Shown here: positions 1 through 64,000 of the stretch, piece by piece
Layout of the letters: every line of letters starts with the position of its first letter
How positions within the stretch are numbered: position 1 is the first letter of the stretch
Source of the DNA: Mucilaginibacter aquatilis
GTDB taxonomy: Bacteria > Bacteroidota > Bacteroidia > Sphingobacteriales > Sphingobacteriaceae
Assembly: GCF_009755275.1 (NCBI RefSeq)
Contig: NZ_WQLA01000001.1
Span: 558,001 to 622,000 of the forward strand
Direction: 5' to 3'
DNA length: 64,000 nucleotides
Position numbers and translations under genes: made by a program
Notes under the pieces: generated by a model
Seen by the model: only the letters and a program-made list of their open reading frames with translations
The model's database searches: none
Told to the model about the DNA's origin: nothing

Positions 1-2134
1 AAAGATTGTAAACTGATGCACCAAGTACCTTACGAACACCAATTTCTTTGGTACGCTGTTCGGCAACAAAGGATGCTAAACCAAATAAGCCCAATGAGGA
101 TATCAGGATGGCGAGTATGGCAAACAGCGTAGCCAGATTACCAATCCGCTTTTCATTTTCAAATTTGCTGGCATACTGCTCGTCAACAAATCTGTATTCA
201 AATGCCCCTTTCGGGTCATACTTTTTTATAACCTGCTCAATTTTGCCTAAGGCATCGTTAACCGGCATACCGGGCGTGATACGTATAATAATTTCATTTG
301 TCCAACCGTAATTCAATACGTAAACAATAGGCTGAGCAGGTGCATAAGGTGATTCCATAACCATATCTTTAACTATACCAGTAACCCGCAATGGCTTGCT
401 GTTGAATATGATTGTTTCTCCTATTGGCTCTTTAAAACCAACTATTTTGGCTGCGGCTTCATTAATGATGATACCCGCTGTATCGGTAGAGAAACTGCGT
501 GAATAGTCACGTCCTTGTTTAAGCTGCCATCCTATAGTTTTACCATAGTCATGCGTAACGGCTACAGTGCCGAAAACCGGCGTTGTATTGGGTTGCTTGC
601 CTTTCCAGTAAAACCCTATCTGGTTACTACCAATTGATGTTACCTTGCTCGATGATTCGGCCATGTTTGCTACGGCGCCGGTTTGCAAAAGCTCCTGGCG
701 TATGGCATCATAATGTCCGTTCAGTTCAGGGCTTTGAATGCTGACGTTTATTAGTCCATCGCGCTGATAGCCAACAGGCCGGTTACGTGCATGCTGAATT
801 TGACGGAATACGATTATAGTGCCAATAATTAAAGTGACCGATACTGTAAATTGTGTTACCACTAAAACCTTACGAGGTAGCGCCGCAAACCTGCCGGCCC
901 TGAACGTGCCTTTAAGTACTTTAACTGTGTTGAAACCCGATAGGTAGAACGCCGGATAGCTACCTGCTACCAAACCGGTAATAACTGTGAACGCTATAGT
1001 AAATATCCAAAACACAGGATTTAACCAAGGGAAAGCAATTTGCTTATTTGATAAGCTATTGAAATAAGGCAAAAACAGGATAACTAGTACAACTGCTACC
1101 AAACACGCCAGCGATGCCATTACTAATGATTCGCTCAGGAACTGTCCTATAAGCTGACCGCGTACCGAACCCATGGCTTTGCGTACGCCTACTTCGCGTG
1201 CACGTTTTTCTGACCGGGCGGTACTCAGGTTCATGAAGTTGATACAAGCCAGAAGCAAAACAAACACACCTATAGTGCCAAACAGCCAAACAAAACGAAT
1301 TTTTCCACCTGAGCTTTTGCCGTTATTAAATTCACTATACAAATGCCATTTACTCATGGGAAACAATTGGATCTCATCTGCCGCCTCGGTAAAGTGTGAT
1401 TTGGCAACGTCCTTTATACGGGTATTGATGTTGTCCCAACTGGCCCCATCGTGTATCTGAGCAAAAAGTTGAAAGCTATGGTTACCCCACTCATCTTTAG
1501 ATTTTCGCACCCACTCCTGGCTATCAGCATAAGATTGCCACGCGGTAATAATATTCACGGCATTAAACGTAGTATTGGCAGGCATGTCTTCATAAACTCC
1601 AGCTACCTTTACTGTATTTTGGTTATTAATTACAACCGTTTTGCCCATCGCAGCACCATCACTAAAAAGGGACTGTGCAAGAGATTTTGAGATAATAGCT
1701 GAATTAGGATCTTTCAAAGCATCAAGCCGGCCTTCGAGCATATGCAGTGCAAGCATTTCCGGAAATTTCGGCTCAGCAAACAAACCGTTGTTTGATATCA
1801 CTTTATCACCAAACCTTATCATCATATCAAACTGCCAGGTTGTTTGAGCCAGGCGCTTAAGGTCTGAGCCAAATTTTGCCCTTAACTCTGGCGCTAAAGG
1901 CAATGCCGTTGCGGGATGCGTGCCTATATTACCGTCAAAGTTTTGGGTTGTCATTATTTGTGCTACCGTATTGTAATTGGCATGGTACTTATTGAAGGAT
2001 AACTCATCCCAAAGCCACAATCCAATCAACATTGACACAGTCATGCCCAGTGCCAATCCGAATATATTGATAAATGAATATACCCTGTTTTTAAGCAGAT
2101 TGCGCCAGGCTATTTTAATGTAATTTTTGAGCAT
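1..2134 (-). CDS. ABC transporter permease, FtsX/MacB type (3' end outside window)
   Basis: Translated from the ATG at 2134 the frame stays open to the left edge (about 711 codons), so the gene is truncated only by the window. It begins MLKNYIKIAWRNLLKN, followed by a first membrane segment (about residues 20-42) and a long extracytoplasmic MacB_PCD-like domain. Next comes a cluster of membrane helices carrying the cytoplasmic motif EKRAREVGVRKAMGS. A second periplasmic domain and a final repeat of the same motif (EQRTKEIGVRKVLGAS) lie at the truncated end. This two-FtsX-domain layout of roughly 800 residues is the Bacteroidota family usually annotated as antimicrobial-peptide/macrolide exporter permease. 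It needs a separate ATPase, which is not visible here. The substrate cannot be inferred. The family call is firm. Confidence 0.9.
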   Translation of the reverse strand, partial: MLKNYIKIAWRNLLKNRVYSFINIFGLALGMTVSMLIGLWLWDELSFNKYHANYNTVAQIMTTQNFDGNIGTHPATALPLAPELRAKFGSDLKRLAQTTWQFDMMIRFGDKVISNNGLFAEPKFPEMLALHMLEGRLDALKDPNSAIISKSLAQSLFSDGAAMGKTVVINNQNTVKVAGVYEDMPANTTFNAVNIITAWQSYADSQEWVRKSKDEWGNHSFQLFAQIHDGASWDNINTRIKDVAKSHFTEAADEIQLFPMSKWHLYSEFNNGKSSGGKIRFVWLFGTIGVFVLLLACINFMNLSTARSEKRAREVGVRKAMGSVRGQLIGQFLSESLVMASLACLVAVVLVILFLPYFNSLSNKQIAFPWLNPVFWIFTIAFTVITGLVAGSYPAFYLSGFNTVKVLKGTFRAGRFAALPRKVLVVTQFTVSVTLIIGTIIVFRQIQHARNRPVGYQRDGLINVSIQSPELNGHYDAIRQELLQTGAVANMAESSSKVTSIGSNQIGFYWKGKQPNTTPVFGTVAVTHDYGKTIGWQLKQGRDYSRSFSTDTAGIIINEAAAKIVGFKEPIGETIIFNSKPLRVTGIVKDMVMESPYAPAQPIVYVLNYGWTNEIIIRITPGMPVNDALGKIEQVIKKYDPKGAFEYRFVDEQYASKFENEKRIGNLATLFAILAILISSLGLFGLASFVAEQRTKEIGVRKVLGASVYNL

Positions 2135-2445
2135 AAATGCGAAAGTTTTGATCTCCCCATCAAGTTATCCAAGACGATGCCGAACAAATATTTAATTGAT
2201 TTACAGTTGCATAAGACAATTACTTCAGTCTTATAGTGTTCGGTTATGATACAGGTTTGTGCGGATGCGTGCGTTAATAATTTTGGCAATTAAAATTAAG
2301 TCAATCCCTTAATAACACCAAATAGTTTAACGTGTAAGGTGTCTGAGTACATTACAGTGTAGAGAGCCTCAAATCAAAAACTATAAAACAACAAAGGCTG
2401 CCTTTTGAAAGGCAGCCTTTGTATAATCCGTATCTTCCGGTACTA
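2135..2445. other. intergenic region between rpsJ and the ABC permease
   Basis: This stretch has no convincing gene. It holds the presumed promoter region of the ABC permease and, at its right end, the hairpin terminator of the str operon (separate entry). The sequence is AT-rich with no long open frame. Confidence 0.7.
2393..2420 (-). terminator. hairpin terminator after rpsJ
   Basis: A perfect inverted repeat (aaaggctgcc / ggcagccttt) with an 8-nt centre lies 26 nt beyond the rpsJ stop codon. It ends the str operon, since the next minus-strand gene is an unrelated ABC permease. Pairing can extend into the aaa/ttt flanks. Confidence 0.8.
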
Positions 2446-2751
2446 TCACACTTTGATTTCAACTTCAACGCCGCTTGGCAACTCAAGTTTCATCAGCGCA
2501 TCTACAGTTTTAGAGTTAGAGCTGTAGATATCCAATAAACGTTTGTAAGAACATAATTGGAATTGCTCACGTGCTTTTTTGTTTACGTGTGGCGAACGTA
2601 AAACAGTAAATACTTTCTTTTCGGTTGGTAAAGGAAGCGGTCCGCTAACTACAGCGCCGGTTGGCTTTACGGTCTTAACGATTTTCTCAGCTGATTTGTC
2701 AACCAAGTTGTAGTCGTAAGATTTCAGTTTAATTCTGATTCTTTGGCTCAT
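2446..2751 (-). CDS. rpsJ: 30S ribosomal protein S10
   Basis: The 101-residue protein starts [18 protein letters not shown] and carries the S10 hallmarks: the loop region [27 protein letters not shown], then the C-terminal strand ending in VEVEIKV. S10 is a small-subunit head protein and, as NusE, also binds NusB in antitermination. It is the last gene of the str cluster (rpsL-rpsG-fusA-rpsJ), 118 nt after fusA. The start region is A-rich (aacaaacaacaATG) without a Shine-Dalgarno sequence, as usual for Bacteroidota. It is followed by a terminator rather than by rplC, so the S10/spc ribosomal cluster must lie elsewhere. Confidence 0.98.
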
Positions 2752-2869
2752 TGTTGTTTGTTTAATAATCCCCTCTAAGAGCTATTTATTAGTGAGGATT
2801 GAATTTATTTTTATTAAGTTGATTGAGTATTAGCAGCAGCTAGCTACTCAATCAACTATTCATCAGCAA

Positions 2870-4978
2870 TTAAACTGATGCTTTTGATTTACCTTTTGAT
2901 TTAGCAACCACTTCTTCCTGAACGTTACGTGGAGCTTCTTCATAGTGATCAAACTCCATGGTTGAAGTTGCACGACCTGAAGTGATGGTACGTAATTGAG
3001 TTACATAACCAAACATCTCAGAAAGTGGCACCATAGCTTTGATAACCTGTGCACCGTTACGAGTGTCCATACCTTGCAGCTGGCCACGACGACGGTTCAT
3101 GTCACCGATAACGTCACCCATGTTTTCTTCAGGGGTTAAGATCTCGATTTTCATGATTGGCTCTAACAATACCGGTTTACATTTTGGTAACGCCTCGCGG
3201 TAAGCCGAACGACCTGCAATCTCGAAAGATAATGCATCCGAATCGACAGCGTGGAATGAACCGTCAATTAAACGTACTTTTAAGCCGGTAAGAGGGAAGC
3301 CTGCTAAAACACCATTTGCCATGGCAGAAGCAAAACCTTTTTCTACAGATGGAATAAATTCACGTGGAATTGAACCACCGGTGATTTCATTCACAAACTG
3401 TAAACCTTCTTTACCATCATCAGCCGGAGAAATAACAACCTGAATGTCGGCAAATTTACCACGACCACCAGTTTGTTTTTTGTAAGTTTCGCGGTGTTGA
3501 GTAGTACCGGTGATAGCCTCTTTGTAAGCTACCTGTGGAGCACCCTGGTTAACCTCTACTTTAAACTCACGTTTTAAGCGGTCCATGATGATGTCCAAGT
3601 GAAGCTCGCCCATACCCGAAATAACGGTTTGGCCGGTTTCTTCATCAGATGTTACACGGAAGGTTGGATCCTCTTCGGCAAGTTTACCTAAAGCCATACC
3701 TAATTTATCAACGTCGGCCTGAGTTTTAGGCTCAATTGCCAAACCGATAACCGGCTCAGGGAATACCATCGACTCAAGAACGATCTTGTTCTTCTCGTCA
3801 CAAAGGGTGTCACCTGTTTTTATATCTTTAAAGCCTACTACCGCAGCAATATCACCTGCACCTACGTTAGGTATAGGGTTTTGCTTGTTAGCGTGCATTT
3901 GGAATATACGAGAGATACGCTCTTTGTTATCTGAACGCATGTTGTGCACGTATGAACCCGCTTCAAGGTTACCGGCATATACGCGAATAAAGCATAAACG
4001 ACCAACAAACGGGTCGGTAGCAATTTTAAATGCTAATGCAGCAAATGGCTCTTTAACGTCAGGTTTTACCAATACTTCTTCGCCAGTATCAGGGTTAGTA
4101 CCAGTTACACCTTTTGAATCTAAAGGTGAAGGCAATAACTCCATTACATAGTCAAGCATGGTTTGTACACCTTTGTTTTTGAAAGATGAACCACAAGTCA
4201 TTGGAACGATTTTACCAGCTAATGTAGCCTGGCGTAAAGCGTCTAATACTTCGCGCTCGGTGATGGTTGTAGGATCGTCAAAGAATTTCTCCATCAACGT
4301 ATCATCAAACTCAGCAACAGCTTCAAGTAATTTTTCTCTCCACTCGTTAGCTTCGTCAACCAAATCATCAGGAATTGGCACCTCGGTAAAGGTCATACCT
4401 TTATCGTGCTCATTCCAAACCACACCACGGAAGTTAATTAAGTCAACCACACCTTTGAAGTTATCTTCGGCACCGATTGGAATTTGAAGTGGCACAGCGT
4501 GGCTGCCCAACATTTCACGTACTTGCTTAACAACTTTAAGGAAGTCAGCACCTGAACGGTCCATTTTGTTAACGAAACCGATACGTGGTACGTTGTAGTT
4601 GTTAGCCAAACGCCAGTTAGTTTCTGATTGAGGCTCAACACCGTCAACCGCAGAGAAAAGGAAAACCAAGCCATCCAGTACACGTAATGAACGGTTTACC
4701 TCTACGGTAAAGTCAACGTGGCCGGGGGTGTCAATTACGTTTACCTGAAATTTATTACCGCGGTAGTTCCAGAATACTGTGGTAGCAGCCGAAGTGATGG
4801 TAATACCACGCTCCTGCTCCTGAGCCATCCAGTCCATGGTAGCAGCACCTTCGTGTACCTCACCAATTTTGTGGCTTACACCAGCATAATAAAGGATACG
4901 CTCGGTAGTGGTGGTTTTACCGGCATCAATGTGAGCGGCAATACCAATGTTTCTTGTGTATTTAAGATCTCTTGACAT
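2870..4978 (-). CDS. fusA: elongation factor G
   Basis: The 702-residue translational GTPase drives tRNA-mRNA translocation on the ribosome. G-domain motifs are intact: AHIDAGKT (15-22), DTPGH (83-87) and NKMD (137-140). EF-G domains II-V follow, including the domain III/V blocks around [10 protein letters not shown] and [20 protein letters not shown]. The length and the str-operon position between rpsG and rpsJ identify this as the principal EF-G copy. The C-terminus ends in a Lys/Ser-rich tail. It follows rpsG after a 90-nt spacer that contains a large hairpin (separate entry). Confidence 0.98.
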
Positions 4979-4995
4979 GTCTTTATTTTATTGAG

Positions 4996-5057
4996 TGAAT
5001 GAGCAAATGAGTGAATGAATGATTTAAAACCACTCAATTCACTCATTCGCTCATTCA
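4996..5057. repeat. palindromic repeat in the rpsG-fusA spacer
   Basis: Arms 4996-5018 and 5034-5057 are near-perfect reverse complements, built from short tandem units such as tgaatgag and actcattc. In the polycistronic mRNA they would form a long hairpin between rpsG and fusA. The design resembles the intercistronic palindromes at 16225 and 21261, although the sequence differs. Confidence 0.75.
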
Positions 5058-5068
5058 AAAATCTCTCA

Positions 5069-5536
5069 TTAGAAACGGAAGTGTGAGAACGCTTTGTTGG
5101 CTTCAGCCATTTTGTGCGTATCTTCTTTTTTCTTAACTGCAGCACCCTCGCCTTTAGCAGCAGAGATGATTTCACCTGCTAATTTCTCCATCATGGTTTT
5201 TTCACCACGACGACGGGCATAGCTGATTAACCATTTCATACCTAAAGCAATTTTACGCTCAGGACGAACTTCAGTTGGAACCTGGAAGTTAGCACCACCC
5301 ACACGACGAGATTTAACCTCAACAGCAGGCATAACGTTGTTTAATGCTTTTTTCCAAGTCTCTAAGCCGTTTTCGCTTGTTTTTTTCTCAACAATATCAA
5401 CAGCGTTATAGAAAATGCCGTATGCGGTAGATTTTTTACCATCATACATCATGTTATTTACGAACCTGGTTACCATTACGTCGTTAAAACGTGGATCAGG
5501 AAGAAGGATTCTCTTTTTTGGTTTCGACTTTCTCAT
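5069..5536 (-). CDS. rpsG: 30S ribosomal protein S7
   Basis: The 155-residue protein has the bacterial S7 signature near its N-terminus ([24 protein letters not shown]). The conserved block [19 protein letters not shown] and the Arg-rich helix [14 protein letters not shown] follow. S7 nucleates assembly of the 16S rRNA 3' domain and lies at the E-site/mRNA exit. It sits 19 nt after rpsL, as expected in the str operon. The upstream sequence includes aaaggagg at a usable distance before the ATG, one of the few Shine-Dalgarno-like stretches in this window. Confidence 0.98.
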
Positions 5537-5555
5537 TGTTACTATCCTCCTTTAA

Positions 5556-5969
5556 TTATTTCTTTTTACCTTTTGCCGGTGCAGCAGCTGCCTGACCTGG
5601 TTTAGGGCGTTTAGTACCATATTTAGAACGACGCTGGTTACGACCGTTAACACCTGAAGTATCCAGTGCACCACGAATGATGTGGTAACGAACACCCGGT
5701 AAGTCTTTAACACGACCGCCGCGGATCAACACGATAGAGTGCTCCTGTAAGTTGTGACCTTCACCTGGTATGTAGGCGTTAACCTCTTTACCGTTTGTAA
5801 GGCGCACACGGGCAACTTTACGCATTGCTGAGTTTGGTTTCTTAGGGGTAGTGGTGTATACACGGGTACACACGCCTCTTCGCTGTGGACAGCTGTCCAA
5901 CGCTGGGGATTTACTCTTATCCTCCAGAGCTACTCTACCTTTTCTAACTAATTGCTGAATAGTAGGCAT
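5556..5969 (-). CDS. rpsL: 30S ribosomal protein S12
   Basis: The 137-residue protein is the first gene of the str operon. It is involved in decoding accuracy. The signature [12 protein letters not shown] is present with wild-type lysines at 43-44 and Lys88 in [10 protein letters not shown], so no streptomycin-resistance substitution is seen at the classical positions. The C-terminus carries an Ala/Lys tail beyond the standard end (from PKPGQ on). A -7-type promoter lies about 48 nt upstream (separate entry). Confidence 0.98.
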
Positions 5970-6016
5970 TTCTTCCTTTTTGTTTTACTCTTGTTTTAAC
6001 CCGGTTTTCGGGACTG

Positions 6017-6047
6017 CAAAAGTACACAGTTATTTTTTGATTTTCAA
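6017..6047 (-). promoter_or_regulatory. promoter of the str operon
   Basis: On the minus strand TACTTTTG (6024-6017) matches the Bacteroidota -7 consensus TAnnTTTG. A TTG (6047-6045) lies 20 nt upstream as the -33 element. Transcription would begin shortly after and leave a leader of roughly 40 nt before the rpsL ATG, with a small cccg/cggg hairpin at 6000-6012. Confidence 0.65.
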
Positions 6048-6193
6048 GAGGTTGAGGAAAGTTTTTTCATCGTCTAATTAATCATCTGATAAGCAAAGTA
6101 TCATCAACGGCTAAAAATACGCATTATGAATGCATCTGAATGTTATATTATTGATAACTAATCTTATATCTTAGTCATTATTAAAACTACTCC

Positions 6194-6817
6194 ATGTCTA
6201 CCTCCCCCCTCCTCACGCTTATCAAACGCCTCAAATCTATCTCCGACATTGGCCTGTTATATGCTAAAGACGAGTACAATCGCGAACGATATACCGAACT
6301 GCAGGATATAAGTTTTGAGATGCTTGAACAGGTAACAGGACAAGCCATAGAAACCCTGCAAGCCGCATTCCCGCCTGCTGCTGACTACCCTACAGCCAAG
6401 GTTGATATACGAGGCTTGTTACTATCGGCCGATAATAAGATTTTACTGGTGCGTGAAAGCGCCGACGGCAAATGGTCATTACCGGGCGGATGGGCTGATA
6501 TTGGCTATAGTCCTAAGGAAACAATAATTAAAGAATTTAAAGAAGAAACCGGGCTTGATGTTACTCCAGTAAAACTATTGGCCGTGTTTGACAAAAAGCT
6601 GCACCCTCACCCACCGCAGCCTTTTTATGTATATAAAATGGTGTTTTTGTGTGAGGCATTAAGCTCAGACTTATTAAAAGGCTTTGATGTGATCGATGTA
6701 CAATTTTTCAATATAGATAATCTGCCCGAGCTTTCAACTAACCGAATACTGCAAAGCCAGATTGAGATGCTATACCGCAATCACATTGAAAATAAACAAA
6801 CGGCGTATTTTGAATAA
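6194..6817 (+). CDS. Nudix hydrolase with Nudix_N_2 domain
   Basis: The 207-residue protein has an N-terminal helical region (about 5-60, with GLLYAKDEYNRERY) typical of the Nudix_N_2 domain, followed by a Nudix fold from about 65. The Nudix box reads GWADIGYSPKETIIKEFKEE and then TGL. The metal-binding EE pair is intact, but the first Glu of the consensus is Tyr and the conserved Arg is Lys. These enzymes hydrolyse nucleoside diphosphates linked to another moiety, such as ADP-ribose or NDP-sugars. The substrate is not predictable here. The gene is monocistronic and divergent from rpsL. Confidence 0.9.
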   Translation: MSTSPLLTLIKRLKSISDIGLLYAKDEYNRERYTELQDISFEMLEQVTGQAIETLQAAFPPAADYPTAKVDIRGLLLSADNKILLVRESADGKWSLPGGWADIGYSPKETIIKEFKEETGLDVTPVKLLAVFDKKLHPHPPQPFYVYKMVFLCEALSSDLLKGFDVIDVQFFNIDNLPELSTNRILQSQIEMLYRNHIENKQTAYFE

Positions 6818-6821
6818 AAAA

Positions 6822-6850
6822 AGGCTGCCTGCAAATACTGCGGGCAGCCT
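6822..6850. terminator. bidirectional hairpin terminator
   Basis: An inverted repeat (aggctgcctgc / gcgggcagcct, one wobble) lies between the convergent ends of the Nudix gene (+) and the Lys-rich secreted protein (-). An A-run precedes it on the plus strand, giving a U-run for the minus-strand transcript. Its stem core is the same as in the rpsJ terminator. Confidence 0.75.
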
Positions 6851-6876
6851 CATATACTCAAACACAAAACCTTAAC

Positions 6877-7347
6877 TTATGCTTTTTGAGCCTTGTAGTG
6901 ACGGCCTCCAAAATGACCTTTTCGATCTTTGAACAACTCCTTCATCTTAGCTTTCTGATCGGCATTTAAACTGGCCATGAAAGCTTTGCGGCTTTCCTTG
7001 CGTACAGCACGATTATCAGCCAAAGCTTTTTTCTGGCTATCAGTAAACGAGGAATTTAATTTTGCCCTGCGCTCTTTATGTGAAAGCGACTTATCTTTAG
7101 CTATAGCCTTTTGCTCAGTTGTTAAAGATGCTTTGAAAGCAACCATAGCCTGTCTGCTCTTTTTTTGATCAGCTTTCAATTGCTCCTGCTGCTGAGGTGT
7201 TAAAATAGCAGCCATCTTTTGGTGCATTTCTTTACGATGCTGACGATGAGCTACTTTATTACTATCTGCAACTTGTGCATTGGCGGCTACTGCAAAACCC
7301 GATACCATCAGGGTTGTAAATGCTATTGATTTAAGAAACTTTATCAT
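6877..7347 (-). CDS. secreted Lys/Arg-rich protein with LTxxQ-like repeats
   Basis: The 156-residue protein has a clear signal peptide (MIKFLKSIAFTTLMVSGFAVAANA, cleavage before QVADS). The mature part is highly basic and helical, with spaced motifs LTPQQ, LTTEQ, FTDSQ and LNADQ that recall the LTxxQ motif of Spy/CpxP-type periplasmic proteins. It ends in a His/Gly/Lys tail. Such small proteins are common in Sphingobacteriaceae, and a periplasmic chaperone or stress role is only an analogy. It stands alone and is convergent with the Nudix gene. Confidence 0.8.
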   Translation of the reverse strand: MIKFLKSIAFTTLMVSGFAVAANAQVADSNKVAHRQHRKEMHQKMAAILTPQQQEQLKADQKKSRQAMVAFKASLTTEQKAIAKDKSLSHKERRAKLNSSFTDSQKKALADNRAVRKESRKAFMASLNADQKAKMKELFKDRKGHFGGRHYKAQKA

Positions 7348-7535
7348 TGTTATAATTTGTTTGTTTAATGAGATAGATTACTTAACGGACAATAGGTTTA
7401 AGTAACATTTTTGTGAAGAATTATCGATGCCAGCTACAAGGTGAAGGCTGGCGTATTACCTTTTTCGAAATGCTGCCTACTACGTTCAAATAAAACTTTA
7501 TACCCTCAAATAGGTTAATTATATAAACCCGACGT

Positions 7536-7880
7536 ATGGCTGCCATTTTTTTTACAATAAGCCCAAACCTTGCCATTATTGTAATACCCAATACGCGCGT
7601 ACATCAAAACGGGCATCAGGTAATTACTTACACTTATAGCGTTTTTAATAACAAGCAGGCAGCTGAACCCGCAGAAACGACATCAACGTTTGGGCTGGAA
7701 GAAGGTAAATTAAAGAACCCTGATTATATGGGCTTTATAACATTTGAAGACCCGGGGAAATTATTTAATTATACTGATGACGGCAGCCAAAGGCTTAGCC
7801 TGGGCCAGGTTGAAGAGATTATAGAACATATAAGCCATTACCGTGATAACCCTGGTATGTGGCGTCATATACACCAATAA
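7536..7880 (+). CDS. hypothetical protein, 114 residues
   Basis: I do not recognise the family. The frame is 114 codons. The N-terminal 20 residues are hydrophobic (FFTISPNLAIIVIP), and the rest is soluble and acidic, with LSLGQVEEIIEHISHYRDNPGMW near the end. No signal peptide is convincing, and translation could start later. The following small gene begins 10 nt after its stop, so the two are probably co-transcribed. Confidence 0.55.
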   Translation: MAAIFFTISPNLAIIVIPNTRVHQNGHQVITYTYSVFNNKQAAEPAETTSTFGLEEGKLKNPDYMGFITFEDPGKLFNYTDDGSQRLSLGQVEEIIEHISHYRDNPGMWRHIHQ

Positions 7881-7890
7881 GAATTTAGTT

Positions 7891-8043
7891 ATGGAATTTC
7901 AAATAGGAGATGCTGTAAGCACACCAAGGGGTAACGGTTACATTAACGACATAATTGACAATGAAATTATTGTTGACCTTATTGATGGTGACGACCAGCG
8001 CGAAGTATTCGAAAAAGAACAGGTATCGCTGCTGGCCGAATAA
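7891..8043 (+). CDS. small acidic protein, 50 residues
   Basis: The 50-residue protein MEFQIGDAVSTPRGNGYIND... is soluble, acidic and rich in Ile/Val/Asp. The GDxVxTPRGxGxI pattern suggests a small SH3-like beta-barrel of the kind seen in KOW or 'G-patch-like' small proteins, which is a guess from the pattern only. I chose the ATG at 7891, because an upstream in-frame ATG at 7843 lies inside the preceding gene. No function can be assigned. Confidence 0.6.
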   Translation: MEFQIGDAVSTPRGNGYINDIIDNEIIVDLIDGDDQREVFEKEQVSLLAE

Positions 8044-8063
8044 GGACATAAATGCCCGGCAGT

Positions 8064-8813
8064 TTAAATTCCTAAAACCTGCTTGAGTTTTACATACCCG
8101 GTTTTGCTAACCGGCACGCGTGCTCCTGATTTAAGTATAGCAATATGAGCGTCTTTCTCGTAGGGATCAATACGCGTAATTTGTGCTATACTTACAATAT
8201 ATGAACGGTGTACCCGTGCAAAATGACGTGTATCAAGCGTTTGCTCAAAAAAGCTCATGGTTTTGTTTTTAAGAAATGCTCCTTCTGCGGTATGAATACT
8301 TACATAGTCGTCATCTGCCGATAGATATTCAATATCCTGCACCGGTATAATTTTAACCTTAGTACCCGTTTTCACTACTACTCTTTCATGCTGGGAAGGT
8401 GATTGCGCTGCAGTTTCCAGCAAATCATCAGTTGATTTGCTGACAGGTTTTTCCGCTGGTATTTGCGAAAGATATTTATCTACCGCTTTATTAAACCGCT
8501 CGCGACTAAATGGTTTAAGTAAATAATCAACCGCATGGGTTTCAAAAGCCTTAATTGCATACTCATCAAATGCGGTGGTAAAAACAACCTGAGGCGCCTG
8601 CTCAACCAGCTCAAGCATTTCAAAGCCATTGATTTTAGGCATCTGCACGTCTAAAAAAATCAAGTCGGGCTGATACTGCATAATGGCCTTTATGCCTTCA
8701 AATCCATCCCCGCATTCCTGCATTACCTCTAATTTGTCTTTATAGGCCTGCAAGTATTCAAGTACAACCATTCGCGCCAATGGCTCATCATCTATAATAA
8801 GTACGCGCTTCAT
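8064..8813 (-). CDS. LytTR-family response regulator
   Basis: The 249-residue protein has an N-terminal receiver domain (1-120) with the acidic pair D8/D9, phospho-acceptor Asp55 (LIFLDVQMPK) and Lys in LLKPFSRERF. A Ser/Thr-rich linker (about 121-140) and a C-terminal LytTR DNA-binding domain (about 145-249, ARVHRSYIVS and VPVSKTGY) follow. Its start overlaps the stop of the upstream histidine kinase by 4 nt, so the two are translationally coupled. With the LiaF-like gene upstream the three form one operon. The target genes are unknown. Confidence 0.95.
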   Translation of the reverse strand: MKRVLIIDDEPLARMVVLEYLQAYKDKLEVMQECGDGFEGIKAIMQYQPDLIFLDVQMPKINGFEMLELVEQAPQVVFTTAFDEYAIKAFETHAVDYLLKPFSRERFNKAVDKYLSQIPAEKPVSKSTDDLLETAAQSPSQHERVVVKTGTKVKIIPVQDIEYLSADDDYVSIHTAEGAFLKNKTMSFFEQTLDTRHFARVHRSYIVSIAQITRIDPYEKDAHIAILKSGARVPVSKTGYVKLKQVLGI

Positions 8814-9844
8814 GCCTGAGGAATTTTTATCATGATGGTAAATATATCATCATTTGGGAAAGTTTCAACCAAATCATTACGGGCAAAAAGTAAATATAGC
8901 CTACGCTGTACTCCGCTAAGGCCAAAACCTGTGCCTCTGCGCGGGCGCGATGTTTTAGGATCATAAGGATTTTGAACAATAACCGTGAGGTAGTTATCTT
9001 CCATTTCGGCACGTAAGCTTATGGTTACTTCGCCCGTGGTGTCATATAATCCAAACTTTATAGCGTTTTCAACCAGTGGCTGTAGCAGTAGTGGCGGCAG
9101 CATGGCTTCGCGGCATTTATCATCGCAACTAATTTCGGTTAGTAAACGGTGGCCAAAACGCACCTTTTCAATATCCAAATATAAATTTAAATGAGCCAGC
9201 TCTTCATTGAAAGATACCTGCTGCTGGTCGTCTTTTTTCAAGGTTCCGCGTAAAAAGTCAGATAGCTGATGAATCATGCGGCGGGCTTCATTAGGCTTAA
9301 AGCCTATAAGCGCGTTTATAGAGTTAAGGCTGTTGAATAAAAAATGTGGCTGCAATTGCTGGCGCAGGTTATAAAGTTCGGCATCACGTGAAAGTTTCTC
9401 AGCCTCAAGCTTGCGTTTCTCATTGTCCTTCTGGTCTTGCTGTACATACCATATAAGGCTAATCATGGCCATCCAGCCTATAGCCAAAAAGTTGGTTGAA
9501 TAACGCAGTATTAGTGATTGCTTAAGGAAAGAGTTATAAGTAACGCCAAGCGCTAACATAGGCAATGCCCAACGCACAACCAGTGTACAACCTGCGGCTA
9601 ATGCAACACACCAAATAAACAGGTTAATATAACTGCCTTTACCTGGTTGATAATAGCGCAGATTATTATCAATAAGCCAGCATGAGGCTGCCAACGGAAT
9701 TACACTTGCTACGCTATCAATTGCCGCTATATACCAGTTAAACCCAAAACTATAAATGATGTAGGCATGTAACACAGCCCAAATCAAGCCAGCGGATACA
9801 AAAGCCAGTTTTAGTCTGCTGTGAAAAGTAGGTGAAGCAGTCAT
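8810..9844 (-). CDS. LytS/YehU-type sensor histidine kinase
   Basis: The 344-residue membrane sensor has four predicted helices in the first 135 residues (about 13-33, 40-58, 74-92, 115-134) and little periplasmic sequence. A short coiled linker follows. The His_kinase domain carries phospho-acceptor His167 in LQPHFLFNSLNSINALI, and an HATPase domain carries PPLLLQPLVENAIKFG and GFGLSGVQRRL. It pairs with the overlapping LytTR regulator. The compact transmembrane input suggests it senses a membrane partner or membrane state. The LiaF-like neighbour is a candidate partner (inference). Confidence 0.95.
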   Translation of the reverse strand: MTASPTFHSRLKLAFVSAGLIWAVLHAYIIYSFGFNWYIAAIDSVASVIPLAASCWLIDNNLRYYQPGKGSYINLFIWCVALAAGCTLVVRWALPMLALGVTYNSFLKQSLILRYSTNFLAIGWMAMISLIWYVQQDQKDNEKRKLEAEKLSRDAELYNLRQQLQPHFLFNSLNSINALIGFKPNEARRMIHQLSDFLRGTLKKDDQQQVSFNEELAHLNLYLDIEKVRFGHRLLTEISCDDKCREAMLPPLLLQPLVENAIKFGLYDTTGEVTISLRAEMEDNYLTVIVQNPYDPKTSRPRRGTGFGLSGVQRRLYLLFARNDLVETFPNDDIFTIMIKIPQA

Positions 9845-9897
9845 TGCGAAATAAATACAGGGTGGTCAGTTGAAGTTGATTGGGTATTAACCTGGTG

Positions 9898-9978
9898 TTA
9901 GCTTACCGGCCCGCCAAAGAAGCCGATAATCATTTTAAGGATAATACAAATGTTGATGATGATGAGATACCAGTTCAT
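9898..9978 (-). CDS. possible 26-residue membrane peptide
   Basis: A short frame, MNWYLIIINICIILKMIIGF plus six more residues, lies between the LiaF-like gene and the kinase. It would be a single hydrophobic helix with Trp-Tyr at the start and a Gly-Gly-Pro end. Its ATG lies 18 nt after the LiaF-like stop, in line with the operon. It could be a real small membrane protein or chance; coding evidence is limited to hydrophobicity and position. Confidence 0.35.
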   Translation of the reverse strand: MNWYLIIINICIILKMIIGFFGGPVS

Positions 9979-9996
9979 GACTTAAAAGTTTAAAGG

Positions 9997-10836
9997 TTAA
10001 AAACTACGTATATCTATTCCGGCAAATACCGAGATGCCTTTCAGGTAAAGAATTTTATCCGAGCTTTGAGTGGCGTTGCCAAAGCGCTTATCATCAACTC
10101 CGGCAAATACCGATGAAACATCTGACACAACCTGCCAGTGCGGGGGAACCAACAATTTGGTGCCGCCAAACAGCTGCGTTATTTCAACAACTACCGGCCC
10201 TTGTATATCAGCACGTGTAAAATCTACCTCTGCCCCACCAAATATGTTTACTATCTCGCCTCCTTTAAATGCCTTGGATAGCACCGTGCGCTTTACTCCT
10301 CCAAAAACTGAAACAATGTCTAACACATCGTCACCCTTAATATAGCTGTATGCCGACTGGCCTTGTTGTGACGGCTCCTGCTCGGTTGTACCCGGCTCAG
10401 TTGCGGTTTCGCCTTCCGGGCGCACTACATAGTCGGCTTCTGTGAATACCGGTTGTTTATCAAAAAACTGGTCTTTTTTTTTATCCCATGGTTTAGGTGA
10501 TTTGCGTTTAGCTATCAACCAAAAACCAATTCCAATGATGGCAAGCGGAAAAAAGAAGTCGCGTAAATCAAACCAGGGTAGTATATGACGTGATAAAAAC
10601 ACAAACCCAATTAATATGAGGGCAAATGGCCAAGGCTTTTTGAAGTTATCTTTTGCTCCCTGAAACAGGCCTATTACTATAAGCAGTGATGGAAAGCTAA
10701 AAATCCATCCGGGAAAATAAAAGAAATCAAACTGGCGCAAAAGTAGCATAGCACCTACACCCAACAGGATAAGGCCTGCTATGGGACGTCCGTTATTATT
10801 ACGTGGTTGATTGTGATATGATGGTTCGTTATTCAT
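9997..10836 (-). CDS. LiaF-like membrane protein
   Basis: The 279-residue protein has an N-terminal Asn/Pro-rich segment, four membrane helices (about 19-110; LiaI/LiaF-like, DUF5668 type) and a polar linker rich in Glu/Thr/Gln. The C-terminal beta-rich LiaF-type domain (about 168-279) shows the repeated pattern VSVFGGVKR, IVNIFGGAEVDF, ITQLFGGTKL and VFAGVDDKR. In Firmicutes LiaF restrains the LiaS kinase during envelope stress. Here the protein precedes a different kinase class (LytS type), so a parallel role is inference. A TACTTTTG -7 element lies upstream at 10865-10872. Confidence 0.85.
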   Translation of the reverse strand: MNNEPSYHNQPRNNNGRPIAGLILLGVGAMLLLRQFDFFYFPGWIFSFPSLLIVIGLFQGAKDNFKKPWPFALILIGFVFLSRHILPWFDLRDFFFPLAIIGIGFWLIAKRKSPKPWDKKKDQFFDKQPVFTEADYVVRPEGETATEPGTTEQEPSQQGQSAYSYIKGDDVLDIVSVFGGVKRTVLSKAFKGGEIVNIFGGAEVDFTRADIQGPVVVEITQLFGGTKLLVPPHWQVVSDVSSVFAGVDDKRFGNATQSSDKILYLKGISVFAGIDIRSF

Positions 10837-11136
10837 GACTATTAGTATTAGTTGTTATTATGATTCAAAAGTAATTCATGGAGCTAAATCACGCTACACT
10901 TATATGGCAGCCATAGCAAGATAGTCGGTAAAAGGCAGGAATTTGTCGGTGAAACATTTTGCGTTATAGCATCTGGCGGTTAACCGGCATTTTACCGGTT
11001 GACTGTGATTATTGGGACTAAACTACTTTGGCATCTAAATACTCAAATGCTCTTTAACCAAAATCGGCCCGAACAATTGTTCAGGCCGATTTTGGTTTTA
11101 TATAACCTTCTATCTCGAGAGAATGTAATTGGATAG
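10837..11136. other. intergenic region with promoter and terminator
   Basis: There is no gene in this stretch. At its left it carries a TACTTTTG (10872-10865, minus strand) resembling the -7 box for the LiaF-like operon, without an obvious -33 TTG. At its right it carries the long hairpin that follows aguA. Confidence 0.6.
11056..11097 (-). terminator. hairpin downstream of aguA
   Basis: A perfect 14-bp stem (aaccaaaatcggcc / ggccgattttggtt) encloses a second palindrome, gaacaattgttc. It lies 40 nt beyond the aguA stop and likely ends the aguB-aguA transcript. The U-run is weak on the minus strand. Confidence 0.7.
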
Positions 11137-12192
11137 TTAATCTTCCGGCTCTTGCTGGCTAAGGCAATGAAAACTACCTAAGCCCCATATGATATCAGTT
11201 GAATCGACACCAACTACCTTACGATCGGTAAAACATTGCTGTAAGATGTTAAGTGCCTTGTCATCATTGGCGCAACGGAAGGTTGGTACAATGACGGCAG
11301 CATTGCTAATGTAAAAATTAGCATAAGATGCGGGCAGCGGCTGGTCTTCATAAATAACAGGCGTTGGCATAGGCAACTCAACAATATTTAATTGCTTGCC
11401 GTTTGTTAAGCGCATACCCTTTAAGGCTTGCAGGTTTTCCTGAAGAATATGATAGTTTTCGTCATTCTTGTTTTCTTCAACAACGGTTACTACCGTGTCT
11501 TCATTAACAAAGCGGGTGATATCGTCAATATGCCCATCTGTATCATCACCTATAATACCATCACCCAGCCAAAGTATTTGTTCTACGCCGTAGTAATTTT
11601 GTAAATACTCCTCTATCTGACCTTGGTTTAAATGCGGGTTACGGTTGGGATTCAACAGGCAAGCCGTTGTGGTTAACAACGTACCTTTACCATTAAATTC
11701 AACCGAACCACCTTCCATAACAATGCCCGGGTGATAAACCGGCAAATTAAAGTGTTGGGCAATACGGGTAGGAATTACATCATCTAAATCATATGGAGGA
11801 TATTTTCCGCCCCATGCATTATAGCCCCAGTCAACCACAACCTTCTGTTTCGTTTCGGGGTTCACCAAAAAAGCAGGACCGTGATCGCGGCACCAGGCAT
11901 CATTAGTAGCAAATTCAAAAAACTGGATGCGGTTTAAATCAACTCCGGCTTCATTTAAATGTTGCTTTGCAAATGAAATCATCTGCTCATTAGCCACGTT
12001 GATACGCACCAGTTCGCCTGCTGATACCTCTTTAATAAACTCACAATACTTCGCGTAAATGGTATCAATTTTACCCGGCCATGAAGCTTCCTTATGCGGC
12101 CAGCTTAACCAGGTGGCCGTGTGCGGTGCCCATTCAGCCGGAAAGGTAAAACCCTGTTTGCCGGGGCTGTTCTCAAAATTATTCATCGTCAA
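11137..12192 (-). CDS. aguA: agmatine deiminase
   Basis: The 351-residue member of the peptidyl-arginine-deiminase/AguA family converts agmatine to N-carbamoylputrescine and ammonia. Characteristic blocks are WLSWPHKEASWPG near the start, WCRDHGPAF, MEGGSVEFNGKGTLLTT, GDDTDGHIDDITRFV and the C-terminal catalytic Cys in GSFHCLSQQEPE. The next enzyme of the pathway, aguB, lies immediately upstream and overlaps by 14 nt (8 nt if the second ATG at 12186 is used), so both are co-translated. The pathway makes putrescine from arginine-derived agmatine in the cytoplasm. Confidence 0.96.
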   Translation of the reverse strand: MTMNNFENSPGKQGFTFPAEWAPHTATWLSWPHKEASWPGKIDTIYAKYCEFIKEVSAGELVRINVANEQMISFAKQHLNEAGVDLNRIQFFEFATNDAWCRDHGPAFLVNPETKQKVVVDWGYNAWGGKYPPYDLDDVIPTRIAQHFNLPVYHPGIVMEGGSVEFNGKGTLLTTTACLLNPNRNPHLNQGQIEEYLQNYYGVEQILWLGDGIIGDDTDGHIDDITRFVNEDTVVTVVEENKNDENYHILQENLQALKGMRLTNGKQLNIVELPMPTPVIYEDQPLPASYANFYISNAAVIVPTFRCANDDKALNILQQCFTDRKVVGVDSTDIIWGLGSFHCLSQQEPED

Positions 12193-13048
12193 GCAGGCGT
12201 TTAGTTATTGGCTGGTAGGTTTCAACTCTACGGTCTCTTAAAAACGGCCAGTGAGTACGGTAATAGTCAGATTTAGCTAGATCTAATTCAACCACGCTGA
12301 TTTGCTCCTCATGATGGTCACCCTGGAAAATAACCTTTCCAAATGGGTTTGAAACAAATGAACCACCCCAAAACTTCAGTCCCGCTTCTTCGCCAACACG
12401 GTTAACGCTTACTACGTGTACACCGTTAGCAACCGAATGTGAGCGTTGTATAGTTTGCCACGCATTGTACTGATCGGTGTTGGTATCCACATCCTGGCTT
12501 GAAGCCCAGCCAATAGCAGTTGGATAGAACAATATCTCGGCACCCATTAACGACGTAATACGGGCAGCTTCAGGATACCATTGATCCCAGCAAATTAAAA
12601 CACCTATTTTGGCAAATTTGGTTTGGAATGTTTTGTAACCCAAATCGCCCGGGGTAAAGTAAAACTTCTCGTAAAAACCCGGATCATCCGGAATATGCAT
12701 TTTACGGTACTTACCCAGGTAAGTGCCGTCGGCATCAAGTACTGCGGTAGTATTATGATACAGCCCTTGAGCACGTTTTTCAAACAGCGATGCAATAATT
12801 ACCACACCCTCTTCGGCTGCAACTTTTGAAAGTGCATCAGTTGAGGGGCCGGGAATTGCTTCGGCCAGTTGAAAATTATCGTAGTCCTCCACGTCGCAAA
12901 AATACAACGAGGTAAAAAGCTCCTGAAGGCACACTATCTGGGCTCCTTTTTGTGCAGCCTCGCGTACCTTTTCAATTGCTTTCTGCAAATTTTGCTGTTT
13001 ATCAGCCGTACAGGTGGTTTGTACCAAACCTACTTTTACTTTGCTCAT
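12179..13048 (-). CDS. aguB: N-carbamoylputrescine amidase
   Basis: The 289-residue nitrilase-superfamily enzyme has the catalytic triad Glu43 (CLQELFTSLYF), Lys116 (KYRKMHIPDDPGFYEK) and Cys153 (GVLICWDQWYPEAAR). The FYFTPGD and NGVHVVSVNRVG blocks are typical of AguB. It hydrolyses N-carbamoylputrescine to putrescine, CO2 and ammonia. It is the first gene of the aguB-aguA operon. A minus-strand TATTTTTG at 13075-13068 upstream of the ATG fits a -7 box. Confidence 0.96.
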   Translation of the reverse strand: MSKVKVGLVQTTCTADKQQNLQKAIEKVREAAQKGAQIVCLQELFTSLYFCDVEDYDNFQLAEAIPGPSTDALSKVAAEEGVVIIASLFEKRAQGLYHNTTAVLDADGTYLGKYRKMHIPDDPGFYEKFYFTPGDLGYKTFQTKFAKIGVLICWDQWYPEAARITSLMGAEILFYPTAIGWASSQDVDTNTDQYNAWQTIQRSHSVANGVHVVSVNRVGEEAGLKFWGGSFVSNPFGKVIFQGDHHEEQISVVELDLAKSDYYRTHWPFLRDRRVETYQPITKRLLDDE

Positions 13049-13067
13049 GGGCTTTTAAAAATTTGCG

Positions 13068-13075
13068 CAAAAATA
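13068..13075 (-). promoter_or_regulatory. -7 box upstream of aguB
   Basis: The minus strand reads TATTTTTG, matching TAnnTTTG, 19 nt upstream of the aguB ATG. The -33 element is not clear. Confidence 0.45.
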
Positions 13076-13220
13076 CGCATTACCAAATTAATTAATACAC
13101 TATTACGTATTGTATAAACAATGATAATATGGACATAATGTAAAAAAACCGACAGGTGTTTTAACACTACCTGACATTAAACTACACATCAGCAACAGGT
13201 AAGGTTTTAGTTACTATAAA

Positions 13221-13249
13221 TTGTGTTTAAATACTTTTTCATAGTTTTG
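13221..13249 (+). promoter_or_regulatory. promoter placed directly at the start codon of the flippase-like gene
   Basis: TTG (13221-13223) is followed after 18 nt by TAGTTTTG (13242-13249), a full match to TAnnTTTG. The ATG begins at 13257, only 7 nt after the box, so the transcript would be leaderless or nearly so. Confidence 0.55.
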
Positions 13250-13256
13250 CCCCCAA

Positions 13257-14201
13257 ATGACTGATACGGAAACTCTTCCAAAGCAAAAAACCTGGAAGGA
13301 TACTTTATGGAGTGCCACTAAGCTGATACTTAAAATTGTAGTTACGTCTGCCTTGCTGTACTACGTTTTTACACAGGTTCCTTTTCAAGAGGTTAAACAA
13401 AAGCTGCTTCATGCTAACTATTGGTGGATGGCTACTGCGGTAGCAGTGTTTTTCTTATCAACGGTTGTATCAGCCTGGCGCTTGCTAAGTTTCTTTAATT
13501 CAATTGAATTGAGGTTAGATCCGCGCTTTAACTTCCGCTTGTACCTGCTGGGTATGTTTTATAATTTCTTATTACCGGGCGGTATTGGCGGCGACGGGTA
13601 TAAAATTTACTTGCTGACCAAAAATTATAAACTGCCGGCAAAGAAGGTATTTTGGGCAATTTTGTTTGACAGGTTAAGCGGCTTGTGGGCCATAGGTTTA
13701 ATTATTGTTGCACTTATACTTTTTGTACCACAGGTTGAGTTGCATATTGCCGTACCCGCTTCCGTTTTCTTGGTCGGGACTGCTTTATACTACTTTATCA
13801 CTCACCGTTTTTTTAAAGAATACACCCGTTATTTTGTACAGGGACATGGCAAAGCCGTTTTAGTGCAATCATTACAGGTTTTAACTATACTTTGTGTGCT
13901 ATTGGGTCAAAACTTCGATGGCAAGTTTGCACCTTACCTCCTGTCCTTTTTAATATCGGCGCTGGCCGCGGTTGTGCCTATCTCTTTAGGTGGCGCAGGT
14001 GCGCGCGAGGCTATATTTACTCAGCTCTCGGTTCCTTTCCATATGAATGTGGCACTGGCCGTTTTTTTGAGTATATCATTTTATATCATCTCACTAATCG
14101 TTTCTCTTTTTGGGTTGTACTACGTACTTAGGCCAAGCCGCCTGCAAGAAGGTTTGCCAAGTATTGAAGAAGAAATCAAAGCTGAAAGCAGCGATATTTA
14201 A
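13257..14201 (+). CDS. lysylphosphatidylglycerol-synthase-type (UPF0104) flippase-like membrane protein
   Basis: The 314-residue integral membrane protein belongs to the LPG_synthase_TM/AglD family, with about eight helices from residue 19 onward. The family motif FYNFLLPGGIGGDGYKIYLL falls after the third helix, and PISLGGAGAREAIF, the second diagnostic block, lies near residue 245. There is no C-terminal aminoacyl-transferase domain, so it is the flippase-like part only. Family members move or modify lipids; the substrate is unknown. The downstream SDR gene starts 12 nt after its stop, so the two are probably an operon. Confidence 0.88.
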   Translation: MTDTETLPKQKTWKDTLWSATKLILKIVVTSALLYYVFTQVPFQEVKQKLLHANYWWMATAVAVFFLSTVVSAWRLLSFFNSIELRLDPRFNFRLYLLGMFYNFLLPGGIGGDGYKIYLLTKNYKLPAKKVFWAILFDRLSGLWAIGLIIVALILFVPQVELHIAVPASVFLVGTALYYFITHRFFKEYTRYFVQGHGKAVLVQSLQVLTILCVLLGQNFDGKFAPYLLSFLISALAAVVPISLGGAGAREAIFTQLSVPFHMNVALAVFLSISFYIISLIVSLFGLYYVLRPSRLQEGLPSIEEEIKAESSDI

Positions 14202-14213
14202 CAATAGTAATTT

Positions 14214-14918
14214 ATGAATATTATTATAACCGGTGCCAGTAGCGGCGTAGGCTTTGAGTCTGTTTTAGAACTTATTTTGCAAAATAATAACCAGGTTATC
14301 GCCCTGGCCCGTTCGCACGATAAACTAACCCGTTTGCTGGAGATAGCTAAAGGACTCAACCCTGATTGTACGCTTTATCCAATTGCGTTTGATATTGTTC
14401 ATGATGAATATGTAGGCCTGAAGCAGTTTGTTGAAAGCCGTTTTGAGGGCAAAATTGATGTGCTCATTAACAATGCCGGAGCTTTGGTAAATAAAACATT
14501 TGTTAATACCGATGAAACCGACTTCATTGAGATGCTGCAAAGCAACTTTTTAGGTCATACCCGTATGATACAAAATTTGCTACCTTTTATGGCGCAGGGA
14601 AGCCATATTGTAAACATTGGTAGCATGGGTGGTTTTCAGGGCAGTGTTAAGTTTGCGGGGTTAGCTGCTTACTCGGCCAGCAAGGCGGCTTTGCACACAC
14701 TTACTGAGTGCCTGGCACTGGAATTAAAAGACCAAAAAATAAGTGTAAACTGCCTGGCATTAGGATCGGCACAAACTGAAATGCTCGAAAAGGCCTTCCC
14801 CGACTATGAATCGCCGGTGATGGCCTTTGAAATAGGCAAATACATTGCCGACTTTGCCACTACGGGTCATAGGTTTTTTAACGGAAAAATACTCCCGGTG
14901 GCAGTTACCACACCTTAA
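14214..14918 (+). CDS. short-chain dehydrogenase/reductase
   Basis: The 234-residue classical SDR has the nucleotide-binding motif TGASSGVG (6-13) and NNAG (87-90). Its catalytic residues are Ser137, Tyr153 and Lys157 (YSASK). The protein is slightly short at the C-terminus, so the substrate-binding loop is small. NAD(P)-dependent oxidation or reduction of an alcohol or ketone is expected; the substrate is unknown. It is co-directional with and 12 nt behind the membrane protein. Confidence 0.93.
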   Translation: MNIIITGASSGVGFESVLELILQNNNQVIALARSHDKLTRLLEIAKGLNPDCTLYPIAFDIVHDEYVGLKQFVESRFEGKIDVLINNAGALVNKTFVNTDETDFIEMLQSNFLGHTRMIQNLLPFMAQGSHIVNIGSMGGFQGSVKFAGLAAYSASKAALHTLTECLALELKDQKISVNCLALGSAQTEMLEKAFPDYESPVMAFEIGKYIADFATTGHRFFNGKILPVAVTTP

Positions 14919-14935
14919 GTTACATCAGTGCTTCT

Positions 14936-15190
14936 TTAACTTGCAGATGGCACTGCCACTTCCTCAGCAGCTGGTTTAGAAGCCAATGACTCTTTACTGA
15001 TCGTTAAATTGCGGGCTAATTCTTTAGCTAATTGCTTAGCACCTTTTTGAATTTTTTTATCAAGCTTCTTTGATGATTGGCTGAGTTTGGAAGTCATTTC
15101 ATTTAACTCATTAATCAATGTTGCTTCTATATCTTTTTTTGCAGCTTTGCGGGCTTCCTTTATTAATAACTTAGCGCTTTCCTTTTTCAT
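14936..15190 (-). CDS. small Lys/Ala-rich helical protein
   Basis: The 84-residue protein has no signal peptide and is rich in Lys, Ala, Glu and Ser. Its first 65 residues are strongly amphipathic helix or coiled coil (KLSQSSKKLDKKIQKGAKQL). The tail is acidic and Ala/Pro/Ser-rich. The composition recalls histone-H1-like or phasin-like proteins, but I recognise no family. It is convergent with the SDR gene. Confidence 0.65.
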   Translation of the reverse strand: MKKESAKLLIKEARKAAKKDIEATLINELNEMTSKLSQSSKKLDKKIQKGAKQLAKELARNLTISKESLASKPAAEEVAVPSAS

Positions 15191-15626
15191 TTCTAAACGT
15201 ATCTTCTATCAATCATTCAAAGATATGTTATGAAAAAATCAATTCAATATTATCATTATGTTAACAGCGCAAGGTGAATACGTTGCAAATTTTGATATTT
15301 TAACACATCAAATTGATTATTCTGTAACAATAGGTATAAAGCGAGGTCTTACAATTGAATTCAAGTTGTTTATTAATAATCAGGAAAATGATGGGAACAG
15401 TGTTATTTCTTTTGACGCGTGCGGCACTGCTAGGTGTACTAGCTGTAATAGCCTGTGCTATGCGCACTGATGTACAAGGCGAGGATGTGTTTTGAAAACC
15501 CTGCGAGTGCCAATACAACGCTGCGGAAAATGGTTGAGTTAAGACAATACCTTTAGAACATTACCAGCACTACAAAAATTGAAAAAACTGTGAGCTACTG
15601 GCAATGTTTGGATATGCTTTGAAAGA
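15191..15626. other. gene-poor stretch
   Basis: This holds 436 nt without a convincing gene except for a possible 35-codon frame (separate entry). Longer open frames on either strand lack signal, domain or composition support. No repeat family seen elsewhere in the window is present. Confidence 0.6.
15388..15495 (+). CDS. possible 35-residue membrane peptide
   Basis: An ATG preceded by caggaaa opens a 35-codon frame, MMGTVLFLLTRAALLGVLAV followed by IACAM and a short polar tail ending in EDVF. One membrane helix with Arg at the middle is predicted. It lies alone in an otherwise empty region. It may be real or chance. Confidence 0.3.
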   Translation: MMGTVLFLLTRAALLGVLAVIACAMRTDVQGEDVF

Positions 15627-16223
15627 CTAATCGTTAAGGATGAATACCGTCATACTACGAGGCCCGTGTGCGCCCAGTACCAACGATTGCTCAATATCAG
15701 CCGTTTTGCTTGGGCCGGCAATGAATGCTCCCCAGCCATACTCTGCCTCACCTATACGCATGTAAGCACGATGCATGGTATCAACAATGCTGCTGGCGCT
15801 GATAACCGCCGCCAAATGCTGACATATGAACGGTACAGCTCTATGACCAAGTAATTCCTCCGTAACCCAAACCGAACCATTTTCAGCTACGCCAAAGTGC
15901 GCTTTAATAATAGATAGCTCTACATCGGCCAGTTGATGGGCACTGGGATTAATTTCGTATGCCGATGTAGCTACGTCATCCAGCTCAGGCACTAAGCTCA
16001 ATACCCGCACATTTTGCGAGTTGTATTTTTCAGACACAATGGTCCTAATCTCGTCCCAATTGTTTACCCTATGTACCGCGCCGCCAATAGTGGTCAGCAC
16101 CGTTTCGTACTGAGCCAATACATCGGTATAACCAATATGCTTAAATGGCTCAATATCGGGCAAAGGCTTGGCCTCGGGTTTGCTTGCAGCTACCGCTGCT
16201 AATATTTTATCTCGGCTAGACAT
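15627..16223 (-). CDS. lutC: L-lactate utilization protein LutC (LUD domain)
   Basis: The 198-residue LUD/DUF162-domain protein is the third subunit of the LutABC L-lactate oxidation system. Visible family features are the ENGSVWVTEELLGHRAVPFICQH block and the glycine-rich end AFIAGPSKTADIEQSLVLGAHGPRS. It is the last gene of the rhamnose operon on the minus strand, 121 nt after lutB. That spacer is largely filled by a palindromic repeat. LutC works with the iron-sulfur subunits LutA and LutB to convert L-lactate to pyruvate in the cytoplasm. Confidence 0.93.
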   Translation of the reverse strand: MSSRDKILAAVAASKPEAKPLPDIEPFKHIGYTDVLAQYETVLTTIGGAVHRVNNWDEIRTIVSEKYNSQNVRVLSLVPELDDVATSAYEINPSAHQLADVELSIIKAHFGVAENGSVWVTEELLGHRAVPFICQHLAAVISASSIVDTMHRAYMRIGEAEYGWGAFIAGPSKTADIEQSLVLGAHGPRSMTVFILND

Positions 16224-16224
16224 T

Positions 16225-16309
16225 TTAGTTCATTGTTGATGGTTCATAGTTCATAGTAGCTTTTTGCTCATGGCTTACCATGAACTATCATCTATAAACC
16301 ATGAACTAA
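16225..16309. repeat. palindromic repeat in the lutC-lutB spacer
   Basis: An imperfect 30-bp inverted repeat (arms 16225-16254 and 16280-16309) is built from ttcatagttcat/atgaactat units. It has the same design and partly the same sequence as the element at 21261-21341. It sits between two co-transcribed genes. Confidence 0.8.
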
Positions 16310-16344
16310 TTTACTTCGTGATTCCTGGCTCTGTACTCTTGAGT

Positions 16345-17757
16345 CTATTTCTTCCTGTTTTTAGCGTACCACTCCCCAAATGATTCTTTTGGTGACTCCG
16401 GCATGTCGCGGTTTTTATACCAGGGGTTTAGCTTGTTGTTTACGGCAAATGGTGCATACTTAATGGTTAAGCGTCCCATTTTACCGGCTGCATGGTATAA
16501 AGTTGATGAACCCAGCGTGGTTGCCATTACATGCATGGCTACGGTTTTGGCTTTTGGGGTATAACCCTCTTTAACCAACACTTGTCGCCACTTATATAAC
16601 TGATCGTGTATATCAATTTTAACCGGGCATACGTTTGAGCACGACCCGCACAGCGTTGAGGCAAACGGCAGGTCGGCATATTTCTTCATATCGAGGTTTG
16701 GTGCCAAGATAGAACCGATTGGACCGGCAACCGCGGTATGATAACTGTGACCACCACTGCGACGGTAAACCGGACAGGTATTCATACAAGCACCACAACG
16801 TATACATTTTAATGAGTTACGGAAATCCTCGCGGCCTAACTGAATACTACGGCCATTGTCAACCAATACAATGTGCATTTCCTGCCCTTCGCGTGGTTTT
16901 TTAAAGTGGCTGCTATAAGTAGTGATAGGCTGGCCTGTGGCGCTGCGGGTTAACAATCTTAAAAACACTCCTAAATGCTCGCGTTTTGGAATTATTTTTT
17001 CGATGCCCATACAGGCAATGTGTACATCGGCCAGGTGAGCACCCATATCGGCGTTACCCTCGTTGGTACAAACCACAAACTCGCCGGTTTCTGCAATGGC
17101 AAAGTTTACGCCGGTTAAGGCTACTTTGCGGGTTAGGAAAGTTTCCCTTAAGCTGCCGCGGGCAGTTTCGGTGAGAAACTGTGGGTCTGACATGTTGCTT
17201 GGCGTACCCAGGTACATGTGGAACAGATCGCCAATTTCTTCCTTTTTTTTATGGATACAAGGTAATACAATGTGGCTTGGCGGTTCGCCGGCCAGTTGTA
17301 CAATACGCTCGCCCAAATCAGAATCTATAACTTCAATGCCGTGTGTAGCCAGGTAATCGTTCAAATGGCACTCCTCAGTAAGCATCGATTTGCTTTTTAC
17401 CATTTGTGTTACCTTGGCATCGGTAAGCAATTTATGTACAATCTCGTTATGCTCCTTAGCATCTGCAGCCCAATGCACAATAATGCCGTTGGCCTTTGCG
17501 GCGGCTTCAAATTGTGCAAGGTAAATATCAAGGTGACTAAGTACGTTAAATTTGATATTGGAGGCTGCTTCACGCAAAGCTTCCCATTCGGGCAATTGGT
17601 GAACGCTTTTATCGCGCTTGGCACGTATCCACCACAAGGTTTCATCATGCCAGTTTACACGATCTTCGTCCTTGTTAAATATATCGGCCAGTTCGGCGTG
17701 AGACCCCCCAGCCCCCTGAAGGGGGGGGTTTTTATCTTGAGTTGTTGTAGTTTCCAT
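16345..17757 (-). CDS. lutB: L-lactate utilization iron-sulfur protein LutB
   Basis: The 470-residue protein has an N-terminal LUD-like domain and two ferredoxin-type clusters, CIRCGACMNTCPVYRR and CGSCSNVCP, followed by the LutB C-terminal domain. It carries electrons in the LutABC complex. Oddly, residues 9-19 (NPPLQGAGGSH region) are encoded by a copy of an intergenic C/G-rich repeat whose inverted partner lies just upstream of the start (17788-17812). The repeat has been absorbed in frame. The next in-frame Met is far into the conserved part, so the start at 17757 is kept. It is 52 nt behind lutA. Confidence 0.95.
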   Translation of the reverse strand: METTTTQDKNPPLQGAGGSHAELADIFNKDEDRVNWHDETLWWIRAKRDKSVHQLPEWEALREAASNIKFNVLSHLDIYLAQFEAAAKANGIIVHWAADAKEHNEIVHKLLTDAKVTQMVKSKSMLTEECHLNDYLATHGIEVIDSDLGERIVQLAGEPPSHIVLPCIHKKKEEIGDLFHMYLGTPSNMSDPQFLTETARGSLRETFLTRKVALTGVNFAIAETGEFVVCTNEGNADMGAHLADVHIACMGIEKIIPKREHLGVFLRLLTRSATGQPITTYSSHFKKPREGQEMHIVLVDNGRSIQLGREDFRNSLKCIRCGACMNTCPVYRRSGGHSYHTAVAGPIGSILAPNLDMKKYADLPFASTLCGSCSNVCPVKIDIHDQLYKWRQVLVKEGYTPKAKTVAMHVMATTLGSSTLYHAAGKMGRLTIKYAPFAVNNKLNPWYKNRDMPESPKESFGEWYAKNRKK

Positions 17758-17812
17758 TTTGAAAATCTTTTTAATGTTTCAAAAGTTCCCCCTTTAGGGG
17801 GTTAGGGGGTTA
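17700..17812. repeat. pair of inverted C/G-rich repeats flanking the lutB start
   Basis: On the plus strand, 17703-17733 (cccccagccccctgaagggg...) and 17785-17812 (gttccccctttagggggtta...) are facing copies of one short element. The consensus is roughly two CCCCC/GGGGG palindromes in tandem. The left copy lies inside the lutB reading frame and the right copy lies in the lutA-lutB spacer, reaching the end of lutA. Confidence 0.75.
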
Positions 17813-18544
17813 TTGACTATTTAATATCTCTGCAATATGCAGCACTTTTACGTTGCTACCCTGGCGTTTTAAAATACCTTCCATATGCATGAGGCAGCTC
17901 ATATCAGCACCGGTAATGTATTCGGCGCCCTGGCGTAAGTGATCGGCTACGCGGTCTTTACCCATTTTTGATGATACGGCTTCTTCTACCACGCAAAAAG
18001 TACCACCGAAACCGCAGCACTCATCCTTACGGTCGAGCTCTACCAGTTCCAGGTCCTTCACCATGTTCAATAACGACCCAGGTTTTGAAAAGCCAGGAGC
18101 AACCAGCTCGGTCATCGAGCTTAAATGCAATCCTCGCTGACCGTGACAGCTTTGGTGTACACCTACCTTGTGCGGAAAACGCGAGGGCAGGCTTTCTACC
18201 TTCAAAACATCGGTTAAAAATGAAGTGAGTTCCCAAACCTGATGCGCTACTTCTTTAGCAAGTTCGGGTTGTTTATCATCATGCAAATGCTCACGAATGT
18301 GCAGCACACAGCTTCCCGAAGGCGATACGATATAATCGAACCCCTGAAAGTTTTCAATAAACAGCTTGTTACAGCCGCCGGTTAAGTGCTCATAACCCGA
18401 GTTGGCCATTGGCTGGCCGCAACAGGTTTGGTTTTTGGGATATACCACGTCTACGCCAAGCTTTTCGAGCAATTGCAGGGTTGCAATGGCCGCACCAGGG
18501 TAAAACTGATCGACATAACACGGTACAAATAAACCTACACGCAT
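17810..18544 (-). CDS. lutA: L-lactate utilization protein LutA (CCG-domain iron-sulfur protein)
   Basis: The 244-residue protein has two cysteine-rich CCG domains: QTCCGQPMANSGY in the first half and DECCGFGGTFCV in the second. It begins with the typical VGLFVPCYVDQFYP. LutA is the heterodisulfide-reductase-like subunit of the L-lactate to pyruvate system. It lies 40 nt behind rhaB in the same direction. That fits lactate being the end product of lactaldehyde oxidation by RhaEW. Confidence 0.95.
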   Translation of the reverse strand: MRVGLFVPCYVDQFYPGAAIATLQLLEKLGVDVVYPKNQTCCGQPMANSGYEHLTGGCNKLFIENFQGFDYIVSPSGSCVLHIREHLHDDKQPELAKEVAHQVWELTSFLTDVLKVESLPSRFPHKVGVHQSCHGQRGLHLSSMTELVAPGFSKPGSLLNMVKDLELVELDRKDECCGFGGTFCVVEEAVSSKMGKDRVADHLRQGAEYITGADMSCLMHMEGILKRQGSNVKVLHIAEILNSQ

Positions 18545-18584
18545 CTATCGCTCCTATTCTGTTTTTATATTGTGTATAACTAAA

Positions 18585-19976
18585 TTACGTTGTAATGCCT
18601 TGCGTAACTGAGTAAAACTTCAGCTCGAGCAAGTCGTGTGGCAAGGGTTTAGAGTTCCAGGCCTTGTGAATGGCTAAAGCTGCGCCAACGGCAGTAGCCT
18701 GAGCCATAGAAGCGGCAGACACCTCGGTGTGAGGGAATGCTGCGGCCAACAAGTGCATATAAACCGCATTCTTGCTAAACCCTCCATCAACAAATATACG
18801 CTTAACCGAGTTGTCTTTTAAAACATAACCGGTCGATATTTTTTGCTGATCAACAATGTCCATCATCAGACGGTGATAAGCTTCCTCTTCATTTGCAAAG
18901 GTGCTTAAATCACGCTGACCAAACACAGATGCTTGTAAACTTGTAGCTCCGGTCTTCTTAACAGTTTCCTGCGCTAATAGTTTGGCTACAATGTCGGCAT
19001 CAAATCTAATTGTACGGTAATGCGCAGTGTTTTGGTTATAGTGCGCAGCAATCCGTTTTACTTGCTGCTCGTACTCATAGCCCGCAAACAAACGTGAAGC
19101 TTTAACCGGCTGGCCCTTATACTGAATGTAATTAAGGCAGTCGTTCTTCAGTTCCTCGTCTGTTAACGGAGAATGATCGAAAGGATTCAGTGTTATTGTC
19201 CAGGTACCGGTTGAAAGCAATACAAACGGCTCGGTAAAGCTTACCAGGTAAGGGATAAGTGCCGATGAGCTATCGTGCAAACCAATACCAACACTATAGC
19301 TGTTGCCTGGAAACGCAGCCGGCATCACTGCATCGGCATTACGTACCGGAGCCAGCTTTTCATCAAGTCCTTCCTTTACTACCCAATCATGATAACTATT
19401 TCTTTCAAAATCCCACAAACTAGTGTGACAGCCAATGCTGGTAACATCACTAAACATTTGTCCACTAATTAAATAGCTTAAGTATTGCGGCAAATGCAAG
19501 GCATATTTAACCCGGCTAAAAATTTCGGGTTGTTCATGTTTTAAACGATAAAGCTGCAAGCCTGAGTTCAAACTGCCCAACACGGGTGATGACGTTTGAC
19601 GGGCCACAGTAGACTCGCCCCCATAAGTTTCATAAAACTGCTTGTGCAGCTCGTCGGGGTAAGTTTTAAGGTAGTTATAGAGCGGGGTTAACGGTGCGCC
19701 ATCCTCGTCAACATACACAAAACTCGCACCGTACGATGAAAAGTTCACGGCCTTCACATCAAATTCCTTGCGCTTGAAAATCTCGCGCAAGGAATCGAAA
19801 ACCGAAAGTCGTAAACTATCAATATTCTCACAAGGGTCGCCATCCTCGTCGGCCGTTTCGTTAAAGCGGGCCGATTTTTCGTAAACGATCTTATAATCTT
19901 CGTTAAACAAAAACAACTTTTTGTTGGTCTTGCCTACATCAAATACGGCTATTACGGGTGTTGGCGTCATGTTCAA
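18585..19976 (-). CDS. rhaB: FGGY-family kinase, probable L-rhamnulokinase
   Basis: The 463-residue sugar kinase has the ATP-binding FDVGKTNKKLFLF motif near the N-terminus. Further FGGY features are SIGCHTSLWDF, the phosphate/adenosine region LLSTGTWTITLNPF and FVDGGFSKN followed by QATAVGAALAIHKAW. The specificity for L-rhamnulose comes from context: it starts 2 nt after rhaI and is followed by lutA. It would phosphorylate L-rhamnulose to L-rhamnulose-1-phosphate. A fuculokinase assignment from sequence alone cannot be excluded. Confidence 0.9.
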   Translation of the reverse strand: MNMTPTPVIAVFDVGKTNKKLFLFNEDYKIVYEKSARFNETADEDGDPCENIDSLRLSVFDSLREIFKRKEFDVKAVNFSSYGASFVYVDEDGAPLTPLYNYLKTYPDELHKQFYETYGGESTVARQTSSPVLGSLNSGLQLYRLKHEQPEIFSRVKYALHLPQYLSYLISGQMFSDVTSIGCHTSLWDFERNSYHDWVVKEGLDEKLAPVRNADAVMPAAFPGNSYSVGIGLHDSSSALIPYLVSFTEPFVLLSTGTWTITLNPFDHSPLTDEELKNDCLNYIQYKGQPVKASRLFAGYEYEQQVKRIAAHYNQNTAHYRTIRFDADIVAKLLAQETVKKTGATSLQASVFGQRDLSTFANEEEAYHRLMMDIVDQQKISTGYVLKDNSVKRIFVDGGFSKNAVYMHLLAAAFPHTEVSAASMAQATAVGAALAIHKAWNSKPLPHDLLELKFYSVTQGITT

Positions 19977-19978
19977 TG

Positions 19979-21253
19979 TTATAGTCCGGTGGCAACAGTT
20001 TTAGCGCCACGCTCTTTAATTAAGTTTCCACGTACATCAAGGCTACGGTATGCAGCTAAAGGATCAATTGCACCACCTGCACGTAAGCGGGCTTCGGCCA
20101 CTAATGAGCGAACATCGGTACGGTAAGCAGCCTGTAATATCTCCTGTGCCTGTACAGCGTCATTAGCAGCTTGTGCAGCTTTTAAAGCAGCAGTATCAAC
20201 CAATAAAGCCTGGGCATAAGCAATCTTGATAGCCTCAACCGACTGAATTAAATCTTCGATGGGGTCTTTCAAATTGTGCGATGCGTCGATCATCCAGCCA
20301 ATATCGGTAGCGTGAGTCATGCCGCGTGCGTCCATACCTTCAACCAGTTCGTTAAAAATTAAGAATAGTTGGTATGGATTGATGCTGCCAACGGTTAAGT
20401 CGTCATCACCGTATTTAGAATCGTTGAAGTGGAAACCGGCCAATTTACCTTCCATCAGCAATAACGATACGATTTGCTCGATGTTGGTATTTGGCAAGTG
20501 ATGACCTAAATCAACCAGTGTTGATGCTTTAGGACCTAACTTGTTAGCCAGTAATAAGGATTGACCCCAATCACCAATAGTGGTCGAGTAGAAGTTTGGC
20601 TCATAAGGTTTATATTCAACCCATACTTTCCAATCATCTGGCAATGCTTCGTAAATTTCCTGTAAGCTTTCTAATGTATTTTGAAAAGCGCCACGGAAGT
20701 TTAACTGACCGGGGAAGTTTGAACCATCGGCCAACCATACTGACAAGGCATTTGAACCTAATTCAATGCCATATTTTATCACCTCGATATTGTGTTCTAC
20801 CGCTTGCTTGCGCACGGCTTTATCAACGTGATGTAATGAACCGTATTTAAAGCTGTGCTGCTGGTCTTTCTGATCCTGAAAAGTATTAGAGTTAACCGCA
20901 TCAAAACGTAAACCATGATGAGCAGCTGCTGCTTTAATGGCATCGGCGTTTGATGGAATATCCCATGGAATATGCAGGGAGATAGAATTACTTGATTTGT
21001 TTAATGCCTGGATAGCGCCTACGTCCTCAATTTTTTCTTCGAGGCTACGGGGCTCACCACCGCCCGAAAAACGGCCGAAACGTGTACCACCGGTACCTAA
21101 AGCCCAGCTTGGAATAGCTACGTTGAAAGCCTCCAATTTAGCTAGTACACTATCCAGATCTTTAACATCGGCAGCAACGTACTCAAACGCACGCTGATGT
21201 TTGCCGCTGGCCTGATGATTTAACTCATCAATTTTATATTTTTCTATTTGCAT
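19979..21253 (-). CDS. rhaI: L-rhamnose isomerase (RhaI type)
   Basis: The 424-residue TIM-barrel isomerase resembles the Pseudomonas/Bacillus RhaI group rather than E. coli RhaA. Metal- and substrate-binding segments are VWVEYKPYEPNFY (Glu), LVDLGHHLPN (Asp, His) and GFHFNDSKYGDDDL (His, Asp, Asp). FGRFSGGGEPR near residue 60 is also typical of the family. It interconverts L-rhamnose and L-rhamnulose in the cytoplasm. The following rhaB is 2 nt away. Upstream, a palindromic repeat separates it from rhaEW. Confidence 0.95.
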   Translation of the reverse strand: MQIEKYKIDELNHQASGKHQRAFEYVAADVKDLDSVLAKLEAFNVAIPSWALGTGGTRFGRFSGGGEPRSLEEKIEDVGAIQALNKSSNSISLHIPWDIPSNADAIKAAAAHHGLRFDAVNSNTFQDQKDQQHSFKYGSLHHVDKAVRKQAVEHNIEVIKYGIELGSNALSVWLADGSNFPGQLNFRGAFQNTLESLQEIYEALPDDWKVWVEYKPYEPNFYSTTIGDWGQSLLLANKLGPKASTLVDLGHHLPNTNIEQIVSLLLMEGKLAGFHFNDSKYGDDDLTVGSINPYQLFLIFNELVEGMDARGMTHATDIGWMIDASHNLKDPIEDLIQSVEAIKIAYAQALLVDTAALKAAQAANDAVQAQEILQAAYRTDVRSLVAEARLRAGGAIDPLAAYRSLDVRGNLIKERGAKTVATGL

Positions 21254-21260
21254 AATTTAG

Positions 21261-21341
21261 TAGTTAATGGTTAATAGATCATGGTTCATAGTAATGATTT
21301 GGCTTTTGCCCATGAACCATCAACTATGAACCATAAACTTA
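21261..21341. repeat. palindromic repeat in the rhaI-rhaEW spacer
   Basis: Imperfect inverted arms 21261-21289 and 21312-21341 are made of tggttcatag/atgaaccat units. It is related to the 16225-16309 element, including the gctttt-gc core between the arms. It fills nearly the whole 92-nt spacer inside the operon. Confidence 0.8.
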
Positions 21342-21345
21342 ATAT

Positions 21346-23466
21346 CTATCTTACAAAACCGGCAGCAACACCTCCGTCAACGTTAATTACGTTACCTGTT
21401 GATTTACCTAACAGGCCGCCGGTGATGGCAAAACAAGCGTTGGCAATGTCTACTGGTAAAATAATTTCGTTTAGTAAGGTACGTTTTGCGTAGTAAGCAG
21501 GCAGCTCAGCAACAGTGATACCGTAAGCCTTTGCACGGCCTTCGGCCCATCCGCCAGCCCAAATGTTGCTATCGCTGATAACGGCATCGGGGTTAACCAC
21601 GTTAACACGTATTTTATCAGGACCTAACTCAGCTGCATTTAAACGGCTCAGGTGTAACTGGGCGGCTTTAGCGCTACCATAACCGGCATTGTTTGGTCCG
21701 CTTACCAGGGCGTTTTTGCTCACAATGTTAATTACATCACCACCAATGGCTTGTTTTTTCATTACGGCAACAGCAGCCTGGGTTACAAAGAACTGGCCTT
21801 TAACCAATACATCATATAACAGGTCCCAGTCTTTTTCGGTATGGTCGGCAATGGTTTTAGAGATTGATAAACCTGCGTTGTTCACAATTAAGTCAACACC
21901 GCCAAAGTTTAAGGCTGCTACATCCATAGCACCCTGAATTTGATCGGCGCTGGTAACGTCCATAACCGCAGTAGCGTATGAATCTTTACCGTAAGCAGCT
22001 TTAAACTCCTCACCGGCACCTTCTAAACGCTCAGCGTTCATGTCGTTCAAAATAACAACAGCACCTTCTTCAACAAACTTTTTGGCAATAGCTTTACCAA
22101 TACCACCGGCACTACCGGTAATTAAGGCAATACGACCGCTTAAAGCTTTTGGCTTAGGCATGCGCTGTAGTTTGGCTTCTTCAAGTAACCAGTACTCAAT
22201 ATCAAACGCTTCCTGACGTGGCAATGAAGTGTACTCAGAGATAGCCTCGGCACCTTTCATTACGTTGATAGCGTTGGTATAAAACTCGGCAGCTACACGG
22301 GCAGTTTGCTTATCTTTTGAGAAGCTGAACATACCTACACCAGGGTAAAGAATGATTACCGGGTTGGTATCGCGAATGGCAGGGCTATTATCGTGTTTGC
22401 AAGTGTTGTAATAATCGGTGTACATTTGGCGGTAAGCCTCAAATGCAGGTGCTAATTTAGCTTTCAGGCCTTCAACATCACTCAAATCAGCGTCAGGTGC
22501 TAAATCAAGTACTAACGGGCTGATTTTGGTGCGCAGGAAGTGATCGGGACAGCTGGTACCCAGTGGTGCCAAACGCTCTAAATCGTTGGAGTTGATAAAC
22601 TCTAAAACGCGAGCATCATCGGTAAAATGACCGATCATGTTGCGCTCGCTTGAGCAAAAGCCACGTAAAATTGGTGCTAAAGCAACAGCTTGTTTTTTAC
22701 GAGCTTCTGCCTCTAAACTTTGTACTTTTTGTCCGGCAAAAACAGGTCCTTTTTTACCGTAGTTTTGCTCTAAGTACTCAGCACATTTCTCAATTACCTC
22801 TAAAGTGTTAATGTAGCTTTCGTAAGCAGTATCGCCCCAAGTAAATAAACCGTGTGAGCCTAACATAATACCACGAATGCCAGGGTTAGCATCTAAACAA
22901 GCTTTTAACTGTAAGCCTAACTCAAATCCTGGTTTTTTCCATTCAACCCAACCAATGGTACCGCCAAATAACTCTTCGGTAATTTTTTTTCCGTCTTTAG
23001 CAGCTGCAATAGCAATAGCTGCATCAGGGTGTAAGTGGTCGATGTGGGCAAATGGTAAAAAGCCGTGTAAAGGTGTATCAATTGATGGCGCTTTTGAAGC
23101 TAAGTCATAGATGCTGTGGTTAAAAAGTTCAACCATTTCATCTTCAAACTCTACACCACGGTATACGTTTTTAAGGCTGCGTAAGCGGTCAACATATAAA
23201 GCAGCAAGGCCGCTTTTTTTCAATGTACCGATGTCGCCACCAGAACCTTTGATCCACATTACTTCCACTTCCTGACCGGTAAGCGGGTCTTTTTGCATTA
23301 ATTTACACGAAGTATTACCACCACCATAGTTGGTAAGGCGTAAATCGGCGCCCAATAGGTTTGAGCGATATATTAAAAGGGCTACCTCATCACCAGCCAG
23401 TTCGGCTGCTTTGGCATCGTCCCATAAATAGCTTACGTGCTTAAATTCGGTTGATTTAACAGACAT
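21346..23466 (-). CDS. rhaEW: bifunctional L-rhamnulose-1-phosphate aldolase / L-lactaldehyde dehydrogenase
   Basis: The 706-residue fusion has an N-terminal class II aldolase/adducin domain (about 25-400) with the zinc-ligand region FAHIDHLHPDA (139-149) and LGSHGLF (His205). A C-terminal SDR domain (about 444-706) has TGSAGGIG (450-457), NNAG and the YGSAK catalytic motif. The aldolase splits rhamnulose-1-phosphate into DHAP and L-lactaldehyde. The SDR half oxidises lactaldehyde to L-lactate, as described for the RhaEW proteins of Bacillus and Chloroflexus. The product is then the substrate of the downstream LutABC. It starts 34 nt after rhaT. Confidence 0.95.
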   Translation of the reverse strand: MSVKSTEFKHVSYLWDDAKAAELAGDEVALLIYRSNLLGADLRLTNYGGGNTSCKLMQKDPLTGQEVEVMWIKGSGGDIGTLKKSGLAALYVDRLRSLKNVYRGVEFEDEMVELFNHSIYDLASKAPSIDTPLHGFLPFAHIDHLHPDAAIAIAAAKDGKKITEELFGGTIGWVEWKKPGFELGLQLKACLDANPGIRGIMLGSHGLFTWGDTAYESYINTLEVIEKCAEYLEQNYGKKGPVFAGQKVQSLEAEARKKQAVALAPILRGFCSSERNMIGHFTDDARVLEFINSNDLERLAPLGTSCPDHFLRTKISPLVLDLAPDADLSDVEGLKAKLAPAFEAYRQMYTDYYNTCKHDNSPAIRDTNPVIILYPGVGMFSFSKDKQTARVAAEFYTNAINVMKGAEAISEYTSLPRQEAFDIEYWLLEEAKLQRMPKPKALSGRIALITGSAGGIGKAIAKKFVEEGAVVILNDMNAERLEGAGEEFKAAYGKDSYATAVMDVTSADQIQGAMDVAALNFGGVDLIVNNAGLSISKTIADHTEKDWDLLYDVLVKGQFFVTQAAVAVMKKQAIGGDVINIVSKNALVSGPNNAGYGSAKAAQLHLSRLNAAELGPDKIRVNVVNPDAVISDSNIWAGGWAEGRAKAYGITVAELPAYYAKRTLLNEIILPVDIANACFAITGGLLGKSTGNVINVDGGVAAGFVR

Positions 23467-23500
23467 ATTAATTTTAATGTGTTTTACTTTTCTAAATAAA

Positions 23501-24583
23501 TTATCCTTTTAAAGAGTTACCGTAACCTACAATCAATACCGAAAGTATGATGGTAGCAATACCTGCAACCACTGTTATATATGCTTTGCGGCTTACGCCT
23601 TTCCACTCTTTTAAAACCAAACCCCATAGGTTGGCAATTAAAATAATGAATGCCATGTGCAGTATCCATGAGCTTGGCCCGTTACCTAAACGGCTCTCAC
23701 CCATTCCGTAGAAGAAAAACTGAAGGAACCAGGTTGTACCTGCTAATGCTGAAAATAAGTAATTGGCCAGCAGCGGTGTTTTTGTATCGGTGTAGTTGCC
23801 AAATGTTTTATTGCGCGCATTAAGTATCATACAATAAACCAGGTTGGTAGTTAAACCGCCCCATAGTATTACAATGTAGGTTACGTTGTTTTGGTATAAG
23901 AAATTACCCTGGCCCGGGTTAGCGGCCATCCAAATTTTGTTAGCCGTATCAGACATGCTGTGACCAGCCTCAATACCAAAATTAAAGCAAGCGCTTAATA
24001 TACCCGATATAATAGCCAGTATAATACCCAAGCCAAACTTGTATTCTGTATTAGTTGCGGCAACGTCCTGTGTTTTCGAAAGTTCTTTTTCTTTTAGCAC
24101 ACCTGCACGGCCGCATATCACAATACCTAGTACACATACCGCAATACCCAAAAGCACCATTTGGCCCCAGTTTGTACTCATAAGAAGGCTTATGGAATCT
24201 TTACCATCGGCCGGGTACAGTTCATAATATAATGATGGTATTAATGAACCAAATATGGAACACAAACCTAATATTATGGAGCTACCCAATGCTACACCTA
24301 AGTAGCGCACGCCCAAGCCATAAGTTAAACCACCAATACCCCAAAGCAGGCCAAAGAAGTAGGTTAGGCCTAATATACCGCCGTTGGTTTGTTTAATAAT
24401 TTCAACAAAGTTGGGAATGGTTAACCAGGCTGCCAATGGTGGCACAATTAACCATGAAAACAATCCTCCCACTATCCAGAAACTCTCCCACGCCCAGCCT
24501 TTAACCTTTTTATAAGGAATGTAGAAGCTGCCTGATGCAAAGCCCCCTATAAAGTGAAAAATAACGCCTAAAATTGCCTGCAT
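23501..24583 (-). CDS. rhaT: L-rhamnose/proton symporter
   Basis: The 360-residue integral membrane protein has about ten helices and the RhaT-family start (GVIFHFIGGFASGSFYIPYKKVKGWAWE). Conserved features include GLLWGIGGLTYGLGVRYLGVALGSSI. It imports L-rhamnose across the inner membrane. It is the first gene of the rhamnose operon on the minus strand and is divergent from the GntR-type regulator. A weak -7-like TACTTTCG occurs at 24622-24615 on the minus strand. Confidence 0.95.
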   Translation of the reverse strand: MQAILGVIFHFIGGFASGSFYIPYKKVKGWAWESFWIVGGLFSWLIVPPLAAWLTIPNFVEIIKQTNGGILGLTYFFGLLWGIGGLTYGLGVRYLGVALGSSIILGLCSIFGSLIPSLYYELYPADGKDSISLLMSTNWGQMVLLGIAVCVLGIVICGRAGVLKEKELSKTQDVAATNTEYKFGLGIILAIISGILSACFNFGIEAGHSMSDTANKIWMAANPGQGNFLYQNNVTYIVILWGGLTTNLVYCMILNARNKTFGNYTDTKTPLLANYLFSALAGTTWFLQFFFYGMGESRLGNGPSSWILHMAFIILIANLWGLVLKEWKGVSRKAYITVVAGIATIILSVLIVGYGNSLKG

Positions 24584-24945
24584 TCTGATAAATTATATTA
24601 TAATTGGTTGGTAGCGAAAGTAGAAAAGCTGACCTACACAGCTATCATGCACTGTCATGGTTATTTTTGGCCGTAATGATGCTTGCTTCAACATAAGGTA
24701 GCTTTTACAATAATACTTTATTAACCTGTTAATAACCTAAACCAAGTATTAATTAGACAATTTTATACAATAAAAATGTCAATATCGGCAAATGTGATTA
24801 CCTTGTGGGCAAAGCTGTTGTGGCTGCTTTAGTACTCATTATTAAACCGCGCTTACAACACACCAAACCTGCTCAAACTTAAATTTTATAAACCTGTTAT
24901 AAGGCCGCCAATGCCTTGTTAACTACTCGTAGCAATAGTTTGTAC
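24584..24945. promoter_or_regulatory. divergent control region rhaT / GntR-type regulator
   Basis: This 362-nt spacer separates the rhamnose operon (-) from the regulator operon (+). The 9-mer aacctgtta occurs twice, at 24723-24731 and 24891-24899. The first lies in aacctgttaataacct and the second in ttataaacctgttataa. A related aaacctgct occurs near 24865. These are candidate operator half-sites for the adjacent regulator, and this is inference from recurrence only. No gene is seen. Confidence 0.45.
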
Positions 24946-25980
24946 ATGAAACCAATTTCGTTTTTAGAATACATTGAAATTGATTATTATTCTTCAACGC
25001 CCAAGTACCTGCAACTGGCCAACTCCATAGCCAAAGCCGTACGAGACGGACGTTTAAGTAAAAACGACACGCTGCCATCCATCAATGAGCTTAACTACAA
25101 TTTCGAAATATCGCGCGATACTGCAGAAAAAGCATACAAGCACCTTAAATCAATTGGCATATTGGGGTCTGTACCGGGTAAAGGCTACTACATCAAAAGC
25201 GTTGAAACAGTACAGCGTTTTAAAGTATTTTTGCTTTTTAACAAGCTTAGCACTCATAAAAAAATTATATACGATGCTATTATTGCCGGGCTTGAGCAAC
25301 AGGCCGCTATTGATTTTTATATCTACGATAACAATTTTCTGCTTTTTAAAAAGCTCATTGAAAACGCTAATAACGACTATACACACTTTGTAATTATCAG
25401 TCATTTTTTAGATGGCGGTGATGAAGGCTTACAGGAGGTGATCAATAAAATCCCAAAAGACAGGCTCATATTGCTCGACAAAATGGTTAAAGGAGTAAAC
25501 GGGCAATATGCTGCAGTTTATGAAAACTTTGAAAAGGATATTTTTAACGCCCTCGAACAGGCGTTGAAACCCCTAAGCAAGTACCATACAATTAAAATAA
25601 CCTTCCCTGAGCATACCTATCACTCAACTGAAATACTTAAGGGCTTTTATAACTTTTGCACGCAATATGCCTTCAATTATAAGGTAGTTAAAAACATACA
25701 AAACGAACCCATAAACGCAGGTGAATGCTACATCACCTTAATGGAGAACGATGTGGTAGTTTTGATTGAAAGACTATTACAAACTCAGTTTAAAATTGGG
25801 CAGGATGTAGGCATTATATCGTACAATGAAACACCGGTAAAAAAGATTATTCTGAACGGACTAACTACCATTAGCACTGATTTTCAGAAAATGGGCGAAA
25901 GCGTTGCGCAGATGATTATTAACAACCGCCGTGAGCATATCGAAAATCCTTTTTATTTAACATTACGCCCTTCATTATAA
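24946..25980 (+). CDS. GntR-family regulator with sugar-binding-protein-like domain, probable rhamnose regulator
   Basis: The 344-residue protein starts at the ATG at 24946; an in-frame ATG 30 nt upstream is less likely. It has an N-terminal winged helix of the GntR type (about 10-80: QLANSIAKAVRDGRL, LPSINELNYNFEISRDTAEKAY, GKGYYIKS). The C-terminal periplasmic-binding-protein/LacI-like effector domain (about 85-344) ends TTISTDFQKMGESVAQMI. The domain order is that of AraR-type repressors. Being divergent from rhaT, it likely responds to rhamnose or a derivative and may also control the two downstream genes and the GH block (inference). Confidence 0.9.
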   Translation: MKPISFLEYIEIDYYSSTPKYLQLANSIAKAVRDGRLSKNDTLPSINELNYNFEISRDTAEKAYKHLKSIGILGSVPGKGYYIKSVETVQRFKVFLLFNKLSTHKKIIYDAIIAGLEQQAAIDFYIYDNNFLLFKKLIENANNDYTHFVIISHFLDGGDEGLQEVINKIPKDRLILLDKMVKGVNGQYAAVYENFEKDIFNALEQALKPLSKYHTIKITFPEHTYHSTEILKGFYNFCTQYAFNYKVVKNIQNEPINAGECYITLMENDVVVLIERLLQTQFKIGQDVGIISYNETPVKKIILNGLTTISTDFQKMGESVAQMIINNRREHIENPFYLTLRPSL

Positions 25981-25999
25981 ATCCTCTATTTTTGGGGAT

Positions 26000-27424
26000 A
26001 TGAGAAGAAGTGTATTCGCGACAATTATATTTATTGCGCTAAATGTTGCGGCTAATGGGCAAGTTAAACTTGCCTCTATTTTTACCAGCAACATGGTGCT
26101 GCAACAACAAATGGATGTACCCATTTGGGGATGGGATAAACCCGGCAAGCCTGTAAGCGTAACCACCTCATGGAACAATAAAACATATAAAACCGTTACC
26201 GATAATGCCGGCAAGTGGAAAGTGAAGGTGGCCACCCCATCTTTCGGCGGTCCTTATACTGTAACCATAAACGACGGACAAATTACCAAACTTGATAACG
26301 TGTTAATTGGCGAAGTGTGGCTCTGCGGCGGCCAATCAAATATGGAGATGCCGATGAAAGGGTTTAAAGGCCAGCCCATCATGGGATCGAATGAAGCTAT
26401 CCTCAAATCAAAAAATAACAACATTCGTTTATATACCGTTCCACGTTCATCGGTAACCGAGGTTCAGGAAAACAGCAAGCCGTCCGAGTGGCGGGTTGCA
26501 AGTCCGGAGTTTGTGAGCAACTTTAGCGCTACCGGATATTACTTTGGCCGATTACTGAACGAGATGCTCAACGTGCCGGTTGGCTTAATTAATTGCAGTT
26601 ACAGCGGCTCGTATGCCGAAGCATGGTTGGATCCGGAGACTTTGAAGGCCTTCCCTGAAGTAAAAATTCCGGCCAAAGGCGATACCATTAAACAGGTTAG
26701 CCGTACCCCTACTACGCTTTATAACGGCATGCTGCACCCTATTTTGGGTTACGGCATTAAAGGTACCATTTATTACCAGGGCGAATCAAACTACGAGCGC
26801 CCTGATAATTATGAAGCACTTTTCCCGGCGTTGGTAAAACGCTGGCGCGAGCTTTGGGGGCAAGGCGATTTTGCTTTTTATTATGCCCAAATAGCACCTT
26901 ATGATTATGCACAGCTACCACCGTATAACAAAGGCGGCAAATACAATTCGGCTTACTTAAGGGATGCTCAGCGCAAATCGCAAAAAACCATTCCTAATAG
27001 CGCCATGGCCGTATTGATGGATATTGGCGAGCAACTCAGCATTCACCCCGCCCGCAAGGAACCGGGTGGAACCCGCTTAGCCTACCTGGCTTTGGGTAAA
27101 ACATACGACTTAAAAGGTTTCGGCTTTGCCAGCCCCGAATATGAATCGATAACGGTTAAAGATACCGTTGCCACCATAAAGTTTACTAATGTAGCAAACG
27201 GCCTAACCTCATACAGCAAGCCGTTAACTCAATTTGAAATTGCAGGCAAAGATCAAAAGTTCTATCCTGCCAAAGCGGTGATCAATGGCAGCTCGGTAAA
27301 TGTATCGGCACCACATGTTAAACAACCTGTAGCGGTACGCTACGCCTTCCGCGATTTTGTTGTAGGCGAATTGTACGGCACCGATGGCTTGCCGGTATCA
27401 TCATTCAGAACCGATAACTGGTAG
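26000..27424 (+). CDS. secreted SASA-family (sialate O-acetylesterase-like) esterase
   Basis: The 474-residue protein has a signal peptide (MRRSVFATIIFIALNVAANG). The SGNH-type esterase has the nucleophile Ser in WLCGGQSNMEMP (about residue 113). GTIYYQGESNY is the oxyanion region, and the His/Asp block SIHPARKEPGGTRLA lies near residue 350. An N-terminal beta domain precedes the catalytic part. Homologues in polysaccharide loci remove O-acetyl groups from plant glycans as well as sialate. With no sialate catabolism here, acetylated pectin is the likelier substrate (inference). It lies 19 nt behind the regulator and 1 nt ahead of the DUF5703 gene. A second SASA protein is encoded at 55025-56461. 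Confidence 0.9.
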   Translation: MRRSVFATIIFIALNVAANGQVKLASIFTSNMVLQQQMDVPIWGWDKPGKPVSVTTSWNNKTYKTVTDNAGKWKVKVATPSFGGPYTVTINDGQITKLDNVLIGEVWLCGGQSNMEMPMKGFKGQPIMGSNEAILKSKNNNIRLYTVPRSSVTEVQENSKPSEWRVASPEFVSNFSATGYYFGRLLNEMLNVPVGLINCSYSGSYAEAWLDPETLKAFPEVKIPAKGDTIKQVSRTPTTLYNGMLHPILGYGIKGTIYYQGESNYERPDNYEALFPALVKRWRELWGQGDFAFYYAQIAPYDYAQLPPYNKGGKYNSAYLRDAQRKSQKTIPNSAMAVLMDIGEQLSIHPARKEPGGTRLAYLALGKTYDLKGFGFASPEYESITVKDTVATIKFTNVANGLTSYSKPLTQFEIAGKDQKFYPAKAVINGSSVNVSAPHVKQPVAVRYAFRDFVVGELYGTDGLPVSSFRTDNW

Positions 27425-27425
27425 T

Positions 27426-29741
27426 ATGATAAAGCGTTTGCATTTACTTTTTTGCCTCACACTCCTGCTTTGTATTGGCGTAAGTAGGGCTCAAAACACT
27501 GAGCTTAAACAAAATAATATAGTATGGACCACCCAAAGCCAAAACTCAGGAGAAAGCATGCCCTGTGGTGGTGGAGATATTGGTTTGAATGTTTGGGTTG
27601 AAAAAGGTGAACTCTTCTTTTACTTATCCAAAAGCGGCACATTTGATGAGAATAACACCTTTTTAAAATTGGGTCGCGTACGGGTAAAGTTGTATCCTAA
27701 TCCGTTTGATGGCAAGGATTTTAAGCAGGAGCTTTCCCTACAAACCGGTGCGGTAAACATTGAAGGGGGCAACGGTAAGCTGAAAGCAAATATTAAGGTT
27801 TGGGTTGATGTGCATCGTCCGGTTATTCATGTAGATGTAAGCAGCAGTCAACCCGTAAAAACCGAAGCCGCCTATGAAAGCTGGCGAACCGCAGACCGCT
27901 ATACCAAGGGCCGTGAAAACAACCAAAGCTCATGGAAATGGGCTAACCGCCCCGACATTCGTACCCGCAAAGACGAGATAATTATTAACAGCAATAGCAT
28001 TGTTTTTTATCATCGCAATGCCGATACCACCGTTTTTGATGCAACGGTAGCCCACGAGGGCATGGAAGGTGTAAAAACTCAAATGTTCAATCCGCTAAAG
28101 CAGCTAACATTTGGTGGTAACCTGCAGGGCAAAGGCATGGTTGCAGCCGGAACGTATTCGGGCACACTTTACCACACACCATTTAAGGGCTGGAGATTGC
28201 AAAGTAAATCGCCCTCCAAAAAACAAAGCATCGAGCTTTACCTGCATACCGCACAAGTACCTGCCCTAAACCAATGGCAAGCCGGATTGCAGCAGGTAAT
28301 TAAAGAAGCACAATTGGCCCGGAAAGCCGAGTTAAATACCCAAAATTGGTGGAGACAATATTGGAACCGCAGTTTTATACATATAAATTCCGATTCGGTG
28401 CAAACGGAAGCCTGGCAGGCAGGGCGCAATTATCAGTTGTTTCGCTATATGTTAGGATGCAACGCATTTGGGCAATATCCTACCAAATTTAACGGTGGCT
28501 TGTTTACGTATGATCCGAATTTTACCGATACTGCCTCTAAATTCACGCCCGACTTTCGCCTTTGGGGTGGCGGCCTAATGACCGCTCAAAACCAGCGGCT
28601 GGTATACTTCCCTATGCTCAAAAACGGCGACTTTGACCTCATGAAGCCGCAGTTTGACTTTTACCTTCGCACGCTCAAAAATGCCGAGCTACGCAGCCAA
28701 ACCTACTGGAACCACGCCGGAGCTAGCTTTACTGAGCAACTGGAAAACTTTGGCCTGCCCAACGTTACTGAGTACGGCTGGAAACGCCCTGCCGGTTATG
28801 ACAAAGGCATGGAGTATAACGCCTGGCTGGAATATGAATGGGACACGGTGCTTGAGTTTTGCTATATGATGCTCGAAACCGAGCGTTACACCGGCAACGA
28901 CGTTAAACAGTACATTCCCTTTATTGAAAGCTGTCTTACTTTCTTTAATGAGCACTACCAATACTTAGCTCGTAACCGTGGCAGCAAAGCCTTTGATGGT
29001 GCAGGCAAACTGGTACTTTACCCCGGTTCGGCAGGTGAAACGTTTAAGATGGCTTATAATGCCAACTCTACCATTGCCGCCCTGCAAACCGTACTTAAGC
29101 GTTTACTTGATCTTCCTGACGGCTACTTAACCAACGAGCAAAAAAAGAACTGGAACCTGATGCTCAGCCGAATCCCTCCTATCAGTTTCCGTGAGGTAAA
29201 CGGCCATAAAACCATTGCCCCTGCACAAGCTTGGGAACGCGTTAACAATACAGAAAACATGCAGTTTTACCCCATATTTCCATGGGGAATTTACGGCGTA
29301 GGCAAGCCCGACATTGATGTAGCCCTCAACACCTGGAAGTATGACACCCTTGCTGTAAAGTTCCGTAGCGGTGTAGGCTGGAAGCAGGATAACATTTTTG
29401 CCGCCCGCCTGGGCTTAACCGATGAAGCCGCCAAACTTAGTATCTTTAAACTTAAAGATTCCGGCCGTCGTTTCCCGGCCTTTTGGGGCCCGGGTTTCGA
29501 CTGGACACCCGACCATAACTGGGGAGGCTCAGGCATGATTGGCGTTCAGGAAATGCTCCTGCAAACCGATGGCAAAAAGATCATGCTCTTCCCCGCATGG
29601 CCCAAAAACTGGGATGTGCATTTTAAACTGCATGCACCTTATGAAACTATAGTTGAAGCTACGGTTAAAGCCGGTAAACTGGTTGACTTAAAAGTTTGGC
29701 CGGAGAGTAGGAAGGGTGATGTGGTGAATATGTTAAAGTAA
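27426..29741 (+). CDS. secreted DUF5703-type glycoside-hydrolase-like protein
   Basis: The 771-residue product is counted from the ATG at 27426, just after the SASA stop. An upstream in-frame ATG lies inside that gene. It has a signal peptide (MIKRLHLLFCLTLLLCIGVSRA), an N-terminal beta-sandwich (about 20-280; SMPCGGGDIGLNVWVEKGEL, DUF5703 type) and an alpha-helical (alpha/alpha)6-like catalytic region. The latter includes NHAGASFTEQLENFGLPN and FPIFPWGIYGVGKPD, and a short beta domain closes the protein. The general plan is that of GH95/GH65-type enzymes. No activity can be named. It is part of the regulator-esterase operon. Confidence 0.8.
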   Translation: MIKRLHLLFCLTLLLCIGVSRAQNTELKQNNIVWTTQSQNSGESMPCGGGDIGLNVWVEKGELFFYLSKSGTFDENNTFLKLGRVRVKLYPNPFDGKDFKQELSLQTGAVNIEGGNGKLKANIKVWVDVHRPVIHVDVSSSQPVKTEAAYESWRTADRYTKGRENNQSSWKWANRPDIRTRKDEIIINSNSIVFYHRNADTTVFDATVAHEGMEGVKTQMFNPLKQLTFGGNLQGKGMVAAGTYSGTLYHTPFKGWRLQSKSPSKKQSIELYLHTAQVPALNQWQAGLQQVIKEAQLARKAELNTQNWWRQYWNRSFIHINSDSVQTEAWQAGRNYQLFRYMLGCNAFGQYPTKFNGGLFTYDPNFTDTASKFTPDFRLWGGGLMTAQNQRLVYFPMLKNGDFDLMKPQFDFYLRTLKNAELRSQTYWNHAGASFTEQLENFGLPNVTEYGWKRPAGYDKGMEYNAWLEYEWDTVLEFCYMMLETERYTGNDVKQYIPFIESCLTFFNEHYQYLARNRGSKAFDGAGKLVLYPGSAGETFKMAYNANSTIAALQTVLKRLLDLPDGYLTNEQKKNWNLMLSRIPPISFREVNGHKTIAPAQAWERVNNTENMQFYPIFPWGIYGVGKPDIDVALNTWKYDTLAVKFRSGVGWKQDNIFAARLGLTDEAAKLSIFKLKDSGRRFPAFWGPGFDWTPDHNWGGSGMIGVQEMLLQTDGKKIMLFPAWPKNWDVHFKLHAPYETIVEATVKAGKLVDLKVWPESRKGDVVNMLK

Positions 29742-29895
29742 TAACTACTATCTATTTCTCTATCTTCAATGTGTCATTGCGAGCGATAGCATGGCAATCT
29801 CCATATGCAAGGTTTAATGCAATAGGATCGCCGCTTCCTGGTGCAAGCAGTCACTTGTGCCATTCGTCAACTTTTCGCTTATCTACCGCTTCTGA

Positions 29896-30295
29896 GCCGC
29901 GGGGGCTCCTTGTTCTTTTTCTTGATAAAAAGAACCAAAAATCAAGTCACCTCCCTATGCTTCGTTGTCGCACAAGGCCTGCGCTGCAAAGCCGGGCAAC
30001 ACCACGGGCTGCTTAGCTTTTACCCCACTTCGTTCCCGCATTGACCACGCTTCAGCAAAATCTAAGAGGCCCTTGCCAGCCGCACAAGCCATCAGTGCTG
30101 CCCCGCTTTCGCCCCGAAGCTGGGAGGTGACGAAAAATTATCTGAACCGGAATTGATTGTCAATGCAATTCTTAGAAAGAGCGGTGGCCTGCCACAACAC
30201 CCGGCCGGGAGCTGCCCGTGGGGTGGCAGGGATTGTTGTGGCTTGAATTTTTTGTTACTTTTTGTTTCAAGACAAAAAGTAATAGCCCCCGCGGC
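29896..30295. mobile_element. 400-bp MITE-like element with inverted ends
   Basis: Both ends begin with gccgcgggggct (29896-29907; reverse complement at 30284-30295), followed inward by a hairpin and an A/T tract. The left hairpin is gttctttttcttgataaaaagaac (29912-29935) and the right one spans 30255-30282. No transposase is encoded inside. It looks like a non-autonomous element or a large structured repeat. Confidence 0.65.
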
Positions 30296-30356
30296 AATGA
30301 GCGGTACCGAAGCGATCAGCTAATGAATTATGCTATACCGCTTTCTAATACAAAAA

Positions 30357-30427
30357 TGCCATCTCGACTAAGGAAAAAACCTTAAATGACCTAAGCGTCT
30401 AAGATTTCTCCTAACGTCGAAATGACA
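30357..30427. repeat. tgtcat/atgaca palindromic repeat, copy 1
   Basis: The ends tgccatctcgac and gtcgaaatgaca are inverted, and the centre contains aaggaaaaaaccttaaatgacctaag. It is the same family as 36110-36196, 44948-45007 and 59245-59327. Confidence 0.65.
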
Positions 30428-30455
30428 TCAACTATAAATTAAAACAAAGTAGTGC

Positions 30456-32498
30456 CTACCTATCTACCGGTAACCATGTAGCCATATCCACATGGCCACG
30501 GTTACCCCAGGCGTAATATGGTATTAAACGCACATTAACTTTGGAACTGTTGGTACCAATTTCGCGATACAGCGTGTTTTTCCAGCTGTTTTCATTCAGT
30601 AGATCAGCCTGGCCGGTAAGGCTCATGATGGGGCTGTTCTCTATCTTAATTAACTCTGGCTTAAGGTTGTTTTTAACAGGTATAGCCACGTTAAATACTT
30701 TTTGTCCCTTTGCCAAATCGGCCGATTCGAGGCAGTATACCACCGGGCCGCGTTTTACAGCCACCTGGTTACGGGTTTCTTCTACTAAGGGGTTCGATTC
30801 CAGTAACTGTACCGGCATAGGCAGGTTCAATTCAATTTTATCACCGGCTTTCCATTTACGGTTAACTTCTGCATACTCGCCGGTAACAAGCGGGGTATTT
30901 ACCGCCTGACCATTGATCGACAATGAAGCACCTTTGCACCAACCCGGTATTCTTAAAAACACCGAATATGCATTTTTAGGCGCTTGCTCTAACATGATAC
31001 TCACCTTACCATCCCAAGGGTATTCGGTAACCTCATTTAGTTTCAGTTTCGAGCCATCTTTTAAAACAGTGTTTAACGCATTGCCACCGTACAGGTTAAA
31101 GTACAAGCCTTTGTCTGACACGCTGTAAGCATAATCGCTCACCTCGGCAATGGTACGCACTACGTTTGGCGGGCAGCAATTTGATAGTTTAATGTATGGC
31201 ACCCTGTCTTTAGACCAGCGCTGATTAAACGGCAAATCGTCAGAAAAACTCATAGGGTTAGTGTACAAAAAGTTTTTACCGTTTAAGCTAATACCCGATA
31301 GTACGCTGTTGTACAAAGCAAGTTCCATTACATCGGCATATTGCGCCTTGCCGGTAGCCTGTAGCATGCGCCAGTTCCAAAGTACGTTGCCAATGTTGGC
31401 ACAGGTTTCGTTATGCGATGTAAAGTTAGGCAACTGGTAATCGCGGCCGTAAGCCTGGTGTACCTTTTGCACATCAGTAGGCTGATATGATGTTCCATCG
31501 GGAGATACACCATCATACAGCGCACCGCAACCTCCGGTAACATACATTTTGCGGGTTACCACATCGTTCCACATCAGGTCTAATACGTCTTTTATAGATT
31601 GATCGCCTGTTTCGGCATAAACATCGGCGGCACCTGCAAACAGGTAGTTGGCACGCACGGCATGACCCATTACCTTAGTTTGCTGGCGAAATGGTATACG
31701 ATCCTGGTTATCGTCAGTTCCGTCTTTCATCAAACCACGAATGTCTATCAGGTTTTTAGACAGCTCCAGATATTTAGGATCGCGAGTAGTACGGTACATC
31801 TCTACCACACCCATATAGTGCGACGGACAAATGGCATTCCTTGCCAATTCTGGCGATGCTTTTTTATAGAAATTGTACAGGTAGTCGGTAGCTTTGATAG
31901 CCACGTTTAATAACGTTTTTTTGCCCGTAGCACGGTAATGAATACAACCGGCTGTCATTAAGTGGCCTAAGTTGTATGTTTCAAAGTTCAGCCTATCAGC
32001 AAAAGCCTTGGCATTTTTAGGGTCGTTATGCTGCGCTATAATGGTTGGCGTATGTATATATCCATCCGCACGTTGTGCTTTGGCAATAACAGCAATGGTT
32101 TTGTCCATCAGCGCATCCAGCTTTGGGTCTTTAGTAACAGTATACATACTGGCCACAGCCTCAAACAACTTGTAAAAATCGCCGTCATGAAACGGTGGAC
32201 CTGAGTGCGAACCCGTATCCAATCCGGCAGCTATTTCAAAGTTTTTAAAAGCATGGCTTACGTTTGGGTCAGTATATACCTTCCACAGATTAGGTATCAT
32301 GGTATCACGGCACACCTGGAAACGATCGGCCCAAAAGCCTTTGGTCCAGGCCACGTTGCCCATATCCAAACTGCCCAGCTTGGCGTACTTACTTTGCGAG
32401 GTATTAACCAACGCTTTACTTTGTGCCATGGCTTGCGTACCTGTAAAAGCAAGTAACGCAATTACACACTTTATTTTAGTCAGACTCTTCATCATCAT
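30456..32498 (-). CDS. GH127 family glycoside hydrolase (beta-L-arabinofuranosidase-like)
   Basis: The 680-residue secreted protein has a signal peptide ending TQAMAQ. An (alpha/alpha)6 barrel spans roughly 40-450 and is followed by beta-sandwich domains. The zinc/cysteine active-site set of GH127 is intact: Glu364 and Cys366 in HNETCANIGN, and Cys441-Cys442 in SNCCPPNVVR, where Cys441 is the expected nucleophile. Known members are beta-L-arabinofuranosidases. One RG-II enzyme of B. thetaiotaomicron in this family releases aceric acid, so the substrate here is open. It is the most 3' gene of the long minus-strand block. Confidence 0.92.
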   Translation of the reverse strand: MMMKSLTKIKCVIALLAFTGTQAMAQSKALVNTSQSKYAKLGSLDMGNVAWTKGFWADRFQVCRDTMIPNLWKVYTDPNVSHAFKNFEIAAGLDTGSHSGPPFHDGDFYKLFEAVASMYTVTKDPKLDALMDKTIAVIAKAQRADGYIHTPTIIAQHNDPKNAKAFADRLNFETYNLGHLMTAGCIHYRATGKKTLLNVAIKATDYLYNFYKKASPELARNAICPSHYMGVVEMYRTTRDPKYLELSKNLIDIRGLMKDGTDDNQDRIPFRQQTKVMGHAVRANYLFAGAADVYAETGDQSIKDVLDLMWNDVVTRKMYVTGGCGALYDGVSPDGTSYQPTDVQKVHQAYGRDYQLPNFTSHNETCANIGNVLWNWRMLQATGKAQYADVMELALYNSVLSGISLNGKNFLYTNPMSFSDDLPFNQRWSKDRVPYIKLSNCCPPNVVRTIAEVSDYAYSVSDKGLYFNLYGGNALNTVLKDGSKLKLNEVTEYPWDGKVSIMLEQAPKNAYSVFLRIPGWCKGASLSINGQAVNTPLVTGEYAEVNRKWKAGDKIELNLPMPVQLLESNPLVEETRNQVAVKRGPVVYCLESADLAKGQKVFNVAIPVKNNLKPELIKIENSPIMSLTGQADLLNENSWKNTLYREIGTNSSKVNVRLIPYYAWGNRGHVDMATWLPVDR

Positions 32499-32604
32499 TA
32501 TTTACAATTATGTTGTCGGTAGTCTTAAACTAGCGACATAATATCTCCAAATTTTCAAAAACCTCGGATAACGTTTACCAACTCAATAACTATTAATCCA
32601 ATCA

Positions 32605-32698
32605 GGGCGTTGCCTCCGGCCCGGGCTATCCGCTGCAAGTCCTCGTTTCGCTGTCGCTGCACTCCGGGCTTTACGCTACTATCCCTAACGCAAACTGC
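32605..32698 (-). repeat. 94-nt 3'-flank repeat, copy 1
   Basis: In the sense of the adjacent gene it reads gcagtttgcgttagggatag ... agcccggag ... cgaggacttgcagcgg ... gcaacgccc. It lies 26 nt beyond the stop of the GH106 gene. Copies 2 (36221-36308) and 3 (45962-46054) have the same orientation and the same position relative to their genes. End segments gcgtt/aacgc and inner gcccgg/ccgggc can pair. Confidence 0.8.
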
Positions 32699-32724
32699 AC
32701 CTGATTCGGCATGAGAGGCTTGCA

Positions 32725-35700
32725 TCATCTCCAAACCTTCTCCAAAACCACCGGCCCCATCAAACCTGCGGGCAGCAACGGTTTGCCTTCTAAACGGTAA
32801 GGCGCGTTGGTCCAGGTTATCTGCTTTTCTTTAGGCAAACGATGATCGCCCATTAAGCGGTTGGCCCAGGTGTTGGTTACTTCTATTTTAATTTCGTTTT
32901 TGCCCGGTTTAAGAGCTTTTGTGATATCTACCCGGTAAGGCGCTGTCCAGGCCACACCGCAAGGCACGCCATTTACAATCACCTCGGCAAGGTTATCTAC
33001 CCTGCCTAAATTTAGCCACACACTTTCGCCTGGTTTAGCATTAGCCTTCCAATTAAAGTTTTGTGTATAAACAGCAGTTCCCGAGTAATAACGGATGGTT
33101 GAATCGGCCGAGAGGCTCCAGTCTTGCAAAGCGTTCCACTTTACAGGTGCTTTTGGCCCGCCTAATTTTGGATCAAAGCTAACTGTCCAGGCCGTTGATA
33201 AAGTTTGAACGTTTTGTACGGCAGGTTTAGTCTTTACCGCATTTGCTAAAGATTTAGTTGGCGTACGCAACACCACAAATACCGCCCCGCCTGCTTCCAA
33301 TTCCACAGGAACTAATATACGGCTATTTTCTATCTTCCAGCCCTGTGCTTCAAAAGTTTCGCCGGTTAATGGATCAAATAATTCCGGTTTTTGGTTGCTT
33401 AAACGCAGCGACACCTCTAACTTGCGTTTAGCGCTTAACTGGTTTGAAATAAAATAAACTTCAAAATCACCTCCCGAACGGTGAGTCCATGCAACACTAT
33501 CGGCAGCCCTACCCTTTTCGGTAGCCACAAAATCTTTTACTAAACCAATACTGCTAAAGTCGGGTTGCTGATATTGGCCAATAATCAATTTTCCTTTTCC
33601 GCTTTGCTTTAACGCCGGCCCTGTCTCCGGGTGATAAATAATGGTAGCACCATCGGCTATCAACTGGTTTAACTTGTTAACCACCGCAGCCGATCGTACT
33701 GCACCGTTAGGCAACATTTGCGTACTGCCAGGTATAACCAGCACCTTGTAACTGGCGCCGCCGGGCAGTTCAACACGGCCATTGTTCACTTTGGCTAAAC
33801 GCATCAGCGCATCAAGGTTAAACGAGTCATACTTATAGCCACGCAGCGGATCAATCAAGTCCTCGGAACCCAGCATGTTAGAGCTGCTGTTTACCCCAAT
33901 AGGAATAGTGCGCATAGGCAAACCTTTGTTAGCCAAACGCTCTTTCTCGCGGGCAACTCTTTCGGCACCAAAGAGCCCCGGCAGTGTAGGTATTAATCTA
34001 TCTGGCAGTAACGAACGGCGCGGGGTTTCCTCGCCGGTAAATACGGCAATATCGGTAACCGGGTGTCCTTGTTGCAACAACGCCTGGCAACGGTTCACGT
34101 ATTCAACCCATGCACGGCCGGGTTTGTACCAGGTTTGGTCGCGCTGCATAAACAGGCCAATACCATCCAGGGTCATACCGGGTTTGCGGTCAATCCATGG
34201 GTTGTGCATGTTTACATGGTAATCAATTTTGTTAATACCCAACGCCAGGTTACGGTCGCCCAAAGCCTTAAGCATACTCGGATGCTCATTCCACATGGTA
34301 CGTAACTCGGTATATGATTCAGACTGTATAATATTTTTACCGTAAATGTGCCCGCCCGAAATAGCATCCAACATATCATTGGGCTTATCATGTGTTGGGC
34401 TGTTTAACCAAAATTCGCCCATGGTTACATCGGCTATATTGTAATGCAGCAGGCCATCGCTCACCATGGTTGGTGCAACGCTTTCGGCTGTAAATGTGCA
34501 ACCTTTTTGATGCGCCAGGTTAGCCAGCGTAACATAAAATTTATCTACAATAAGCTCGGCTATAGTTTGGCGCACATCGGCCAGTACCTGTTCTGATTTT
34601 GCCGCGCTTTCCACTGGCACGCCCGCCATTACAGGTAGGTAAGCCATCAAATCATACCCCCGGCGCTGCTTAAACTCCTGGGCAAACCCGGCCGACCAGT
34701 TTTGACTGCCACATTCCCAGCTATCCATATGGAAAACCTTTAATACGCGGCTTGCTAATTCAGGACCAATCTGTTTCCAAGCCTCGCCATACCAGTTATC
34801 AAACTGCATTTTAACGGCTACCGGGTTAAACTTATCGCACTCTAAGCCAGCGCCTTTTCCACCCGTGGCATTGGTATGCCCTGTCGAAGTATGGCCTATG
34901 CGTAAAATGGTCCAGTTACCGGCAGGCGCTTTCCAGTTTAACCTACCGCTGGCGTCCAGCTTATCCGTAAGGTCGATAATTTTATCTTTATTGATACACA
35001 ATTCGGCAGGCAACTGCTCAGCCGTGGTATTTTTACTCACGCGCCAAACCTCGCCGGTTTTGCCTTCGAATTGACTAATGCGCGGGTCAGACGATAACTC
35101 AATACCCGTTATTTTAAGCGATTGCTTCCACTTAGCAAAATCCAAATCCTCTGCTCCTGGTTCCGAACCTTCGCGGTTATAATAAAACCTGAAGTATTTT
35201 GCCGTGGTTGGCGTAATTGCATGCGTAACATCAATCCCGGCGTCCTGCCAGCCATGGCGCGGCGGCAGCAAATGCCCGGCCTTACGAAACACTTTACCAT
35301 CATCACTCACCTCAATGCGTAAACGTTGCGCCTGGTAATTAGGCGATGCCGTATGCACCACCAGTGAACGGCACAAAAAAGGCTTGGCAAATTCCAGTTG
35401 AACCCAGCAGGAATCGGTAGTGGCAAAGGTTTTTTTGTTGCCTGCCTCGGCTAAAAACTGCACATCTGTACTAGGCAAACTGGTTGTTACCTTAGGCTTA
35501 ACCGTATTGCTGCTTATTCCCGCACCCACAGGCGACGGGTAAGCCAGCACCGATATATCTTTATAATAGCCTTTGTAGCTCTCGGGGCGTTGGAGCGTAT
35601 CGTTAAATTTCGTACCACCGCTCACCATGGTTTTGCTGAACACTACTTTCTGCATCGACAGTTCGGGGGTAATCCACGGACCACCGGCCAATGCAAACCC

Positions 35701-36087
35701 ATCGCTCACGTGCATCCCCATTTTCAAGCCTAAGCGGTCGGCCTCCTGCATCGAGAACTTCACCATATCCCACCATAAGGGCGAAAGCTGTTCAACAGGC
35801 GGCGTTATGTAAGGCGGGTTGGCAACGCCTTTAATAGTCATTAAATAGGCACCACCCAAACCGGCATTCTTCATGGCCTCTAAATCGGCTGTTATACCAG
35901 CCTTACTTGCCGATGCCTGCATCCAATACCATATAGCCCACGATTTTGCAGCGTACGGCGGATTTCTGAATATTTTTTCAAGATCGGGTCGCTGGGTGGT
36001 TTTGCCGACTGTTTGACCTATTGCTGTATGCACGGAAGAACTCAGGCCTACGCAGCCAATTAATAAATATTTTGTGAGTTTCTTCAT
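32725..36087 (-). CDS. GH106 alpha-L-rhamnosidase
   Basis: The 1120-residue product is counted from the Met at 36087 (MKKLTKYLLIGCVGLSSSVH...), which gives a clean signal peptide. An alternative ATG is 21 nt upstream. The family start WAIWYWMQASASKAGITADLEAMKNAGLGGAYLM is present. Catalytic-domain glutamates fall in HMDSWECGSQNW and FTAESVAPTM. The C-terminal beta-sandwich (VWLNLGRVDNLAEVIVNG) resembles a GH2-type sugar-binding domain. GH106 enzymes remove terminal alpha-L-rhamnose, including from RG-II and RG-I, in the periplasm. This would feed the rhamnose operon. Confidence 0.94.
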   Translation of the reverse strand: MKKLTKYLLIGCVGLSSSVHTAIGQTVGKTTQRPDLEKIFRNPPYAAKSWAIWYWMQASASKAGITADLEAMKNAGLGGAYLMTIKGVANPPYITPPVEQLSPLWWDMVKFSMQEADRLGLKMGMHVSDGFALAGGPWITPELSMQKVVFSKTMVSGGTKFNDTLQRPESYKGYYKDISVLAYPSPVGAGISSNTVKPKVTTSLPSTDVQFLAEAGNKKTFATTDSCWVQLEFAKPFLCRSLVVHTASPNYQAQRLRIEVSDDGKVFRKAGHLLPPRHGWQDAGIDVTHAITPTTAKYFRFYYNREGSEPGAEDLDFAKWKQSLKITGIELSSDPRISQFEGKTGEVWRVSKNTTAEQLPAELCINKDKIIDLTDKLDASGRLNWKAPAGNWTILRIGHTSTGHTNATGGKGAGLECDKFNPVAVKMQFDNWYGEAWKQIGPELASRVLKVFHMDSWECGSQNWSAGFAQEFKQRRGYDLMAYLPVMAGVPVESAAKSEQVLADVRQTIAELIVDKFYVTLANLAHQKGCTFTAESVAPTMVSDGLLHYNIADVTMGEFWLNSPTHDKPNDMLDAISGGHIYGKNIIQSESYTELRTMWNEHPSMLKALGDRNLALGINKIDYHVNMHNPWIDRKPGMTLDGIGLFMQRDQTWYKPGRAWVEYVNRCQALLQQGHPVTDIAVFTGEETPRRSLLPDRLIPTLPGLFGAERVAREKERLANKGLPMRTIPIGVNSSSNMLGSEDLIDPLRGYKYDSFNLDALMRLAKVNNGRVELPGGASYKVLVIPGSTQMLPNGAVRSAAVVNKLNQLIADGATIIYHPETGPALKQSGKGKLIIGQYQQPDFSSIGLVKDFVATEKGRAADSVAWTHRSGGDFEVYFISNQLSAKRKLEVSLRLSNQKPELFDPLTGETFEAQGWKIENSRILVPVELEAGGAVFVVLRTPTKSLANAVKTKPAVQNVQTLSTAWTVSFDPKLGGPKAPVKWNALQDWSLSADSTIRYYSGTAVYTQNFNWKANAKPGESVWLNLGRVDNLAEVIVNGVPCGVAWTAPYRVDITKALKPGKNEIKIEVTNTWANRLMGDHRLPKEKQITWTNAPYRLEGKPLLPAGLMGPVVLEKVWR

Positions 36088-36109
36088 GATTATTATTCTA
36101 TTAGCCACC

Positions 36110-36196
36110 TGTCATCTCGAACGATAGTGAGAGATCCTATTTGCATTGCAAGCTTATTAGCTTTTATAAGATTTCCCGTTATCACTCGAAATGACA
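36110..36196. repeat. tgtcat/atgaca palindromic repeat, copy 2
   Basis: The ends tgtcatctcgaacgat and cactcgaaatgaca are inverted; the centre includes gcattgcaagcttattagcttttataag. It lies in the spacer upstream of GH106, next to copy 2 of the 3'-flank repeat. Confidence 0.7.
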
Positions 36197-36220
36197 ACGC
36201 ATGTTTTTTTAACTAAATCC

Positions 36221-36308
36221 GGGCGTTTCCCTCCGGGCCGGGCTATTCGTTACAAGTCCTCGTTCCGCTATGCTTCACTCCGGGCTTTCCACGGCAATCC
36301 CTAACGCG
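36221..36308 (-). repeat. 3'-flank repeat, copy 2
   Basis: This is the most diverged copy of the three. It lies 14 nt beyond the stop of the GH2 gene, in the same orientation as copies 1 and 3. Confidence 0.78.
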
Positions 36309-36322
36309 GCCACGCTTCTGTA

Positions 36323-39300
36323 CTATTTACCACTCTTCACCTTACTCACCACACCACTTACATTAGCAGGCGTAGCTTTACAAGGCAACAAGGTGAAACC
36401 ATAGCTATACGGCTTAGCAGGTATCTGGTAAATATCCAGCGGTGCAGCCACGTCCGACCAACTGTCGTTGCCGCCCACGCCCATCTGTATCAAATCGATG
36501 TTAAGGGTTATGTAACCAGCGTCTTTTAACTTGTTGGTATGCTTGGCTCCTACAATGTTAGCTTCGGTGTACGGCCAGGCGCTCATGCTCAGCAGGCTAT
36601 CGGCTACTACCAACAAACCGTTTTGCTGCTTATCGCCTAAAAACATCCAGCGTACATCGGTGCGGTTACCGTTTTCCTGCGGTACGGCGTAAGGCTCCAT
36701 AAAATCGGTAATCGATTGGCCGTAAATCCCAGCCTCGAAACCGCTTCTACGGTCAATATAATTTTCTAACGGACCACGGCCGTAGTAACTAATATTATCG
36801 TAACTGCGTTTAATGCCGCCCTGCATACCCACCTTAGGCAGGTTTGGCAGGCCGCTTACTTTTGGTGCAAACTGGTAATCAACCTTAACCACACCTGTTG
36901 CGTTAACAGTATAGATCACGGTCACTGCAGCGCTATCGCCCACAACCGTATAGTTGCTGGTTACCGCCACCAATCCATTAGCCAGTTTATTGGCCTTCAC
37001 ATCTTTTAGTTTAGGAACTGATGTATACCACGGTTTGAGCTTTTTATTCGATTTCCAGCCACGAAGATCATTATCAGTAACCGGCCGGGTAAAGTGAGGC
37101 AGGAACGGAGCCGATATTTGCTCCTGATTATTGAATATGTATGAGCTTAAAGCGCCATTTTGCTTGTTGATGCTTACCTTAAAGCCTTTACCGCTCAGCG
37201 TGTAGGCATCGGTACCATCGTTTAACGTAAGAGCACCGTTAGCAGTTGCTGCTTTGGTTGGTACCAAACCTGTCAATGCAAATTGATCTGATGCTATCTC
37301 GTAACCCTTAGCTGCCCAAAGTTCATCTTTACTTAAGCCGAAATGAATATCGGCCAGATACTCATGTCCTGTTTTTAAAGATGGCAGGTATGATTTAATG
37401 CTAATGGTGGTATCTTTTCCGGCTGCAAGATTCATGGACGGCAGTACTTTACTCACCACTACTTTACCGTCTTCACGTATTTGTAACAAAATACTGAAAC
37501 CGGCTAAAGATTGTACAGCACTACGATTAGTGATTTTTACTAAGCCCTTGGCAGCATCTACTAACTCACTCACCACCGGTTGGAACACGTGCTTGCTCTC
37601 AAACATAGCCGCCTTAGGGCGACCATCCGAAGCTACTGTTCCTTTAATGGTAAAATTGTCAAAATACTTTTCGCCGTAATCGCCGCCGTAAGCAAAGAAT
37701 TCGGTTCCGTCATCATCTTTTTTTAGCAAGCCTTGATCTTTATATTCCCAAATAGCACCGCCAATTACGCGCGGTAATGAGCGCCATTGGTCCCAAAGGT
37801 TTTTCAAGTTACCGTTTGAATTACCCATGGCGTGTGAGTATTCCACAAAGAAGATCGGGCGGTTATCACCGTTCTTTTGGTTAACCAGCAAAGGCGCTGT
37901 ATATAAGGCCGGGTACATGCGGCTTACTATATCTACATACGGCTCATCAATAGGATTTTGCAAACGGTGCGAGTGATCGTTTGGTTTGAGGTAACGCGCA
38001 TCGGTTACATCAATATAGCCTTCGGCTTGCGGGGTACCTTGTGCAGGTTCGTAATGTACGGGGCGGGTAATATCAAAATCATGAATCCAGGCGGCCATGG
38101 CAGCATGGTTTGGTCCGCGACCGGCCTCATTGCCTAAGCTCCATATTACAATGCTCGGGTGGTTTTTATCGCGCATTACCATGCGGGTAGCACGGTCGAG
38201 GTAGCCGCTGGTCCAGGCAGGGTCGTTACTTAGTTTAGAGCCTAAACCATGGGTTTCAAGGTTGGCCTCGTCAATCACCAAAATACCGTACTGGTCGCAC
38301 AAATCATACAGATACGGGTCCATAGGATAATGGCTGGTACGGATACAATTGAAATTGAAACGCTTGATGGTGCGCACATCGTCCAAAATATCCTCGCGCG
38401 AAAGCGCCTTGCCTTTCACCGCATGATGGTCGGGGCGGTTGATGCCGTACAGATAAGTCACCTTGCCGTTAATGAGCAGCTTGCTGTTATCTTTTGCAAA
38501 CTCCACGCTACGGAAACCTACGCGGCAGCTTTTCACTTCTAATACCTTACCTGTACTGTCCTCTAACGACAGCGTAAGCGTATATAAGTTCGGTTGTTCG
38601 TCGCTCCATTTGGCCGGGTCGCTCACTTTTGCTTCCATCAGGCCAAACTTTACGTTATCTAAACGCGGGTAAATCTCGTTAATAATATCGTTAACGCTAC
38701 GTTGTAATGGCTTCTCAAAAACTGCTTTGCTGTTCTTATCAAATAATTGCGCTTTAAGCTGATAACCATTGATAGCTTTACCAGTGAGGTTTTCTATACG
38801 TGGGCGAATACTTAACAATGCGTCCTTATACTGCTTATCCAGCTTGGTTTGATAAAAGAAATCGGCAATGCGCAATTTAGGTTCGGCCAGTAGCATTACC
38901 TCGCGGTGGATGCCGCTTAAACGCCATTGATCCTGATCTTCGAGGAAAGAACCATCGCTCCAGCGGATGTTTTGTACCGACACAATGTTTTCACCTGCCT
39001 GTAAATAAGGCGTTATGTTAAATTCCGATGACAGGAAGCTATCCTCGCCATAACCCAAAAACTTGCCGTTTAACCACACCTTAAAGCCCGAACTTACGCC
39101 GCCAAAGTGCAGGGTAACATTCATATCTTTCCAATTGGCAGGCAGGGTAAATGTGCGCTGGTAACTACCTACGCCGTTCATATCATGCGGTACATAAGGC
39201 GGGTTAACCGGGCGGAACGGGTATACCGCGCTTTTATAAATAGGCTTACCATAACCCAGCATTTCCACGCTTGAAGGCACGCTTATTTTCTTCCAGCCGC

Positions 39301-39622
39301 TAACACGGCTTTTGTAAAAATCCTTAGGTGCATCGGCAGGTTTTTCAGCAAACGAAAAATCCCACTGACCATTGAGCAACAACATACGGCCCGATTTATC
39401 GCGCTCGCCTTTTAAAGCTTCGTTTATTGTGGCAAACGAATAAGCCGTAGCGCGCGAGGCATCGCGGTTAATGCCGCTTACCAACGGGTCTTCCCAGGGT
39501 TCGGTACTAAAAATAGCTGGTGCGTTGGGTACTGCAGCCGGTGTTTTATCAACCAGCTGTGCAAATAAACTGCCGGGCAATAAAACAGAAAATATGGTAT
39601 AGATGATTTGTTTCTTCATCAA
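36323..39622 (-). CDS. GH2 beta-galactosidase (LacZ-like)
   Basis: The 1099-residue secreted enzyme has a signal peptide (IIYTIFSVLLPGSLFAQ). The full LacZ domain order is present: jelly-roll sugar-binding domain (about 75-250), Ig-like domain (about 255-375), TIM barrel (about 378-690), a second Ig-like domain and the Bgal_small_N domain (about 830-1080). Acid/base Glu499 lies in WSLGNEAGRG and nucleophile Glu594 in FFVEYSHAMGNS. It should remove beta-galactosyl or a similar residue from the oligosaccharide. Its start codon directly abuts the stop of the upstream symporter gene. A second, shorter GH2 is at 52224-55013. Confidence 0.95.
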   Translation of the reverse strand: MMKKQIIYTIFSVLLPGSLFAQLVDKTPAAVPNAPAIFSTEPWEDPLVSGINRDASRATAYSFATINEALKGERDKSGRMLLLNGQWDFSFAEKPADAPKDFYKSRVSGWKKISVPSSVEMLGYGKPIYKSAVYPFRPVNPPYVPHDMNGVGSYQRTFTLPANWKDMNVTLHFGGVSSGFKVWLNGKFLGYGEDSFLSSEFNITPYLQAGENIVSVQNIRWSDGSFLEDQDQWRLSGIHREVMLLAEPKLRIADFFYQTKLDKQYKDALLSIRPRIENLTGKAINGYQLKAQLFDKNSKAVFEKPLQRSVNDIINEIYPRLDNVKFGLMEAKVSDPAKWSDEQPNLYTLTLSLEDSTGKVLEVKSCRVGFRSVEFAKDNSKLLINGKVTYLYGINRPDHHAVKGKALSREDILDDVRTIKRFNFNCIRTSHYPMDPYLYDLCDQYGILVIDEANLETHGLGSKLSNDPAWTSGYLDRATRMVMRDKNHPSIVIWSLGNEAGRGPNHAAMAAWIHDFDITRPVHYEPAQGTPQAEGYIDVTDARYLKPNDHSHRLQNPIDEPYVDIVSRMYPALYTAPLLVNQKNGDNRPIFFVEYSHAMGNSNGNLKNLWDQWRSLPRVIGGAIWEYKDQGLLKKDDDGTEFFAYGGDYGEKYFDNFTIKGTVASDGRPKAAMFESKHVFQPVVSELVDAAKGLVKITNRSAVQSLAGFSILLQIREDGKVVVSKVLPSMNLAAGKDTTISIKSYLPSLKTGHEYLADIHFGLSKDELWAAKGYEIASDQFALTGLVPTKAATANGALTLNDGTDAYTLSGKGFKVSINKQNGALSSYIFNNQEQISAPFLPHFTRPVTDNDLRGWKSNKKLKPWYTSVPKLKDVKANKLANGLVAVTSNYTVVGDSAAVTVIYTVNATGVVKVDYQFAPKVSGLPNLPKVGMQGGIKRSYDNISYYGRGPLENYIDRRSGFEAGIYGQSITDFMEPYAVPQENGNRTDVRWMFLGDKQQNGLLVVADSLLSMSAWPYTEANIVGAKHTNKLKDAGYITLNIDLIQMGVGGNDSWSDVAAPLDIYQIPAKPYSYGFTLLPCKATPANVSGVVSKVKSGK

Positions 39623-41218
39623 TTAATGTCCGTTAAAATATAAGTATAAGCCAATCATTACTACGGTTAACAGCACCCAAGCCATTTTAACTTTGGATGA
39701 TGTTTTCGGCGTGTTTTGTTCTTCGTCTTCGTCGGCTATGTACACTTTAGGATTACGATCAACCAGCGATACAACAATGGCAACCACCATTAGGAAAGCA
39801 AACGTGTAGAATGATAACAGCAAGTAATGCGGCCAAAAAGTATAAACATCTTTAGGGAAAACCCATAGATATAAAACGCCAACAGTAAGGCTGAATGCAG
39901 ACCCGGCAGAAAGGATGGTATTGACCGCTGTACGGGTAGTACGCTTCCAGAAAACAGTAAGCAAAAACACAACTGATAAAGGCGGCGCAATAAAGCCCAG
40001 TATCGACTGGAATACGTCGAAGAATTTTAATCCTTTAATGCTATCCAAAGCAATGGCTACCCCTACCGACAGGATACAACCCACGATGATTGACATGCGG
40101 CCAACGCTGATGAGTTGCTTGTTGGTAGCGTTTTTGTTGATACGCTCGGCATAAATATCCATTGTGAACACCGTACTTAACGAGTTAAGCGACGAGCCTA
40201 TGGTACCCACCAAAACGGCTATTAATACCACGATAACTAAACCGTTCAATCCTGCAGGGAACAAGTTGGTCACCATGGTCATGTAGGCCAGATTTTCGTC
40301 TTTTAAATCAGGGAAAATAACGCGGCAAAGTATACCGGTGAATATGAACAGCGGCAGCGAAAGAATTTTTAACCAGCCAATGAAATTAACACCAAGTTGC
40401 CCTTGCTCAAGATTACGGGCACCCAATACCGATTGCACCATAGATTGATCGGTACAAAAGAAGGCTACGGCAGCGACCGGATAACCCAGTAATATGGCAT
40501 GCCATGGATAAGCGGCATCAGTTGTTGGATGTAGTAAATTCCAGAAGCCTGACGGTGTTTGGCTAATTACGTTAGATAAGCCCCCTGCGCGTTGCAAACC
40601 CAAAACAGTAAGTAAAATAGATACGCCTATAAGCAATAACATCTGGAAAACATTCACCTTAGCAATAGCCGTTAAACCACCCATATAGGTAAACAAACCG
40701 GCAAAGGCCACCAACACAATAACCGACTCCCACATAGGGATGCCCAATATTTGCCTTACTAAAGTTCCGCCTGCATAAAGGCCAAGCGACAACCACGAGA
40801 TTTGAATTTTAATGAGCGCATACCAGGCCAAAATGGTACGGGTAGAATCGCCGTAGCGGTTACCCATAAACTCGGGCATGGTGTTTACTTTGGCAGCCAG
40901 GTAACGCGGTGCAAACACCAATGCCAGCAGCATTAAAAACACAAAGGCGTACCAATCAAAGTTTACGGCCACAATGCCCGTACTGAAGCCAACACCAGCA
41001 AAAGCCACCAGCATAGAGGGCCCAACGTTGGTACCCCACATGTTAAAGCCGATGCTTGACCAGCCCAATGATTTATCGCCAAGGAACAAGGTTCCTTCTT
41101 CATCGCCGCGCTTGCGGTTTTTAAAACTGGCCTGTATACCCAAAAACATCAGTACCCCCAAATAGGCGGCAACAATGGCATAATCGAGTAAGGTTAAATG
41201 TTGTACAATGTTTCCCAT
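39623..41218 (-). CDS. sodium:solute symporter (SSS/SLC5 family)
   Basis: The 531-residue membrane protein has about 13-14 helices. SSS features are GDKSLGWSSIGFNMWGTNVGPSM, APRYLAAKVNTMPEFMGNRYG and SSLNSLSTVFTMDIY. It imports a small organic solute, most likely a monosaccharide released by the locus, with sodium. It is embedded between Gfo/Idh (9 nt upstream) and GH2 (0 nt downstream), which ties the substrate to this pathway. As RhaT already covers rhamnose, a different sugar such as galactose, fucose, apiose or an acidic sugar is plausible (inference). Confidence 0.92.
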   Translation of the reverse strand: MGNIVQHLTLLDYAIVAAYLGVLMFLGIQASFKNRKRGDEEGTLFLGDKSLGWSSIGFNMWGTNVGPSMLVAFAGVGFSTGIVAVNFDWYAFVFLMLLALVFAPRYLAAKVNTMPEFMGNRYGDSTRTILAWYALIKIQISWLSLGLYAGGTLVRQILGIPMWESVIVLVAFAGLFTYMGGLTAIAKVNVFQMLLLIGVSILLTVLGLQRAGGLSNVISQTPSGFWNLLHPTTDAAYPWHAILLGYPVAAVAFFCTDQSMVQSVLGARNLEQGQLGVNFIGWLKILSLPLFIFTGILCRVIFPDLKDENLAYMTMVTNLFPAGLNGLVIVVLIAVLVGTIGSSLNSLSTVFTMDIYAERINKNATNKQLISVGRMSIIVGCILSVGVAIALDSIKGLKFFDVFQSILGFIAPPLSVVFLLTVFWKRTTRTAVNTILSAGSAFSLTVGVLYLWVFPKDVYTFWPHYLLLSFYTFAFLMVVAIVVSLVDRNPKVYIADEDEEQNTPKTSSKVKMAWVLLTVVMIGLYLYFNGH

Positions 41219-41227
41219 GCCGTAAGG

Positions 41228-42313
41228 TTAGGCTTTTAAAATATCGGGTGAAATGTTAAACTCGGCCAGTATATCGTTAATTTTTACCGGCATCCCGGTT
41301 TTAAGCGTGCGGTCCATTGCTTGTAATAATGCTACTGTTCCAACACCTTCTTTTACGTCGGGGTATGCAGTTTTGCCGTTTTCAAGGCAGTCGGCTACGT
41401 ACTCTAAGTAATTCTGATATTCGCCTGCGTGATGGCTTTGCCCTTCGAAACGGAAATAGTATTTTAAGGTTGAATCGCCCCAAACCACAATTTTTTCTTC
41501 ACCGGTTTTATCGGTAACAGCGTAGCGCAACTCATGGTAATCGGCTTGTGAAGCGCCACCGGTTCCGCGTAAAATAGTGCTCATACCGCTATCGCGCTGC
41601 GCAGGTTGGGTAGGACCTGTATAACAACCACTTACCCGGGCAATACGACCGTCGGTAGCCTTAAAGATGAAGTGCATGGTGTCCTCGTTTTTCAATCCGG
41701 CTTTTTGACCGTTAGCGCTGATCATCCCATAACCCATAACTTCTTCTACATTAGGTAAATACCAGCGTATAAAATCAACCGGGTGACTTAAACCACCATA
41801 CAGCCATTTAAATGCTTGCTCCAAAGCCCATGGTTTCTCTAAAAACCAGCGATGATCAGCATGGTATTGAGCTTCAATGGTAATTAAATCACCAATTAAA
41901 CCTTCTTCAAAATCTTTACGCTGACGTTTGGCCGGCTCAAAAAAGCGTGAGCTCTGGCCAATAAACACCTTTTTACCGGTTGATTCTGAAAGCTGGATAA
42001 GCTCTACAGCATCACTCAGATCATCAATAAAAGGTTTAGTGCAAATAACATGCTTACCCGCCGAAAGTGCCTGCTTTACGTGCGTAGCATGCAGGTGATC
42101 GGGGGTGTAAATGGCAATCAGGTCAATTTCGGGATTGTTTAGCATTTCATCATACTCGGTGGTATAGCTATGAAAGTTGAACTCCTCGGCACGCTTTTTA
42201 CACATATCGAGGTTGCGGTCGCATACCATGGTAAGTTCGCATTTTGAACTGTGCAACGCCGCCGACATGGTGCTGCGGCCTTCGCCCAAACCTAAAATTC
42301 CTATTTTCAGCAT
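41228..42313 (-). CDS. Gfo/Idh/MocA-family oxidoreductase
   Basis: The 361-residue protein begins with the Rossmann motif ILGLGEGRSTM (GxGxG). The family EKP-type motif appears as CTKPFIDDLSDAVEL near residue 95, with Thr replacing Glu. A C-terminal substrate domain includes LYGGLSHPVDFIRWYLPNVEEV. There is no signal peptide, so it is cytoplasmic. It would oxidise or reduce a sugar or sugar acid with NAD(P). It is in tight operon with the SSS symporter. The Glu-to-Thr change at the motif and the unknown substrate are worth noting. Confidence 0.9.
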   Translation of the reverse strand: MLKIGILGLGEGRSTMSAALHSSKCELTMVCDRNLDMCKKRAEEFNFHSYTTEYDEMLNNPEIDLIAIYTPDHLHATHVKQALSAGKHVICTKPFIDDLSDAVELIQLSESTGKKVFIGQSSRFFEPAKRQRKDFEEGLIGDLITIEAQYHADHRWFLEKPWALEQAFKWLYGGLSHPVDFIRWYLPNVEEVMGYGMISANGQKAGLKNEDTMHFIFKATDGRIARVSGCYTGPTQPAQRDSGMSTILRGTGGASQADYHELRYAVTDKTGEEKIVVWGDSTLKYYFRFEGQSHHAGEYQNYLEYVADCLENGKTAYPDVKEGVGTVALLQAMDRTLKTGMPVKINDILAEFNISPDILKA

Positions 42314-42364
42314 AATTATATATTCGTATTTCTTTATAAAACTTCAAATTCTTTACCTAAAACC

Positions 42365-44914
42365 TCATTTTCCTGTGGGTTGAAAGAACACCCAAACCTC
42401 GCCCGGTTTGGTGCCTTTTACACCCTCCTGGTACTGGCTCATGATCTTGTTCCAGTCGTTAACCCTTGGGTTGTTTTCGGTGGTTTTGGGGTTTAGCTTG
42501 TCAAGGTCTTCGCCTTTTGGTATGCTGATGATGAGCATAAGCTGGCGCCCATTCTTTAATATTACCAATTGCTGGAAGCTGGCGTTACAGAACCCTTTGC
42601 TTACCTCGGGCCACTTAGTAAATTGGGTGGCGTGGTAATTCAAATACTCTTGTTGTTTTTTCGTATCGGCAACCAGGTTTGTGCTCAATATCACGTTGTC
42701 CCACTCGGCAACAGTTTTGCCATCAGGACAATTATTTTTGCGGTTAAAGGTGTAAAACCTATCGGTATATAATTTCACCTCCGCTTTAGGAAACATTTCC
42801 TTCAACTTTTTTACCTGGCTTTCGGCGTTAGGTATGTATCCAAAAATCACCGTGCGGTTGGTCCACTGGTAAACGGCAGATTTTGGGATACCGTTACGGA
42901 TGCACAGGTCTTTCACCTGTTCTAAATCTACAGCTTTATCATCGGCATTTACTATTTCAATCACCTGCGGATTATCGGCAAAAGCATCATAACCTACATA
43001 ATTGATTGGCGATGTGGCTGTAGTTGATACGTTTTTGAACAGGTGCTTATAGTCATTCTGCAAACCAGCATTTTGCTTAATGCTGTTGCTTACCTGCGGG
43101 CCATTATTTTCCCACTTATTATCAGGTCCGTTTGCATTTTGCAGAAATTTATCAGCCGGAGTCCAGTTGTTTTTTACGGTGAAGCCTGATGAACCTTCAT
43201 CGCAATACAGGTAAAACCAGTGGTGAACATCGTGTGCGTACGGTACTTTGTAAACACTGTCTATATAGTTTTCTGAGATAACCGAACCAGGTTGCGCCGA
43301 AAGCGTATAAATGCCCGATACATCGTACAAGTGTTTACCGTACCGCGATATTTTGTTAGCGGTTATTTTGTTGCCGCTCATGGCGTTGTTGAGCTTGGTC
43401 CAGCCCCAGCCCATGCTGATGCCGCTGTATGATACTTCGCTGATGTCGTTATGCTCAATGCTGATGTTTTTTACATAGCCGGTGCCAATGCCTACACAGC
43501 CCCAATCCTCGTTGGTAACATCGGTAATGAGGTTGTTAATAATGCGCTCGTTGGTGCAAACCTCACGCTTATCATCAGGGTTGTAAGGCAGGTGTACTTC
43601 AAAGGCCTCGTCAGAAAAAGTGCCCACTTGTATTCCTGTTCCACCTATATCTTTAAAAAGATTGCCTTTAATCTCATTATCGTGCGTTCCGCGCTGGTAA
43701 TTAACTCCGGTTGATGCCATGTGCTCAAAACGGCAGCCCTCAAAACCGGTATGATGTGCATAAGCCACTTCCACCGCGGCAGCAGGGCGACCAACCCATG
43801 CCTGGTTTTCTAATCCTTTTTTCTCTGGAGTACCTGCAACCTTCAACTTGTAAGCATCGGTCATGTACATACCGGCCTGGTGCGGCACATGCCCTTGCTG
43901 CGATGGGCGTAACCAGGTAGCATGCTCAAAGGCTATACCTTTTACGTACACATAGCTCACGGGGCGGTCGGCGGTGCCGGTCATTTTTAGCAGCGTTTGC
44001 TGTGCGGGGGCAACCACCTTTGCGCTGGTTATGGTTTCGCCAGTGCGCGGCCAGTAGTATATTTTATTAGTTTTAGCATCGGCATACCACTCGCCCGGCT
44101 GGTTTAAGAACTCCAGGGCGTTGGTCAAATAAAAGGCCGAATTGCCATTCATCTTCTTATCCTTATCTATTACCGCCTGTGGCCAGGGGTGCTCAAACTG
44201 TATGCGGCTCTCGGGCTGTTGAAAGGTGACTTTGGCTTTATCACCTACTACAGTCAAAGTTTTAATACGCAAATTTGCTATGGCCCACATTTGGTGAATA
44301 AGCATTTCCATTTGGCCTATGGCACCTGTTTTAATTTTGGGTGCCGGTATCCACATTTCCTGCTTTACCTTATCAACCGACAAAATGCGGCTCATCAAAT
44401 TATCGTTATCCACCTCGCGGGCACGAACGGCTTTCTTTCCGTTCACCCATAACTGGCGGAACAACAATGCCTGCCCATCCAACGATGGTACATCGGCCAT
44501 CCAAACTTTACCTTGTGCAGAGGCAGGCAAACCGGCTACTTTGGCAACAGCTTTACGCCAGCCTTTAATATTAATACCACCGCTTAAAACAGGTTGCCCG
44601 TTAGCTGCAGCCTCAATCCAGGTTGGAGATGTAGCCGTTCCTGAATCTTCCGGACGAATAAATACCGGCTCGTTCAGCCTGTACTCACCACCGGCCATTA
44701 TGATACGAATACCGTTTTTAACGCTCTCATCATTCAATCTGCGTAATTCGCGTGCTTGTCTTAGGGCAGCGTTCAGCGTAGCTTTGGGGCTACCCTTGGT
44801 ACCATCATTGGCATCATTTCCTTTAGGCGACACATAAATATCAGCAGCACGCACGCCTGCCGATAGTGTTATTGTTAATAACAAAAGGAGTGTTTTACGT
44901 AGAGCTTTATTCAT
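42365..44914 (-). CDS. GH141-like beta-helix glycosidase fused to an L-rhamnose-mutarotase-type domain
   Basis: The 849-residue product is counted from the ATG at 44914 (MNKALRKTLLLLLTITLSAG, a good signal peptide). A longer frame starts 39 nt upstream. Residues about 23-640 are a right-handed parallel beta-helix of the GH141 type (DIYVSPKGNDANDGTKGSP, EYRLNEPVFIRPEDSG, HGVN/THDNEI turns, DVSGIYTLSAQPG). Residues about 742-849 resemble the L-rhamnose mutarotase family: Tyr757 and His761 in EYLNYHATQF align with the catalytic Tyr/His, then KWPEV. Residues about 655-730 look like a second, degenerate copy of that fold. GH141 includes an RG-II alpha-L-fucosidase. The fusion is described under findings. 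Confidence 0.88.
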   Translation of the reverse strand: MNKALRKTLLLLLTITLSAGVRAADIYVSPKGNDANDGTKGSPKATLNAALRQARELRRLNDESVKNGIRIIMAGGEYRLNEPVFIRPEDSGTATSPTWIEAAANGQPVLSGGINIKGWRKAVAKVAGLPASAQGKVWMADVPSLDGQALLFRQLWVNGKKAVRAREVDNDNLMSRILSVDKVKQEMWIPAPKIKTGAIGQMEMLIHQMWAIANLRIKTLTVVGDKAKVTFQQPESRIQFEHPWPQAVIDKDKKMNGNSAFYLTNALEFLNQPGEWYADAKTNKIYYWPRTGETITSAKVVAPAQQTLLKMTGTADRPVSYVYVKGIAFEHATWLRPSQQGHVPHQAGMYMTDAYKLKVAGTPEKKGLENQAWVGRPAAAVEVAYAHHTGFEGCRFEHMASTGVNYQRGTHDNEIKGNLFKDIGGTGIQVGTFSDEAFEVHLPYNPDDKREVCTNERIINNLITDVTNEDWGCVGIGTGYVKNISIEHNDISEVSYSGISMGWGWTKLNNAMSGNKITANKISRYGKHLYDVSGIYTLSAQPGSVISENYIDSVYKVPYAHDVHHWFYLYCDEGSSGFTVKNNWTPADKFLQNANGPDNKWENNGPQVSNSIKQNAGLQNDYKHLFKNVSTTATSPINYVGYDAFADNPQVIEIVNADDKAVDLEQVKDLCIRNGIPKSAVYQWTNRTVIFGYIPNAESQVKKLKEMFPKAEVKLYTDRFYTFNRKNNCPDGKTVAEWDNVILSTNLVADTKKQQEYLNYHATQFTKWPEVSKGFCNASFQQLVILKNGRQLMLIISIPKGEDLDKLNPKTTENNPRVNDWNKIMSQYQEGVKGTKPGEVWVFFQPTGK

Positions 44915-44947
44915 GTGTGTTTTTAATATATAGTTTATTCCCAACTC

Positions 44948-45007
44948 TGTCATTTCGAGGTACGAGAAACTCTTTGAAAGCGATTAGCTTGTTGGTTTGA
45001 GATGACA
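44948..45007. repeat. tgtcat/atgaca palindromic repeat, copy 3
   Basis: Inverted ends are tgtcatttcgag and gagatgaca; the centre reads gcgattagcttgttgg. It lies in the spacer between the TIM-barrel gene and the beta-helix gene. Confidence 0.7.
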
Positions 45008-45029
45008 AGAGTTGCTTATAGTAATTTAT

Positions 45030-45941
45030 CTATCCTTGAAAAATCGACTTTACATATGCCGTATTTGCCGTAAAGTTCCACTTTACGTTGCGCGGGTCTT
45101 TAACATCGCGTGAGCGTTCAATTACCAGCCACCCTTCCCACTTCATTTTATCTAGGGTTTTCTTCACCTTCTTCAAATCAACTTTCGGATCGTTTTGTAA
45201 CCAAAAACCGTCGGTATTGGTACAATGGATCTGGCAAATGCGGTTCTTACCTAAAATCTGCAACTCCTCGTTTACATCGCGGCCATTAGTCCAGGCGTTT
45301 GAGAAATTGAAATAGCTTTTAATTGCTTTTGAGCCTACCTCGTCCAGCAGTTTGGCCTCGTCGGTAGCATTTAATGATGATTCAATACCAATTACCACAC
45401 CTGCTTCCTCAGCTTTAGGAGCAATCATTTTCAGGCGCTCAATTACTGCAGGGCGTAGTTCGGGGTTCTTGGTCAGGTCGGCATTTACACCGAACGGCAA
45501 AAATGCCACCTTTACGTTCATAGCCCTCATGGTATCAATACAATCCTGCACCATGCGGTCTACCCCATCACGTGTGGCAAACGACTGGGCAAAAAATCCA
45601 GTCATTGCCATTGAGCATATCTCCAAGTTCAGCTCTTTGGCTTTATTCAAAAATTGTTGCCTTGTTTCAGGTTGAGCTAACTGGTTTTCAAAAGTCGGCC
45701 GGTTGCCTAATCCGCCCATGTCTACTTCTACCCCATCGGCGCCTATGTCTTTGGCTAACTGAAATGCACCCAATTTCTGACGCTTCAATATCATCAAATC
45801 AACTACTGCCACTTTATAACGACCGCCTTTAGCCGCACCTCCCAATAACGATGCACAACCGCTTTGCGACAGGGCCAATCCAGCGCCAAGCATTGATGTG
45901 TGGGCAATAAAGCCGCGACGTGTAGTTTTCATAGATTTCAT
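45030..45941 (-). CDS. Tat-exported sugar phosphate isomerase/epimerase-like TIM-barrel protein
   Basis: The 303-residue protein opens with a twin-arginine signal, TTRRGFIAHTSMLGAGLAL, followed by a lipobox-like QSGC, so a lipoprotein exported by Tat is likely. The rest is an AP-endonuclease-2-type TIM barrel with DGVEVDMGGLGN, Glu in VIGIESSLNATDEAK, His/Glu in QIHCTNTDGFW and the end WLVIERSRD. Periplasmic members of this group act on sugars without phosphate, including 3-keto sugars. Its placement next to a Gfo/Idh oxidoreductase and an SSS symporter suggests a shared substrate (inference). Confidence 0.88.
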   Translation of the reverse strand: MKSMKTTRRGFIAHTSMLGAGLALSQSGCASLLGGAAKGGRYKVAVVDLMILKRQKLGAFQLAKDIGADGVEVDMGGLGNRPTFENQLAQPETRQQFLNKAKELNLEICSMAMTGFFAQSFATRDGVDRMVQDCIDTMRAMNVKVAFLPFGVNADLTKNPELRPAVIERLKMIAPKAEEAGVVIGIESSLNATDEAKLLDEVGSKAIKSYFNFSNAWTNGRDVNEELQILGKNRICQIHCTNTDGFWLQNDPKVDLKKVKKTLDKMKWEGWLVIERSRDVKDPRNVKWNFTANTAYVKSIFQG

Positions 45942-45961
45942 GTTCTTTTATTCTTTTATTT

Positions 45962-46054
45962 GGGCGTTGCCTTCGCCCGGGCTATCCGCTGCAAGTCCTC
46001 GTTTCGCTATGGCTACACTCCGGGCTTTTCACTGCTATCCCTAACGCAAACTGC
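45962..46054 (-). repeat. 3'-flank repeat, copy 3
   Basis: It lies 8 nt beyond the stop of the STN-esterase gene. It is very close in sequence to copy 1 (32605-32698) and in the same orientation. Confidence 0.8.
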
Positions 46055-46062
46055 TATCAAAC

Positions 46063-47463
46063 TTACTTCTTCGCCGCTGCAAAAATCTTTTCCAACTCCG
46101 CAAAACCGTGTATCGCTTTGGCCGGCAATTTCTTGCCTTTTTCACCAAATACATACATAGCAGGGTATTTTTCAATCGTTACCTTGCTTTCGTCAACCTT
46201 ACCATCGGCACCTTTAACGGCAGCTATATTTAAATTAAATTGTTTAGCCACAAAATCATACATAGCCAGGCGTTTTGATTTGCCGTAGTCATGCCCCTCT
46301 TTAGGGAAATGAGCATTGGCAACCATTTCGGGCTTACCATAATAGCTGTATATTTTTTGAAGGTAAGGCAAATCGGTATCGGGCACATTGGCCGACCAGT
46401 CTCCACCATCCGAAATTACCAGTTGCGGGCGAGGTGCAGCCATAGCCGCCAACTCATCATTATTAGTACCGCCGCCGCACAAATGCACCGGCATACCGCT
46501 TTCGCATGGGCATCCGCCCGAAAAATAGCTCGACAACATTACCACCGGCACGCTTAGCTTAATGCGGTCATCAAGCGCGGTAATCAACATAGTTTGGCTG
46601 CCGCCACCCGATGCACCGGTAATAGCCACCCTGCTGGTATCAGCTTCTTTAAGCGACAAGAGGTAATCGAGTATACGCATACTGTTAAGCGCCTGTATAG
46701 TCATGGCTAAACTACGGCGATGGTCTTTGCCATCAAATTGCAGTAATGATTCGCCCCAGGCAAAAAGATCATAACTGATAGCCATAGCGCCCATTTTGGC
46801 CAGCATAGCGTAACGGTATTGCCCATCGGCACGGTAACGGCCATCTCCAAAATGCCCGTCGGGACAAAGCACTACGGGTATTTTGCCTTTAACTTTCAAC
46901 GGCTTGTATAACGATCCGCATACATACACGCCGGGTAAAGTTTCAATGGCAATGTTCTCAATAGTATAACCATCCATCACCCGCTTATTGGTAATAATGG
47001 GTTTTGATTTAGGCTTAACCGGCATAGGCGATAATTGCAGAGCCTCGTACATGCACGGGCGCAAATCCGCCTTGCGCTTTTCCCAACTGGTTTTATCCGT
47101 ATAAAACGACGACAGGTAGGCCAGTTTTTCTTTACCCTCCTCCGGCGTTAAGCGCGAATATTCGTAATATTTCAGCTTAAAGTTACCGGGCTTTTCCTCG
47201 TTTACCTTCATATCTAGCGGAGCTAGCATGGCAGCCAGTGTTTTGGCAGCAGTCGGCTTGTAACGCCAGTCGGCATATGGTACCCAGCGATCTTTAACCA
47301 TGTCTTCCGAATACTTAACCTTTACTTTGAATTTGGCTTCAACTTCGGCCAAAACCTGTTTCAGGGGTTTCTTGTATTCGTTATCGGAAGTGTTTTGGGC
47401 AAAGGCATCGCAGACCCCTAAAAGGAGCAGGATGATTAACCTTATTTTCTTGTTATTTAACAT
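46063..47463 (-). CDS. secreted alpha/beta-hydrolase esterase with N-terminal STN-like domain
   Basis: The 466-residue product is counted from the ATG at 47463 (MLNNKKIRLIILLLLGVCDA). A signal peptide precedes a 70-residue segment (KPLKQVLAEVEAKFKVKVKY ... LAAMLAPLDMKV) with the pattern of the STN domain of TonB receptors. The rest is an acetyl-xylan-esterase-type alpha/beta hydrolase. Nucleophile Ser lies in GASGGGSQ, an acidic region in ISDGGDW, and His in FPKEGHDYG. It would deacetylate or de-esterify the pectic substrate. STN fused to an esterase is unusual. Two paired Cys segments (GGCPCESG) occur near the active site. Confidence 0.85.
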   Translation of the reverse strand: MLNNKKIRLIILLLLGVCDAFAQNTSDNEYKKPLKQVLAEVEAKFKVKVKYSEDMVKDRWVPYADWRYKPTAAKTLAAMLAPLDMKVNEEKPGNFKLKYYEYSRLTPEEGKEKLAYLSSFYTDKTSWEKRKADLRPCMYEALQLSPMPVKPKSKPIITNKRVMDGYTIENIAIETLPGVYVCGSLYKPLKVKGKIPVVLCPDGHFGDGRYRADGQYRYAMLAKMGAMAISYDLFAWGESLLQFDGKDHRRSLAMTIQALNSMRILDYLLSLKEADTSRVAITGASGGGSQTMLITALDDRIKLSVPVVMLSSYFSGGCPCESGMPVHLCGGGTNNDELAAMAAPRPQLVISDGGDWSANVPDTDLPYLQKIYSYYGKPEMVANAHFPKEGHDYGKSKRLAMYDFVAKQFNLNIAAVKGADGKVDESKVTIEKYPAMYVFGEKGKKLPAKAIHGFAELEKIFAAAKK

Positions 47464-47476
47464 TTGTTTTTCAAAG

Positions 47477-47545
47477 AGAGGCACAAAGTATTGTGCCCCT
47501 ACAAATTCATTTTATAACCGTAGGGACACAATACTTTGTGTCTCT
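47477..47545. repeat. inverted repeat between the propeller and esterase genes
   Basis: The 26-bp arms 47477-47502 and 47520-47545 (agaggcacaaagtattgtgc... / ...cacaatactttgtgtctct) are almost perfect reverse complements. They lie in the 90-nt spacer inside the operon and would form a strong hairpin. Confidence 0.85.
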
Positions 47546-47553
47546 ATTTCATA

Positions 47554-48705
47554 TTATAAATCCTTCGATTCAGCCTTAATCTCCGGCAGTTTGTAACCTT
47601 TAACTTCAGGCCATTCGCCGTTTTTGATTTCTACCAATTTCAGCTTTTTAGGGTCGGCAACGGCATGTTTAATGCGTAACCGGCGCCAGGTATAAATGAA
47701 ATGAATCATACCATCTTTGGTTTGAATTACCGATGGGTAAGAATACTGGCTGATTGGCGAATCTTCTAAAATCAAAGCGGCATACCAGGTTTTTCCATCT
47801 TTTGACAGCGATACGTTTAACGGCGTACGCGGCCCTTTAGCCAGCTTACCCGGAGGCAACACGTGGTTATAAATCAGCAGTTGCCGGCCATCTTTCAAAG
47901 TTACCGCATCAGTACCCGAATTATTATTGGGCAGATTAGTTTTTTCGAGCGGAGTCCACGTCATACCCTGGTCGCTTGACCATGCAGTAAGCAACGCACG
48001 GTTGCGGCTGCGAGCCAATAACTGTAAGCGGCCATCTTTATGCTTTAAAATGCTTGGTTGTATACCTTCTAATGTATCAGGCCCTTTGGCTACCTCAATT
48101 TGCTTCCAGGTTTTACCCCAGTCGGCTGTTACTTCGAAATGAATTCTCCAGCCGCCTTTACCTTCTACACTAGTTGGGCAAAACAGGTTTTTACCTACTA
48201 ATACCGGTTTATTCTTGATTGGGCCTAAATAACCCTCGGGTAAAGCTTCTTGCGCTCCCCAAGTAACGCCGTTATCTTTCGAACGTTTTAGATAGCCCTT
48301 CCATGTTGACGGGCTTGGGCCTATCTTGTAAAATAGCAACAGTTCGCCGCCCGGAATTTGGTACAAAACAGGGTTCCACGTTGGGTATCGTAAGGTATCA
48401 TTTTGGATACCGTTGGCTACGTTGATGCCTTCGGTCCACTTACCATTTACATGGCGGCTTACCCAAATACATACATCGGGGTTACGTTCTTTAGTACCGC
48501 CAAACCACGCAGCTACTAAACCTTTGGGTGTTTCAACAATGGTTGACGAATGACACTCTTTATAAGGGGCTTTTTCGTAAACAAACTCATCGGTTACAAT
48601 GCCACTGCGCCAGGGGTTGCTTATGCTTTGCGCATTAGCACTCAACGTTGCAAATAGCAGTAACGCCGGAGCGCATCTTTTTATCAGGGAGGTAAACATC
48701 ATCAT
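47554..48705 (-). CDS. secreted BNR/Asp-box beta-propeller, sialidase-like
   Basis: The 383-residue protein has a signal peptide (PALLLFATLSANAQ) and four Asp-box motifs: SKDNGVTWG, TADWGKTW, SSDQGMTW and SKDGKTW. These mark a six-bladed propeller of the BNR_2 group. The family block CHSSTIVETPKGLVAAWFGG is at the start. Annotation as sialidase is by fold only. With no sialate genes nearby, a keto-deoxy acid or other acidic pectic sugar is more likely (inference). It is co-directional with DUF3826, 7 nt apart. Confidence 0.85.
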   Translation of the reverse strand: MMMFTSLIKRCAPALLLFATLSANAQSISNPWRSGIVTDEFVYEKAPYKECHSSTIVETPKGLVAAWFGGTKERNPDVCIWVSRHVNGKWTEGINVANGIQNDTLRYPTWNPVLYQIPGGELLLFYKIGPSPSTWKGYLKRSKDNGVTWGAQEALPEGYLGPIKNKPVLVGKNLFCPTSVEGKGGWRIHFEVTADWGKTWKQIEVAKGPDTLEGIQPSILKHKDGRLQLLARSRNRALLTAWSSDQGMTWTPLEKTNLPNNNSGTDAVTLKDGRQLLIYNHVLPPGKLAKGPRTPLNVSLSKDGKTWYAALILEDSPISQYSYPSVIQTKDGMIHFIYTWRRLRIKHAVADPKKLKLVEIKNGEWPEVKGYKLPEIKAESKDL

Positions 48706-48712
48706 TAATTTA

Positions 48713-49435
48713 TTAGTTAGCCGGTTTGCTTTCAGCGGCAGCTTTGGCAGCAGCCTTCTTAGCTTTCACGGCATCAGTGTAAGCCTTAAACATGTCATGC
48801 CAGTTGCGGCCGTGCGTGTTTAAATATTGCTCGTTCTTGGTTTTGTAAATCTCAAAAATGGCCGATATCTGAGTCATGTTCTTATAATCAACAGCTTGTT
48901 CACGGGCCTTCTTCAGGTTTGCGGTTAGCACTTTTTCTTCTTCGGGAGTAAGGTTTGGCACTATGGAACGATAACCATTCATGGTAAAGGCCACTTTGCC
49001 GATGGTATATTTATCCAGTATGGCTTCAACCTGTGCTTCATCTAAATTTTGGCGAAGGCCGGTCATCAACGTTTCATGTACTAATTTGGGCATGGCCGAT
49101 ATGGCTATTACCTGCCTATCAACCGCGCTTAGCGGGTTGCCCGTAGCCGGGTTAATTCCAGCAGGTACAGTTGCTGCCGGATGCTCATTGTTCCAATCGC
49201 GTATGGTTTTCAGGTGCGTAGCAATGATGCCCTTTACCGCTGTTTCTTTTGCAGGGTTGTTTAAATTAAGCGAAGCCACCCATTCGGCTGCGCGTTTATC
49301 GGTTTCCTCGTCAAATTTTGCTCTTGCTTCAGCCGTCATACCAGGCTTCGCCTCAGCAGTTTGTTGAGCATAAACATTTACAGTAAACAACGTTGCCGCT
49401 GCTATAATTACTGATGTTTTAATGTACTTCTTCAT
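48713..49435 (-). CDS. secreted DUF3826 protein
   Basis: The 240-residue protein has a signal peptide (YIKTSVIIAAATLFTVNVYAQ). A helical body of the DUF3826 type includes KRAAEWVASLNL, AVDRQVIAISAMPKLVHETLMTGL and TPEEEKVLTANLKKAREQA, and the tail is Lys/Ala-rich. The function is unknown; the family is typically found among pectin-degradation genes of Bacteroidota. It sits between GH78 and the propeller in the same operon. Confidence 0.88.
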   Translation of the reverse strand: MKKYIKTSVIIAAATLFTVNVYAQQTAEAKPGMTAEARAKFDEETDKRAAEWVASLNLNNPAKETAVKGIIATHLKTIRDWNNEHPAATVPAGINPATGNPLSAVDRQVIAISAMPKLVHETLMTGLRQNLDEAQVEAILDKYTIGKVAFTMNGYRSIVPNLTPEEEKVLTANLKKAREQAVDYKNMTQISAIFEIYKTKNEQYLNTHGRNWHDMFKAYTDAVKAKKAAAKAAAESKPAN

Positions 49436-49467
49436 ATATCGGTGTGTTTATATTGGTTCTTCTCTTC

Positions 49468-52221
49468 TTATAAATCCGATTTAAAGCTGTAATTGCCCGA
49501 GCCTGCTTCGTAAACCGCGTAGCCTTTATCCATTTTTACAAACTTTAAGCCTTCTGCTTCGGCAGCTTTTTTGCCACCCTCGGTAACCCCACCGGCCGAT
49601 TTTGCCGGAATGGAAATCAACGCCGTAGCATTAGCCGGTATGCTGATGTTCCAATCAAAGTTGCTTCCTTTTCTCCACTCGCTTTTTACCAAACCGTAAG
49701 GAGTTTTGTAAGATGATTTTACAAACTTCAATCCATCAGGCAGGGTTGGTTTCATAATTACCTGCTTAAAGCCGGGCTGGTTAATGCCCGCTTTAATACC
49801 AGCCAAATTTTGATAATACCAAACAATCAGGTCGCCAAGCAACATGACGTGGTTTCCCGAGTTCATGCTTGGGTTGGCAGTATCGCCATTCCAAAGTTCC
49901 CAAATGGTGGTAGCGCCACGCTCGGCCATATAACCCCAGCTTGGGTAATCTTTATTAGTGGCAATGCGGTAAGCCAAATCCGGACGACCATATTCGGTTA
50001 GTCCGCGCATTAACCATTGGGTACCTATTACACCAGTGGCAATGTGATTGTTATCAACGGTTGTCACACGTCTTACTATGTTTTCGAACACGGCTTTACG
50101 GTTAGCTACCGGAGTTATATCGAAGTACAGCGGTAGTAAGTTGGCTGTTACTGTACCATTATCATATTGCTGCGTTTGAGCATTATAAAACTTAGCGTTA
50201 AACGCATCGGCAATTTTGCCCTGCAAAGCCGAAAATTCTTTAGCATCATCCTGCTTTCCAAACATCTGCGCAAAGCGTTTCATTTGAAAAAGCATACGGT
50301 AATAGTATGCCGTAGCAATCAATTGCCCGTTGGTGGTACGGCTACTATCTTTAGCGTGTATCAGTTCAGGTGATTCGGGCGGAACGCACCAATCACCATA
50401 TTTGTCTTTAGTTACAATGTAGTCCTTCATGTACTTACCTTTCATGTAGGTAAGCCACTTTTTCATAGAGGCATAATGCTTTTCGGCCGGACGAGCATCG
50501 CCAAACTGTTTGTACAGCATATCGGCAATTAGTACATAGGTAGCAGGCCAGGTCATGTTATCGCTGTAATAATTCCAGTATGCCGGAGCCACATCCGGGA
50601 TGGCACCTTCAGCTGTTTGCGATTCTTCAATATCATCCAACCACTTGGTGTAAAGTTTTTGGTTATCAAAAATAAAGCTTTCGCCTAACGATCCGGTTGC
50701 CCTGTCGCCTAACCACGGCATACGCTCGTTACGTTGCGGACAATCAACCGGCATGCCTTTATAGTTTCCGGCTACACCCCACCAGGTATTGCGGTAAACG
50801 TTATTAATTACCTCGTTAGATGTTTCGAACTCACCAATGGTGGCCAACGCATCATACACCATCTCGCCTGTAAAATCACTTTCTTTAGGCTTGCCAGGAT
50901 AGCCGGTAATTTCAACATATCTAAAGCCGTGATACACAAATACCGGGTGCCATGTTTCTTCTGCTGCGCCTTTCAGGGTATATACATCGGTAACTTTGGC
51001 ATCGCGCAGGTTGGCAACATATAAGCTACCGTCTTTTTGCAGCGTTTCGGCAAAGCGCATGGTTACTTTATCGCCACGTTTGCCTTTTACCTTAATTTTT
51101 ATCCAGCCGGTCATGTTCTGCCCCATATCCATAATCCAGGTACCGGATTTAAGCTGGCTCAGTTTTTTTGGCTGAATGCTTTGCATTACCTTAATGGGTT
51201 CGCTCATTTGCGCAACCAGTTTGCCACCGGGTGCGTCAACCAGTTCGGGTTTAAACCACCTGGCAGCGTTATAGCCTACTTTACTCCAACCGGTTAACTC
51301 TTTATTGGCGTCGTATTCTTCACCATCATATTCGTTATTGCTGCGTATGGGGCCATCGGCGGTCATTTTCCAGGTTTGATCACTTACCACCAGTTGGTGA
51401 TGACCATCGGCGTACTCCAAATCCAGTTGCACCAGCATTTTAGGGAAACCAAACTCCTTTATCTTTTTAGGCTTATATTTAGGGCGCATGGTAAAATACC
51501 TGCCATTACCTAAAACTGCACCAATGGCGTTTTTGCCCGGCTTTACATCGGCAGTAACATCATAAGTGCTGTATTGTACCGATTTAGTATAATCGGTAGG
51601 CATTTGTGCCAACACCTCGTTGCCCACCTTTTTACCGTTAATGTATAATTCGAAATGGCCTGGGCCTGAAATATAGGCAGTAGCTCTTTTTACCTTCGCT
51701 GCTGATGAGAACTCCTTGCGGTAGTAGCGTGCCGATAAGCGCGAGAATTTAGACACACTATCCCAGGGCGAACCCTTTTCGTAGCCTATCCATTTGCCTT
51801 TCCAATCGGCAGGGGATAATAAACCTATGCTCCATTTGGCCGGTGTGCTCCATTGGCTGTCGCCGTTATTGGTGTACACTTTTACCTTCCAGTAGCAGGC
51901 AGTACCACTTTTAAGGGCTTTACCTTTGTAAGCTATCATTACCGACTCGTTAGAAGCCACTTTGCCCGAAGTCCAAAGATTGCCCTGGCCGGCGGCCAAC
52001 TTTGCAGGCGATGATGCCACTATAACCTCATAAGCCGTTTGCATAATATTGCGGCCGGTACCGGTTAACTGCCAGCTTAACCGCGGTTGTACTACATCAA
52101 TGCCTTGCGGATTTACCAGCATTTCGCAACGCAAGTTTTGCAGTTGAATATCGGCTGCAAATACATTTGCGCTGATAGACAAACCCAGTAAAACTGCTTT
52201 TATATGTTTAAGTAACTTCAT
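49468..52221 (-). CDS. GH78 alpha-L-rhamnosidase
   Basis: The 917-residue protein has a signal peptide (LLGLSISANVFA). The classic five-domain Bac_rhamnosid plan is present: N-terminal beta domains (about 25-460), with GPGHFELYINGKKVG for the carbohydrate-binding part, an (alpha/alpha)6 catalytic barrel (about 460-800) and a C-terminal beta domain. General acid Glu499 lies in DCPQRNERMPWLGD and a second acidic residue, Glu775, in TTIWELWNG. It removes alpha-linked rhamnose and complements the GH106 enzyme. The start of the next gene, GH2, is upstream with a 2-nt gap. Confidence 0.95.
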   Translation of the reverse strand: MKLLKHIKAVLLGLSISANVFAADIQLQNLRCEMLVNPQGIDVVQPRLSWQLTGTGRNIMQTAYEVIVASSPAKLAAGQGNLWTSGKVASNESVMIAYKGKALKSGTACYWKVKVYTNNGDSQWSTPAKWSIGLLSPADWKGKWIGYEKGSPWDSVSKFSRLSARYYRKEFSSAAKVKRATAYISGPGHFELYINGKKVGNEVLAQMPTDYTKSVQYSTYDVTADVKPGKNAIGAVLGNGRYFTMRPKYKPKKIKEFGFPKMLVQLDLEYADGHHQLVVSDQTWKMTADGPIRSNNEYDGEEYDANKELTGWSKVGYNAARWFKPELVDAPGGKLVAQMSEPIKVMQSIQPKKLSQLKSGTWIMDMGQNMTGWIKIKVKGKRGDKVTMRFAETLQKDGSLYVANLRDAKVTDVYTLKGAAEETWHPVFVYHGFRYVEITGYPGKPKESDFTGEMVYDALATIGEFETSNEVINNVYRNTWWGVAGNYKGMPVDCPQRNERMPWLGDRATGSLGESFIFDNQKLYTKWLDDIEESQTAEGAIPDVAPAYWNYYSDNMTWPATYVLIADMLYKQFGDARPAEKHYASMKKWLTYMKGKYMKDYIVTKDKYGDWCVPPESPELIHAKDSSRTTNGQLIATAYYYRMLFQMKRFAQMFGKQDDAKEFSALQGKIADAFNAKFYNAQTQQYDNGTVTANLLPLYFDITPVANRKAVFENIVRRVTTVDNNHIATGVIGTQWLMRGLTEYGRPDLAYRIATNKDYPSWGYMAERGATTIWELWNGDTANPSMNSGNHVMLLGDLIVWYYQNLAGIKAGINQPGFKQVIMKPTLPDGLKFVKSSYKTPYGLVKSEWRKGSNFDWNISIPANATALISIPAKSAGGVTEGGKKAAEAEGLKFVKMDKGYAVYEAGSGNYSFKSDL

Positions 52222-52223
52222 GG

Positions 52224-55013
52224 TTATCTCCCCGAAAAATCAAAGTAAAGGTTCATTTCCTTGGCGCGTTTAGGCTCCTTTTCGTAATCGTAAAAAATGT
52301 GCTTCATACCCATTGGCCCGGTATCTTCGGCACCTAAAGTTTTGTTGCCAATGGCACCAATGCCCTGCATAAAAGATATATCGCCCGAAGGAAATTTCAC
52401 CACGTAGTTATGCCATTGATCATCGTGTGGTTTGGGTGTAAACAGGCGGAAGAACGTATCTTCATCATCGGTAAGCACGGTAAATGGCTGACTACTAGTA
52501 ATAAATTTACACCAGTACATATTAGCATGGTAGCCCTTAAACTCAGGGTAATTCCAGCTTTGCCCGGTTTCGGTGTCGTTGTAGTCCTTTTTCCAAACAC
52601 CCAGCTTAGTGCCTTTCATACGGTTCTTCCACACACGGTAAGGGCCGCTGCCCATGTATTCCACCGATTTCATTTCCTTTTCGGGGAACGAGAAGTTTAG
52701 ACCTACAAAATTGGTAAAGTAATCACCCGGAAAATAGCGCACCTGCATTTTAACCCAACCGGTTGGGTATATAGTCCACTGCAAAGTGTTATAAGCAGCT
52801 TTGCGGTCAAACGTTGATTCAATTACCACGTTTTTACCTTCCAGCTTTTGCGTAAAATTTTTAAAGTTGTTAGCACCCTCTTGTAATACGGGACCGTTGT
52901 TGAACGGAATTATACCTTTAGTGTTTTCCACTTTTTCAAGCATACCGCTGGTTTTACTAAACCATAGTTTAATGCCGTTGGCGCTAACCTGATACAACGA
53001 ATCTACCCCGGTTACATTAATGGTTTGCTTGCCATCTTTAACTACAATTTTGCGGGCAACCTTCTCCGGCTTAGTAATAGGCCAGCTCCAGGTAAATAGC
53101 TCACGCTTATAGTTATCAGTTACGGTGATGTACAAAAAGTCGTAGCTTTTAAAGTCAGACGGCATATTAACTTTGAGGTCGCCTTTTTCCCAAGGTTTAA
53201 TGTTGGGCGATGTAATGGCGATGTTTAGCTCGGCCGGCTTGGCTTTGCCATAAGTATCACTCACCCTCACCAACTTACCGGTGAATGTACATTGGTTAAG
53301 ATTGGTTACGTTGTAGCGGTTCTCTAAATGAAACACGCCATCAAATCCCGAAGCTATTTCTCTACGCTCAAAAAATACGGGCGACCACACTTCTTTCACC
53401 GTAAAAAAGCTTCCCTCTTTTTCGTGGAATGGGCCAACTATGCCGTCAGGTCCTTTGTCGCCCTCAGTATCAATTCTGCCCTTCTGATCGGTGCGCAATA
53501 CACCCTGGTCGGCAAAATCCCAAAGAAATCCACCGGCCGATAGCGGGTTAGCGAGCATCATTTTCCAGTAATCGTCGATACCGGCACCGTGACCGCCATC
53601 GTACATGCCGTGCAAAAATTCGGTTGGCATTACAATGCTGTGCCCATTATCATATGTGCCTATGCCGTAGTTATAATCCCGGTAGTGTTGCGTATCGAAG
53701 CCGCCAAAATCTTCCCAGGCATGCAGTACAGAGCGTTTTTGCACATCCATTTTACGGAATAATGGATCAAGTTCAACGTTATGCCCGCCCTCGTTTCCGT
53801 TCACCCATAAAACAATGGATGGATGGTTTTCATCATGCTCCATCATTTCCTTCAAGAGCTTGGTACCGGTTTGGGTGTCGTAATGTCCGTGCCAGCCGGC
53901 CAGTTCATCCAGTACAAAAAGGCCTAATGAATCGCACACGTCCAGGAAATGATCATCGGGTGGGTAGTGCGACATGCGCACGGCATTCATATTTAAATCT
54001 TTAATCAAGTTGGCATCTTCAATACTGCGCAATTTGTTTAAAGCTCTGCCGGTTGTAGGCCAAAACGAATGACGGTTAACGCCTTTAAATTTCACTTTAA
54101 AACCGTTCACGTATACGCCATCACGCTGCTTAACTTCTACCGTACGGAAGCCAAAGCGTTTGGTAACCGTGTGTAGCACTTTTCCGTTTTGAGTCAGGGT
54201 AAATACCGCATTATACAAATCAGGTGTTTCGGGCGACCATTGCTTAGGGTTGGCTATGTTAGCTTGCAGGTGCATAACCGAATCTGCTGCAACCGCAGCA
54301 TTCACCTGGGCACCTACTTTTTGACCGTTTAATGTAGTTATTTGTACCGATGCAGTGCTGTTTACCGGTGCACTTTTCAAATAAACATCAGCCTTAAAGC
54401 TGCCATTTGCTTGTGCATCTAATGTAACACGACTGATGTGCTGAACCGGCAAAGCCTGCAGATAAACCGGGCGGAAAATGCCGCCAAATATCCAGAAATC
54501 GCCTTTGCGCTCAGCCTCATTAACCGATTGATTGGCCGAGTGTTTGGCAACGGTTGCCTCTAAGAGGTTGGTGCCATCAAATTTTAGTAGTGAGGTAATA
54601 TCATATTTAAAGGCATAATACGAGCCCTGATGCATTGGTCCGGCAGGTTTGCCGTTTATTTTCACCTCCGTATCGGTCATGGCGCCCTCAAACACTATTT
54701 GAACGGTTTTGCCTTCGAATGATGCAGGAACCTTAAATTTATACTTGTACTGTCCTACTTCTTTACCTCTTGCGGTGTCTTTAGCCCAGCCATAGTTGTA
54801 CTTGCCAAAGCCCTGCAATTCCCAATTTGATGGTACCGGTATGGTAGTCCATTTGCCGGAGTTACGCCCTGCGGAGCAGTGAAATTGCCAGTTAACCGTT
54901 TTGTCGCTGCCGGTGCCCGAGAGGTACATTTTTTGTGTTTGCTGGGCAAAAGATGTTAAGCCCGCTAAGGTTAGCAGACCAATAAGAGCAATGTAACGGC
55001 AAAAAGACTTCAT
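52224..55013 (-). CDS. GH2 family beta-glycosidase
   Basis: The 929-residue product is counted from the ATG at 55013 (MKSFCRYIALIGLLTLAGLTSFA). A start 15 nt upstream would overlap the previous gene by 4 nt. GH2 domains are present: sugar-binding (about 35-190), Ig-like, and TIM barrel with acid/base Glu in WVNGNEGGHN and nucleophile Glu in VMPTEFLHGMYDGG. Two C-terminal beta domains follow. It differs strongly from the LacZ-type GH2 at 36323, so it probably cuts another linkage. The substrate is unknown; candidates are beta-galactose, beta-glucuronate or beta-arabinose. Confidence 0.93.
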   Translation of the reverse strand: MKSFCRYIALIGLLTLAGLTSFAQQTQKMYLSGTGSDKTVNWQFHCSAGRNSGKWTTIPVPSNWELQGFGKYNYGWAKDTARGKEVGQYKYKFKVPASFEGKTVQIVFEGAMTDTEVKINGKPAGPMHQGSYYAFKYDITSLLKFDGTNLLEATVAKHSANQSVNEAERKGDFWIFGGIFRPVYLQALPVQHISRVTLDAQANGSFKADVYLKSAPVNSTASVQITTLNGQKVGAQVNAAVAADSVMHLQANIANPKQWSPETPDLYNAVFTLTQNGKVLHTVTKRFGFRTVEVKQRDGVYVNGFKVKFKGVNRHSFWPTTGRALNKLRSIEDANLIKDLNMNAVRMSHYPPDDHFLDVCDSLGLFVLDELAGWHGHYDTQTGTKLLKEMMEHDENHPSIVLWVNGNEGGHNVELDPLFRKMDVQKRSVLHAWEDFGGFDTQHYRDYNYGIGTYDNGHSIVMPTEFLHGMYDGGHGAGIDDYWKMMLANPLSAGGFLWDFADQGVLRTDQKGRIDTEGDKGPDGIVGPFHEKEGSFFTVKEVWSPVFFERREIASGFDGVFHLENRYNVTNLNQCTFTGKLVRVSDTYGKAKPAELNIAITSPNIKPWEKGDLKVNMPSDFKSYDFLYITVTDNYKRELFTWSWPITKPEKVARKIVVKDGKQTINVTGVDSLYQVSANGIKLWFSKTSGMLEKVENTKGIIPFNNGPVLQEGANNFKNFTQKLEGKNVVIESTFDRKAAYNTLQWTIYPTGWVKMQVRYFPGDYFTNFVGLNFSFPEKEMKSVEYMGSGPYRVWKNRMKGTKLGVWKKDYNDTETGQSWNYPEFKGYHANMYWCKFITSSQPFTVLTDDEDTFFRLFTPKPHDDQWHNYVVKFPSGDISFMQGIGAIGNKTLGAEDTGPMGMKHIFYDYEKEPKRAKEMNLYFDFSGR

Positions 55014-55024
55014 TAAAAACAATA

Positions 55025-56461
55025 TCAATTAACGGATTTATATTTTAGCGGGTTATCGGTACGAAAAGGCATAGCCGGTAAGCCGTCTTTATTGTAAAAA
55101 TTGGGTTGAGCTGCTTCATCCCATGCAAAGCGCACGGCTACAGGCTTTTTCACGTCGGGCGATGAAACAACCAGAACATTGTCTTTGATCATGACGTTCG
55201 CTGGAACGAACTTTTTATCGGCACCTGCAATTACAAAATGAGTTAATGGTTTACCATTATTACTGATTAACCCTTTACCCACATGATCAAATTTAAGGAT
55301 GACCTGATCGCGGTCTACACTCATACCAGCATAAACCGGCCCCGAATATTCATTTTTTAAGCCATAAGATTTAGCTAATGCAACTAAAGCCAAACGACGA
55401 CCGATCTCCCACTTAAACGGTGGGTGAATGTTCTTCACGTTATCGTTCAAATCGGTAGTTACAATCATGCCCGTGCGGGGTATTTGTAATACCTGTACTT
55501 GCGCTTCACGGAATTCAGGCAGTGTTTCGTTGGTAAACTTTTTATCTACAGAATTTGTATAAGGCGCCAGTTGAACATAATAGAACGGAAGTTTATTGTT
55601 ACCCCAAAGATTACGCCAGCTGTTGATGAGTACCTGCATTTTGTAAATGTAGCTCATAGTTTCGCCCACGTTACTTTCGCCCTGGTACCATAAAAAACCT
55701 TTAATGGCATACGGAGCCAAAGTTTCAATCATAGGATGATAAAACTTACCCGGATCGCCATCAACTTTAATAGTTTTAAAATAGGGCTCGGAGTTAAATG
55801 CCGTTTCGTTTATCCATGGCTCTATACGGCTGCCGCTAACGGCTGATGATATGATACCCACAGGCACTTTCAACTCGGCATGAATCTTTTTAGCAAAAAA
55901 GTAGCCCGCTGCCGAAAACGCGCGTAAAGCCGAATCCTGCGCTATGCTCCAGCCGCTATGAGTTGAATCGGGCTTTACCTGGCGTTTTCTATCAACTAAA
56001 AAAATACGGATAGCAGGGTTGTGCGCACGCTCCAGCTCATCAATAGGAGAATTAGCAGTGCTGGTATCAGGACGGGCAACTTTGCTGTTCTTGCGCATCT
56101 CGTATTGCATATTACTTTGCCCCGAGCATAACCAAACTTCACCTACCAAAATATCGCTTAGAACAATTTTATTGGTACCTGAAATCATTAGGTCCCTACC
56201 CTTTGCTGATGCTTCCATTGGTTTTAGAAACACTCGCCATTTACCGCCCGTATCTGCAGTTGCAGTTTTGGTTTGGCCGGCAAAGCGTACGGTAACCTTT
56301 TCGCCTTTGGCCGCAGTTCCCCAAACAGGTACCGGCTGATTGCGCTGCAACACCATGCCGTTACCCAATATTTTAGGGAGCACAACTGTAGCATGGCTAT
56401 TAGCGGCTATTAGGCAGCCGGTTAGCATTACGCCAAAAGCTTTGTAAAATCCTCTGAACAT
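55025..56461 (-). CDS. second SASA-family (sialate O-acetylesterase-like) esterase
   Basis: The 478-residue protein has a signal peptide (AFGVMLTGCLIAANSHA). The nucleophile Ser lies in WLCSGQSNMQYEM, the oxyanion Gly/Glu in WYQGESNVGE, and the catalytic Asp/His region in LNDNVKNIHPPFKWEIGRRLA. Same family as the protein at 26000-27424 but clearly diverged, so they may handle different acetyl positions. Its stop is 11 nt before the chosen GH2 start, and its start overlaps the upstream propeller gene's stop by one base. Confidence 0.9.
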   Translation of the reverse strand: MFRGFYKAFGVMLTGCLIAANSHATVVLPKILGNGMVLQRNQPVPVWGTAAKGEKVTVRFAGQTKTATADTGGKWRVFLKPMEASAKGRDLMISGTNKIVLSDILVGEVWLCSGQSNMQYEMRKNSKVARPDTSTANSPIDELERAHNPAIRIFLVDRKRQVKPDSTHSGWSIAQDSALRAFSAAGYFFAKKIHAELKVPVGIISSAVSGSRIEPWINETAFNSEPYFKTIKVDGDPGKFYHPMIETLAPYAIKGFLWYQGESNVGETMSYIYKMQVLINSWRNLWGNNKLPFYYVQLAPYTNSVDKKFTNETLPEFREAQVQVLQIPRTGMIVTTDLNDNVKNIHPPFKWEIGRRLALVALAKSYGLKNEYSGPVYAGMSVDRDQVILKFDHVGKGLISNNGKPLTHFVIAGADKKFVPANVMIKDNVLVVSSPDVKKPVAVRFAWDEAAQPNFYNKDGLPAMPFRTDNPLKYKSVN

Positions 56462-58305
56462 TAGTTACCTTTTGTAATAAATGATTTGATGTAAAACGAA
56501 GCCTGTTTAACCGGGTCACCTGCCTTAGGCAAGTCGAAATTCTGATCGGTAGGCGTATCAGCATCAGGGAAACGGCGTACGTCGCCGGTGCGGAACACAA
56601 TACGGCTTACGCTGGTTAACGGTGCAAACATTAACGATAACGACAGTTCTTTACCGTTTACATTCATGGTGTAAAAGCGGTTCTTTACGTTTAATTTAAG
56701 TTTGATGCGGTATTCTTTACCTGCCTCATACTTCATGAAGTTTTTATACCGGTAGCCTGACTTCCCTTTAAAGGTACCTGTTGAATCAAATGCCAAACGG
56801 ATTCCGGCCTGGCCTTTGGCATCCTGAAACTCGATGTCGAGCTGGCCATTGCTGTTTTGAGCGGGTACAACCACAAATTCGGTTTCTAAAACCTCTGATT
56901 CAGGCACTATGCGTTCTGCTTTGGCATAATCATAACGGTCCCAATCTTTCAATGCAAGGCTTTTAGTACCATCAGGCGCTTTATCAATAGATACAGGAGT
57001 CCATAAGCCACTGTTGTAATTCCATTTGTCGAGTTCTTTACCGGCAGGTAGCTGAGCAAAATTATCGTTAGCATGAGCGGTTGCAACTTCGGTCAACGGC
57101 ACAGGTACCGATGACACCCAAATGTCTTCCTTGTTCATACTGTAAGTAAGCCACATTTTACCATCGGGCGGCGTACCGTTACCTTCTATAATGCCACGTA
57201 TGTATTGCGGCCCGTATGATTTGTAATTGCCACCGTAGCGCATGGTCGAAATTTCGCCATTAACCAATAGCAGGTTTGTATAATCCAAGCCATCCTTACT
57301 TACCGATACAGCCAGCGGCCAACGGTACTCTGACGGATTATACACCGTGGCATATTTGCCATCGCTGGTTTTTTGTCCCCATATTTTGGCAGCCGCGTTT
57401 ACAAAACGTGGTGCACGGGTAGCATTAGGCCAGGTTTTACCGCCGTCTTTACTTATAGCGGTTAAAGCATTTTTCCATAAGCCTACCACACGACCATCAG
57501 GTAAGTGATAGTAATTAAAAGCTTTATATTCTTTATGCAGGGGAATGATTGGGTCTTTACGATCGGTTTCTTCTACCCATTGCATCATCATAAGCGGGTT
57601 GGCCATCAGCTCATCACAAGCCTGCACAAACGCTTTATTTTTACTCTTTTTATAGAAAGGGTACGAGGTATTGCTCTCGTTCCATTTTGGGTTGTAGTGA
57701 ATGAAATAGATAGGGCCATACTTACCATCAGGCAGTGCTTCGCGCACTACGCGGCCAATGCCCAGGCCGTCGTTCGGGTCGTCTTTTGCATCAAGGCAAA
57801 TACCATAAAAGCCTAATACCAGCAGGTGATTTGATTTTGAGGTATAAAAGCCCATACGCTGGTGCATCACAGCCATTAAATTTTTGGCTACTCCATCATG
57901 ACCGGGCTTAGTTGTACCATCAGGTATTTTATACTGAGGAAATACCACCGTTGGCTTGCTCCAGGTATTACCATCTTTAGATGTTACAACCAAAGTTTGA
58001 CCGGGAGGAACACTTTCACCTACCTTATCACTTAGGTATTCAACATAAAAAGTTTTATTCCAATAAGCCAGCATAGGCGCATGGTTATATGTAAAGCCAA
58101 AACCATCGGCCTGATCGGGGTGCTCGCGGTTAGCACGAAAAACCTGCTGACTATGCACGCCTATAACCGGCACTAACTGCCCGTGGTGGTAATCAACGTT
58201 AGATAAGGTTTTACCGCTGTAGTGCACTGTATCCTGTGCGTTTACAGTTGTTATGCCTATAGCCGCTATAACGGTTAAAATACTTTTACTATTCAATAAC
58301 TTCAT
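56461..58305 (-). CDS. secreted beta-propeller protein, GH145/PL42-like
   Basis: The 614-residue protein has a signal peptide (SKSILTVIAAIGITTVNAQ). A long propeller (about 30-420) includes SNVDYHHGQLVPVIGVHSQQ, HPDQADGFGFTYNHAPMLAYWN and KDGNTWSK. A C-terminal jelly-roll of LamG type (about 440-610) follows. The His-rich start (His40, His41, His51) and overall pattern recall the seven-bladed GH145/PL42 group, which acts on L-rhamnose linked alpha-1,4 to glucuronate. This is from memory and not certain; automated tools may say sialidase. It precedes the SASA gene and overlaps it by 1 nt. Confidence 0.8.
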   Translation of the reverse strand: MKLLNSKSILTVIAAIGITTVNAQDTVHYSGKTLSNVDYHHGQLVPVIGVHSQQVFRANREHPDQADGFGFTYNHAPMLAYWNKTFYVEYLSDKVGESVPPGQTLVVTSKDGNTWSKPTVVFPQYKIPDGTTKPGHDGVAKNLMAVMHQRMGFYTSKSNHLLVLGFYGICLDAKDDPNDGLGIGRVVREALPDGKYGPIYFIHYNPKWNESNTSYPFYKKSKNKAFVQACDELMANPLMMMQWVEETDRKDPIIPLHKEYKAFNYYHLPDGRVVGLWKNALTAISKDGGKTWPNATRAPRFVNAAAKIWGQKTSDGKYATVYNPSEYRWPLAVSVSKDGLDYTNLLLVNGEISTMRYGGNYKSYGPQYIRGIIEGNGTPPDGKMWLTYSMNKEDIWVSSVPVPLTEVATAHANDNFAQLPAGKELDKWNYNSGLWTPVSIDKAPDGTKSLALKDWDRYDYAKAERIVPESEVLETEFVVVPAQNSNGQLDIEFQDAKGQAGIRLAFDSTGTFKGKSGYRYKNFMKYEAGKEYRIKLKLNVKNRFYTMNVNGKELSLSLMFAPLTSVSRIVFRTGDVRRFPDADTPTDQNFDLPKAGDPVKQASFYIKSFITKGN

Positions 58306-58326
58306 AAAAACACAAAAGGGCCTGCA

Positions 58327-59250
58327 TTACTGCACGCCTGTTTCTTTCTTTAAATTATTTAACGTTTTAGTGGTTACCTTTAATATGGTACCGTGTTTAT
58401 GACCTTCGGGCACCGTTACCTTGTTCGAAAAATCGGTAAAGGTTTTAAAATCGGTGGTTTGCATGGCCCCGTATCTCTTTAGGCGGTACGAGTCATAATA
58501 AATAAGCCAGTCGTTGCCCACTTTGGTAGCATTGGGTCCTTCAGAGAAAAGCTCCGTAAACCTGCTACTGTAGTTACTGTACGGACCTAGTGGATCTTTT
58601 GCAGTAGCTACTAAAATGTTACGGTTAGGGCGGGTATTATCTTTCATTACCAGCACATAATCTTGAGTTCCGCGTTTCAAAATCTGCGCATCTATAACGC
58701 TGAAACCAGGGTCGAGGAATAATTTCGCCGTGCTAAATGCTTTAAAATCAGTTGTAGTGGTGTAATATAATCTGTGATTATTGTTGGCATCCTCCTGTCC
58801 GTTAGGAAAACGGCCAGGAATGCAAGATGCCCAAACAATGATGTATTGTTTCTTTACATCATCATAAAAAATCTCTGGTGCCCATACATTAACGGTAGTT
58901 GGCTCGGTAGCCATAATGTTAATGTGCTGCTGAGGCGACCAGTGTATTAAATCTTTTGATGATGCATAGCCAAAACCTAAATCACCTTTCCAGCCGGTAG
59001 TCCACACCAGGTGAAAAGTTCCGTCCGGCCCCTGCACCATTGACGGGTCGCGCATTATTTTAGCATCGCCGGCTTCAGGCTTTAGGAATATGTGCTTAAA
59101 ATCGTTCCAGTGGTAACCATCATTACTATACAGCAGTCGCAACCCTTCATTAGCGGGTTCGTGAAATGAGGTAAATAGGTAAACGTCTTTTTTAGCGGCA
59201 CATGAGGTGATTAAAAGCACACTGTATATCAGTATAACAAGCTTTGTCAT
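58327..59250 (-). CDS. GH43 family glycoside hydrolase, lipoprotein
   Basis: The 307-residue product is counted from the ATG at 59250, which gives a lipoprotein signal with lipobox LITSC (MTKLVILIYSVLLITSCAAK). The frame is open 126 nt further up, but those codons come from a palindromic repeat that also provides this ATG. GH43 five-bladed-propeller residues are visible: Asp base in MRDPSM, Asp in FSVIDAQI and Glu acid in SEGPNATK. GH43 enzymes are mostly alpha-L-arabinofuranosidases or beta-xylosidases/galactosidases. The protein is anchored on the cell surface or in the periplasm. Confidence 0.88.
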   Translation of the reverse strand: MTKLVILIYSVLLITSCAAKKDVYLFTSFHEPANEGLRLLYSNDGYHWNDFKHIFLKPEAGDAKIMRDPSMVQGPDGTFHLVWTTGWKGDLGFGYASSKDLIHWSPQQHINIMATEPTTVNVWAPEIFYDDVKKQYIIVWASCIPGRFPNGQEDANNNHRLYYTTTTDFKAFSTAKLFLDPGFSVIDAQILKRGTQDYVLVMKDNTRPNRNILVATAKDPLGPYSNYSSRFTELFSEGPNATKVGNDWLIYYDSYRLKRYGAMQTTDFKTFTDFSNKVTVPEGHKHGTILKVTTKTLNNLKKETGVQ

Positions 59251-59327
59251 CCGGAACGACAGAGAGAAAACCCTAAGAGCCGGGCAGCTGATCGCTTTGA
59301 TAAGATCACTCGTTCCTCGGAATGACA
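59245..59327. repeat. tgtcat/atgaca palindromic repeat, copy 4
   Basis: Its ends are tgtcatccggaacgac and ctcggaatgaca. The minus-strand ATGACA end of the repeat is the start of the GH43 gene. The repeat is read in frame if translation starts further upstream. Confidence 0.7.
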
Positions 59328-59365
59328 GGGTGTTTATATTTTCTTCTATCATGAACATTTCCTTC

Positions 59366-60763
59366 TTAAATAGCATCCAGAATCAACACCCAATCGTTAC
59401 CATTTTTAGGTTCACCCGGTGGATTAAAGGCCAGTGTTTTGGCTTTGGCCTGAGTGGTGCCTGCGGTGGTTGCTCCTGTACGCGGGTTAAACCACGATGA
59501 TTTAATTTTAGTACCCGGCAAACTGCTGGTATTAACCGAGAAATTTTTGCCATTGTAAGTATAAATGAAGGCGTAGTTTTTACCACGGGTAGCGAGCAAA
59601 TAATTATAACGGGTACCTTGCTTACCTGCAATAAGCGATTGATCGGGCACGCGCTCGAAGTAAGGGCGTGATAACATGAGGTTTTTGATGTACACCATCT
59701 GTTTAGCACCGGGATCATTGATAGATTTGTACCAATAATCTTTAGAACCGTAGGCAGCTTTCTTATCAGTTGGTTTATGCATTTGCATTACGTCGTTATT
59801 ACCGTAAGTGTAACCACAACCACCTGCAAAAACCGACCAATAACCATAACGGCGTACATCGGCAGCCGTCCAGCGTGGAAGCTTTACATTGTGCAACCCC
59901 CATGGAATTTTCTCGTAAGATGGTTCGGCATCAAATGTGGGCTTAACCGGGGTTTTGTTGTAATCAACGTTTACGTATTTCCAGTTATCCTCACCGTATT
60001 TCAAATCTTTTTTAGACGTGTCTTGCGCGTAAGTGCGGTGACCTGATTGGAAAGTGTTGAAATCTAACCACTGCTCATTATGAAACCAGGTTGACGACTG
60101 GGTGCGGCCACGAGGGTGATAAGTAATTAACTTATCGGGATTTTCGGCGCGTAAAGTTGCACCTATCGTATTCCAAACCCGGGTTGAATCGCTGCCGGCA
60201 ATATCGCCCCCGTTCATCCAAATGATGTTGCTACGGTTTTGGTAGCGTTTAGCCAGAAAATCAGCATATACTTTGGCTTTCTCGGCTGGTACATCGTGGT
60301 TTTTTGATTTCACCACTGAACCCCAAACAGGAACTAAAGCCATGTAAATACCTTTTTTTGCAGCTAAATCAACAATGTAATCAACATGGTCCCAGTAATC
60401 ATACTGCGCAGCGTTTTCGGGATTATTTCCCTCAGTAACTTTAGGATTGGCAATGTTTGATGCCACTAAAGCAGAATCGCCATAAGCATTCACTTCTTTA
60501 ATATCATGAATTATCATAACCTGTATTACATTGTAGCCTTGTTGTTTACGTATTTCCAGGTATTTTTCGGCCTCGGCACGGTTAAGTTTGGCAAAAAGCA
60601 ACCAGCCGGTATCGCCCAGCCAAAAGAAAGGCTTGTCGTTACCCGTCATAAAGTAACGGTGGTTAGCTGATATTTTAAGTTGAGGCAAATCGGCCGGTTT
60701 GTTGGCTACAAAAGCAAAACCCACCAATGCCAAAAGCATAATGCAGATGATTTTCTTAGACAT
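59366..60763 (-). CDS. GH140-like apiosidase (DUF4038)
   Basis: The 465-residue protein has a signal sequence (IICIMLLALVGFAFVANKP). A DUF4038 TIM barrel (about 28-370) starts NHRYFMTGNDKPFFWLGDTGWLLF. The C-terminal beta domain is of the 'collagen-binding' type and ends GNDWVLILDA. Asp187 in WMNGGDIAGSD and Glu280 in PTFDAEPSYE match, by position, the catalytic pair I recall for the B. thetaiotaomicron RG-II apiosidase BT1012 (Asp187, Glu284). That enzyme cuts the apiose-galacturonan bond. It is the best single marker that the locus deals with RG-II-like pectin. It follows the beta-helix gene by 6 nt. Confidence 0.88.
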   Translation of the reverse strand: MSKKIICIMLLALVGFAFVANKPADLPQLKISANHRYFMTGNDKPFFWLGDTGWLLFAKLNRAEAEKYLEIRKQQGYNVIQVMIIHDIKEVNAYGDSALVASNIANPKVTEGNNPENAAQYDYWDHVDYIVDLAAKKGIYMALVPVWGSVVKSKNHDVPAEKAKVYADFLAKRYQNRSNIIWMNGGDIAGSDSTRVWNTIGATLRAENPDKLITYHPRGRTQSSTWFHNEQWLDFNTFQSGHRTYAQDTSKKDLKYGEDNWKYVNVDYNKTPVKPTFDAEPSYEKIPWGLHNVKLPRWTAADVRRYGYWSVFAGGCGYTYGNNDVMQMHKPTDKKAAYGSKDYWYKSINDPGAKQMVYIKNLMLSRPYFERVPDQSLIAGKQGTRYNYLLATRGKNYAFIYTYNGKNFSVNTSSLPGTKIKSSWFNPRTGATTAGTTQAKAKTLAFNPPGEPKNGNDWVLILDAI

Positions 60764-60769
60764 AGTATT

Positions 60770-63700
60770 TTAAATTCTTTTTAACCACAGCACTACCGAA
60801 CCACTGGCAGGGCTTTGTAAAGCAGTAAGCTTTACACCCTTTTGTTTAGTAGTTGATATGGTTTTACCTGTTTTGGTATCTATCCAGTTTACCTCGTAGT
60901 TTGCATTGGCGTCAACCGCAGGTGTTGCAACAGTAGGCACATTGCTGTAAATAATAAAACCTTTGGCGGTGTTACCTAAAGCCCATTGATCTTTAGGCTC
61001 ACCGTTTAAACTTAATATTTTCATGGCTGAGGCATCGGCCAATAATCTGGCATCAACTGCCGCCGGAAGATTAGGCAACGAACCGCCAGCCATAAAGGCT
61101 GCCCAGCCAAAACGGTCAAAACCATCGCCCGAGTAAATCACTGCCTTCTCAGGGTATTTTTGGCGATACTCGCTCACAGCATGGTAAACCTGTTCAAAAG
61201 ATGTTGCCTTTGGCTTAAACTGGCGAGCCTGCTGTCGTGGTGCCAGGTTTTGACCACCGGCTGGAGCGTAAACTTTTCCATCGGCCTGGTAATGCCAGTA
61301 ACGAATATCAATTACATCGATACCTGCCGAAAGGGCCGGATTAGCCAGTATAGCATCCTGTACATCTTTAGTGGTGCTGATGCCGGTAACTGCGTTTTTA
61401 CCTTTCTCTTTTTCCCACTGTTGTATGGTCTCAACCCAAAATTTTGCAAAGTGTAACGGACCGGTAAACTCGGCACTGATAAATTGGATTACACCGTTAT
61501 TATCGCCAAATGCATCTAAATTTTGGCGGATGAACGCCTGATGCAATTTACGGCGTACCGGATGTGTTTCGTCATAAAACTGCTCGGCCATAAATACACG
61601 CTTATCACCTGCGTATGGCACAGGTTCAGGGAAACCGGTATTATTTATATTATTTACCGGGCGCCAAGGAAAATCAGCATAATGTGCGCCGGCTTCAATA
61701 ATATTGTGCTGGAAGTAGGTATGATTGATGAGCACCAAACCTTTTTGATCGGCCAGGGTGGCAAATTGCTTCAGGCGGTTCCAGTACCATTTGTTGTAGG
61801 TAGTTAAATCATATTTGCTTAAACCATCCCAGGCGGTTTCCTTACCACTGCGGGCAAAAGGTAACTCATAAAACGGCGGCCAAACATCACCATCAATACG
61901 GCGTATGCGCTCATGATCATCACGGCGGCGCTCGTACCAAAGTGCATAGTTTTGCTCAAAACCTGCAATGTGTTTATCCTGCATCCAGTTAACCACATCG
62001 GTTAAATCATCAGTTAAACCAGTGCCAGTACGGCCGGGCACCCAACGGGTAACAGCTGGTTTAGCATTCTTTTTTAAATATACAGGATCAACCGAACCAT
62101 TCCACCAAGGTGAATCAGAACGTGAACCGCTGAGTACAGTGTTGCCTCTAACTAACCAACCGTTATTAATAGCCATTTTAGCAGCTAAAGCAGGTGTAGT
62201 AGGCTGTTTAAAACCAATTTGATCAATAGTTTTAGCACCACCAGCAATTATTGTTATTGGGTTACGCTGTGATGCCTGATTTACCCAATCACCTAGGGTT
62301 ACTGCCGGCTTAACTGAGTTTGCCGTTAAAGCCATAGCCACCTCAACAGTTGGGCTGCTTGATGCTTCGCCTTCGAAAGGTAAAATATCTGATTGTTCTT
62401 TAGAAACTTCTCTGCCTAAACGCTCTTTCAACTGCGCGTAATAAAAGCTACGCGGATTTATGGAATTGTTCGATTCTTCCCAATGACCATCGCCTGCAAA
62501 CTGTGCCCAGGTACCATATGCCCAATTTTGAGCACCGGGTGGTTGGTAGCAATCGACGCGACCTGCGGTACAGTTCCAAAACATGCTGTTAGCTGTGGTC
62601 CAGCCTGCGCCTTGACCGTCTTGGCCGCAGTTCATGTAGCTAAGTGCCTGCCCGTCAATGTTCGTTAAATCAAACAACACCCCCGACGACCAGCTGTCGA
62701 TAGTACCGCTAAAACCAAATGGTTGCCATGCCTGGCATTGCACAAATGCATTGGGGCCGGGAGCGCAATAGCCCACGGCAAAATCATGATAGCCATGCTC
62801 GGCATACAAACGCTGGAACAACGTTTGACCACCCATGGTGTAAAAAGTATAACGACGCTGCCCTCCTATCTCAGATACAGGGGCAGTGGACTTACAATCC
62901 TGCACCGTAATGCGGCTACTTGTTTCGAGTACAAAAACAGCCGAACCGGCAAAATGCTCAAAAGCTACCTGGCGTACCCATGCATCCTGAACATTTTCCA
63001 TTGTAATAGCCATCCAGCGGTGCGCTTCGTCTTTAGAATTCTGCACATCGTAAGCCGATTGCAACTTTAAATTCTCAATGCCGATGTTGTTGATACGGCC
63101 TGCCCATTGATAGGTATTTACTAAACCGCCTCCGTAAGCAGTATCTAAAGCTGTAGTAAGTGGCGCGTCAATGCTTATTTTATTGCCAGATGCGGCAGTT
63201 ACAGTTCTGTCCCAAATCACGTCACGCTCACCGGGCTTCCAACCTAGTGCGGTGATGCCGCCACCAAAATGGTCGGTTTTTAGTAAGTCAATCCAGTTTT
63301 TTGTGCTCGGGCGACGAATGAAGATATGATCGCCTGCTTTAAATTTCCCTCCAGCTAAAGTAAATGAGGTAGCATTAACCGGCACGTAGGCATCGGCTAT
63401 GTTAACAGTGTCGATAACTTTTCGGTCGTCTTTGCCCGCAACTCTTATGAAAGTTTCACGATCAGTACCTGCGGCTACAAGTGTGGTGCCATCATTGCCC
63501 ATCCCACTGCCACGTAATACAACGCCAGAAGATTTAAATATTAGGCTTCCGTTTACCTGATAAATTCCCTTTTGTAAAAGTACTGCACCTTTAAGGCCGC
63601 TTTTGTTAGCCGGTAATGCTGCTACATAATCAATTGCTGCCTGTATGCGTACAGTAGCATCGCCAGCTTTTACGGGAACAACAACTTTTACCGCGGCATC

Positions 63701-63943
63701 GGGTATAGGTTGTTCTGCGGCTTTATATCCTGCGTAGGAATAATCGGGGATACGGTTGCCTTTACCATCAACCGCATAAACAAGTTTGCCGCTCTTTTCA
63801 GCGGCAACCGGTGGTTGAGGTTTAACTTTGTTTGCTTTTTGGGCCCATGCGGGCGCGCACATAAGCGCGCACCCAAACATGCAACCAACCAAAATTCTTA
63901 TGTTTCTTTTAAAAGCGGAATCAATTATCATCCAATTAAACAT
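60770..63943 (-). CDS. secreted pectate-lyase-type beta-helix protein with DUF4955 domain
   Basis: The 1057-residue protein has a signal segment (IRILVGCMFGCALMCAPAWA); the start may be the first Met or Met5 (63931). Residues about 50-560 form a right-handed beta-helix of the pectate_lyase_3 type (VVVPVKAGDATVRIQAAIDYV, VVLRGSGMGNDGTTLVA, VFVLETSSRITVQDC). Residues about 630-1000 are TIM-barrel-like, with WYERRRDDHERIRRIDGDVWPPF and FMAEQFYDETHP, and include DUF4955. The C-terminus is a short beta domain ending VVLWLKRI. Homologues sit in pectin loci, but I know of no measured activity. It is the first gene of the visible operon; its promoter is at or beyond the right edge. Confidence 0.85.
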   Translation of the reverse strand: MFNWMIIDSAFKRNIRILVGCMFGCALMCAPAWAQKANKVKPQPPVAAEKSGKLVYAVDGKGNRIPDYSYAGYKAAEQPIPDAAVKVVVPVKAGDATVRIQAAIDYVAALPANKSGLKGAVLLQKGIYQVNGSLIFKSSGVVLRGSGMGNDGTTLVAAGTDRETFIRVAGKDDRKVIDTVNIADAYVPVNATSFTLAGGKFKAGDHIFIRRPSTKNWIDLLKTDHFGGGITALGWKPGERDVIWDRTVTAASGNKISIDAPLTTALDTAYGGGLVNTYQWAGRINNIGIENLKLQSAYDVQNSKDEAHRWMAITMENVQDAWVRQVAFEHFAGSAVFVLETSSRITVQDCKSTAPVSEIGGQRRYTFYTMGGQTLFQRLYAEHGYHDFAVGYCAPGPNAFVQCQAWQPFGFSGTIDSWSSGVLFDLTNIDGQALSYMNCGQDGQGAGWTTANSMFWNCTAGRVDCYQPPGAQNWAYGTWAQFAGDGHWEESNNSINPRSFYYAQLKERLGREVSKEQSDILPFEGEASSSPTVEVAMALTANSVKPAVTLGDWVNQASQRNPITIIAGGAKTIDQIGFKQPTTPALAAKMAINNGWLVRGNTVLSGSRSDSPWWNGSVDPVYLKKNAKPAVTRWVPGRTGTGLTDDLTDVVNWMQDKHIAGFEQNYALWYERRRDDHERIRRIDGDVWPPFYELPFARSGKETAWDGLSKYDLTTYNKWYWNRLKQFATLADQKGLVLINHTYFQHNIIEAGAHYADFPWRPVNNINNTGFPEPVPYAGDKRVFMAEQFYDETHPVRRKLHQAFIRQNLDAFGDNNGVIQFISAEFTGPLHFAKFWVETIQQWEKEKGKNAVTGISTTKDVQDAILANPALSAGIDVIDIRYWHYQADGKVYAPAGGQNLAPRQQARQFKPKATSFEQVYHAVSEYRQKYPEKAVIYSGDGFDRFGWAAFMAGGSLPNLPAAVDARLLADASAMKILSLNGEPKDQWALGNTAKGFIIYSNVPTVATPAVDANANYEVNWIDTKTGKTISTTKQKGVKLTALQSPASGSVVLWLKRI

Positions 63944-64000
63944 TTACTTAACCTGTGCTACACTTTTTTCGCCTTTTTGAGCAAGTGTATTCAAATATAC
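63944..64000. other. right-edge sequence upstream of the beta-helix gene
   Basis: This 57 nt has no recognisable gene or clear promoter; the upstream neighbour is outside the window. Confidence 0.5.

Follow-up and report, generated by a model that had tools for sequence, protein, structure and literature searches.

An exported, two-domain variant of the rhaM mutarotase family, either fused to a GH141 glycosidase or made together with one, is real and widespread. The fused form was analysed in a window of 64,000 nucleotides from Mucilaginibacter aquatilis (NZ_WQLA01000001.1, positions 558,001 to 622,000; the whole stretch of DNA under analysis). Its tail is read, with a probability of roughly 55%, as an extracytoplasmic anomerase of the L-fucose-mutarotase type that would serve the fucosyl product of rhamnogalacturonan-II cleavage. 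For the tail, the analysis shows that it belongs to the family, starts with an export-type N-terminus, is conserved, has the predicted fold and is linked to particular genes; that it is catalytic, on which substrate, and in what sequence the steps follow is inferred.

The open frame at 42365-44953 on the minus strand encodes 862 residues when counted from the first ATG. Met14 is the likelier start (ATG at 44914), giving a gene at 42365-44914 and a protein of 849 residues with a signal-peptide-like N-terminus. The features of the gene and of its GH141 part are as follows.

42365..44914, minus strand: fused gene for an exported GH141 protein with a mutarotase-like tail, 849 residues from Met14 of the 862-residue frame
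44846..44914, minus strand: signal-peptide-like N-terminus MNKALRKTLLLLLTITLSAGVRA, recognised by eye and by hydropathy (maximal 11-residue value 2.45)
43037..44851, minus strand: GH141 beta-helix catalytic region with the GH141_M insertion (Pfam; 5mqp match)
43322..43324, minus strand: Asp544 (531 in the 849-residue numbering), counterpart of BT1002 Asp523 by alignment
43199..43201, minus strand: Asp585 (572 in the 849-residue numbering), counterpart of BT1002 Asp564 by alignment

Pfam assigned GH141_M (228.6 bits) and Beta_helix (36.1 bits) to this protein, while NCBIfam returned only a weak pectate-lyase match, far under its cut-off. Over the whole catalytic region the protein resembles BT_1002, the rhamnogalacturonan-II fucosidase of Bacteroides thetaiotaomicron (structure 5mqp), with E 3.3e-222 and an identity of 53-54%. 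The full-length predicted model (pLDDT 85.9) overlaid on 5mqp with TMt 0.94-0.95. Both catalytic Asp of BT1002, with the role of D523 given in the available part of PMC10154630, were kept in the alignment, provided that the paper's numbering differs from the chain index by 5 throughout. With the catalytic beta-helix and both catalytic Asp, the protein belongs to GH141. Judging from its identity to BT_1002 and from the locus around it, it would act on chain A of rhamnogalacturonan II. GH141 is not uniform in this respect, as other branches differ in activity, being xylanases or endo-fucanases (available part of PMC12786026).

The tail that follows the GH141 region comprises about 205 residues in two halves.

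42719..42982, minus strand: N-terminal half of the tail, ferredoxin-like, poorly conserved and without a family sequence match (AlphaFold2, hhalign, identity)
42368..42718, minus strand: C-terminal half of the tail, fucose-mutarotase-like (rhaM, PF05336) domain (Pfam, AlphaFold2, Foldseek, VIA-align, hhalign, signature)
42644..42646, minus strand: Tyr770 (757), kept in all four compared family groups
42632..42634, minus strand: His774 (761), kept in all four compared family groups

The C-terminal half scored 34.9 bits against the Pfam rhaM profile PF05336, above the cut-off of 23.4 (E 1.9e-8, residues 764-855 of 862), and 38.6 bits in the genome-wide profile search. In hhalign it matched single-domain family members with a probability of 98.9 and E 3.7e-17, and together with the Pfam score this rules out a chance similarity of motif. 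The sequence-only reading had described an exported GH141-like beta-helix with a mutarotase-type C-terminal domain, and this holds: Pfam found GH141_M, Beta_helix and rhaM behind a signal-peptide-like start, and Tyr757 and His761 lie where that reading had placed them.

The AlphaFold2 model of the tail, built with 63 tails as input, reached pLDDT 94.3 and pTM 0.89 and consists of two tandem beta-alpha-beta-beta-alpha-beta units, both ferredoxin-like. In Foldseek, the L-fucose mutarotase 7byu was third by E-value (TMt 0.77) and had the top target coverage score among the matches listed. In VIA-align, 7byu was first (Z 12.0, 2.7 A, 104 residues), and two-domain barrels of monooxygenase and decarboxylase types were second, with Z about 10 over 170-180 residues and both halves. 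The L-rhamnose mutarotases 1x8d, 6hhn and 2qlw gave Z values of 9.9, 9.2 and 9.2, respectively. PDB sequence searches with the tail or a tail profile found no mutarotase; 7byu was reached solely from single-domain relatives. The tail is accordingly a rhaM/DUF718 family member by its Pfam score, its predicted ferredoxin-like mutarotase fold and its Tyr/His pair.

A segment of about 75 residues in front of the mutarotase domain had been taken for a degenerate copy of the same fold. The fold is borne out by the AlphaFold2 model, but the copy is not recognisable by sequence, since hhalign gave a probability of only 0.3 between the two halves, and 4.3 (no match) between the N-terminal half and single-domain members. 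The models thus support two halves that are alike in predicted fold, with no sequence similarity detectable by hhalign. Mutarotases of the rhaM/DUF718 family are usually homodimers. The predicted tandem arrangement suggests an internal pseudo-dimer.

The type of mutarotase was approached by aligning 73 tail rows, among which 66 cores are distinct, with 42 Bacteroidota single-domain, 4 FucM-type and 14 RhaM-type sequences. Tyr757, His761, Trp768, Pro769 and Trp821 were common to all four groups (at least 95% of each), and Tyr757 and His761 occupied the same columns as Tyr18 and His22 of E. coli RhaM, which we take to be its catalytic pair. Gln829 and a GExW motif (838-841) were present in the tails, in the Bacteroidota single-domain clade and in FucM, and absent from RhaM; among the 73 tail rows, Gln829 was found in 100%, Glu839 in 96% and Trp841 in 100%. 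By this alignment the tail carries the FucM-type signature. RhaM-type features were not found in it: GExW stands in place of the NPDNSPVS-type segment, the C-terminal strand ends early, and where E. coli RhaM has Tyr41 and Trp77 the tail has Leu783 and Asn822. At these two positions FucM also has Tyr and Trp, and the Bacteroidota single-domain clade has Met and Glu. Since the tail differs where FucM and RhaM agree, its ligand may differ as well. The spacing of the motif is also its own, H-x6-W in the tail compared with H-x3-W in RhaM and FucM; single-domain members had H-x5-W (some Bacteroidota) or H-x3-W.

In comparison with solved structures, the C-terminal half shares with FucM of Acidovorax avenae (7byu/7byw, from the non-phosphorylating fucose pathway) the fold, the Tyr/His pair, the Gln and GExW. 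FucM, however, is a chain of 120 residues, whereas the tail is built of two domains, comes with an export-type start and departs from FucM at several family-conserved positions. With RhaM/YiiL/RhaU (1x8d, 2qlw, 6hhn) it shares the Pfam family, the fold (Z 9.2-9.9) and the Tyr18/His22 equivalents.

In an 82-row tree, the tails formed one clade (100/100) within the Bacteroidota single-domain side (98/93), apart from RhaM. FucM, the characterised L-fucose mutarotase, fell on the RhaM side of this tree and did not group with the tails, in a setting of few columns, a long tail branch (2.77 changes per column) and long branches meeting. Because of this, it is the fold, the signature and the neighbouring genes that support a designation as fucose type. 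The neighbours were examined at 19 single-domain Bacteroidota loci, chosen from genome matches rather than at random. Eighteen of them had in their vicinity a FucP-like carrier (roughly 40-45% identical to FucP of E. coli), a GH29 fucosidase or enzymes of the non-phosphorylating fucose pathway (genes of amidohydrolase, fumarylacetoacetate-hydrolase or SDR type); locus L046 had none of these. Fucose or rhamnose had both been proposed as the sugar undergoing anomer exchange. Predicted fold, aligned signature and the gene neighbourhood of the nearest clade favour the L-fucose type, and the rhamnose part of the proposal finds no such backing in the alignment.

The fused gene lies within a larger locus, and its neighbours are as follows.

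41228..42313, minus strand: Gfo/Idh/MocA oxidoreductase, whose gene is linked to that of the tail (Pfam; neighbour counts)
39623..41218, minus strand: SGLT-type sodium:sugar symporter, next linked gene (Pfam; PDB match)
45030..45941, minus strand: xylose-isomerase-like TIM barrel with an export-type N-terminus (by eye), upstream neighbour (Pfam)
30456..63943, minus strand: rhamnogalacturonan-II degradation locus (Pfam, NCBIfam)

The locus contains genes for an aceric acid hydrolase of GH127 (an NCBIfam equivalog over its cut-off), GH106, two GH2 and GH78 enzymes, a BT_1020-like protein, an apiosidase, esterase-like proteins and others. A 1057-residue DUF6298 protein (60770-63943) and a 785-residue DUF5703 protein (27384-29741) lie in or flank it. 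Beside it, at 16345-24583 of the window and about 18 kb from the fused gene, is a rhamnose-type catabolic set with RhaT, an FGGY kinase, a xylose-isomerase-like TIM barrel, a class II aldolase-SDR fusion, and LUD-domain and CCG-domain proteins.

Among the best 80 of 273 relatives in the genome collection, the Gfo/Idh oxidoreductase was directly next to the tail in 71 loci, followed by the symporter in 66. In a phylum sample of 247 genomes, GH141 of the BT_1002 type (E <=1e-60) was found in 13 genomes. The tail occurred in 11, and exactly these 11 also had a close oxidoreductase (E <=1e-80); neither of the two tail-less GH141 genomes had the oxidoreductase. These counts are not independent, as the 11 tail genomes come from five genera only. 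The oxidoreductase was also carried by all 13 tail genomes of the same genus other than the window's own (60-genome set). Among 10 genomes hand-picked for unusual neighbourhoods, it was present in 7 (absent from those of L106, L083 and L117) and GH141 in 9 (absent from that of L095); in some of them the genes concerned lie scattered through the genome, an argument for a functional connection between them.

The best solved relatives of the symporter were SGLT1, SGLT2 and vSGLT, so that sugar transport is likely. The best PDB match of the oxidoreductase was DgpA, presumably a glycoside-oxidising enzyme, at E 1e-18, which is too distant for naming its reaction.

Several loci departed from the common arrangement. 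The tail, oxidoreductase and symporter genes were together, with no GH141 beside them, in L089, L095 and L112, which belong to Pinibacter and a further member of the Chitinophagaceae; the set is preceded by two large genes (>1000 and about 662 residues) in L089 and L112. In L063 (Niastella) and L135 (Paludibacter) the tail gene stands apart from GH141 and oxidoreductase, both elsewhere in the genome, where in Niastella they adjoin each other. At the Larkinella/Spirosoma loci, a GH95 protein gene directly follows the fused gene (L083), or a gene of 847-970 residues follows the symporter (L075, L076, L078, L107 and L120).

For the C-terminal half, a reaction with the fucosyl product other than anomer exchange, such as isomerisation, lactone opening or elimination, is possible but unlikely. 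The superposition of monooxygenase- and decarboxylase-type structures on both halves would fit it, as would the linkage to the oxidoreductase in the phylum sample and an invariant set of the tail (Gln754, Gln764, Cys776, Gln781, Ser797, Thr811, Asn815 and Asn822), some of whose positions hold other residues that FucM and RhaM have in common. However, the residues common to all compared mutarotase groups, namely the Tyr/His pair, Trp768, Pro769 and Trp821, have been kept.

Conservation was compared as mean pairwise identity among 40 fused proteins, yielding 61.5% for GH141, 35.4% for the N-terminal half and 70.4% for the C-terminal half of the tail. The C-terminal half was more alike than GH141 in 743 of 780 pairs, and the Tyr/His pair was kept in 63/63 tails. 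Both results are hard to square with a mere spacer.

Export was assessed with our own hydropathy measure on N-termini. Among the best 80 of 273 relatives, an export-type N-terminus was found in 58 of 59 complete fused proteins and in 20/20 separate tails, and a lipobox-like motif in 4/59 and 8/20, respectively. Among 59 single-domain family members, read from the first Met, only one (L148) had an export-type start.

The same 80 relatives consisted of 60 fused and 20 separate exported proteins. A rare or one-off fusion is thereby ruled out, and the fusion noticed from the sequence alone extends over several Bacteroidota families. By their records these were Sphingobacteriaceae, Chitinophagaceae, Spirosomataceae, Cytophagaceae, Hymenobacteraceae, Flavobacteriaceae and one Paludibacteraceae; the closest tail relatives were Mucilaginibacter. 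One fused gene (L113) was on a contig labelled Williamsia sp. (Actinomycetes MAG) with typical Bacteroidota neighbours; the contig is probably mis-binned. The plasmid collection gave no match to the tail. The set of 60 genomes consisted of the window's own and those of 59 relatives, 36 from its genus. Fourteen of the 60 had the whole tail, fused in 4 including the window's and separate, as an open frame of 230-252 residues, in 10. A tree of 63 tails required at least five changes between the fused and separate states, two of them forced by well-supported branches. The separate exported tail is often right behind GH141 (best 80 of 273), and among nine such genes six overlap GH141 by 4 bases. 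In the phylum sample, the genomes G222 and G293 carry GH141 of the BT_1002 type, with open frames 693 and 617 residues long, and have neither the tail nor a close oxidoreductase.

A binding or dimerisation module, the alternative left open by the sequence-only reading, would be non-catalytic and hold GH141 to its substrate or a partner. This suits the N-terminal half better, which is poorly conserved and has no family sequence match, and it would agree with the crystallised BT_1002 chain, which ends at 624 residues without a tail (and may not be the full native protein), and with the two sampled genomes that carry GH141 without a tail. For the tail as a whole it is decidedly improbable, as the C-terminal half outconserves the catalytic domain, its Tyr/His pair is invariant, and the tail persists as a separate exported protein, with no GH141 among the two upstream genes in 6 of 20 such loci (best 80 of 273). 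An exported L-rhamnose mutarotase might be suggested by the name of the Pfam model, by the GH78 and GH106 rhamnosidases within the locus and by the genes some 18 kb from the fused gene for RhaT, an FGGY kinase, an isomerase-like protein and an aldolase-dehydrogenase. It is very improbable, since the fold, the signature and the tree all tend to disfavour RhaM and the genome has a RhaM-type mutarotase elsewhere (G000:C3, 47.6% to E. coli RhaM).

Under the anomerase reading, GH141, working outside the cytoplasm, would cut rhamnogalacturonan II in its chain A, and the product would end in a reducing L-fucose. The C-terminal half, via Tyr757 and His761, would then open and re-close the fucose ring and so speed up anomer exchange, with the N-terminal half standing in for the second subunit of the usual dimer. 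The adjacent SGLT-type symporter could import the right anomer or the open form, on which the adjacent Gfo/Idh oxidoreductase may act. NanM of E. coli, a beta-propeller protein that is not fused to the enzyme releasing its sugar, offers a comparison. According to the available part of PMC8141875, NanM is a periplasmic anomerase serving uptake by a transporter, a precedent for the extracytoplasmic anomer exchange proposed here, although its sugar, sialic acid, differs from that of the tail. As for the product, BT1002 is described as releasing 2-O-methyl-xylose-alpha-1,3-fucose (available part of PMC10154630), or L-fucose bearing 2-O-methyl-xylose at O-3 (available part of PMC12786026). In B. 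thetaiotaomicron the product would thus be 2-O-methyl-xylosyl-fucose, and because this fucose still carries its 2-O-methyl-xylose, the likely ligand of the tail is a reducing-end fucosyl product and not necessarily free fucose.

The 2-O-methyl-xylose-fucose disaccharide presumably contains, in part by our own deduction, the one rhamnogalacturonan II linkage that B. thetaiotaomicron leaves unbroken. The breakage of all linkages but one by this species is reported in the available part of PMC12282258. A more speculative extension, which we consider rather improbable, is that tail, Gfo/Idh oxidoreductase and SGLT-type symporter form a pathway for the 2-O-methyl-xylosyl-alpha-1,3-fucose left by GH141, one that the sampled GH141 genomes with no tail do not have. 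The tail would open or flip the reducing-end fucose, the symporter would import the disaccharide, and the oxidoreductase would ready the linkage for cleavage.

In the literature search, no paper among the matches listed named both 'rhamnose mutarotase' and 'GH141', no description of a GH141-mutarotase fusion was found in the titles and abstract starts searched, and the word 'mutarotase' is absent from the main text of the recent GH141 paper PMC12786026.

The solved mutarotases of the rhaM family have one domain, and the single-domain genes compared here mostly had no export signals. In the form described here, found in several Bacteroidota families, two domains are exported, either attached to the glycosidase producing their would-be sugar end or encoded alongside it. 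If the tail is active, anomer exchange would be part of polysaccharide digestion itself. Its linkage to the oxidoreductase and the symporter provides a testable candidate for the use of the last piece of rhamnogalacturonan II, and the disaccharide pathway, if true, would be a route around the linkage that B. thetaiotaomicron reportedly leaves unbroken.
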